Assembly: GCA_013140805.1 (NCBI GenBank)
Contig: JABFRW010000051.1
Coordinates: 1 to 36,534 of the forward strand
Length of the DNA stretch: 36,534 nucleotides
Reading direction: 5' to 3'
DNA from: Candidatus Eisenbacteria bacterium
GTDB taxonomy: Bacteria; Eisenbacteria; RBG-16-71-46
The notes under the pieces were generated by a model, which ran no database searches, was not told the origin of the DNA, and saw only the letters and a program-made list of their open reading frames with translations. Positions 1 to 36,534 of the stretch are shown piece by piece. How positions within the stretch are numbered: position 1 is the stretch's first letter; each line of letters starts with the position of its first letter. Both the position numbers and the translations under genes were made by a program.

Positions 1-54
1 GGGCGAAGCGGCGGCGGAGCTGAACTCGGATTCGCTGCCGAGATTGCGTCCGCG

Positions 55-1800
55 CTACTTGCGCGTGCCGAACCGATCGCCGAAGAAGTCGCCGGCATTC
101 CATCGCGGAGCGGCCGGAGCGTTCGCGACTTCCCACAGCGCGAACAGGTTCATCCGAGCGAAGCGAACTGCCGAGGGCCAGTCGAAGTTCTGATTCAGAT
201 CGTCCTGTGGCGAGTGGTAGCGGGTGCGACGCCACTCGCGCACTCGTTCGAGTCCCTCATCGGTGCCGTCGGAGCCCGCAGTGGGGAAGGCGGCGGGGAT
301 GCCCTGCTTCACGAACGAGTACTGGTCGCTGCGCACGAACACCACCTGCTCGGGCGCCGGGTCGGGTGAGACCTCGAGATCGGCCGCGCGCGCCGCGCGC
401 TCGTAGACCGGGCCGAGTGACGAGTGTTCACCGCCAAATACCACCACGCTGCGCAAGGGTGCCAGGAACAGCGCCATGTCGAGGTTGAGGTTCGCCACCA
501 GGTGGCCTTCGCCAACACTCGGATGCTTCGCGAAGTAGTCGGAACCCTGCAGCCCTTTCTCTTCGCCGGTGAGCGCCACGAACACCAGCGAGCGTTTGGG
601 TCGCGCATTCCCGGCGCGCAAGGCGCGTGCGATCTCGAGCATGACGGCGACGCCCGATGCATTGTCGTACGCGCCATTGTGGATCGAGTCGCCGGCGACC
701 GGCGCGCCGATCCCGAGGTGATCGAGGTGCGCCGAGACCACCACGTACTCGCCTCGCAATCTGGGATCGCTGCCCGGAAGCACACCCACCACGTTCGAAC
801 TCGCGGCGCTCGACAGCGCGCTGACGCGTCGCCCGTTGAGCGTGCCGGCGAGCGGAAAGCCCTGCGCACGCCCCGAATCGGAGGCGGCGTAGACCTGTGC
901 GAGGGTGCGCCGAGCGCCCTCGAACAACAGTTCGCCACCCGCGTTGCTGAGCCGCGCCATGAACTCGAGCTGCGGGTACACCTCGGTCGGCGCGCCACCC
1001 GAGTCGAGCCACTTCATGCTCGAAAAGTCGGCCTGCCTCACGCTGCGTTCCCATGGGGAGCGCAGCTCATCGGCCGGGGTGCGCACCGACACGATGCCGA
1101 CCGCGCCGTGCGCGGCGGCATTGCGGTCGCGCACCAGTCCGCTCGAGTAGTGGGCGCGCGGATCGGCCGGAAAGCTCTTCGGCGCACCCGAGAGCAGCAC
1201 CACGATCTTGCCGGTCACGTCGAGGTTTGCGTAGTCGTCGTAGCCGAACTCGGGCGCGGTGATGCCGTGACCCGCGAACACCATCGGAGCCTCGACGCTC
1301 CACTTCTCTCGCAACGGATCGGCGCTTGCGAGCCAGTGCTCGCGGTATCGAAACGTGACCTCGCGCCCGGCTCGGGTGATCGAGAGTCGACAGCCCGACG
1401 GGACGGTCGAGTAGCGCCGGAATGCGATCGGCTGCAGATACCCGGAGGAATCGGCGGGCTCGAGCCCCAGCGCCCGGAACTGAGCGGCCACGTAGCGCGC
1501 GGCGAGCTGGTAACCCGGTGTGCCGGTCTCGCGCCCTTCGAAGCGATCGTCGGCGAGAATCTCGATGTGGCCGCGGATCGCGTCGGCTGCAATCAGCAGG
1601 CCGGCCCGACGCGCCGGCACCGGGACCGCCGGATCGAGTCCCGGCCCGATGGTCGGCGGGGGCAGCGCGGCGCGCGTGACCGGGGTCGAGTCATCGGCCT
1701 CGTGCGCGCGCGTCGCCGTCGCCCCGAGCGTCATCGCGAGCAACACGACACTCACTCGGGTGCAACTGCGAACCGAGAACCCTCGCGCGGATCGAAGCAT
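55..1800 (-). CDS. Secreted M28-family zinc aminopeptidase with PA-like insert
   Basis: This is a predicted exported metallo-aminopeptidase of 581 residues. Residues 1-32 are a basic then hydrophobic Sec signal ending in A-T-R-A-H. An N-terminal segment (about 75-150) is followed by a protease-associated-like region (about 170-330, containing the stretch GKIVVLLSGAP) and the M28 catalytic domain (about 340-560). The two-zinc ligand set can be seen: H-L-D-H near 358, Y-D-N-A-S-G, the catalytic E-E in TGEEKG, N-L-D-M, and a late H in RYHSPQDD. The family removes N-terminal residues from peptides in the periplasm or outside the cell. The start is supported by GGAGG six bases upstream of the ATG. 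It is divergent from the PorX gene and has no evident link to the glucan genes. The family assignment is firm; the substrate is unknown. Confidence 0.9.
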   Translation of the reverse strand: MLRSARGFSVRSCTRVSVVLLAMTLGATATRAHEADDSTPVTRAALPPPTIGPGLDPAVPVPARRAGLLIAADAIRGHIEILADDRFEGRETGTPGYQLAARYVAAQFRALGLEPADSSGYLQPIAFRRYSTVPSGCRLSITRAGREVTFRYREHWLASADPLREKWSVEAPMVFAGHGITAPEFGYDDYANLDVTGKIVVLLSGAPKSFPADPRAHYSSGLVRDRNAAAHGAVGIVSVRTPADELRSPWERSVRQADFSSMKWLDSGGAPTEVYPQLEFMARLSNAGGELLFEGARRTLAQVYAASDSGRAQGFPLAGTLNGRRVSALSSAASSNVVGVLPGSDPRLRGEYVVVSAHLDHLGIGAPVAGDSIHNGAYDNASGVAVMLEIARALRAGNARPKRSLVFVALTGEEKGLQGSDYFAKHPSVGEGHLVANLNLDMALFLAPLRSVVVFGGEHSSLGPVYERAARAADLEVSPDPAPEQVVFVRSDQYSFVKQGIPAAFPTAGSDGTDEGLERVREWRRTRYHSPQDDLNQNFDWPSAVRFARMNLFALWEVANAPAAPRWNAGDFFGDRFGTRK

Positions 1801-1861
1801 GACGAACCTCCGGGATCGTGATGCGCGAGACTAGCGATGCGCCCGCGACCGAGCAACGCGG

Positions 1862-1873
1862 GGCCGATCGGCC
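1862..1873. promoter_or_regulatory. 12-bp perfect palindrome in divergent M28/porX spacer
   Basis: GGCCGATCGGCC lies in the 139-base spacer between the divergent peptidase and PorX genes. It could be a regulator site. In GC-rich DNA such palindromes also arise by chance, and I see no clear -35/-10 pair here. Confidence 0.25.
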
Positions 1874-1939
1874 GACCTGGCGAGGCCGGCGACCGCCGGG
1901 CGATTGGTCCGCTTCGATCGCGCGGCTAAGATGCTTCGC

Positions 1940-3511
1940 ATGAACGAAGACACCCGGCGACAGATCCTGTGGGCCGACGACGAGATCGACCTGTTGAGGC
2001 CGCACATCAAGTTCCTCGAGCAGAAGGGATTCGCGGTCACCGCGGTTCCGAATGGCGAGGACGCGCTTGCCGCACTCGAGCGCCAGCGCTACGACGTGGT
2101 GCTGCTCGACGAGATGATGCCGGGGCTCGGCGGGCTCGGCACGCTCGACGCGATCAAGTCGCGCAACCACACGCTGCCGGTGATCCTCATCACCAAGAGC
2201 GAGGAAGAGACGCTCATGGACGAGGCGATCGGCAAGCGCATCACCGACTACCTCATCAAACCCGTCAATCCCTCGCAAGTGTTCCTCGCCTGCAAGCGGG
2301 TGTTCGAGTCGGACCGGCTGCAGGATTCTCAGCGGGCACGCGACTACGTGGGCGAGATGCAGCGCTGGCAGGCCATCGACACGCGGCGCCTCGACTGGGC
2401 GGGGTGGGTCGATCTCACCGTCGAGTCCGCGCGCTGGGACGTGCTGTTCGACGGCATCAACGAAGAAGGACTCAAGCAGGCCCACGCGGACTTTCGACGC
2501 CCGCTCAACCTCGAATTCTCGCGCTTCATCGAAGATCAGTACCCGCGCTGGGTCAAGGACGCTGCGGAACGGCCGCGCATGTCACACGACGTGGTGCGTC
2601 ACGCGGTGGTTCCGCACCTCAAGAGCGGCAAGCGCGTGGTGTTCGTGGTGATCGACTGCATGCGGCTCGATCAGTGGTTCACGCTCGAGCCGTTGCTCGA
2701 GGAGCTGTTCGAGATCCAGCACGACTACTACTGCGGAATCCTGCCGACCGCGACCCCGTACGCGCGCAACGCGATCTTCGGTGGACTTCTGCCGATCGAC
2801 CTGCAGCGCCACCACCCCGATCTGTGGCAGGAGAACAGCAAGGACGAGCGCACCAAGAACCGCTTCGAACGTCAGCTGCTCGAGCACCAGCTGGAGCGGC
2901 TCAAGGCGACGCCCGAGAAGGGCCTCAAGTACCTGAAGATCTACGAGGCCGATGAGGCGCAGGCGGTGAAGCGCCAGATCCAGACGTTCTCGAACCTGTC
3001 GCTGGTCGCGATGGTGTTCAACTTCCTCGACATTCTGGCGCACGGCCGCAGTGAGAGCGAGATTCTTCAGGAGCTGGCCCCCGACGAGGCCGCGTTCCGT
3101 GCCGTGATGCGGGCGTGGTTCACGCACAGCCCGCTCTACGACATCCTGCGGGCGCTCTCGAAGCAGGACGTGACGGTCGTCATCACCACCGACCACGGTT
3201 CGGTGCTGTGCAAGCGCGCCGCGCTGGTGTATGGCAACCGCGACACCTCGACGAACCTGCGCTACAAGTTCGGGGTCAATCTGAACTGCGACACGAAGCA
3301 GGCGATCAACGCGCGCAAGCCTTCCGATTTCGCGCTGCCGGATGACGGAGTGAACAAGAACTACGTGCTGTGCCGGGAGGACTACTACTTCGTCTACCCG
3401 ACGCGCTTCCACGAGTTCGAGCGTCAGTACCGCGGCTCGTTTCAGCACGGCGGCGTTTCGATCGAAGAGATGGTGCTGCCGTTGATGACGCTGACGCCAC
3501 GCGGGCGTTAG
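1940..3511 (+). CDS. porX: PorX-type response regulator with PglZ/alkaline-phosphatase-like effector domain
   Basis: The 523-residue protein has a receiver domain (about 8-125): acidic D13/D14, phospho-acceptor D57 in LLDEMMPG, the T in LITKSEEE and the K in LIKPVNP. A helical linker and a PglZ/alkaline-phosphatase-superfamily domain (about 220-520) follow. That domain shows VVIDCMRLDQW, LPTATPYARNAIF (T270/T272, near the family nucleophile position) and TTDHGS, all resembling PorX of Bacteroidota. In Bacteroidota, PorX with PorY controls T9SS genes, and its effector domain is a zinc phosphodiesterase acting on cyclic oligonucleotides. The start at 1940 was chosen because the receiver begins directly after it; an in-frame start at 1904 adds 12 non-conserved residues. 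Its stop codon overlaps that of the convergent S41 gene. Proteins with T9SS-like C-terminal domains at 22238, 26932 and 31280 make a T9SS role plausible. Confidence 0.88.
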   Translation: MNEDTRRQILWADDEIDLLRPHIKFLEQKGFAVTAVPNGEDALAALERQRYDVVLLDEMMPGLGGLGTLDAIKSRNHTLPVILITKSEEETLMDEAIGKRITDYLIKPVNPSQVFLACKRVFESDRLQDSQRARDYVGEMQRWQAIDTRRLDWAGWVDLTVESARWDVLFDGINEEGLKQAHADFRRPLNLEFSRFIEDQYPRWVKDAAERPRMSHDVVRHAVVPHLKSGKRVVFVVIDCMRLDQWFTLEPLLEELFEIQHDYYCGILPTATPYARNAIFGGLLPIDLQRHHPDLWQENSKDERTKNRFERQLLEHQLERLKATPEKGLKYLKIYEADEAQAVKRQIQTFSNLSLVAMVFNFLDILAHGRSESEILQELAPDEAAFRAVMRAWFTHSPLYDILRALSKQDVTVVITTDHGSVLCKRAALVYGNRDTSTNLRYKFGVNLNCDTKQAINARKPSDFALPDDGVNKNYVLCREDYYFVYPTRFHEFERQYRGSFQHGGVSIEEMVLPLMTLTPRGR

Positions 3512-5184
3512 GAGCCGACGCGGAAGTTGCGGATCGCTTCCATCGCCGTGTCACGACCTTCGCGCCAGTCGGCGAATCGCCACGGCACCGGAATGCGCGG
3601 CGGGATCCACAGCCGATGGTCGGTGGCCGCCGAGTTCTGCCAGGCGAGATTCGAAACGCCGACCTGGACGCCGCTGTAGGGCAGCAGCACCGGATTGGTC
3701 TCGCCGACGAAGTTCGGGCTCGATCCGGTCGGCTCGCCGACGAACATGGCGTGGGTGAAGCGGTCGAGCTGCGCCGCGAAGCAGATCGCCGCCGAGAAGG
3801 TGTGGCGTCCCGCGATCACGAACAGGTGCCCGGCGCGGTTGACCTTGCGCGCCTGCACGATCGCCTCCAGCAGCGGTCGATTGAGGAAGTTGTCGCCGCC
3901 TCCGTTCCAGCGCAGGTCGACGATCAGCCGCTCGACGTCGTGCGAGTCGATGAACCGCGCGAGCCGTTCGGCGTACTGCTCGACCGACTGGGTGTCGGCA
4001 TCGGCGCAGGTGTTGTACTGGGCGACCAGCTCGCGCGTCGCCCGCTCGTAGCGCAGCACGTGGTACTGGGAGCGATCGCGGATGAAGCGCGGCAGCTCCG
4101 TGCGTGCGTCGGCCGGACGACGAATCCAGCGCGCCGGGTCGCCCGGCTGCTTCGCCAGCGTGGCGGTGCGCGAGCGTCCGGTGCGGTCGATCAGCGTCAG
4201 CGTGACACGATCGCCTCGCGCTGCGATCCCGAGGGCATGCAGGATCTGCGGATATCGGAGCTGGCGGGGCGCGACCGAGAGCACGCGCATCGGATTGTCC
4301 TGCGAGCACACGCTGTCGAGGCGCCGAAACGCGGCGTCGATCCCGACCGCTTCGACCGCGATCACACGCGCCCACAGCAGTTCCTGGTGGCTCGAGTCGG
4401 TCGCGGTCACGAACACGCCGTCGTCGAAGGCGCCGAACAGCACCGGAAGCGCAGCCTCGCGCGGACCGTCCTGAAAGGGCGGGGTCGCCTCGGAGTGGCC
4501 GTCGCCGAGCAGGCGAGCGAGCTGCATGACGCGCACGCCGAGCGCATCGTCGTCGAGCCTCGACACCGCGCGCTCGGTCGCCGCCACGGCGCTGTCGAGT
4601 TGTCCCTTCACCCGCTCGGAAAGTGCAACCGGATAGACCCGATCGATCTCGCGCCGCAGGAAGCGCAAGTCGCTCGACCAGCCGGCGGTGCGCGAGACAC
4701 GGGCCGAGTCGACCCAACCGGTCATGGCGCGAAAGCGCGGGTGAGCCCACAGCGCGGCCAGGCGTCGGTCGGAGCGCAGCGTGTGCACGCGTGGCAACCC
4801 CGCCGCGAGTGCCTGGTCGAGAGCGTCGAGCGCCGAGTCGGGCTGGAGATTCGCCGCCTGACAACGCGCGATCTCGAGCCACACGCGCTGAGGTGGAAGG
4901 GCGCCGAGTTCGAGCGCGCGCCGGTACGCGGGCAGCGCGGCCTTCAACTCGCCCGTGTAGTGCAGCGACCAGCCGAGTCCCATCCAGCCCCACGGGTACG
5001 CCGGATTCTCCGCGGTGATCCTGCGATAGATCGGGAGCGCCTCGGCCCACTCGCCCTCGTCGAGCTTCTGGATGCCGACCTGGTAGGGATCGACCGGCGG
5101 CGCGGCTTCCATGCGGCGCGGCGCCAGCAGGGTCGCGGACATCACGAGCATCGCCGCGAGCGCGGCATCGGAACGACGAATCAT
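3508..5184 (-). CDS. Exported TPR and S41 peptidase-like protein
   Basis: The 558-residue protein begins with a Sec signal (residues 1-28, MIRRSDAALAAMLVMSATLL then an A-rich end). A TPR-like region follows (about 32-130, with the repeats YQVGIQKLDEGEWAEALPIY and GLGWSLHYTGELKAALPAY). The C-terminal half is S41 (C-terminal processing/tricorn-type) with VERLIVDLRWNGGGD and a candidate nucleophile serine in RHTFSAAI. The start at 5184 has GGGAGA upstream and begins at the signal peptide; the longer in-frame start at 5244 adds 20 poorly conserved residues. S41 proteases usually have a PDZ domain and a Ser-Lys dyad. I see no obvious PDZ, and the lysine is not clear, so activity is uncertain. It lies 131 bases downstream of the GH94 gene on the same strand. 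Its role is unknown. Confidence 0.8.
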   Translation of the reverse strand: MIRRSDAALAAMLVMSATLLAPRRMEAAPPVDPYQVGIQKLDEGEWAEALPIYRRITAENPAYPWGWMGLGWSLHYTGELKAALPAYRRALELGALPPQRVWLEIARCQAANLQPDSALDALDQALAAGLPRVHTLRSDRRLAALWAHPRFRAMTGWVDSARVSRTAGWSSDLRFLRREIDRVYPVALSERVKGQLDSAVAATERAVSRLDDDALGVRVMQLARLLGDGHSEATPPFQDGPREAALPVLFGAFDDGVFVTATDSSHQELLWARVIAVEAVGIDAAFRRLDSVCSQDNPMRVLSVAPRQLRYPQILHALGIAARGDRVTLTLIDRTGRSRTATLAKQPGDPARWIRRPADARTELPRFIRDRSQYHVLRYERATRELVAQYNTCADADTQSVEQYAERLARFIDSHDVERLIVDLRWNGGGDNFLNRPLLEAIVQARKVNRAGHLFVIAGRHTFSAAICFAAQLDRFTHAMFVGEPTGSSPNFVGETNPVLLPYSGVQVGVSNLAWQNSAATDHRLWIPPRIPVPWRFADWREGRDTAMEAIRNFRVGS

Positions 5185-5315
5185 GAGCGGTTCTCCCGGG
5201 AGTGGAGTGTCCGGCGGGCGGGCGGCCCTCGACGTGGTCGCCACTCAGTCGTTGCCGGATCCCGCGGGGTTGGAATCGAGGGACCAATCGCACCCGCGCG
5301 GGAGGAACCGGCGGC

Positions 5316-8300
5316 TCAGCCCAGCGTGACCACGACCTCGTGGCTGCCCGGGGCGCGCTCGAGTGGAACCCGCACGGCACCGCGGTCGATCGCGAGCGGC
5401 GCGCCGTCGAGCGTCGCGGCGGTCACGGCGCGCGCGCGGCGATTGGGATTCCGATAGCGGATGCGATACCGCGAGTGGGTGCCGGGCACCTGCCAATCGA
5501 TGTTCGCCTCCGGCCACTCGTCGGGAATGCAGGGCGCCAGGCGCAGGAACTCGCCATGCTCGAGCGTCATGCCGAGCACCGATTCGATCGCGACGCGATA
5601 CATCCAGCCCGCCGATCCGGTGTACCAGGTCCAGCCGCCGCGCCCGACGTGCGGTTCGGAGCCGTACACATCGGCCGCGACCACGTACGGCTCGACCTGA
5701 TAGCGCGCAACGGCCGCCGCGTCGCGCGCCTGATGGATCGGGCTCAACATCGCGAGGCGACGCGCGGCGAGGTGATTCCATCCCAGCTCGGCCATGGCGC
5801 GCACCACCCACAGCGCGGCGTGCGTGTACTGGCCGCCGTTCTCGCGCACGCCCTTCACGTAGCCCTTGATGTAGCCCGGATCGTGGGGCGTGTTTTCGAA
5901 CGGGGGCGCGAGCAGGCGGATGATGCCGTCGCGCTCCGAGACCAGATGCTCTTCGACCGAGCGCATGGCCTGCTCGGCGCGCTCGCGAGGGACGGCACTC
6001 GAGAGCACCGACCAGGCTTGCGCGAGCGCATCGATGCGACACTCGTCGCTCGCATGCGAGCCCAGCGGCGTGCCGTCGTCGTAGTAGCCGCGGCGATACC
6101 AGGCGCCGTCCCAGCCGGCCTGCTCGAGCGCCTGTTCGAGCTGCTTCTGATGCGCGCGCCAGCGCGCGGCGCGCTCCGGCTCGCCGCGCTGATCGGCATG
6201 CGGCGCGAACCCGGCAATCGTCGCGTGCAGGAAGAACGCCATCCACACGCTCTCGCCGCGGCCGTCGTGGCCGACGCGATTCATGCCGTCGTTCCAGTCG
6301 CCGCAGCCGAACAGCGGCAGCTGGTGCGCACCCAGAGCAAGCGACCGATCGATCGCGCGGGCGGCGTGTTCGTAGACGCTCGCGGTGATGTCGGTGGTCT
6401 GCGCTTGCAGGAACGCCTCCTGCTCGCCGGCTTCGAGTGCGCGTGCGCTCACGAACGGCGTGAGTTCGTCGAGCACGCCTGCATCGCCGGTCGCGTTCAC
6501 GTAGGCGCTCGCGAGATACGGCAGCCACAACAGGTCGTCTGCGAACCGGGTGCGCATGCCGCGATCGGTCGGCGGATGCCACCAGTGGAGCACGTCGCCC
6601 TCGATGAACTGGTGCGCCGCGTTCAGCACGATCTGAGCGCGCGCCAGCGCCGGCTCGAGCCACACGAACCCCGAGGAGTCCTGCAGCTGATCTCGAAATC
6701 CGAACGCGCCGCCCGACTGGTAGAACGCGGAGCGTCCCCAGATGCGGCAACTCAGGTTCTGGTAGGGCAACCAGCGATTCACCATCTGGTCGATCACGGG
6801 TTCGGGAGTGCGAATCTGCAGCCCCTCGAAGCGTCGCTGCCACGCCGCGCGCGCCTCCTCGAGTTGCTCATCGATGGCGCCCGGTGCGCGCAGGGCGGCG
6901 AGAGTGCGCACGAGCGTGTCACGATCGGTGCTCTCGCCGAGCACCACCGAGCAGATGACGGTGGCATCCGGTGCCAGCTCGAAGCTCGACTGGAGCAGTG
7001 CCGCAGGCTCCATCGGCTGCCGTGACGCGAATTCCTCGGGAGTTCGATCGCCGAGCCCTTGACCCGCCGCCACGACGTGCGGACGTTCCGGCCGCCCCGC
7101 GGCACCCAGGAAGCTCGCGCGATCGTCGTGGTGGCGAAGCACGCTTCCCGGTGCGGCGATCAACGCAGCGAACGTCAGTCCGTCCCCGAACGTGCCCGCG
7201 AGCGTGCGACGTGCGATCAGCGCCTCGCAGGAGGAGTCGTAGTCGAGCTCGAGGCCCGGCTCGCCCGGCAGTCCGCCGAGCACCAGCCGGGTGCACGAGA
7301 ACAGCGACAGCCGCCGCGCTCGACCGCTCTGATTCGTCACCTCGAAGCGGGAGACGCGCGCCGGATGATGCGGTGCGACGAATACCGCGGTGCGGTGCTC
7401 GAGGCCATCCCACGTCAGCGTCCAGGTGCTGGCGCCGGGGGCGTGCGTCACCTCGTAGTCGGCGGGCGCAGGCGCAGGTCCCGGCTGCGGAGACCAGAAG
7501 TGACCGCTCGCGTCGTCGCGAAGGTAGAGCGCCTCGGAGTGCGGATCGCGCTGCGGATCATTCGACCAGGGGGTGAGCCGATGCTCGCGGCTGTTGCGGC
7601 TCCAAGTCACTCCTGCACCGGTCTCGCTGACCACGCAACCGAAGTCCGGCGTCGCCATCACATTGGTCCACGGCATCGGCGGCAACGCGAGGCCACGTCC
7701 CGGGACATGCTGCAGCCGCATCACATAGTCGCCGGCGGGTGAAAAGCCGCCGATACCGTTGAAGTGCGCGAGCGCGGACGCCGCGGCGCCCTCGCCCGAC
7801 GTGTTTCGGGGGTCGGCGCGGGGCCCGGCGCGTGGCGCCTCCGAAGCCGTCAGGCTCGCGACGCAAGCGGTGGTCGACCGAGTGGCGATCGCGTGCGCGG
7901 CCGGCGCGGGCAGATCGCCCGTCACATGAAGCGCCGCGCAGGTTGCCGCGACACGGCGCTGCGATTCGCCGAGGGCCGCGGGTGACCAGGTCACGAGCTC
8001 GTCGTTCGAGGGCACGCCGCCTGCGGCTTCGATCACCGCGGAGTCAGTGGCGAGCACGAGCAGCCGGGTCTCGAGTCCGAGCGATTTCCAGTAGCGCCGG
8101 GCGCGCAGCAGCGTCGCCAGCGAGTTCGCGCCGGCCGGCGCATCCGCGTCCACCATCACGAGCGGCGCCGTGCCCTCGAGCCCGATCTCCGCGAGCGTCG
8201 CGGCGGAGGCGGGGGACCGAGACCACGCAGCGCGCGGAGCGCGCAAGGCGGGATCGCCGTAGAGCATCGCGCAGGCGAGTGCATGGAAGGCGTTCGCTTC

Positions 8301-9242
8301 GGCATCGGAGACGCCGGCGCGCTGGCGACGCGCGACCTCGGCCTCGTGAGCCGCGACGCGCGAGCGCGCCGGATTGCCAGACGCCAGCAGCGCGTCGCGC
8401 ATGGCGAGTGCTTCGGCAGTGGAATCGCCGATCAAGAGCGCCAGCTCGAAGCTCGCGGACGCCCCGGGTGCCAGCGTGAACGTGCGGCGCAGCGCCAGCA
8501 CGGGGTCGAGCACGTTTCCGACGCCACCGCTCAGCTTCACGCCGGGATCGAGTGCCGCCGGAGTGCGCGGGTGGCGGCCCCGCCCGAGGAACTGCGCGCG
8601 GTCGCTCTCGTACTCGAGCGTGCCGGGACCTTCGAACGCGTGCAGCAGCACCGGGGGATGCTCGTCGGCTCCGCGCGGACGGCGGCGTGCCAGCAGCGCG
8701 CGTGCCTCGGGCCGCCACTCGGTCTGTACGAACAGCTTCGAGTAAACCGGATGCGATGCGTCGGCGGTCGCCGACTGCAGCACCACTTCGATGCAGGTGG
8801 TCAACTCGAGCGAGCGTTGCGCTTCACTCGAATTGCGAATCACGAGCGTGCGCAGCTCGGCGTCGCGATCGCGATCGACCCAGCACGTCTGATGGGTGTC
8901 GAGCCCGTCGGCAGAATGCGTCAGCGTCAAGGATCCCGGTGACTCGAACGCATCGCGTGCCTCGTCGTCGTCGGGCACGCCACAACCGCTCACGACCCAG
9001 TGTCGACCCCGATCCAGGTCGCGCAGGTGAATCGCCACGCCATGAAGATCCTCGAGCGCATCCGGAACCCAGCGCGTCAGCGCCACTTCGCCGCGCGCGG
9101 TACTACCGGTTCCGCGCCGCGTCAGCAGCGATCTCAGGCGCCCGTTCGAGAGCAGAGTGCCGAGCGGCGCAGGGCGCCCCGCGGGCACGGGCCGCGCAGC
9201 GGCGCGGGCGTCCGAACGGATCGCAGTCGGGTCGACGGGCAT
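5316..9242 (-). CDS. GH94 phosphorylase, candidate 1,2-beta-oligoglucan phosphorylase
   Basis: This is a 1308-residue cytoplasmic protein with no signal peptide. The N-terminal part (LSNGRLRSLLTRRGTGS, then VALTRW) and C-terminal part (RGGWTWYTGSAGWMYR, then LAPCIPDEWP) match the phosphorylase-like half of cyclic beta-1,2-glucan synthase (NdvB). They also match stand-alone 1,2-beta-oligoglucan phosphorylases. The GH94 signature DWND is at 982-985 and contains the general-acid aspartate. GH94 enzymes split beta-glucosidic bonds with phosphate to give alpha-glucose-1-phosphate. Characterised 1,2-beta-oligoglucan phosphorylases are nearer 1100 residues, so this one is long. It lacks the glycosyltransferase half of NdvB, which argues for degradation rather than synthesis. 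The two GH144 genes in the locus support beta-1,2 specificity by inference. No strong Shine-Dalgarno precedes 9242, so the exact start is uncertain. Confidence 0.85.
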   Translation of the reverse strand: MPVDPTAIRSDARAAARPVPAGRPAPLGTLLSNGRLRSLLTRRGTGSTARGEVALTRWVPDALEDLHGVAIHLRDLDRGRHWVVSGCGVPDDDEARDAFESPGSLTLTHSADGLDTHQTCWVDRDRDAELRTLVIRNSSEAQRSLELTTCIEVVLQSATADASHPVYSKLFVQTEWRPEARALLARRRPRGADEHPPVLLHAFEGPGTLEYESDRAQFLGRGRHPRTPAALDPGVKLSGGVGNVLDPVLALRRTFTLAPGASASFELALLIGDSTAEALAMRDALLASGNPARSRVAAHEAEVARRQRAGVSDAEANAFHALACAMLYGDPALRAPRAAWSRSPASAATLAEIGLEGTAPLVMVDADAPAGANSLATLLRARRYWKSLGLETRLLVLATDSAVIEAAGGVPSNDELVTWSPAALGESQRRVAATCAALHVTGDLPAPAAHAIATRSTTACVASLTASEAPRAGPRADPRNTSGEGAAASALAHFNGIGGFSPAGDYVMRLQHVPGRGLALPPMPWTNVMATPDFGCVVSETGAGVTWSRNSREHRLTPWSNDPQRDPHSEALYLRDDASGHFWSPQPGPAPAPADYEVTHAPGASTWTLTWDGLEHRTAVFVAPHHPARVSRFEVTNQSGRARRLSLFSCTRLVLGGLPGEPGLELDYDSSCEALIARRTLAGTFGDGLTFAALIAAPGSVLRHHDDRASFLGAAGRPERPHVVAAGQGLGDRTPEEFASRQPMEPAALLQSSFELAPDATVICSVVLGESTDRDTLVRTLAALRAPGAIDEQLEEARAAWQRRFEGLQIRTPEPVIDQMVNRWLPYQNLSCRIWGRSAFYQSGGAFGFRDQLQDSSGFVWLEPALARAQIVLNAAHQFIEGDVLHWWHPPTDRGMRTRFADDLLWLPYLASAYVNATGDAGVLDELTPFVSARALEAGEQEAFLQAQTTDITASVYEHAARAIDRSLALGAHQLPLFGCGDWNDGMNRVGHDGRGESVWMAFFLHATIAGFAPHADQRGEPERAARWRAHQKQLEQALEQAGWDGAWYRRGYYDDGTPLGSHASDECRIDALAQAWSVLSSAVPRERAEQAMRSVEEHLVSERDGIIRLLAPPFENTPHDPGYIKGYVKGVRENGGQYTHAALWVVRAMAELGWNHLAARRLAMLSPIHQARDAAAVARYQVEPYVVAADVYGSEPHVGRGGWTWYTGSAGWMYRVAIESVLGMTLEHGEFLRLAPCIPDEWPEANIDWQVPGTHSRYRIRYRNPNRRARAVTAATLDGAPLAIDRGAVRVPLERAPGSHEVVVTLG

Positions 9243-9423
9243 GGTGGAAAGGGCCGGGGCGCGGCGGCCCGAGGTCGAAGGGCGACGCGAAGGGAGTGGC
9301 GGAGGATTGCGGACCGGAACACCCTAGTCGACGATCCCCCGCGCACCAAGCATGCGCCTCGCAGGGCACCTGTTGTGTGGCGGCCCGGTTCGCCAACCGG
9401 ATGGGCTGCGAGCAGTTGGAGGC

Positions 9424-9452
9424 TCATGAAAACGAGCGAGTCAGTTTCATGA
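9424..9452. repeat. Inverted repeat TCATGAAA / TTTCATGA
   Basis: The arms at 9424-9431 and 9445-9452 are perfectly complementary with a 13-nt spacer. The left arm runs into TGAAAACGA (9427-9435), which is the reverse half of the LacI-type operator TGAAAACGATTACA, and the right arm carries GTTTCA. It may be a degenerate or split operator near the GH94 gene, or a weak stem-loop. No enzyme or mobile-element link is visible. Confidence 0.4.
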
Positions 9453-9513
9453 CCGATCGGAGGCGTGCGGGTTCACAGCAGTTTTGGTGTCGCGCAACAC
9501 CATGAAACAGCCC

Positions 9514-9530
9514 GACATTTCCGTTGACCG
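9514..9530 (+). repeat. 17-nt direct repeat, copy 1, with TTGACC
   Basis: GACATTTCCGTTGACCG is identical to 9563-9579, 49 nt away start to start. The TTGACC at 9524-9529 is followed after 14 nt by the operator-like TGTGATCGTTCGAA at 9544. Confidence 0.8.
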
Positions 9531-9543
9531 ACCTCGAACCCCA

Positions 9544-9557
9544 TGTGATCGTTCGAA
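9544..9557 (+). promoter_or_regulatory. Weak LacI-type operator-like site
   Basis: TGTGATCGTTCGAA matches the lacI-promoter operator TGTAATCGTTTTCA at 10 of 14 positions. It sits 14 nt behind the TTGACC of direct repeat copy 1. It overlaps the palindrome CGTTCGAACG (9550-9559). Taken alone it would be unconvincing; the duplicated context is what supports it. Confidence 0.3.
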
Positions 9558-9562
9558 CGGAA

Positions 9563-9579
9563 GACATTTCCGTTGACCG
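9563..9579 (+). repeat. 17-nt direct repeat, copy 2, with TTGACC
   Basis: This is an exact second copy of 9514-9530. Its TTGACC (9573-9578) is positioned as the -35 box of the promoter ending in the operator at 9594. Confidence 0.8.
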
Positions 9580-9607
9580 CCATGGAGCTCGCATGTAAAG
9601 GTTTTCA
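9573..9607 (+). promoter_or_regulatory. Promoter plus LacI-type operator for 9709 gene and GH1
   Basis: TTGACC (9573-9578), a 15-nt spacer, and TGTAAAGGTTTTCA (9594-9607) are present. The last element matches the lacI-promoter operator at 12 of 14 positions, and its first six bases resemble a -10 box. The geometry is identical to the two promoters at 20807-20841 and 21005-21039, which suggests the same regulator represses this unit. The centre reads GG rather than CG, so binding may be weaker. Confidence 0.6.
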
Positions 9608-9708
9608 CGCGCGCGGCCGTGCGAAAGCCGCCTCCGTGCAAGCCAGCAGGTCCTTCTCACTGTCGGATCCGCGACTGTACCCAGTGCTTCAAACCCCAGG
9701 AGGCAACG

Positions 9709-10521
9709 ATGAAGCGGATCGGTTACACCAGTCTGGCGCTGCTCTCGGTGTTTACGTTGGCGATGGCCGCCGGCGTCGCAAATGCGACTCCAGTGCCGAT
9801 CACCGGCGTGGTCACCGAGCGAATCTTCAATGACTGTCCGTTGTCGACGGTCACCACCGTCAACAATTACCCGAGCTCGATCAGCATCACGGATGCGTGG
9901 TCGGATCTGTGCGTCGGGTTCGCGAATCGCCACAACTGGCGCTTCTCGACGGACGGCTCGAGTTCAGCGGTGTTCGGAAACAACAACGACTTCAAGTACT
10001 CGGCCGTGATGGAGATCGTCGGCTCGGGCACGTGTGAAGCCGGTCTCGAAGTCGCTCCGTGGTGGTCGCCGGACGCCGGCGGCCGCATCCAGGCGCGCAT
10101 TCCGGACGGCGAGATCGCATGCTTCGACGGTCGTCTGCCGTTCTACTCGTTCAGCAACCCGGCCGGCCACAACCTGCGCTACACCGGTGGCAAGATCACG
10201 ATGGAGATCGAGTACCACGAGAACGGTCTGAGCTCGGGCAGCCCGGCGACGATCGAGTATCGCGTGGTCTACAACAACGTGAGCTACACCAGCGGACCGC
10301 TGCCGTTCGACCAGGCCAACCCGGCCGAAGATCCGCCGCACGGCCAGTGGGGCATGCTCGACCCGGCCTACGTCGGTGGCATGGCGCAGACCAACAACGG
10401 TACGGCCGGAACCGGTCGCACCTACGTCGTGAACTGGGAAGACATCAGCTTCACCTGCTTCGACTGCGCCACGTCGGCTCAGAAGAGCACGTGGGGTCGT
10501 CTGAAGTCGCTCTACCGGTAG
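9709..10521 (+). CDS. Small exported Cys-rich protein with W-G-x-L-K-x-x-Y-R tail
   Basis: I do not recognise a family. The 270-residue protein has a clear Sec signal (MKRIGYTSLALLSVFTLAMA, likely cut after A-N-A near residue 26). A predicted beta-rich body follows, rich in N, G, S, T and aromatics, with six cysteines (one each in NDCP, DLCVG, GTCEAG and IACFD, and two in FTCFDC) consistent with periplasmic or extracellular disulfides. It ends in STWGRLKSLYR, which resembles the tail of the NHL-type protein at 11968-12933. AGGAGG at 9699-9704 fixes the start. It lies behind an operator-bearing promoter and 70 bases ahead of the GH1 gene, so a glycan-binding role in the locus is plausible but unproven. 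A jelly-roll lectin or CBM fold would fit the composition. Confidence 0.8.
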   Translation: MKRIGYTSLALLSVFTLAMAAGVANATPVPITGVVTERIFNDCPLSTVTTVNNYPSSISITDAWSDLCVGFANRHNWRFSTDGSSSAVFGNNNDFKYSAVMEIVGSGTCEAGLEVAPWWSPDAGGRIQARIPDGEIACFDGRLPFYSFSNPAGHNLRYTGGKITMEIEYHENGLSSGSPATIEYRVVYNNVSYTSGPLPFDQANPAEDPPHGQWGMLDPAYVGGMAQTNNGTAGTGRTYVVNWEDISFTCFDCATSAQKSTWGRLKSLYR

Positions 10522-10545
10522 TCTTCGCCGCACGCAGCAATTCGC

Positions 10546-10571
10546 GGGCGCCCGGCCTCGGTCGGGCGCCC
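10546..10571 (+). terminator. GC-rich hairpin between exported-protein gene and GH1
   Basis: GGGCGCCCG (10546-10554) pairs perfectly with CGGGCGCCC (10563-10571) across an 8-nt loop. No U-tract follows, so it may be a leaky terminator or an mRNA 3'-end stabiliser that lowers GH1 expression relative to the upstream gene, rather than a full stop. Confidence 0.5.
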
Positions 10572-10591
10572 GTGTCATTGAGGGAGATCCC

Positions 10592-11977
10592 GTGTCGACG
10601 AGCGACGACGTCCGGTTTCCGGACGGCTTCTTGTGGGGTGCGGCAACCTCGGCGTACCAGATCGAGGGCTCGCCACTGGCCGATGGCGCGGGTCCCAGCA
10701 TCTGGCATCGCTTCGCGCACACGCCGGGGCGGGTGCTGAATGGCGACACCGGCGACATCGCATGTGATCACTACCGCCGATGGCCGGCCGACATCGAGCT
10801 GATGAAGTCGCTCGGACTCACCAGCTATCGTCTCAGTATTTCGTGGTCGCGAGTGATGCCTGACGGACGCGGCGTTCTGAATCCGGCCGGTGTCGCTTTC
10901 TACGACCGCCTCATCGATGCGCTGCTCGCGGCCGGCATTCGCCCGATGGTGACGCTCTATCACTGGGACCTGCCCGCGGCGCTCGACGATCAGGGCGGGT
11001 GGCTCAATCGCGACATCGTCGGGTGGTTCGCGGACTACGCGACCGCGATGTACGGCGCGTTCGACGATCGGGTCGCGCTGTGGTGCACACTGAACGAGCC
11101 GTGGGTCGTGGTGGATGCCGGGTATCTGTTCGGCGTGAATGCGCCGGGGCACGCGAATGTGTACGAGGCTCCGATCGCGTCGCATCACCTGCTGCTCGCA
11201 CATGCGGAGGCGGTGCGAGCCTACCGGGCGGTGGGGCGACATCAGGTCGGGTTGGTGGTGAACCTCGAGCCCAAGGATGCCGCGAGCGACTCCGCGGCCG
11301 ATCGCGCGGCGGTGGTGCGCGCCGACGCCTACATGAACCGCCAATACCTCGACCCCGTCTTTCTCGGCCGCTATCCGAGTGAAATGGGCGAGATCTTCGG
11401 CGATGCGTGGCCTCGGCACGACACGGCCGATCTGGCGCGCATCCAGGAACCGTTCGACTTCCTGGGCGTCAACTACTACACGCGCAAGGTGACCCGGCAC
11501 GATCCGGCCCGGGCTCCGGTGTTCGAGTCCGGTGTGCCGGTGGCGGAGGAGTTGCGCATGACGACCGGCTGGGAGGTCCATCCGCCGAGCTTCGGTCGTA
11601 TTCTGCGGTGGGTGCGGGAACGTTACGGCGCGATTCCGATCTACGTCACCGAGAACGGCGGCGCATTCGCCGATCCCGCGCGCGCGACCGACGGACGCAT
11701 CGAGGATCCGCGCCGCGTCGACTACTACCGCTCGCACCTCGCGCAGGTTCGCCAGGTGATTCGCGAGGGCGTCGACGTGCGCGGTTACTACGCGTGGTCG
11801 CTGCTCGACAACTTCGAGTGGGCGAGCGGCTACTCGATTCGCATGGGCCTTGCGCATGTGGACTACGAGACCCAGCAGCGCACCGTCAAGGCGAGCGGCG
11901 AATTCTATCGGGAAGTAATCCGGACTCGCGGCGCCGCGCTCGAAGACCGCACGCCGCTCACTCCCACTCAGCGATAG
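10592..11977 (+). CDS. GH1 beta-glucosidase
   Basis: This is a 461-residue (beta/alpha)8 retaining beta-glucosidase of normal GH1 length. The N-terminal signature FPDGFLWGAATSAYQIEGS is present. The acid/base glutamate is E169 in TLNEPW, and the nucleophile is E354 in YVTENG. The YAWSLLDNFEWASGY segment of the glucose-binding subsite is also present. There is no signal peptide, so it is cytoplasmic. It starts with GTG behind GGGAG. In this locus it would split sophorose or short beta-1,2-linked glucosides left by GH94; known beta-1,2-glucan loci more often use GH3, so this is an inference. It probably shares the operator-bearing promoter at 9573-9607. Its last 10 bases overlap the convergent NHL-type gene. 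Confidence 0.95.
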   Translation: MSTSDDVRFPDGFLWGAATSAYQIEGSPLADGAGPSIWHRFAHTPGRVLNGDTGDIACDHYRRWPADIELMKSLGLTSYRLSISWSRVMPDGRGVLNPAGVAFYDRLIDALLAAGIRPMVTLYHWDLPAALDDQGGWLNRDIVGWFADYATAMYGAFDDRVALWCTLNEPWVVVDAGYLFGVNAPGHANVYEAPIASHHLLLAHAEAVRAYRAVGRHQVGLVVNLEPKDAASDSAADRAAVVRADAYMNRQYLDPVFLGRYPSEMGEIFGDAWPRHDTADLARIQEPFDFLGVNYYTRKVTRHDPARAPVFESGVPVAEELRMTTGWEVHPPSFGRILRWVRERYGAIPIYVTENGGAFADPARATDGRIEDPRRVDYYRSHLAQVRQVIREGVDVRGYYAWSLLDNFEWASGYSIRMGLAHVDYETQQRTVKASGEFYREVIRTRGAALEDRTPLTPTQR

Positions 11978-12933
11978 TTCGCCTTGAGCTGGCCCCACGA
12001 CGCATTGCGCGTCGGCGTCGGTGTGGTCGGGCCGCGGTAGATCTCGACTCCCGCGATGTCGAGGAAGTGGCCCTGCTCGGACACGATCACCTGGGCGCCG
12101 GTGATGGGATCGACCCGGAAGAGAGCCCCCGAGCAGACCGGTGGGTCGCCTGCCGGATGGCACCCGATTTCGCCCTGATTGTCCGCGACGAGGATCATTC
12201 CATCTTCCTCGGCCGCGACCCCGAACGGTGTCTTGAACGAGTTTCCGGATGACACCGGAGCCACGGCGCCGATCTCGGGAAAGACCTTGGACACGGCCTT
12301 CGCAAAGTACTCGGTGATCAGAATGTTTCCATCCGCAGTCGCGGCCATGGCGTAGGGATTCATGAACGCCGTGTTCGCCGCGCGAGTGGTGACGCCGGTC
12401 GAGAGATCGAGTCGGCACACGTGAAAGCTCGGCTGAATGACCGAATCCGCCAGCGCGACATACGCCAGGGTATCGGAGGTGATCGCGAACGAGTAGATGA
12501 TCCCGGGCTTGATCATCGACTGCTGGCCGGTGATCGCGTCGATCCGGATCACTCCCTGGGATGCGCCCCCGTTGACCGCGTAGAGATAGCCGTCGGGTCC
12601 GATGTCGAGGGTCAGCGGTGACTGCAGGGTTCCGCCCCCGCTCACGAACGTGGCCGCTCCGGTCGAAGAGTCGATGCGATAGATGGTCCCACCCGGACCG
12701 TCGAGGGCGTACACGTCACCGGCCGCATTCGTGGTGACATCCGTGTACCCATGGCCGTTGATGTAACCCGTGAACAGACGCTGTTCGGTGCCGGCCGCGT
12801 CCACGAGGATCAAGCCGTTCATGCGATCGGCCACCAGAATGTCGCCATGTCGCAGTGCCCAGGCGTGGGCAGGCGAGAGGCTGAGCAGTCCAAGCGCGAG
12901 AATGCCGGCGAGGTGCCGCGGGAAGTTCGTCAT
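11968..12933 (-). CDS. Exported NHL/SMP-30-like beta-propeller with W-G-x-L-K-x-x-Y-R tail
   Basis: The 321-residue protein has a Sec signal (MTNFPRHLAGILALGLLSLSP, then AHA near residue 24). A propeller made of repeated blades follows, with sequences such as GDILVADRMNGLILVD, GDVYALDGPGGTIYRID, GYLYAVNGG...GVIRID, GNILITEYF and GMILVADNQGE. These are typical of NHL/SMP-30-like repeats, whose members range from binding scaffolds to lactonases; no catalytic set could be assigned. A P/T-rich linker (TTPTPT) leads to the C-terminal ASWGQLKANYR, like the tail of the 9709 protein. The start at 12933 begins at the signal peptide with AAGGTGG upstream; a longer start at 12969 adds 12 residues. It lies 94 bases below the 13028 gene, with a hairpin between them. 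Its role is unknown. Confidence 0.8.
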   Translation of the reverse strand: MTNFPRHLAGILALGLLSLSPAHAWALRHGDILVADRMNGLILVDAAGTEQRLFTGYINGHGYTDVTTNAAGDVYALDGPGGTIYRIDSSTGAATFVSGGGTLQSPLTLDIGPDGYLYAVNGGASQGVIRIDAITGQQSMIKPGIIYSFAITSDTLAYVALADSVIQPSFHVCRLDLSTGVTTRAANTAFMNPYAMAATADGNILITEYFAKAVSKVFPEIGAVAPVSSGNSFKTPFGVAAEEDGMILVADNQGEIGCHPAGDPPVCSGALFRVDPITGAQVIVSEQGHFLDIAGVEIYRGPTTPTPTRNASWGQLKANYR

Positions 12934-12962
12934 GTTCGCCACCTTGCGCGCCGCGCCGCGCG

Positions 12963-12982
12963 AGCGCAATGGTGATTGCGCT
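12963..12982 (-). terminator. Hairpin between alpha-toroid gene and NHL-type gene
   Basis: AGCGCAAT (12963-12970) and ATTGCGCT (12975-12982) form a perfect 8-bp stem with a 4-nt loop. It lies just past the end of the minus-strand GH144/ABC operon and before the NHL-type start. There is no U-tract. It could be an operon-end or processing structure, or a regulator palindrome for the NHL-type gene. Confidence 0.45.
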
Positions 12983-13027
12983 TGGCGCCGAGCCCATCGG
13001 CCTGCGACCGCAGCGCGGGGTTCGTGA

Positions 13028-16000
13028 TTATGGCGTCAGCAGAACCGTCGCAGGCAGTGACCGCACCACGACTTCGCCCTGGGACGTGATCGTCAGCGAC
13101 TTGCCGTTCAGAGTCGCGCGCGAGCGGGAGTGGATGCCCGGAGCCGCGACGACCAGCCCGCCCCGCGGAATGCGCGGGCCTGCCGCGATCTCCACGACCA
13201 CGCCGCGCCCCTCCGCGCGCATCCGGTAGGACAGCCGGCCGTACCAGGTGTTCAGGTCGCGCACCGCAACTCCTTCACCCTCTCGAAGCCAGGAGTCGGG
13301 AATGCCCGCACCGATCACCAGCGCGTCGTCGCGCTCGCGCTCGAACGCGAACAGGTCGAGCACCGAGCGCACGTAGTCGGAGCCCACCCAGGTGTGCGGA
13401 ATGTCGCCGACGAAGCGCGCGCGATCGGGGGCGTTCCACACCACTTCGGCCCACTGGGCCCACCCGGCCGGCGAGCGGTGCTCGAGGAACCACGACAACA
13501 GTTCCTGCGCGCGGTCACGCCATCCGAGACGCACGAACGCCCCGACGTTGCGGATCTCGTAGGGCGTGAAGGCTTCCCACTTCTCGCGGCCGTCACGGCG
13601 CTTGCGAAAGAAGTCCCAGTAGCGCTCGAAGGTGTTGAGGATCGTTCCGGGCGGCGCGACGTCCATCGCCTGCACGGGCGAGACCGCGATGGTCGTGGAG
13701 GTCGCGTCGAAGTCGCCGAGATCCGCGCAGCCGGGCACGTAGCCGATGCGGTGACGGCGCTGCGTGGCTCGAATCGAGGCGGCGAAATCGCGCCGGAACG
13801 CTGCGCGTACCGAGTCGATGTGGCGCGCGGCGGCCGGGTGTCCCAGCGTCTCGCCGAGGTAGACGGCATCTTCGAGGCCCTGCAACGCCCAGAAGTCGTC
13901 CCAGTAGGAATGCATCGGCTTGGCCGAGTAGCCCTCGTGACTGATCGAGGGCGGCAGGATGCCGAAGAACTCGGCCCGCGAGCGCGCGCGCCACTGCGCG
14001 CCGAGCCGCTGGTGGCGCAGCGAATCGATGTAGCCAGCGGCGGCCAGCGCATGCGGCCACAGCTTCGCGGCCGTGGTGCGATCGTCCGTGTGACGAAGGT
14101 ATTCGGCCAGCAGGTAGATGAACTGACCGTGACTGTCGTGCTCGGGGACCGGATCCGAGCCGCGCGCATCCACGCAGCACGGCACCTTTCCATCGCCGTA
14201 CTGGAACGGAGCGAACCACTCGAGGAAGCGCTTGACCGGCTCCGGCTGCCCCCAGCGCAGCAGCGCGGACGAAGTCAGCGAGCCGTCGCGAATCCACGAA
14301 CGCGCGTAGGCTCGGGATCCCGGCTGAATCGCAGGGCCGTCGCGATTGACGTGGATCCAGGCGATCTGAGCGGCCAGTGAGCGCTCGACTTCGCGCGCCG
14401 AGGGCGGCAGCCGGATCTCGGCGCTGCCCAGCAGCTCGCTCCAGTCGCGAACTTCGCCCTCGATCAGCGGCGTCACCCACGACGAGACTCGAACGCGCCC
14501 GGGACCCTCGGGAGCCAGCGTCGCGTCTGCGGACCGCGGGTGATCCAGCTCGAGGGCCACGCGCAACGAGTCGCCGGGCCGCAGGTCGAATGCGTAAGCG
14601 AGTGCACCCGATGCGCGAGCGAATGGATCCCGAACCGCGCGCGCGTGCGGCACGACCCCGCGCGCCAGATACTCGACCACGTCACCGGCATCGTAGGTTG
14701 CCGCGCCCCAGCCGGTCGGTGACGGTGCGGCATGCACGCTCGCGCCCTCGCCGAGATCGATGCGATCGCCGACCCGCGCGAGTGTGGCGAGCGGCGCGAC
14801 CCCGCCGAGTTGATTCAGGAACTGGGCCGGCGGATTGACCTGAAACGGTCGCGCGGCCAGGAACAACGTGCCCGCGCGGCGTGTGGCGCTCCGATTCACG
14901 ACGCGATAGACCACCAGCGTGCGCAGGCCCGGCAGTTCGGGCGCGGACATCGGCGCCGCGGTCACGGTCAGCTCGACCGGTGCACCGCTCCAGGTGACCG
15001 AGGGAATCGGCAGTCGCCCGTCGCGCAGCGTCTGAGCGGAGCGGACATCCGCCCACGTCCACAACCGGTGGTCGACCCACAGGAACGGCTCGATCGACGG
15101 CTGGCCCGTACCCAGATCGACCGCGCCGTCCTCCGAGACGAAGCTCTCGTCGCCACCACCGGCGGAGCCGACCACCGACCAGAACTGCATCTCCCCGCGC
15201 ATGCCGCGCGGATAGTGGCCGCGCGGGGCCGTTCGCGCGATGCGTTCGTAGAACGCATTCGCCGACGCCCCGAGTTCGAGCGCCAGCAGCGAAACATCGG
15301 CGAGCCCGATCGAACGCGCGCGCGCGCGCTTGCTGCTCGGCGTCGCGATGCGGATCAGGCGCGCTTCACTCTCGGGCAGCGACAGCCAATCGGTCCCGCC
15401 GTTACCGCCACGCACCTCGCGCGCCGTGCGCCACGCGACGCCGTCGGAGGACAGGCGGACGTCATAGTCGCCGGGGGGATTCGCGTCCTCCCATTGCAGT
15501 TTCAGCCCGCCGAACTCGCGCTCGGCGCCGAGATCGAGTTCCAGCCACGGCGCGGCGTCCTGGGCACTCGAGCGCCACGCGGTACTCGAATCGGCGTCGG
15601 CCGCGCGGGACGCCGCGAAGCCGGCAACCGACGACGAGGCACGAGCTGCGAGCGGGGGAGGCGTGGCGCTGGGCGCTGCGAGCTCCTCGAACGACAATTC
15701 GTCGAACCACACCGTGCCCTTGCCGCCGCTGCCCGCGGTGATCGCGAACTCGATGGCGGCGACGCGCTTCATCGGGCCGCCGCCGGCGGGACCCCATGCG
15801 AACTCGATCTGGCGCTGCTTGGTGGTGACGGTTTCCCAGGTGCGCGGGAAGACGAAGTCGCGTCGGTTCTTCCACCACACGTTCTCGCCACTCGGATCCA
15901 GCAGCTTGAACTCGAGTGTCTGAGGGGCGGTCGCCCCCTTCACGCGCACGCGGAAGCGATAGTTGGGCGGCAGCTCGAGTGCGAGCGGCCGCTGAAGCAC

Positions 16001-16237
16001 CGCGTAGCCGCCGCCTTTCTGGAAATCGAAATCGACGCGCAGCGCGTTGCCCGTCTCTCCGGGCTCGACCGAGAGTCGCATCTGCACACCGCTCGCCGGC
16101 AGCGGCTTCCAGACCGAGGCGTCCTCGAAGGCGTCGAGCACCGTGACGGCGCCACACGCGGGGCGCGCGATTGCAGCGGAGCTCAGCAGCATCGTGAGCA
16201 CCAGCATCAGCACCGGCGAGTGTGTCGGTGCGCTCAT
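13028..16237 (-). CDS. Exported CBM/discoidin/(alpha/alpha)-toroid protein, putative glycoside hydrolase
   Basis: The 1069-residue protein has a signal peptide (residues 1-30, ...TMLLSSAAIARPACGA). Next comes a CBM11/CIA30-like beta-sandwich (about 31-185, VLDAFEDASVWKP to VWFDELSFEEL), then a discoidin (F5/8C) domain (about 195-320). A beta-sandwich middle region follows (about 330-600), and then an alpha-helical toroid (about 615-1000) with SRAYARSWIRDGSL, PEHDSHGQFIYLL, SYWDDFWALQGLED and HTWVGSDYVRSVLDL. The W-I-R-D-G and W-D-D-F-W motifs recall clan GH-L/GH-G-type barrels. I cannot place it in a numbered GH family. Its ATG overlaps the stop of the permease gene (ATGA), which ties it to sugar import. 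The start at 16237 replaces a longer open frame to 16621 that only runs over the permease gene. A role on beta-1,2-glucan or its side groups is inferred from context alone. Confidence 0.85.
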   Translation of the reverse strand: MSAPTHSPVLMLVLTMLLSSAAIARPACGAVTVLDAFEDASVWKPLPASGVQMRLSVEPGETGNALRVDFDFQKGGGYAVLQRPLALELPPNYRFRVRVKGATAPQTLEFKLLDPSGENVWWKNRRDFVFPRTWETVTTKQRQIEFAWGPAGGGPMKRVAAIEFAITAGSGGKGTVWFDELSFEELAAPSATPPPLAARASSSVAGFAASRAADADSSTAWRSSAQDAAPWLELDLGAEREFGGLKLQWEDANPPGDYDVRLSSDGVAWRTAREVRGGNGGTDWLSLPESEARLIRIATPSSKRARARSIGLADVSLLALELGASANAFYERIARTAPRGHYPRGMRGEMQFWSVVGSAGGGDESFVSEDGAVDLGTGQPSIEPFLWVDHRLWTWADVRSAQTLRDGRLPIPSVTWSGAPVELTVTAAPMSAPELPGLRTLVVYRVVNRSATRRAGTLFLAARPFQVNPPAQFLNQLGGVAPLATLARVGDRIDLGEGASVHAAPSPTGWGAATYDAGDVVEYLARGVVPHARAVRDPFARASGALAYAFDLRPGDSLRVALELDHPRSADATLAPEGPGRVRVSSWVTPLIEGEVRDWSELLGSAEIRLPPSAREVERSLAAQIAWIHVNRDGPAIQPGSRAYARSWIRDGSLTSSALLRWGQPEPVKRFLEWFAPFQYGDGKVPCCVDARGSDPVPEHDSHGQFIYLLAEYLRHTDDRTTAAKLWPHALAAAGYIDSLRHQRLGAQWRARSRAEFFGILPPSISHEGYSAKPMHSYWDDFWALQGLEDAVYLGETLGHPAAARHIDSVRAAFRRDFAASIRATQRRHRIGYVPGCADLGDFDATSTTIAVSPVQAMDVAPPGTILNTFERYWDFFRKRRDGREKWEAFTPYEIRNVGAFVRLGWRDRAQELLSWFLEHRSPAGWAQWAEVVWNAPDRARFVGDIPHTWVGSDYVRSVLDLFAFERERDDALVIGAGIPDSWLREGEGVAVRDLNTWYGRLSYRMRAEGRGVVVEIAAGPRIPRGGLVVAAPGIHSRSRATLNGKSLTITSQGEVVVRSLPATVLLTP

Positions 16238-17055
16238 CCCTTGGTGCTCCCCATCATCACGCCCTCCACGTAGAAGCGCTGCAGGGCGAGGAACAGCACC
16301 ACCACCGGCAGCACCGTGAGTACTGCGCCCGCCATCATCAGTTCGGTGTCCTGCACGTGCTCGCCGACCAGGCTTGCGATCGCGACCGGCAGCGTGAAGC
16401 GCTTCTCGTCGGACAGCACGATCAGCGGCCACAGGAAGTCGTTCCAGGTCGCGAGGAAGTTGAAGGCCGCCTGCACCGCGAGGATCGGCTGGATGACCGG
16501 CAGCACCACCTCCCAGAAGATCCGCTTCTCGGACGCGCCGTCGATGCGCGCAGCGTCGAGCAGGTCGTCGGGGATCGAGAGCGCGTACTGGCGCACCATG
16601 AAGATGCCGAACACGCTGCACAGGTACGGCACCATCACGCCGAACATCGTGTTGAGGAAGCCCATCTTCTGCAGCAGCAGGAACAACGGCAGCATCCCCA
16701 CCTGCGTCGGGATCACGAGCGCGCCGAGCAGAATGTGGAACAGCGCATCGCGCCCACGGAACTTGAGCTTTGCGAACGCATAGCCGGCCATCGCATTGAG
16801 CATCACCGACACGGCGGTGGTGACCACCGTGACGAACAGGCTGTTGAGGAAATTGCGCCCCAGATTGAGGCGCGTGAACAGCTCACGGTAATGGTCGAGC
16901 GTCGGACGGCTCGGCAGCAGCGGCGGCGGAAACTGATTCGCCTCGCCGGCCGGCATCAGCGACGCCGAGATCATCCACGCCAGCGGAACGAGCGTCAGCG
17001 CCGCGAGGATCACGAGCGTGGCGTTCACCAACACTGCCGGCCCCGCGCGCTTCAT
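16234..17055 (-). CDS. ABC sugar permease, MalG/LacG type
   Basis: The 273-residue inner-membrane permease is of the carbohydrate-uptake-1 family. About six hydrophobic segments are visible, starting with VLVNATLVILAALTLVPLAW, and the EAA-loop motif DAARIDGASEKRIFWEVVLP lies near 163-182, where the ATPase docks. It starts inside the stop of the preceding permease (ATGA at 17052-17055) and ends inside the start of the toroid gene (ATGA at 16234-16237), so all three are translationally coupled. The open frame extends upstream to 17907, but that part only shadows the other permease. The substrate is inferred to be a sophoro-oligosaccharide from the GH144 and GH94 genes. Confidence 0.93.
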   Translation of the reverse strand: MKRAGPAVLVNATLVILAALTLVPLAWMISASLMPAGEANQFPPPLLPSRPTLDHYRELFTRLNLGRNFLNSLFVTVVTTAVSVMLNAMAGYAFAKLKFRGRDALFHILLGALVIPTQVGMLPLFLLLQKMGFLNTMFGVMVPYLCSVFGIFMVRQYALSIPDDLLDAARIDGASEKRIFWEVVLPVIQPILAVQAAFNFLATWNDFLWPLIVLSDEKRFTLPVAIASLVGEHVQDTELMMAGAVLTVLPVVVLFLALQRFYVEGVMMGSTKG

Positions 17056-17945
17056 GCGCCACGACCCTTCTGGATGCGCAACTGGATCATCGCGCCAATC
17101 AGCATGATCCCGAACAGCAGGAACGCGATCGAGGACGCGAGCCCGAGGCGCCACCATCGGAAGCCCTGCTCGTACATGAGCAGCACAATGCTGACGGTGC
17201 TGCGAAGCGGTCCGCCCTGCGTCATCACGTAGGGCTCCGGAAACAGCTGGAAGCTCGCCACCATGGTGTTGATCCCGACGAACAGGAAGGTGGGGGCGAG
17301 CGCCGGCAGCGTGATGTGGCGGAACTGAGCGAGGCCGCCCGCACCGTCGAGCCGCGCGGCCTCGTAGTGCTCCGCGGGGATGCTCTGCAGCCCGGCGACG
17401 AAGATCAGCATGTTGTAGCCGAAGTTCTTCCACACCGCGAGGATGATGATCGAGAACAGCGCGAGGTGCGGATCGCCGAGCCAGTCGGGGCCCTGGATAC
17501 CGAGCCCCGCCAGCGCGGAGTCGATGAGTCCGTAGCGCGGGTGGTAGAGGTAGCGCCACACGATCGCGACCGCGACCAGCGTGGTGACGACCGGCATGTA
17601 GAAAATCACGCGAAAGGTCGACTTGAAGCGCGCCAGCTTCGCGTTCACGAGCACCGCGGCGACCAGCGATGCCGCCACCGACAGCGGGCCGCCGACCAGC
17701 ACGTAGACGAAGGTGTTGCGCAGCGCGTTCCAGAACTCGGGGTCGGTGAGCGCCTGCTGGTAGTTGCGCCCGCCGATCCAGCGAGCGACCGAGGGATCGC
17801 CGATCGCGTAGATGTCGAAGTCGGTGAAGCTCATCACGAATCCGGTGACGACCGGCACCACGAAGAACACCGCGATCAGGATCAGGGCCGGCGCAAGGAA
17901 CACCCACGCCGTCGCATCCTGCCTCCGCAACGCGCGCACCGTCAT
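17052..17945 (-). CDS. ABC sugar permease, MalF/LacF type
   Basis: The 297-residue permease begins with a transmembrane segment (TAWVFLAPALILIAVFFVVP), is followed by about five more, and carries the EAA loop HYEAARLDGAGGLAQFRHITLP near 190-211. It pairs with the MalG-type permease encoded just downstream. The start at 17945 is chosen over 17963 because GGAG lies at the right distance before it. It follows the binding-protein gene after 40 bases and overlaps the next permease by four. Confidence 0.92.
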   Translation of the reverse strand: MTVRALRRQDATAWVFLAPALILIAVFFVVPVVTGFVMSFTDFDIYAIGDPSVARWIGGRNYQQALTDPEFWNALRNTFVYVLVGGPLSVAASLVAAVLVNAKLARFKSTFRVIFYMPVVTTLVAVAIVWRYLYHPRYGLIDSALAGLGIQGPDWLGDPHLALFSIIILAVWKNFGYNMLIFVAGLQSIPAEHYEAARLDGAGGLAQFRHITLPALAPTFLFVGINTMVASFQLFPEPYVMTQGGPLRSTVSIVLLMYEQGFRWWRLGLASSIAFLLFGIMLIGAMIQLRIQKGRGA

Positions 17946-17985
17946 CGCGTTCGCTCCAGGCATCGCCGCGCCGAGGGCCGCGCGA

Positions 17986-19257
17986 TCATCGCCTGTGCTC
18001 CAGCAGCCAGCGCCGTTTTTCGAGCATGCGATCGACCTCGCGATCGAGCGAGCGGAGTGCCACGTCGGGGGCGACGCTGCCGCGCACCGCGCGCTCGGCC
18101 CAATCCTGCAGCCGGATCGCGATCGGCTCCCACTCCGGCACCTTGGGCCACGGTGCGACGCGTTCCATCTGGCGTCCGAAGGCCGCGGTCGCAGGATCGC
18201 GTGTGAGCGCAGAGTCGCGCCACGCTTCGACGCGGGCCGGCAGATCGCCGGTGAGCTCGTAGAAGCGCACCTGCTGATCGGGCCGCGACAGGAACTCCAT
18301 CAGCTTCCACGCTTCCTCGGGGTGACGGGTGCCGCGAAACATCACGAGCGAGGATCCGCCGGCCATCGAGAGCCCCGGGCCGTCGGGGCCCGGCAGCGGG
18401 GCGGTGGTCCACTGCGATTGCGCCGCGGGAGACAATCGGCGCCGGAACTCGCCGAGGTTCCAGGGACCGGTGATCACCATTGCGAAGTAGCCGCGTTCGA
18501 ACTCCTGGTACATGTTCGCGATCTCGCTGTTCGAGAGCGGCGGAGCGAGGTGGCTCTTGAACAGGTCGACGAAGAACGTGAATGCGCCCGCGAACTCCGG
18601 CTGCGAGAACGCGCCGCGCGTCGCATTGTCGCGCAGGATCGGAGAGCCCGCCTGGAGCCCCAGGATCATGGGTGGATTCCATTCGTTGACCGGAAGGAAG
18701 ATCGCAAATCGCTCCGGTCCCACCACGCGCTTGATCGCTTCCATCGCGCGTCGCCACTCGGCCCAGGTGGTCGGCATCTCACGGTAGCCGGCCTGTGCGA
18801 GCAGATCGCGCCGATAGAAGAGCACGCGCGTGTCGACATACCAGGGCAGTCCGTACACCTGGCCGTCGACGACGTTGCCATCCCAGCTTCCGGCGAAGAA
18901 ACCACGCGCCGACACGGTGCTCGAGGTGTCGACGAATCCATCGAGCGGCCGCAGTGCGCGCAGCGCCACGAACTCGGCGATCCAGGTATTGCCGAGCTGC
19001 GAGAGGTCGGGCGCTGATCCGCCGACCTGCGCGGTGAGCAGCTTCTCGTGTGCGGCCGACCACGGGATCTGCTGGACTTCGACGCGCACGCCGGGATTCT
19101 CGAGTTCGAAGTCCCGCACCAGCTCCTCGACCACCTCGCCCTCGCGGCCCATCGCCCAGAAGCGCAGCGTCACCTGATTCGGCGCCGGCGCGCAGCTCAC
19201 GAATGCGGGCAGCACGGCGATCAAACACCACGCGATGGCGCGCGCGGAGCTCCTCAT
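17986..19257 (-). CDS. ABC sugar-binding lipoprotein (extracellular solute-binding family 1)
   Basis: The 423-residue protein has a lipoprotein signal (MRSSARAIAWCLIAVLPAFV, then S-C near residue 23; the lipobox is slightly off-consensus with F at -3). The mature part is a family-1 sugar-binding protein: VTLRFWAMGREGEVVEELV, FELENPGVRVEVQQIPW, APDLSQLGNTWIAEF, YGLPWYVDTRVLFYRRDLL and the late hinge segment WKLMEFLSRPDQQ. It delivers oligosaccharide to the two permeases encoded downstream. The start at 19257 overlaps the GH144 stop (ATGA), and a longer open frame to 19383 lies over GH144 coding sequence. It is the likely sophoro-oligosaccharide-binding component, by analogy with the Listeria innocua 1,2-beta-oligoglucan locus. 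Confidence 0.92.
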   Translation of the reverse strand: MRSSARAIAWCLIAVLPAFVSCAPAPNQVTLRFWAMGREGEVVEELVRDFELENPGVRVEVQQIPWSAAHEKLLTAQVGGSAPDLSQLGNTWIAEFVALRALRPLDGFVDTSSTVSARGFFAGSWDGNVVDGQVYGLPWYVDTRVLFYRRDLLAQAGYREMPTTWAEWRRAMEAIKRVVGPERFAIFLPVNEWNPPMILGLQAGSPILRDNATRGAFSQPEFAGAFTFFVDLFKSHLAPPLSNSEIANMYQEFERGYFAMVITGPWNLGEFRRRLSPAAQSQWTTAPLPGPDGPGLSMAGGSSLVMFRGTRHPEEAWKLMEFLSRPDQQVRFYELTGDLPARVEAWRDSALTRDPATAAFGRQMERVAPWPKVPEWEPIAIRLQDWAERAVRGSVAPDVALRSLDREVDRMLEKRRWLLEHRR

Positions 19258-20726
19258 GGAGCGGAGGGTGCGCGGTCGAGCCAGCCGCCCGTGAAGCCGG
19301 CGCGGCGCAGTCCACGAATCAGATGAGGATTGGTCCGCATGTGTTTCCACACCAGTTCGGAGCGCAGGTTCTCGATCATGCACACGATCGGCCCCTCGTC
19401 GATTCCGAGCCAGTCCGTGTCGAACCAGCCGACGCCCGGGACCACCTGACCATGCTGCAGCCGAATGGGCTGGTCGAGCGAGGGATTGAACGCGTCGAGG
19501 AATCCATATCGTCCATAGAGCGGTGCGCCGTATTTTTCTCGCATCGCCATCAGTGAGGGAATCACCACCTCGGGCGCGAATGCGATCGAGCCCGCGGCCG
19601 CAGTCGGAGCCAGCGTGCCATCGTCCTCGACGTGGAAGAACGCCGCTCCGCGCGCGGAGTAGGTGCGCAGCTTGCGCGACTTGCCGAGCAGCATGAGCGT
19701 CGTGTCGACGGGCCCGTCACATGCCGAGAGGCCCCACACCTCCGCTCCGTAGTCCTTCCAGCCGTTGGGATTCCGGATCGCATAGTCGCGCTGGGCGAGG
19801 GTCGCGCGGCGCGAGTTCTCGAAATAGTCGATGCCCTTCGCGCGCATGTACGAATCGGCGATGCCGCGGAAGTCCACCCAGATGTGCGAGTACTGGTGCC
19901 CGAACAGGGGCGGAAATCCCAGGTGCTCGTGGCCCTCGAACGTGCCCCACTGGTAGTTCTGGGTCCACGCCTGCCACGCCTCGGGCTCGACCGGATGAGT
20001 CGGCGAGCCGAGCGCCAGAATCATCATGATCATCGCCTCGTTGTAGCCCCGCCAGTCGTAGGGAATGAAGCCTTCCTCCGGGCTCCAGGCCAGCGCGATC
20101 GTCGGTGGGCGCACCTGGGCCCACTTCCAGTCGACGCGGCGATAGAGCGACTCGGCGAGCGCTCGAATCTCGACTTCGGCAGCATCACCTTGATCGAAGT
20201 ACGACTGGCAGAACAGCGCCCCCCCGAGCAGCAGGCCGGAGTCGACGGTCGAAAGTTCGACCTGCTCGAATCGACGCCCGGTGCCGGGCTCGAGGAAGTG
20301 GTAGTAGAAGCCGCGATACCCGGTGGCGCTGGCGCTCGAGTCGTGCGGCGCCGTCCAGAGGAATCGCAACGTCGCCAGCACGCGCCGGGCGGCCGCCGCG
20401 CGCGTGACCCAGCCGCGTTCCGCTCCGATCGGATAGGACGTGAGCGCAAATCCCATCGCTCCGGTGCTCGCGAACGAAGGCGTCGGGTAGCGATCCGGAG
20501 TGAGCCCCCGCGTGGTGTCACCGAGCTCCCAGAAGTAGAGAAAGCTGTGGCGTTGGAGCGAGTCGACGAACGCCTCGACCCGGGGCTCGGAGAGCCCGAG
20601 CGCACTCGCCTGCGATCGAACCTGAGCCTCGCGACACGACCCGATCGGAAGTGCCACCACCAACGCGACCAGGAGCGCCCAACGTCGCGCGAAGATTCCG
20701 GCGCATCCAGCCGACCACACGGTCAT
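19254..20726 (-). CDS. Lipoprotein GH144 endo-beta-1,2-glucanase
   Basis: The 490-residue protein has a lipoprotein signal (WALLVALVVALPIGSC, lipobox I-G-S-C near residue 31). The catalytic region is an (alpha/alpha)6 barrel of the GH144 type (Pfam 'glycoamylase' PF10091). It shows QRHSFLYFWE, YRGFYYHFLE, VELSTVDSGLLLGG, GYNEAMIMMILALGSP, FPPLFGHQYSHIWVDFR, KGIDYFENSRRATLAQ, AFAPEVVIPSL (with F preceding) and LGIDEGPIVCMIEN. These are shared nearly block for block with the protein at 31280-32872. GH144 members characterised so far act on linear beta-1,2-glucan. The start at 20726 has GGAGG just upstream, and a longer frame to 20825 runs across the operator. As first gene of the operon, it probably trims oligosaccharides in the periplasm or at a membrane face. 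Exact activity (endo or exo) is inferred. Confidence 0.88.
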   Translation of the reverse strand: MTVWSAGCAGIFARRWALLVALVVALPIGSCREAQVRSQASALGLSEPRVEAFVDSLQRHSFLYFWELGDTTRGLTPDRYPTPSFASTGAMGFALTSYPIGAERGWVTRAAAARRVLATLRFLWTAPHDSSASATGYRGFYYHFLEPGTGRRFEQVELSTVDSGLLLGGALFCQSYFDQGDAAEVEIRALAESLYRRVDWKWAQVRPPTIALAWSPEEGFIPYDWRGYNEAMIMMILALGSPTHPVEPEAWQAWTQNYQWGTFEGHEHLGFPPLFGHQYSHIWVDFRGIADSYMRAKGIDYFENSRRATLAQRDYAIRNPNGWKDYGAEVWGLSACDGPVDTTLMLLGKSRKLRTYSARGAAFFHVEDDGTLAPTAAAGSIAFAPEVVIPSLMAMREKYGAPLYGRYGFLDAFNPSLDQPIRLQHGQVVPGVGWFDTDWLGIDEGPIVCMIENLRSELVWKHMRTNPHLIRGLRRAGFTGGWLDRAPSAP

Positions 20727-20806
20727 TCGACCTCCGGAAGGCAGTTGAGCAGCGGGGTGGCGAGGTGTGGATGGGGCTTGAGCACGAGGCGAATCGAGTG
20801 CGAGGG

Positions 20807-20820
20807 TGTAACCGCTTACA
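20807..20820 (-). promoter_or_regulatory. LacI-type operator in GH144/ABC operon promoter
   Basis: On the minus strand it reads TGTAAGCGGTTACA, a near-perfect 14-bp palindrome with the central CG typical of LacI-family operators. Its first six bases, TGTAAG, lie where a -10 box would be, so bound repressor would block RNA polymerase. Confidence 0.78.
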
Positions 20821-20835
20821 TCCAAGTGCCTTCCC

Positions 20836-20841
20836 TGTCAA
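20836..20841 (-). promoter_or_regulatory. -35 box of GH144/ABC operon promoter
   Basis: TTGACA on the minus strand is a perfect -35 consensus, exactly 15 nt before the operator/-10 at 20820. Confidence 0.65.
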
Positions 20842-20849
20842 TGATTAGC

Positions 20850-20872
20850 TTGTGAGGCGAAGATTGTTGATG
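20850..20872 (-). repeat. Upstream box, arm 1 of a 23-nt inverted repeat
   Basis: It matches the reverse complement of 20974-20996 at 21 of 23 positions; the perfect core is GGCGAAGATTGT at 20856-20867 on the plus strand. It ends exactly 8 nt upstream of the GH144-operon -35. It is a candidate activator or second-regulator site. Confidence 0.7.
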
Positions 20873-20973
20873 CCTCGAATTCGGCACGTTCGACCACCGA
20901 AAATCGGGCTCTGGCACACCCGGTTCACGACTCGAGTCGGCGAAATTCTCGGCCTTCCTGGCCCCATTTCAGC

Positions 20974-20996
20974 CATCCACAATCTTCGCCACACAA
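20974..20996 (+). repeat. Upstream box, arm 2 of a 23-nt inverted repeat
   Basis: The core ACAATCTTCGCC is at 20979-20990. It ends exactly 8 nt upstream of the lacI -35 (21005). It has the same orientation relative to its promoter as arm 1 has to the GH144 promoter. Confidence 0.7.
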
Positions 20997-21004
20997 CCAA
21001 AGCG

Positions 21005-21031
21005 TTGACAGCGGAGTGACAGCGATGTAAT
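21005..21031 (+). promoter_or_regulatory. lacI-operon promoter
   Basis: TTGACA (21005-21010) is followed after 15 nt by TGTAAT (21026-21031), which differs from the -10 consensus TATAAT at one base. The short spacer is shared by all three promoters of this set. Confidence 0.68.
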
Positions 21032-21039
21032 CGTTTTCA
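21026..21039 (+). promoter_or_regulatory. LacI-type operator at lacI promoter (autoregulation)
   Basis: TGTAATCGTTTTCA fits the half-site pattern TGTAAnCGnTTnCA shared with 20807-20820 and covers the -10 box. Its place ahead of the regulator gene indicates autoregulation and control of the downstream surface genes. Confidence 0.75.
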
Positions 21040-21101
21040 CAACGAACTCACCCCGCCGCCTTTTCCCGAGCGAGCGGCCCTCCCAGCCCTTCGGAGTGCC
21101 C

Positions 21102-22160
21102 ATGGCAACCATTCGTGACGTGGCCCGCGAGGCGGGCGTCTCGATCGCCACTATCTCACGTGTTTTCAACGCCAGCGCGCGCGTGAGCGAAGACACGACC
21201 TCACGGGTCCGCGAAGTGGCGGAGCGCATGGGGTACTGGCCCAACGGTGCCGCCCGCAGCCTTATCACCAAGCGGACCAACGCGATCGGCGTGCTGCTGC
21301 CCGACCTCTATGGCGAGTTCTTCTCCGAGGTGATTCGCGGCATCGATCTCACGGCGCGGCGCGAGGGCTATCACCTGGTGGTTTCGAGCTCCCACGCCGA
21401 TTCCAACGAGCTGCTGACCGCGCTCCAGACGGTGCGAGGACGCATCGACGGCTTGATCGTGATGGCACCCGATCTGGCCGACTCGGCTCCGTTCGACGAA
21501 TCGGCGCTGCGCTTTCCGATCGTGCTCGTCAATCCCGGCTTCACGACGACTCGCTGTGCCTCGGTCAGCACCGACAACGTCACGGGTGCCCGCGCGATGG
21601 TGCGTCACCTGGCGGCGCTGGGTCATCGCGAGATCGCCTTCATCGGCGGACCGCCTTCGAATCTCGATGCGCGCCAGCGTCAGCAGGGCTACCACGAGGC
21701 GCTCGCCGAGCTCGGCCTGCCGGCGACCCCGGGGCTCGAGGTCACAGGATCGTTCACCGAGTCGTCGGGCTTCGAGGCGACGCGCGAGTTGCTGTCGCGC
21801 ACTCGTCGCCTGGGCGCGATCTTCTGCGCGAACGACTGCATGGCGGTCGGCGCGATGAGTGCGCTTCGCCAGGCGGGACTGCGCGTCCCGGACGACGTGG
21901 CACTCGCCGGCTTCGACGACATTTCGATCGCCAGCTATCTCACGCCACGCCTCTCCAGTGTGCGAGTCGAGGCTTCACGCCTCGGCGAACGCGCGGTTCA
22001 GCTGCTGCTCGGCTGTCTCGCGCGCGTGGCGGCCCCCGGGCCGCGGCAGCCGATGCCGCACGAGATTCTCCCGACCTCGCTCGTGGTTCGCGAGTCGAGT
22101 GGTGCCACGCCTGATCGAGTGATGCAGACCGCCAACGGCTCGGCGGTGCCAAGCTCCTGA
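21102..22160 (+). CDS. LacI-family transcriptional regulator of the glucan locus
   Basis: The 352-residue protein has an N-terminal helix-turn-helix (ATIRDVAREAGVSIATISRV, then the hinge helix near PNGAARSL) and a periplasmic-binding-like effector domain. That domain contains AIGVLLPDLYGEFFSEVIRGI, STDNVTGARAMVRHL, HREIAFIGGP, AIFCANDCMAVGA and VALAGFDDISIASYLTP, all standard for the family. The ATG at 21102 has CGGAG five bases upstream; a GTG at 21096 adds two residues. It sits behind its own operator and first in the plus-strand operon. LacI proteins usually release DNA when a cognate sugar binds, so sophorose or a sophoro-oligosaccharide is the inferred inducer. Operators at 20807, 21026 and probably 9594 define its likely regulon. 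Confidence 0.95.
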   Translation: MATIRDVAREAGVSIATISRVFNASARVSEDTTSRVREVAERMGYWPNGAARSLITKRTNAIGVLLPDLYGEFFSEVIRGIDLTARREGYHLVVSSSHADSNELLTALQTVRGRIDGLIVMAPDLADSAPFDESALRFPIVLVNPGFTTTRCASVSTDNVTGARAMVRHLAALGHREIAFIGGPPSNLDARQRQQGYHEALAELGLPATPGLEVTGSFTESSGFEATRELLSRTRRLGAIFCANDCMAVGAMSALRQAGLRVPDDVALAGFDDISIASYLTPRLSSVRVEASRLGERAVQLLLGCLARVAAPGPRQPMPHEILPTSLVVRESSGATPDRVMQTANGSAVPSS

Positions 22161-22237
22161 TTCCAACCGGATCGCCCACCGCGGTCCGTCCCGTTCCCGT
22201 GTTGCACCTCGCACCTCGTCTGCTGGAGGTAGTCATC

Positions 22238-24163
22238 ATGAGAGCCCGAATTTTCGCGGTCGCGGCGCTCGCGCTGTTTCTCGCCGCGACGGCCCACGCA
22301 CAGGTTGCACGTCAGGACGTGTTCTGGGCCCGCTCGACCGGGGGAGCCGCGATCACGCTGGATGGTTTGCTCAATGAGCCGGCGTGGGCGCAGGCCGAGT
22401 CACTCAAGATTCGCTGGCAGCAGGACACCGGCATTCCGGGCAGCGGTTACAAGGCGGAGGGCGGCATCCTGCCGGTCGATCCGACCCGTGCCACGATCAA
22501 GTTCCTGACCGTCGGCAATCGCCTCTACATGGCGGCGATCGTGCCGGACAGCTCGATCGGCGGCTCCGAGGAGTTCAATCGCTTCGACGGCATCCTCATG
22601 CAGTTCAAGGACAAGACGGTCGTGGGTGCGCATCCGGCGCCGCCGGCCGAGTTCCTGTACTCGTGGTGGTACCCGGGCACCTCGCAGAACCCGCGTGCGG
22701 TCAACAAGCTTCCGGGCTTCGTCGGCAAGTGGGGCAACTTCCCGCCCGACACGGCACGCACTCCGACCCAGATCGACAACTGGAACGCGGTCACGGTCGT
22801 GACCGGCATCACGAATGCCGACGGCATCAGCCCGGCCGATTCGACCGACAAGCGCTGGGTGGTCGAGATGATGTTCAACCTCGAGGGCGTTGGTTACGAC
22901 ATCACGGACGCCGACGGCGACATCGTCGCGTTCAACCTCTCGCTCTACGACTGCGACTGGTTCTGGACCAACCCGCTGAGCTTCTTCTTCTCGGTGAACC
23001 GCACCTGGTGGCAGGGCCCGTGGGGAAACTCGGCGGGCTACAACTCGGTGCGTCTGTTCGCGCGTCCGAACGTGACGATCGCATCGGGCGCGGTTCCGGT
23101 CGTCGCCCCGGAGTTGATCGTTCCGAACGCCGGCAACTACCCGGTGCCCGCGATCGACGGTCAGCTGAACGACCAGGTGTGGTCGCACGCGCCGCACTTC
23201 GACATTCGCTACGGTGACGATGCGAACTTTGCGACCTACCCGGGTCTCGGGCCGGTGCTCAGCGGTCAGTATCAGCCGGTGATCGCCGGCAACCAGGCGT
23301 TCATCGGGGATCCGGCCGACGCGACGGTCTACTACTTCGTGCGCGATGACTCGCTGTTCCTCGGCTTCGACGTCCGCGACCAGTTCGTGCAGTACAGCCT
23401 CGATGAGAACCTGTACGACGGCTTCCGCGTGTCGCTCAATGAGTACACGCTGCACGACTTGGTCGATCACGTGCTGCAGGGTCGGCGCCTCACGTTCCAG
23501 GTCGGACCGACCGGTCAGGCGAAGACGCTCGACTATCTGACCACGATGCAGGACACCTCCGGCACCGCCCGCGTGCGGCTGTTCCTCAAGCCCGGAACCG
23601 TCGTCGACAACCCGCCGCAGGCGCTCGACAACGGTTACCAGGCAGAGCTGGTCGTCAACCTGCGCGGACTCGGATACCCGGCCGGACTCGGCGAGCGTCG
23701 TCTTCACTGGGGCATCACGCACATCGATGGCGACCAGTTCTCGGCGCCCGAGGACACGTATGGCGCGCGGGCATGGTGGTTCCGCGAGTACGACAGCACG
23801 AGCGGTCCGGTGTGGGCGCATCTGTCGGCGACCCAGTTCGTCACCGGCGTCGGCGACGGCGATCCGACCCCCGCGGGACCTTCGCTCGCACTGCTCGGCA
23901 GTCATCCGAACCCGTTCAAGTTCGGCACCGCGGTCCGCTTTTCGCTGCCCCGAGAGGCCGACGTTCGACTCGACGTCTACGACCTGCAGGGGCGCCACGT
24001 GAGCCGGGTTGCGGGCGGTCGTCTCGCCGCCGGCCCCCAGCAGCTCCAGGTGCTCGGCCAGTCGTGGCGTTCGGGCGTCTACCTGTATCGTCTGCGCATG
24101 ATCGATCCCGCGACCGGGGTCGAGCTCGCGAGCGCGAACGGCCGCATGCTCAAGGTGAACTGA
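22238..24163 (+). CDS. Surface CBM9-like protein with T9SS-type C-terminal domain
   Basis: The 641-residue protein has a Sec signal (MRARIFAVAALALFLAATA, then HAQ near residue 21). It contains two CBM9/PF06452-like beta-sandwich modules, each opening with the hallmark D-G-x-L-N-(E/D)-x-x-W: LDGLLNEPAWAQA at about 37 and IDGQLNDQVWSHA at about 306. It ends in a FlgD-Ig/T9SS type A-like domain (about 550-641): SHPNPFKFGTAVRFSLP, VRLDVYDLQGR, SGVYLYRLRM. CBM9-like modules bind sugars or support carbohydrate capture, and such C-terminal domains send cargo across the outer membrane. It is the first structural gene after lacI. GGAGG eight bases upstream fixes the start. It is probably a surface glucan-binding protein; the ligand is inferred. 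Confidence 0.85.
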   Translation: MRARIFAVAALALFLAATAHAQVARQDVFWARSTGGAAITLDGLLNEPAWAQAESLKIRWQQDTGIPGSGYKAEGGILPVDPTRATIKFLTVGNRLYMAAIVPDSSIGGSEEFNRFDGILMQFKDKTVVGAHPAPPAEFLYSWWYPGTSQNPRAVNKLPGFVGKWGNFPPDTARTPTQIDNWNAVTVVTGITNADGISPADSTDKRWVVEMMFNLEGVGYDITDADGDIVAFNLSLYDCDWFWTNPLSFFFSVNRTWWQGPWGNSAGYNSVRLFARPNVTIASGAVPVVAPELIVPNAGNYPVPAIDGQLNDQVWSHAPHFDIRYGDDANFATYPGLGPVLSGQYQPVIAGNQAFIGDPADATVYYFVRDDSLFLGFDVRDQFVQYSLDENLYDGFRVSLNEYTLHDLVDHVLQGRRLTFQVGPTGQAKTLDYLTTMQDTSGTARVRLFLKPGTVVDNPPQALDNGYQAELVVNLRGLGYPAGLGERRLHWGITHIDGDQFSAPEDTYGARAWWFREYDSTSGPVWAHLSATQFVTGVGDGDPTPAGPSLALLGSHPNPFKFGTAVRFSLPREADVRLDVYDLQGRHVSRVAGGRLAAGPQQLQVLGQSWRSGVYLYRLRMIDPATGVELASANGRMLKVN

Positions 24164-24174
24164 CCTTCTTCGCG

Positions 24175-24207
24175 GCGCCGGCGGAGGACCCCTTCCCCCG
24201 CCGGCGC
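24175..24207 (+). terminator. Strong hairpin between CBM9-like and TonB-receptor genes
   Basis: GCGCCGGCGG (24175-24184) and CCGCCGGCGC (24198-24207) make a perfect 10-bp G/C stem with a 13-nt loop in the 63-base gap. There is no U-tract. It is a probable attenuator or mRNA stabiliser that sets a higher level for the upstream binding protein than for the receptor. Confidence 0.5.
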
Positions 24208-24226
24208 GAGGTGAACTCCGCCCCAC

Positions 24227-26935
24227 ATGCTGCCCCTCCGTCTTCGACTGGCCGCCGCCGTGTGCATGCTCGCGGTGGCGGTCGTGCCGTGGCTCGCCGT
24301 TGCCGGCACGACCGGCAAGGTGAGCGGGCGCGTCGTTGACCCGGCGGGCAAGCCGTTGCTCGCGGTGAATGTGATCCTGGTCGGTGCGCGTCTCGGTGCC
24401 GTGTCCGACGAGTCCGGCGAGTTCTCGATCCTCAATGTGCCGCCCGGCACGTACGACCTGAAGGCGAGCCTGATCGGCCGCCAGTCGATGACGCTGACCG
24501 GACTCGTCGTGTCGGCGGACCGGACCAGCAAGGCCGACCTGACGCTGCGCGAGCAGGCCGTCGGACTCGAGGAGATCGTGGTGACCGCGAAGCGTCCGGT
24601 GGTCGAATCCGATCTCACCAGCACGCGATTCATCGTGCGCGCCGAGGAGATCGCGAAGCTTCCGGTGCAGGACCTGCAGGAGCTCGTGAACCTTCAGGCG
24701 GGCGTCGTCGACGGCCACGTGCGAGGCGGCCGCACCGGTGAGGTGCAGTATCAGGTGAACGGTGTGAGCGTGAACAACCTGTACGACAACTCGGCGGGCA
24801 TCAAGCTCGACCGCTCGCTGCTCCAGGAAGTGCAGGTGATCAGCGGCACCTTCGACGCCGAGTACGGCCAGGCGCTGAGCGGCGTAGTCAATGCGGTGCT
24901 CAAGTCCGGAAGTGACCGCTTCGAGTGGAACGCGGAGCTCTACGCCGGCGACTACCTGTTCGACGGCGGGCGTGAAACCGCTCCCGGTCACGTGCCGGGC
25001 GACCGCCTGGTCTCGGACAGCTTCCGTCCGATCTCGACGCACAACATGCAGGCGAGCGTGAGCGGCCCCTCCGGGCTTTCGCAGACGACGTTCCTCGTGA
25101 GTGGACGCTGGTTCGTCAACCGCGACTATCTGCGCGGCTCGCGATACTTCCTGCCGACCGACCAGAACGACTTCCAGAACCAAATCCTCCATCCGAACGG
25201 GGACGGTCTCACCCAGTCGCTCGGCTATTCGAAGGAGTGGTCGGGTCTCGCGAAGCTCACGAACAAGCACTGGTCGAGCGTCACCATGAGCTACGAGGCA
25301 TTGTTCAACGCGATCGAGGGTCGACGGGGCGGCCACGAGGGCGGCGGCACCTTTCGCTGGCGATACAATCCGGACGGCATGAAGACGCAGCACACGCTGA
25401 ACCTGGTCCACGGCTTCGACTGGACCCAACGGCTCTCGAAGAACTCCTTCTACAACTTGACCTGGCGCCAGAACCGCGTGGACTACACCGATTGGGCCTA
25501 CGAGGACGTATTCGATCCTCGCTACGATGCGGCGGGCGCACCGCAGAGCGATCCCTCGTTCGAGAACGACGCCTACATCCAGGGTGTCGACCTCGGCCGC
25601 TTCGAGCAGAACACCGACGCGTGGATCGCCAAGGCATCGGCCACCAGCCAGATTCATCGCTACCATCTGGTCAAGGTCGGCGGCGAGATCCAGCGTCCGC
25701 GCGTCCGGTTCGGCGCACCCGGAACGCTCACGTTCGGTACCGTCGACGGGCGTGAGCAGATGATCCGCCACATCGACGAGCCGCCGGACTACCCGGGCGT
25801 CTACACCTACAACCCGGTGCTCGCCTCGGCGTTTGCGCAGGACCAGGTCGAGTGGCGTGACCTCACGGTGCGGGCGGGTTTGCGCTTCGAGTTCTTCGAT
25901 GCGCGCTCGACGATTCCGAGCGACCTCGCGAATCCCGCAAACTCGATCCAGGGCGCCCCGCAGTCGGTGCCGAAGGCGACCACGAACAGGATGTCGTTCT
26001 CGCCGCGCGTCGGCATCTCGTATCCGGTCGGCGCTCGGGCCGCCGTGTTCTTCTCGTACGGGCACTTCTATCAGTTGCCGGGTCTGGGCCAGATCTTCGG
26101 CAACGCTGACTATTCGATCCTCGAGAACCTGCAGGCCGGCGACGTGCGCTTCGGCGTGCTCGGGAATCCGGACATCAAGCCCGAGCGCACCGTCCAGTAC
26201 GAGTTCGGCTACAAGCACGCGATCACGAGCGATCTGGGACTCGACTTCACGGCGTTCTACAAGGACATCCGCGATCTGCTCGGCGTCGAGTTCGTCGACA
26301 CCTACGCCGCGTCGGAATACGCGCGACTGACGAACGTCGACTTCGGCAACGTGCTGGGCCTGACACTCGCGCTCGATCAGCGCGCAGTCGGACCGCTGAG
26401 CGCCACGATGGACTACACGTGGCAAGTCGCCGAGGGGAACGCGAGCGACCCACGGGAGACGGCGACACGCGCCGAGAACGGCGAGGATCCCAGGCCGCGA
26501 CTCGTTCCGCTCAACTGGGATCAGCGCCACACGTTGAACCTCACGTTCACGCTCTCGAATCCGGACCGCTACACCGCGGCCGCGATCGTGCGTGTGGTGA
26601 GCGGGCAGCCCTACACGCCCGAGATCACGACCGGTTTCGGAGGAGGCCTCGAGGCGAACTCGGGGCGCAAGCCGAATGGAATGCTGATCGACGTGCGCGG
26701 AGAGCACTTCCTGTCGACGCGTCGCGGCGTCAGGATGTTCGCGCGCGTGTTCAATCTGTTCGACACGCGAATCTACAACGGCTTCGTGTTCGCCGATACG
26801 GGCTCGCCCGATTACTCGCGCACGCCGGGGGCCAACCGCGCCGCACTCGCCGATCCGTTGCGCTTCTACTCGCCGCGGCGAGTCGAGGTCGGGCTGACCG
26901 CGAGCGGATTCCTGGGTGGGGGGGGAGCGAAATGA
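24227..26935 (+). CDS. TonB-dependent outer-membrane receptor
   Basis: The 902-residue protein has a signal peptide (residues 1-26, ...LAVAVVPWLAVAG). A carboxypeptidase-regulatory-like N-terminal domain follows (about 30-112, KVSGRVVDPAGKPLLAVNV to LNVPPGTYDL), then VGLEEIVVTAKRP. The plug domain (about 118-225) contains VRGGRTGEVQYQVNGVSV and FDAEYGQALSGVVNAVLKSGS, and the 22-strand-type barrel makes up the rest. This is the energised channel for large glycans across the outer membrane, similar in layout to SusC. No SusD gene is next to it; the 1111-residue protein downstream may take that place. It overlaps the next gene by four bases (ATGA). A run of eight G (26918-26925) lies in its last codons, and the C-terminus is LGGGGAK after the usual terminal phenylalanine position. 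Confidence 0.93.
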   Translation: MLPLRLRLAAAVCMLAVAVVPWLAVAGTTGKVSGRVVDPAGKPLLAVNVILVGARLGAVSDESGEFSILNVPPGTYDLKASLIGRQSMTLTGLVVSADRTSKADLTLREQAVGLEEIVVTAKRPVVESDLTSTRFIVRAEEIAKLPVQDLQELVNLQAGVVDGHVRGGRTGEVQYQVNGVSVNNLYDNSAGIKLDRSLLQEVQVISGTFDAEYGQALSGVVNAVLKSGSDRFEWNAELYAGDYLFDGGRETAPGHVPGDRLVSDSFRPISTHNMQASVSGPSGLSQTTFLVSGRWFVNRDYLRGSRYFLPTDQNDFQNQILHPNGDGLTQSLGYSKEWSGLAKLTNKHWSSVTMSYEALFNAIEGRRGGHEGGGTFRWRYNPDGMKTQHTLNLVHGFDWTQRLSKNSFYNLTWRQNRVDYTDWAYEDVFDPRYDAAGAPQSDPSFENDAYIQGVDLGRFEQNTDAWIAKASATSQIHRYHLVKVGGEIQRPRVRFGAPGTLTFGTVDGREQMIRHIDEPPDYPGVYTYNPVLASAFAQDQVEWRDLTVRAGLRFEFFDARSTIPSDLANPANSIQGAPQSVPKATTNRMSFSPRVGISYPVGARAAVFFSYGHFYQLPGLGQIFGNADYSILENLQAGDVRFGVLGNPDIKPERTVQYEFGYKHAITSDLGLDFTAFYKDIRDLLGVEFVDTYAASEYARLTNVDFGNVLGLTLALDQRAVGPLSATMDYTWQVAEGNASDPRETATRAENGEDPRPRLVPLNWDQRHTLNLTFTLSNPDRYTAAAIVRVVSGQPYTPEITTGFGGGLEANSGRKPNGMLIDVRGEHFLSTRRGVRMFARVFNLFDTRIYNGFVFADTGSPDYSRTPGANRAALADPLRFYSPRRVEVGLTASGFLGGGGAK

Positions 26936-29900
26936 CCTGGAGCTTTCCGGGAGCGCGCGACATGCGGGAGGCGCGCCGTGTGCGCCGCTGGATCAGCTCG
27001 TTCGCGCGCGAGTCGATCGCCGCAACCGCAGTGCTGGCGATGCTCGCCAACGTCTCACTGGCACAACTGGCGCCGGTCGTGCCGGCGAGCCAGCGGAGCC
27101 GCGTCGATGCCGAGCGTTCGGGCACGCACGATGCCGCGAACCTGCGCACGGTGTTCTACAACTTCGGCATGGTCGGCGACTACATGGGCGGACCTGTCGA
27201 CCTGAGCGTCTTCCACTCCGTCGAGGTGCCGAAGGGTACCGGGATGAACTACGGGGACGGCATCACGCCGTTCGTGCTCACGCCGGTGCGCCAGCGCGGC
27301 GGCGACATCGCGTACGTGATGGAGACCGGCTTCCGCGAGCGGCAGGGCATCAGCCCGCGACGCAACCGGCAGATGCGCTTCGAACCACGCCCCGGCTACT
27401 TCCAGCCCGACCCGGCCATCAATCGCGGGCGCTCGCCCGCCATGAGTCACGATCCGCGCACCTGGCCGACCACGTGGCCCGACAAGCTGAACGACCCGGA
27501 CGATCCAGGCTGGGCAGGGTCCTGGAACGGCTACTTCGGGAAGCGCGCCGCCGCCGATCAGGAAAGCTTCACGGTGATGGACGACGACTTCTACGACGCG
27601 TTCGACTATCGCTCCGACACGCGCGACAGCACGCGCCTCGGGCTCGGACTGCGCGTCGAGGTGCGCGGCTTCCAGTGGGCGAATCCGCAGGCCGGCAACG
27701 TGATCTTCTGGCATTACGACATCCTGAACGAGAGCACGTCCGACTACGACAGCGTCGTGTTCGGCCTCTACATGGACTCGGGCGTCGGTGGCTCGACCGT
27801 GTCGTGCGACGGCATTCCGGAGTCGGATGACGACAATGCGTTCTTCGATCGATCGCTGGGATTGAACCTCGTCTACACGTGGGACAACCGCAATCGTGGC
27901 GTCGATCTCTCGGGCAACTGCGCTCCGACCGGCTACCTGGGCTACGCGTATCTCGAAACACCGGGCAATGCGCTCGACGGCCTCGACAACGACGGCGACG
28001 GGATTCTCAACGAGCGGCGAGACGGTGGTCCGGGCACCCGGATCGACGGCCGCGACGCGATCTACGCGGCGATCGCCGCACGTGTCGACACGGCCGCTTT
28101 CGAGCGCGCAATCGGGCCCATCCGTCAGCGCCCCGCCTACCTCAAGGGCGTCTGGTGGACCGGCGACGAGGACATGGACTGGGATCCCGAGTTCAGCGAC
28201 GTCGGCGCGGATGGAGTCGAGGAGACTGGCGACACCGGCGAGGGCGACGGCATTCCGAGCGAAGGGGAGCCGAACTTCGATCGCACCGATTTGAACGAGT
28301 CGGACCAGATCGGTCTGACCGGCTTCAAGCAGAACCGCATTCGCTCGCTGCAGGGCTTCCCCGTCGACGGCATCATCTTCTTCGACGACGACCAGCACTG
28401 GCCGCAGCGGCTCTACCAGAAGTTCACTGATCCGAATCCCGCGGCGCGCTTCGACTCGTCGCTGGTGGAGAACTACAACATCGGCTTCCTGTTCGCATCG
28501 GGTCCGTTCGCGCTCAAGGCCGGACAGAACGAGCGCTTCAGCCTGGCACTCGCCTACGGCGCCGATCTCACCGAGCTGCGCACGACCGTTCGCACCGTGC
28601 AGCAGATCTACGACGCGAACTACCAGTTCGCAGTGCCGCCGCCGATGCCCACCGTGAAAGCCGAGGCGGGTGACGGCTACGTGCGGCTCTCCTGGGACGA
28701 CGCCGCCGAGCGCGGCACCGATCCGGTCACGTTCGAGAACGACTTCCAGGGCTACCGGATCTACCGCTCGACCGATCCCGACTTCCTCGACCCGCGCGTG
28801 ATTCGTACGGGGCGCGGCACGAGCACCGTCGGCGTCGGCAAACCGATCACCCAGTTCGACGTGCGCGACACCATCTCGGGCTACTCACCCCAGACCCAGG
28901 ACGGTGTGGCCTACTGGCTCGGCACCAACACCGGCGTCGTGCACACATTCACCGACACGCTCGTGACGAACGGCCAGCAGTACTACTACGCCGTGTGCTC
29001 GTACGACCATGGCGTCAACACCGAGCGCTTCCAGTTCTACCCATCCGAGAGCCCGGTCGCGGTCTCGCGAACGCCGCGCGGGGGTACGATCCTGCCGCCG
29101 AACGTCGTGAGCGTGCGGCCGAATCCACGCGTGCTCGGTTACGAAGAGGCCGAGATCCAGGACCTGCAGCATGCCGCCGGAATCGGTCGCGGCACGGTGA
29201 GCGTGCGCAACGTGAACTCCGGGTTGATCCCGGAGGGGCATCTGTTCGCGCTGACCTTCACGGCGCCCGACTCCGACAGCATCGCGGCGACGCAATACTG
29301 GCTGAGGGACAGCACCGATCACCGGCTGCTGATCGCACGGGGGAGCGACCTGCGCGGGCTCGGGCTCGGTCCGACCGCCGATGGTCTGCTGCCGGTCGTC
29401 GCCACCGACTCGACGGTGCGTCCCAACTATGCACGCAGCGGCTACGCCACCGGCAGCACGACCAACACGCGGGCGCTCCTGACGACGTATGCGAGTTCAG
29501 GCGTCCCGTTCAACTACAACCAGTATCAACCCTACTTTCCGGACAGCATCCGAATCGTGTTCGACGACGTCGTGCGGGACACTTCGATCATCAACACGAT
29601 CAACAGCTTCAACTTCGCTCGCCCCGCCAGGTTTCGCGTGTATGCGCTCACCGCGAATGGCGAACAGCAACTCGACTTCGGATTCCGCGATCAGAACAAC
29701 GACGGAACGCTGAGCGTGCAGGGCGATGCGATCGGCGTGATGTCCTACTCGCCCTCGGCGCCGACCGTACCGATCGCGATGTGGCGCGTGTCCTACGACA
29801 GCACCGGGCAGAGTGCACGCGGGCCGGTGGATGCGCCGTCGCTCGGCGATGTGTACGACATCAAGCTCGTGCTGCCGTTCACGGTGAGAGACACCTTCAC

Positions 29901-30267
29901 GTTCACCACGAAGGCGGAGCGCGTCGACGTGACGCTCGCTTCCGCGCAGGCCGTCGACCAGAAGCCCTACGTGGTGCCGAATCCCTACGTCGGCTCGGCG
30001 AGCTTCGAGCCCGAGCGGTTCGCGGTCTCGGGACGCGGCGAGCGCCGCATGGAGTTCCGCAGCCTGCCGCCCGCGGCGGTGATCCGCATCTACAACGTGC
30101 GTGGCGCGCTGGTCCAGACGCTCCATCATGACGGCACGACTGCGGGATACGTTGCCTGGAACCTGCGCACGCGAGACAACCTGGATCTCGCGCCCGGCCT
30201 CTACATCTTTCACGTCGAAGCGCCCGGCACTTCGGAGTTCATCGGCAAGTTCGCGGTGATCAAGTGA
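26932..30267 (+). CDS. Large exported surface protein with FN3-like and T9SS-type C-terminal domains
   Basis: The 1111-residue protein has a long basic leader and a hydrophobic export signal (residues 15-46, RRWISSFARESIAATAVLAM, then LANVSLAQ). It carries D/N-rich calcium-binding-like loops (LDNDGDGILNERRDGG; then GADGVEETGDTGEGDG) at about 345-445. An FN3-like module (about 572-690) contains YVRLSWDDAAERG and GYRIYRSTDPDF. The C-terminal FlgD-Ig/T9SS-like domain (about 1010-1111) shows VVPNPYVGSASFEP, VIRIYNVRGALVQTL and LAPGLYIFHVEA. I do not recognise the central 250 residues. It is coupled to the TonB receptor upstream (ATGA) and the PorV-like gene downstream (GTGA). The set receptor, giant surface protein and PorV suggests a surface partner or SusD stand-in; that is inference. 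Confidence 0.82.
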   Translation: MTWSFPGARDMREARRVRRWISSFARESIAATAVLAMLANVSLAQLAPVVPASQRSRVDAERSGTHDAANLRTVFYNFGMVGDYMGGPVDLSVFHSVEVPKGTGMNYGDGITPFVLTPVRQRGGDIAYVMETGFRERQGISPRRNRQMRFEPRPGYFQPDPAINRGRSPAMSHDPRTWPTTWPDKLNDPDDPGWAGSWNGYFGKRAAADQESFTVMDDDFYDAFDYRSDTRDSTRLGLGLRVEVRGFQWANPQAGNVIFWHYDILNESTSDYDSVVFGLYMDSGVGGSTVSCDGIPESDDDNAFFDRSLGLNLVYTWDNRNRGVDLSGNCAPTGYLGYAYLETPGNALDGLDNDGDGILNERRDGGPGTRIDGRDAIYAAIAARVDTAAFERAIGPIRQRPAYLKGVWWTGDEDMDWDPEFSDVGADGVEETGDTGEGDGIPSEGEPNFDRTDLNESDQIGLTGFKQNRIRSLQGFPVDGIIFFDDDQHWPQRLYQKFTDPNPAARFDSSLVENYNIGFLFASGPFALKAGQNERFSLALAYGADLTELRTTVRTVQQIYDANYQFAVPPPMPTVKAEAGDGYVRLSWDDAAERGTDPVTFENDFQGYRIYRSTDPDFLDPRVIRTGRGTSTVGVGKPITQFDVRDTISGYSPQTQDGVAYWLGTNTGVVHTFTDTLVTNGQQYYYAVCSYDHGVNTERFQFYPSESPVAVSRTPRGGTILPPNVVSVRPNPRVLGYEEAEIQDLQHAAGIGRGTVSVRNVNSGLIPEGHLFALTFTAPDSDSIAATQYWLRDSTDHRLLIARGSDLRGLGLGPTADGLLPVVATDSTVRPNYARSGYATGSTTNTRALLTTYASSGVPFNYNQYQPYFPDSIRIVFDDVVRDTSIINTINSFNFARPARFRVYALTANGEQQLDFGFRDQNNDGTLSVQGDAIGVMSYSPSAPTVPIAMWRVSYDSTGQSARGPVDAPSLGDVYDIKLVLPFTVRDTFTFTTKAERVDVTLASAQAVDQKPYVVPNPYVGSASFEPERFAVSGRGERRMEFRSLPPAAVIRIYNVRGALVQTLHHDGTTAGYVAWNLRTRDNLDLAPGLYIFHVEAPGTSEFIGKFAVIK

Positions 30268-31283
30268 GGCGCGCGCTCCCGATCCTGTTGGCGGTCTCGG
30301 CGTTCGTGGTCGCTCACACCACACCGGCGCACGCGCAGAGCAAGGTCGGCACGGCAACCGGACAGTTCCTGCTGATCGAGCCGAGCGCCCGGCTTGCCGG
30401 CATGGGGAATGCGGGCTCGACCGCGCACGACGAGATCCTGGCCGCCTACTACAACCCGGCGGCGATCGGCTACTTCAAGACGCGCGGGGCTCAGTTCACT
30501 CACGCGCTGTGGTTCGCCGACATCTCCTACGACCATGCCGCGGTGGCGTTGCCGCTCGGCGGCCTCGGCAGCCTCTACGCGAGCCTGACCTCGCTCAACT
30601 CGGGCGACATCGCGGTGCGCACGGTCGGCCAGCCGCTCGGCACCGGCGAGCTCTACCGGGTCTCGGACGTCTCGTTCTCGGTCGGCTACGGGCGCCTGAT
30701 CACCGACTTGTTCTCGCTCGGCGTGCAGATGCACTACCTGCAGGAGAGCATCTTCAACACCTCGGCACGCACCTTCGCGATGAGCGCGGGCACGCTCTAC
30801 CGGCTCAGCGACCAGGGTCTCGAGATCGGGTCGAGCCTCAACTACTTCGGCACCAGCTCGCGGTTCAGCGGACGCGATCTCGCGATCCTCTACGACGCGG
30901 ACCCCGACGAGTACGGCGACAACGGCAATCTGCCGGCCGACCAGACGACCGGTCGTTTCCCGGTGCCGGTGCTGTTCCGCGTCGGAATCGGGCTGCCGGT
31001 GCGACTGACCCCGGCCCAGAAGCTGCGCCTCGCGATCGACGCGTACCACCCCAGCGACGATACCGAGAGCATCAGTCTCGGCGGCGAATGGGCGTATCGT
31101 GACGTGGTCGCGCTGCGCACCGGCTATCAGAACCTGTTCCAGCAGGACTCGGAACTCGGCCTCACCTTCGGGGCCGGATTCCAATCGCGGGTCGGCGACT
31201 ACAAGGTGCGTGCCGACTACGCGTGGGCGGATCACCGCCGGCTCGACGCGACGCACCGCATCACCGTGGGAGTGAACTATTGA
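30264..31283 (+). CDS. PorV/PorQ-family outer-membrane barrel protein
   Basis: The 339-residue protein starts with GTG inside the stop of the previous gene. A signal peptide (residues 1-25, LLAVSAFVVAHTTPAHAQ) is followed by the PorV-family opening EPSARLAGMGNAGSTA, then DEILAAYYNPAAIGY. Repeated amphipathic strands end in HRITVGVNY with a terminal aromatic, as in outer-membrane barrels. PorV is an outer-membrane shuttle that hands T9SS substrates from the translocon to the surface-attachment complex. Its position between two genes whose products carry T9SS-type C-terminal domains suggests a dedicated copy for this locus. PorV-family proteins are broad, and a FadL-like role cannot be excluded. 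Confidence 0.85.
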   Translation: MRRALPILLAVSAFVVAHTTPAHAQSKVGTATGQFLLIEPSARLAGMGNAGSTAHDEILAAYYNPAAIGYFKTRGAQFTHALWFADISYDHAAVALPLGGLGSLYASLTSLNSGDIAVRTVGQPLGTGELYRVSDVSFSVGYGRLITDLFSLGVQMHYLQESIFNTSARTFAMSAGTLYRLSDQGLEIGSSLNYFGTSSRFSGRDLAILYDADPDEYGDNGNLPADQTTGRFPVPVLFRVGIGLPVRLTPAQKLRLAIDAYHPSDDTESISLGGEWAYRDVVALRTGYQNLFQQDSELGLTFGAGFQSRVGDYKVRADYAWADHRRLDATHRITVGVNY

Positions 31284-32872
31284 ACCGGCTTCGATGGAAT
31301 CTGCTTCTCGCGCTGCCTCTCGCCGGGATCCTGGCACTCGTCTCCGTCACGCCCGCGAGGGCGCTGACGACCGAGGCGCTGCTCGATACGCTTCAACACA
31401 CCGGATTCAACTACTTCTGGTTCGAGGCGAACCCGGCGAACGGACTCGTCAAGGACCGCAGCACCGCGGGATCCGTGTCGAGCATCGCCGCGACCGGGTT
31501 CGGGCTCAGCGCGATCTGCATCGGCATCGATCACGGCTGGGTCACGCGCGAGCAGGGACGTGCGCGCATCCAGACCACGCTCGACACCTTTCGTAATGGC
31601 CCGCAGGGCACCGCTGCGAGCGGGTTCATCGGATATCAGGGCTGGTTCTATCACTGGCTCGACATGAACACCGCGCGTCGCACCTGGGACAGCGAGCTGT
31701 CGACCATCGACACGGCACTGCTGCTCGCCGGCATGATCGACGCGCGCGAGTACTTCGAGTTGCAGGATCCGGGTGATTCGACGGTGCGAGCCACGGTCGA
31801 CACCATCATCGCGCGCATCAATTTCAACTTCATGCGCAACAACGACGTTTTCATCAAGATGGGATGGAAGCCGGGCACCGGATTCGCGACGTTCGGGAAC
31901 TGGATCGGCTACAACGAGGCGATGATCCTGTACATCCTCTCGATCGGAGCGCCCGCGAACCCGATTCCGGCGATCCTGTGGCAGGCGTGGATCAGCGGCT
32001 ACGACTGGCGCACGAACTACGGCTACACCTTCATCGAATTTCCGCCGCTGTTCGGACATCAGTACTCGCATTGCTGGATCGACTTCCGCGACATCCAGGA
32101 CGGCTACACGCGTGGCAAGGGCATCGACTATTTCGAGAACTCGCGCCGCGCGACCCTGGCCCAGCACGCCTACTGTGTCGCGAATCCCGGCGGCTGGGCG
32201 GCCTACAGCGACACGTTGTGGGGCATCACTGCGAGCGACATCCAGGGCGGCTACCTGGCGCGCGGTGCGCCGCCGGCCCAGAACGACAACGGAACGCTCG
32301 CGCCGACCGCGGTCGGTGCCTCGATCGCGTTCGCGCCCGAGATCGTGATCCCGACGCTTCACAACATGTACGACCACTGGCCGCTGCTGTGGTCTCAGTA
32401 TGGCTTCCGCGATGCCTTCAAGCCGGCGACGGGCTGGTACGGGCCCGATGTGCTCGGGATCGATCAGGGCCCGATCGTGATGATGATCGAGAACTATCGC
32501 ACCGGTAAGCCCTGGCAACGCGTGATGAAGAACACGCAGGTTCAGAACGGTCTCGCGCTGGCGGGCTTCCTCGGTGCGGTCGGCGTCGAGCCTCGCTCGC
32601 CGGTCGCCAGCGGCCTCGCGCTCAGCGCCACTTCGCCCAACCCGCTGCGCGGCACCGGCTCGGTGCGCTTCCGGCTTCCGGCGGCGGGCGAGGTGGACCT
32701 CGCGCTCGTCGACGTGGCGGGTCGCATCGTGCGGCGCGTGGACCACGGCTTCCGCCGCGCCGGCGAGCACGTGGTCGCGATCGAGGGGAGCGGACTCGAG
32801 CGCGGAGTGTATTTCCTTCAGCTGCGCTGGAACGGCGAGAGCCGCTCGCAGCGCGTGGCGCTGCTGGACTAG
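31280..32872 (+). CDS. Secreted GH144 endo-beta-1,2-glucanase with T9SS-type C-terminal domain
   Basis: The 530-residue protein has a Sec signal (residues 1-29, LLLALPLAGILALVSVTPARA). The GH144 barrel (about 30-440) has the same blocks as the lipoprotein paralogue at 19254: LQHTGFNYFWFE, SELSTIDTALLLAG, GYNEAMILYILSIGAP, FPPLFGHQYSHCWIDFR, KGIDYFENSRRATLAQ, FAPEIVIPTL and LGIDQGPIVMMIEN. A T9SS/FlgD-Ig-like tail (about 452-530) follows: SATSPNPLRGTGSVRFRLP, VDLALVDVAGR, RGVYFLQLRW. The start is read as TTG at 31280, overlapping the PorV stop (TTGA). The in-frame ATG at 31223 would place 19 extra residues inside the PorV gene before the signal peptide. It is probably surface-exposed and makes the first cut on beta-1,2-glucan. 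Confidence 0.88.
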   Translation: MNRLRWNLLLALPLAGILALVSVTPARALTTEALLDTLQHTGFNYFWFEANPANGLVKDRSTAGSVSSIAATGFGLSAICIGIDHGWVTREQGRARIQTTLDTFRNGPQGTAASGFIGYQGWFYHWLDMNTARRTWDSELSTIDTALLLAGMIDAREYFELQDPGDSTVRATVDTIIARINFNFMRNNDVFIKMGWKPGTGFATFGNWIGYNEAMILYILSIGAPANPIPAILWQAWISGYDWRTNYGYTFIEFPPLFGHQYSHCWIDFRDIQDGYTRGKGIDYFENSRRATLAQHAYCVANPGGWAAYSDTLWGITASDIQGGYLARGAPPAQNDNGTLAPTAVGASIAFAPEIVIPTLHNMYDHWPLLWSQYGFRDAFKPATGWYGPDVLGIDQGPIVMMIENYRTGKPWQRVMKNTQVQNGLALAGFLGAVGVEPRSPVASGLALSATSPNPLRGTGSVRFRLPAAGEVDLALVDVAGRIVRRVDHGFRRAGEHVVAIEGSGLERGVYFLQLRWNGESRSQRVALLD

Positions 32873-32895
32873 TCGTCGGGTAGAGTAGCCGGCCG

Positions 32896-32921
32896 GTCGG
32901 GCGACCCACGGGTCGCCCGAC
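32896..32921 (+). terminator. Terminator-like hairpin at the end of the lacI operon
   Basis: GTCGGGCGACCC (32896-32907) is complementary to GGGTCGCCCGAC (32910-32921). Allowing a 4-nt loop gives an 11-bp stem. It lies 24 bases after the GH144 stop and before the unrelated tsaE gene. No U-tract follows, so termination strength is uncertain. Confidence 0.6.
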
Positions 32922-32962
32922 GCGTGAGCGCGTGACTCCACCCGCCGGATCGAATCCTGATC

Positions 32963-33475
32963 GTGACCCTTCGCACTCCATCAGCCGCCGAGACTTCGGC
33001 CTGCGGTCTGCGCCTGGCGGCAGCCTTCGAGGTCGGCGACGTCGTGGCGCTCGAGGGCCCGCTCGGAGCCGGCAAGACCCGCTTCGTCGAGGGGCTGGCG
33101 CGTGGCCTCGAGTGCAAGGCCAGGGTTCGCAGCCCGTCGTTCTCGCTCGTGAACGAATACGCGGGACGCGTGACGCTGATCCACCTCGACCTCTACCGCC
33201 TCGAGCATGGCGAACTGGAGGGCCTCGGACTCGAGGAGTATGTCGAGCGCGGCGTGCTCGCGGTCGAGTGGGGTGAGCGGCTGACGGAGCGATGGCTGCG
33301 CGAGGCGTTGCGAATCCGAATCCGTTCAGAGTCCGAGGATCGGCGCGCGCTCGAGGCGAGCGCTGCCGCAGGGCGCGGGCTGGTGCTGCTCGAGGCGTGG
33401 CGCGCCATCGAGCGCGAAGCGGGATCCGATACCGCTGCCGGCACGATCCGCGGCGAAGTCGCGGACGCGGAATGA
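32963..33475 (+). CDS. tsaE: tRNA threonylcarbamoyladenosine biosynthesis ATPase TsaE
   Basis: The 170-residue P-loop ATPase helps TsaB and TsaD make the t6A37 modification of ANN-decoding tRNAs. The Walker A motif is GPLGAGKT at 32-39, and RVRSPSFSLVNEY and LIHLDLYRLEHGELEGLGLEEY are the classic TsaE segments, followed by VLAVEWGERL. It starts with GTG after the terminator-like hairpin and overlaps the tsaB-rimI gene by four bases (ATGA). The last 40 residues extend past the usual core. Confidence 0.95.
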   Translation: MTLRTPSAAETSACGLRLAAAFEVGDVVALEGPLGAGKTRFVEGLARGLECKARVRSPSFSLVNEYAGRVTLIHLDLYRLEHGELEGLGLEEYVERGVLAVEWGERLTERWLREALRIRIRSESEDRRALEASAAAGRGLVLLEAWRAIEREAGSDTAAGTIRGEVADAE

Positions 33476-34668
33476 TCGGCCTCGCGATCGAGGCCGCGAC
33501 CTCGCACGTCGAGGTTGCGCTGTTCCGTGGCGAGCGCGTGCTCGCGCACGCGATCGAGGAGGTCGGTCACGGCCACACCCAGCGCCTCACGCCGCTGGTC
33601 GGGCGGGTGCTCGACGAAGCCGCAACCGACGCGGCGGCACTCGGCTGGGTCGCCGTCGATCTGGGTCCGGGCTCGTTCACGGGTGTGCGCGTCGGCATCG
33701 CCTCGGGTGAGGGCTTCGCGCTCGCCAGCGGTGCTCGACTGATCGGCGCATCGTCGCTTGCGGCGCTCGCGCACGGCACACGCGCGCGCCGCGCGCTGGT
33801 GGTGCCGATGGTGCCGGGCGGGCGCGTCGACGCGTACGCCGGATTCTTCCGGGCCGATTCGCGCGGACTCGTCCGGTTGATGGCCGCACCTCGAGTGGGG
33901 CGACTCGAACCGCTGCTCGATGCGATCCGTGAGGCGCGCGAAGCCGCCGGGCTCGAGGACGTGGTCGTGGTCGGGCCGGGCGCGGCACGCTGGCAATCGG
34001 AGCTCGAGCAGGCGTTTCCGGGTGCAACGGCTGCCGCGCATCGATTCGAGGGCCTGTCGGCGATCGATCTCGCGCACGCCGCGCAACTCGAGCGCGGCGC
34101 GGCGGCCGGACTGCCGGGTGCCGGTGATCCGCCGCGTCCGCTCTACGTGCGTCCCGCGCAGGCCGAGGAGCGGGTGCGGCATCGGGCACTCGCGGCGGAC
34201 CGCGTGGTGTTTCGCGCGTTCCATCCCGATGACATTCCGGCCGTGGTCGAGATCGAGCAGCGCACGTTTTCGGATCCCTGGACTCCGGAGTTCTTCCTGG
34301 GAGAGCTGGAGCAGTCGCAGGTGTATGCACGAGTTGCGGAGCGCGAGGGAGCGATCGCCGGCTACAGCATCGCGTGGCTCGGCGAGGGTGGGGCGCATCT
34401 GGGTAACATCGCGGTGGATTCACCGCATCGCCGGCTGGGTGTCGGTCGATCGCTGTTGCGCGAAGTGCTCGCCGAGTCGGAGCGCCGGGGTCTCTCGAGC
34501 CTCACGCTCGAAGTACGGGTTTCCAATTTCGCGGCCCAGGAGCTGTACCGCGTTCACGCCTTCCGGCTGGCGGGGCTTCGGCGCGGGTATTATCGTGACA
34601 CCGGTGAAGACGCCCTTCTGATGGAGTGGCGTCCCGAGTACGCAGCCGTGGGAGCTCCCCCGGTCTGA
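33472..34668 (+). CDS. TsaB-RimI fusion: t6A synthesis subunit and ribosomal protein S18 N-acetyltransferase
   Basis: The 398-residue protein joins two usually separate enzymes. Residues 1-230 are TsaB-like (MIGLAIEAATSHVEVALF, DLGPGSFTGVRVGIASGEGFAL), the scaffold partner of TsaD. Residues about 242-385 are a GNAT acetyltransferase of RimI type: FRAFHPDDIPAVVEIEQRTFSDPWTP, LGNIAVDSPHRRLGVGRSLL (acetyl-CoA-binding R/G-x-x-G-x-G/A loop) and LEVRVSNFAAQELYRVHAF. RimI acetylates the N-terminus of ribosomal protein S18. Such fusions are known in several phyla. The start at 33472 overlaps the tsaE stop; the longer frame from 33292 shadows tsaE. Confidence 0.93.
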   Translation: MIGLAIEAATSHVEVALFRGERVLAHAIEEVGHGHTQRLTPLVGRVLDEAATDAAALGWVAVDLGPGSFTGVRVGIASGEGFALASGARLIGASSLAALAHGTRARRALVVPMVPGGRVDAYAGFFRADSRGLVRLMAAPRVGRLEPLLDAIREAREAAGLEDVVVVGPGAARWQSELEQAFPGATAAAHRFEGLSAIDLAHAAQLERGAAAGLPGAGDPPRPLYVRPAQAEERVRHRALAADRVVFRAFHPDDIPAVVEIEQRTFSDPWTPEFFLGELEQSQVYARVAEREGAIAGYSIAWLGEGGAHLGNIAVDSPHRRLGVGRSLLREVLAESERRGLSSLTLEVRVSNFAAQELYRVHAFRLAGLRRGYYRDTGEDALLMEWRPEYAAVGAPPV

Positions 34669-34700
34669 TGCAGCGCACCAATCAGGAGTGATCCCAACGC

Positions 34701-35642
34701 ATGTCGTGGCTCAAGCGCGAGCGAACCGGAATCAAGGGTGAGAAGCGCGACGCGACCCAGGTGCCGGAAGGCCTGTGGACCAAGTGCGAAGGCTGCGGCG
34801 AGGCGCTGTTCCAGACCGTGCTCGAGGAGCACCAGTGGACCTGCCCGCGCTGCAACTTTCACTTCCGCGTCCCGGCGCTCACTTACCTCGAGTATCTGGT
34901 GGACGAGGATTCGTTCACCGAGCGCTTCGACAACCTGATTGCCGGCGACCCGCTCGAGTTTCGAGACGCCAAGATGCGATATCCCGATCGGCTCGCGGCG
35001 GCGCAGCTGGAGACCGGTCTGCGGGACGCCGCGATTGCCGGATTGGCCACGGTCGGAGGGATTCCGGTCGCCGTCACGCTGATGGATTTCTTCTTCATGG
35101 GCGGCAGCATGGGTTCGGTGGTAGGCGAGAAGGTGGCGCGTACCATCGAGCTGGGGCTCGCGGATCGCCGTGCCGTCATCGTGGTATCGGCGACGGGCGG
35201 TGCGCGCATGCAGGAGGGAATCCTGTCGCTCATGCAGATGGCGAAGACCTCCGCACTGCTCTCGCGACTCCAGGATGCGCGCATCCCGTTCATCTCGATC
35301 CTCACCGACCCGTCGACCGCGGGCGTGCTCGCCTCCTACGCCTCGCTCGGCGACGTGATCCTCGCCGAACCCGGAGCGCTGGTCGGATTCGCCGGCGCGC
35401 GCGTGATTCGACAGACCATCGGCGAGGAGCTGCCGCCGGGATTCCAGCGTGCCGAGTTCGTGCTCGAAAAGGGCTTCGTCGATCGCGTCGTGCATCGCAA
35501 GCAGATGCACGATGAGGTCGCCCAGCTGCTGCGCCTGTTCTGGCACTCGACGCACGGATTCGCTCCCGAAGGCGGCACCTCGCCGCATCCCTACGACCCT
35601 GCGCTCCCCGAGGTATCGAGAGATCCCGTTCCCTCGAACTGA
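34701..35642 (+). CDS. accD: Acetyl-CoA carboxylase carboxyltransferase subunit beta
   Basis: The 313-residue cytoplasmic protein has an N-terminal zinc ribbon (C29, C32, C48, C51 in KCEGCGEA and CPRCNF). The carboxyltransferase (crotonase) fold follows, with MDFFFMGGSMGSVVGEKV, SATGGARMQEGILSLMQM, PSTAGVLASYASLGD and EPGALVGFAGARVI. It transfers CO2 from carboxybiotin to acetyl-CoA for fatty-acid synthesis, together with AccA, which is not in the window. AGGAGT upstream supports the start. It is followed five bases later by folC, a pairing seen in many bacteria. Confidence 0.97.
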   Translation: MSWLKRERTGIKGEKRDATQVPEGLWTKCEGCGEALFQTVLEEHQWTCPRCNFHFRVPALTYLEYLVDEDSFTERFDNLIAGDPLEFRDAKMRYPDRLAAAQLETGLRDAAIAGLATVGGIPVAVTLMDFFFMGGSMGSVVGEKVARTIELGLADRRAVIVVSATGGARMQEGILSLMQMAKTSALLSRLQDARIPFISILTDPSTAGVLASYASLGDVILAEPGALVGFAGARVIRQTIGEELPPGFQRAEFVLEKGFVDRVVHRKQMHDEVAQLLRLFWHSTHGFAPEGGTSPHPYDPALPEVSRDPVPSN

Positions 35643-35646
35643 CGCC

Positions 35647-36534
35647 GTGCGTCCCGACCTGCAGGCCGCCCTCGAAGCCCTGTACGGCGCGGAACGTCGG
35701 CGCGACCGACTGGGACTCGAAGGCACGCACGCGCTGATGCGCTCCCTCGGCCACCCCGAGCGCTCGTTTCGCGCGGTGCACGTGGCCGGCACCAACGGCA
35801 AGGGTTCGGTGTGCGCGCGAGTCGAGCGCGTGCTGCGCGCGGCGGGCCATCGCGTGGGGCTCTACACCTCGCCGCACCTGGTCGACTTCCGAGAGCGCAT
35901 TCGCGTCGACGGGCGATGGGCCGACGAGGCATGGCTCGCCGCGACGCTTCAACGCATCGCCGCATTTCCGGACCGCGACGAGCGGACCTTCTTCGAAGTC
36001 GCGACCGCACTCGGGTTCGCGTGGTTCGCGAAGCAACAGGTCGAGCTGGCGGTCGTCGAGGTGGGGCTCGGCGGGCGACTCGACTGCACGAACGTCGTGA
36101 GCCCGATCGTCACCGCGATCACCTCGATCGGACTCGATCACACCGAGATCCTCGGTGACTCGATCGAGAAGATCGCTTCGGAGAAGGCCGGAATCGTGAA
36201 GCCCGGCGTGCCGGTCGTGATCGGCGCCGGCATGGACCTGGTGGCGGAGCGCGTGATCCGCGAGGTGGCGCGCGAACGTCGCGCCGAAGTGCTTCGAGCG
36301 GAGGAGCCGACACCGGGTGGCGCCGATCCCGAGGTCGCGTTCGCGCTCGAGAACCTGGCGACCGCGCGCGCGATCCTCGCAGCACTGAGGCGAGCCGACG
36401 TTTCGATCCCCGCTGCAGCGGAACGTGAGGGACTCGCGGCCTCGCGCTGGCCCGGCCGCCTCGAAGCGTGCCCGGATGAGCCGCGCCTGCTGTGGGACGG
36501 TGCGCACAACCCGCACGGCATCACGGCACTGGCG
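35647..36534 (+). CDS. folC: Folylpolyglutamate synthase / dihydrofolate synthase (partial, 3' end outside window)
   Basis: Only the first 296 codons are visible; the frame is open to the window edge. The start is a GTG, five bases after the accD stop. Mur-ligase-type features are the ATP loop HVAGTNGKGS at 45-54, LYTSPHLVDFRERI, VEVGLGGRLDCTNVV, ITSIGLDHTEILG, EKAGIVKPGVPVV and, near the edge, DGAHNPHG at 284-291. FolC adds glutamates to folates and often also makes dihydrofolate. The segment between the ATP loop and the DGAHNP motif is shorter than in many homologues, so the family length should be compared once the full gene is available. Confidence 0.93.
   Translation, partial: MRPDLQAALEALYGAERRRDRLGLEGTHALMRSLGHPERSFRAVHVAGTNGKGSVCARVERVLRAAGHRVGLYTSPHLVDFRERIRVDGRWADEAWLAATLQRIAAFPDRDERTFFEVATALGFAWFAKQQVELAVVEVGLGGRLDCTNVVSPIVTAITSIGLDHTEILGDSIEKIASEKAGIVKPGVPVVIGAGMDLVAERVIREVARERRAEVLRAEEPTPGGADPEVAFALENLATARAILAALRRADVSIPAAAEREGLAASRWPGRLEACPDEPRLLWDGAHNPHGITALA

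Follow-up and report, generated by a model that had tools for sequence, protein, structure and literature searches.

The window analysed here, a 36,534-nucleotide stretch of Candidatus Eisenbacteria DNA, carries three copies of a composite element in which a TTGAC(A/C) hexamer is followed by 15 nt and a 14-bp LacI-type operator. Judging from sequence comparison, these probably serve as promoters in a single autoregulated regulon for beta-1,2-glucan use, under the LacI-family protein encoded at 21102, with the operator standing in the place of the −10 element. TTGAC(A/C)-N15-TGTAAnnGnTTnCA has three exact matches in the window and none in 100 dinucleotide shuffles. We searched the rest of the 3.8-Mb assembly with the pattern TTGAC-N16-TGTAANNGNTTNCA, i.e., the hexamer TTGACN, 15 nt and the 14-bp operator, and found no match beyond the three window sites; the reversed-pattern control also gave 0. 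All positions, hexamers and operators quoted in the initial annotation are correct (Table 1). It had also placed the sites before exactly the three plausible transcription units of the locus; each site does head a unit, with the refinements that the third unit opens with SecX, a conserved secreted protein, GH1 being second, and that a degenerate fourth site exists. The operator of the latter, TGTGATCGTTCGAA, matches the consensus at 10/14 positions, with a chance expectation of about 1% in the window. This degenerate −35/operator unit is carried by a 24-nt direct duplication, whose copies (9514-9537 and 9563-9586) lie 49 bp apart. When a weight matrix was applied to the window in search of further operators for the GH94 or CBM9 genes, no position other than the known sites scored more than 9 bits. 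Bare-operator matches elsewhere in the genome (contigs C164 and C151, among others) were set aside as chance-like: when a single mismatch was tolerated, the control had as many matches (8/10) as the real search.

Table 1. Promoter-operator sites and genes of the window.
Feature	Position	Strand	Remarks
GH94 phosphorylase	5316-9242	-	divergent from SecX; no own operator found
Degenerate tandem unit upstream of SecX site	9524-9557	+	TTGACC, 14 nt, TGTGATCGTTCGAA
Promoter-operator, SecX-GH1	9573-9607	+	TTGACC 9573-9578, 15 nt, operator TGTAAAGGTTTTCA 9594-9607
SecX, conserved secreted protein	9709-10521	+	first gene behind site 9573-9607
GH1 beta-glucosidase	10592-11977	+	second gene, after SecX
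Sugar ABC transporter and CBM32 enzyme	13028-19383	-	SBP 17986-19383, permease 17052-17963
CBM32-containing enzyme	13028-16621	-	last in GH144a unit
Second permease	within ORF 16234-17907	-	sugar ABC transporter
GH144a endo-beta-1,2-glucanase	19254-20726	-	closest solved relative XcSGL 8xul, E 6e-166
Promoter-operator, GH144a unit	20807-20841	-	TTGACA 20841-20836, 15 nt, operator TGTAAGCGGTTACA 20820-20807
Promoter-operator, lacI unit	21005-21039	+	TTGACA 21005-21010, 15 nt, operator TGTAATCGTTTTCA 21026-21039
lacI, LacI-family repressor	21102-22160	+	sole PF00356 gene of genome
Presumed CBM9-like secreted protein, TonB-dependent receptor, OM protein, PorV-like protein, GH144b	22199-32872	+

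The genes around these sites make up a beta-1,2-glucan utilisation locus, in which GH144 glucanases, a GH94 phosphorylase and a beta-glucosidase, all of predicted specificity, come together with transport genes, and this set is kept across the family. Pfam, NCBIfam and PDB comparisons agree that both glucanases belong to PF10091, and the closest solved relative of GH144a is described as a GH144 enzyme (PMC12102758). The probable start of GH144a is ATG 20726; the TTG at 20825 given in the ORF list falls upstream of the operator. Gene order and spacing suggest three units, each presumably a single transcript: GH144a to the CBM32 enzyme on the minus strand, and lacI to GH144b and SecX-GH1 on the plus strand. 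The secreted protein behind lacI, which we take to be CBM9-like, has no Pfam match. C-terminal sorting domains of the T9SS type, scoring around the cut-off, were seen at 22199-24163 and 31223-32872, and a PorV-like protein at 30264-31283; their presence in the locus suggests type IX secretion of the glucanase.

The protein encoded at 21102 is a member of the LacI family by PF00356 (62.2 bits) and PF13377 (138 bits), both above cut-off, and its structure matches are CcpA, PurR, LacI and RbsR. By score it belongs to none of the named equivalogs: the CcpA equivalog TIGR01481 scores 198.8 bits against a cut-off of 442, while RbsR, CytR, PurR, GalR and other named equivalogs all fall below theirs, the best being RbsR with 226 of 382. 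This single LacI-family gene of the genome adjoins two of the three sites, and we presume that its product regulates all of them. A role as an activator would also be compatible with the sequence. The operators follow the even-palindrome form of the family, with a central CG in 35 of 36 promoters, the exception being the SecX site of the window (GG).

To see how far this arrangement reaches, we turned to 20 genomes of the family, allowing any gap from 8 to 28 nt behind TTGAC in the first scan. Thirty-one sites were found in 16 of the 20 genomes, all of them with TTGACN at 14, 15 or 16 nt from the operator; the control gave 0. When the gap was widened to 6–32 nt and the set to 47 genomes from the class and phylum, a single site was added, at 15 nt, contributed by a genome from the same order; controls stayed at 0. 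An operator-only search of the family returned 37 places: 31 with TTGAC, four with TTTACA and two with neither, so that 35 of 37 carry one of the two −35 sequences at 14, 15 or 16 nt. The four TTTACA sites all stand, at exactly 15 nt, before the second lacI of one genus. Joining the family promoters with that of the same-order genome gives 36, of which nine have a gap of 14, 24 of 15 and three of 16 nt; their −35 is TTGAC in 32 cases and TTTACA in four, i.e., of the sigma-70 type, as in ordinary promoters of the clade. Beyond the −35, the operator and an A preceding the latter, the flanks hold little information. Conservation of the motif at orthologous loci, by which the initial annotation had proposed to stand or fall, is thus borne out, while its spacing of exactly 15 nt holds in this genome but not in the family.

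Tblastn with the window proteins places the sites inside the orthologous beta-1,2-glucan locus in 16 of the 20 genomes, where they are confined to positions ahead of lacI, the glucanase operon, the CBM9/TonB-receptor operon and SecX. The remaining four genomes have neither the LacI gene nor an operator site; in another one, 79% complete, an operator site is present and LacI was not found. In six genomes, from several genera, lacI lies inside or beside an operon with no strict site of its own. Two more lacI promoters have degenerate operators, AGTAATCGTTTTCA and GGTAAACGATTCCA; here, too, TTGACN stands exactly 15 nt away. The five genomes of genus g3 contain two lacI copies, heading the glucanase/ABC operon and the TonB-receptor operon, respectively, whereas the window has one, situated between both. 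Overall, given the conservation at orthologous loci, the single LacI gene and the confinement of sites to genes of the locus, there is good support for a single, autoregulated regulon for beta-1,2-glucan whose promoter-operator is conserved. In the family locus L214 (G014:C110, around 1065-1120), one operator has TTGACG on both sides, at 15 and 16 nt, and it is possible that this is a bidirectional promoter sharing a single operator/−10.

Whether the operator really serves as the −10 was judged against ordinary promoters of the clade, taken from 1.35 Mb of DNA, mostly from relatives. There, TTGAC[AGC] is followed by TANNNT 16 times at 17 nt and 19 times at 18 nt, vs 0–4 times at other distances, and TTGACA-TANAAT in the 20 genomes peaks likewise at 17–18 nt. 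Among the 36 operator promoters, none has TANNNT at N15–20, and no canonical −10 appears at 16–19 nt. Because a clade-normal TANNNT is missing from all of them, we infer that the operator occupies the −10, as the initial annotation had proposed; this is likely and, given the conserved −35, would be far likelier than a promoter elsewhere. With G invariant at operator position 2 and CG at the centre, such a −10 would necessarily be non-canonical. Both hexamers that might be read as the −10 are poor by the standard of the clade's own promoters.

The first of these hexamers is TAANCG, read at 16, 17 or 18 nt (mode 17), which keeps the spacing within the normal window of the clade at the price of T-7, lost to the central CG of the operator. 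T-12 and A-11 are then present in 36/36 promoters, and the degenerate lacI sites AGTAATCG and GGTAAACG, which have lost operator T1, keep TAANCG at N17. However, TAANCG agrees with the −10 consensus at 2/6 positions, and ordinary promoters show no clear excess of TA...[ACG] at N17/18, which suggests that promoters of the clade require T-7. We regard such a register as plausible, though it falls a little short of an even chance.

A true short-spacer class, with TGTAAT as the −10 at 14–16 nt and read in that register, looks rather doubtful to us. TGTAAT equals TATAAT at 5/6 positions; the proximal half has T at operator position 6 in 26/36, whereas the distal half has mostly A at the matching position, and in non-palindromic operators it is the TGTAA half that faces the −35. 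Yet A-11 is missing in all promoters in this register, position 6 is A in eight and G in two, and two degenerate lacI sites lose position 1 (the −12 T) while keeping the −35 at 15 nt. Ordinary clade promoters peak at 17–18 nt, with no excess of TG...T at 15. TTGACA-N9-25-TGTAAT gave 15 matches, of which 12 are operators; the other three, at N9, N14 and N17, were too few for us to retain a 15-nt class independent of LacI operators. Since TTGACA-N14/15-TGTAAT occurs outside operators only once in 20 genomes, a separate short-spacer class is not seen, and this part of the initial annotation finds no support: the combination is nearly confined to operators, and the same sites can also be read at 16/17/18 nt to TAANCG. 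We also considered deriving the register from half-site asymmetry, and abandoned it, as the asymmetric TGTAATCGTTTTCA also occurs in a class of bacterial sites at N7 (see below), whose −10 does not lie in the proximal half.

It is unlikely that the TTGAC/operator pair lies outside the promoter core, with the real promoter elsewhere and TTGAC being the site of a second protein or a part of a longer LacI site. The poor quality of both −10 registers would speak for it; however, TANNNT was found within the 40 nt after the operator in just one of 36 promoters, and TTGAC is the −35 both of ordinary clade promoters and of the orthologous G035 promoter, which has TATAAT. Chance or an alignment artefact, for which one could invoke the shortness of the motifs, deserves practically no credence, given that shuffles and reversed controls gave 0 and that 11 genera all fall within 3 of the 27 gaps permitted (by a naive estimate, a probability of about 3e-11; genera rather than sites are the independent units here because sites in one family share ancestry).

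Relatives outside the family help to place this geometry. Families f3 and f9 of the class (genomes G020 and G035) have the orthologous locus with the divergent GH144a/lacI layout of the window, and their lacI promoters share with it the TTGAC −35 and an orthologous LacI (53–55% identity). The promoter of G035 reads TTGACG-N17-TATAATGTAACCGGTTTC, with TATAAT at the −10 position, and that of G020 TTGACA-N17-GATGATGTAACCGTTTTC, with GATGAT there. Unlike in the window, the operator in both starts at N22, 7 nt further downstream, and overlaps the last T of the 17-nt −10 position. Such geometry marks TTGAC as the −35 and the N14–16 arrangement as a lineage trait; relatives thus meet the same problem with a different promoter-operator geometry. 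An attempt to tell from a LacI tree which geometry is older found no resolved branching at the tree base.

Across bacteria, with each species represented by a single genome, a scan for TTGACA-N6-30-TGTAATCGTTTNCA gave at least 118 stretches. Their distances fall at N6–8 (at least 41), at N25–29 (at least 42) and at N14–16 (at least nine, five of those listed coming from Candidatus Eisenbacteria). Sites of the form TTGACA-N7/8-TGTAATCGTTTnCA, seen in Chloroflexota, Azospirillum, Chromobacterium and Collinsella, resemble ours in operator sequence, in fixed distance and in having operator bases inside the −10. In the N7 class, however, the distal operator end (TACAnT/TTCAnT) lies at the 17-nt −10, while in the Eisenbacteria family the proximal half would lie in the −10, the distance being 14–16. 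Operator bases within the −10 are therefore not special to the lineage, and the register is.

Taken together, these comparisons allow us to propose how the promoters work, although DNA binding by the repressor, its effect on transcription, its ligand and the precise −10 register are all inferred. TTGAC would act as a sigma-70-type −35 element and the 14-bp LacI operator would lie in the −10 place, sigma and repressor using the same bases. When the ligand is absent, the repressor dimer would cover the −10 and exclude RNA polymerase, to be released by a product of beta-1,2-glucan breakdown such as a sophoro-oligosaccharide, sophorose or glucose. The −10 would be TGTAAT at 15 nt, without A-11, or TAANCG at 17 nt, without T-7, and one would expect a weak promoter kept in a narrow distance window. 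A bolder form of this proposal, which we put forward tentatively and stop short of calling probable, is that in this lineage the LacI operator has wholly taken the place of the −10 box, leaving TTGAC and a half-operator as the core promoter in 11 genera with no canonical −10 in any register. If true, RNA polymerase would start from TTGAC plus TGTAAT (15 nt) or TAANCG (17 nt), a core promoter shaped by a repressor.

Control by an operator within the promoter is already known, and the geometry described here is a variation, particular to one lineage, on the usual control of sugar genes by repressors. Operators of the LacI family form even palindromes around a central CG, most of them lie 30–140 nt ahead of the start codon, and autoregulation is frequent (PMC4052901). 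The local sugar regulons treated in the sections of that study considered here (Ravcheev et al. 2014) share with ours a single local autoregulated regulator, an even palindrome with central CG, sites within this range of the start codon, and carbohydrate genes. Those sections state how far sites lie from start codons and from one another and describe no fixed −35-to-operator distance, in contrast to the near-invariant geometry across Eisenbacteria genera. CcpA/cre sites that overlap promoters repress by interference with polymerase, certain positions repressing best (PMC3463425). The 14-bp cre operator is very similar to that of the window and also has preferred positions, but where cre lies varies widely between genes, and our regulator lies far below the CcpA equivalog cut-off. 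Native sigma-70 spacers in E. coli cover 15–21 bp, with an optimum of 17–18 (PMC8695583). Clusters from Listeria innocua and Streptomyces griseus combine beta-1,2-glucan degradation with an ABC transporter and a beta-glucosidase (GH1 in S. griseus), as the window does; a word search in PMC12369401 met no LacI or repressor, and the passages considered here contain no account of a TonB receptor system, while the window has both. What we add is a predicted regulon for the beta-1,2-glucan locus of Candidatus Eisenbacteria, with SecX named as its most constant target, and a distance kept to ±1 base across genera that share about half of their protein residues. As the operator-to-−35 distance is nearly fixed, comparing genera makes it possible to tell apart the constraints that sigma and the repressor each place on the same DNA.

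Finally, we would like to comment on SecX, whose gene comes first behind these promoters more constantly than any other; orthologs occur in 13 relatives, where they directly follow one of the sites. The protein is secreted, has about 270 aa and 43–53% identity across genera, and matches no family in Pfam or NCBIfam; in four genomes it is duplicated in tandem. A fold prediction reached a mean pLDDT of 45 and was not used. An element resembling CAGTTTCATG recurs 5′ of the −35 in SecX promoters, at about 9440-9460 in the window and at four loci of genus g3, and may be the site of a second regulator. The motif (S/T)WGxLKxxYR (or FR) stands directly before the stop codon in unrelated proteins, both in the window (9709-10521 and 11968-12969) and at three further loci (L257, L277 and L289). 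Ends of this type were found in 13 ORFs in about 1.4 Mb, mostly SecX orthologs, vs none in reversed DNA, and we consider them a candidate signal by which Eisenbacteria may sort or anchor proteins through the C-terminus.
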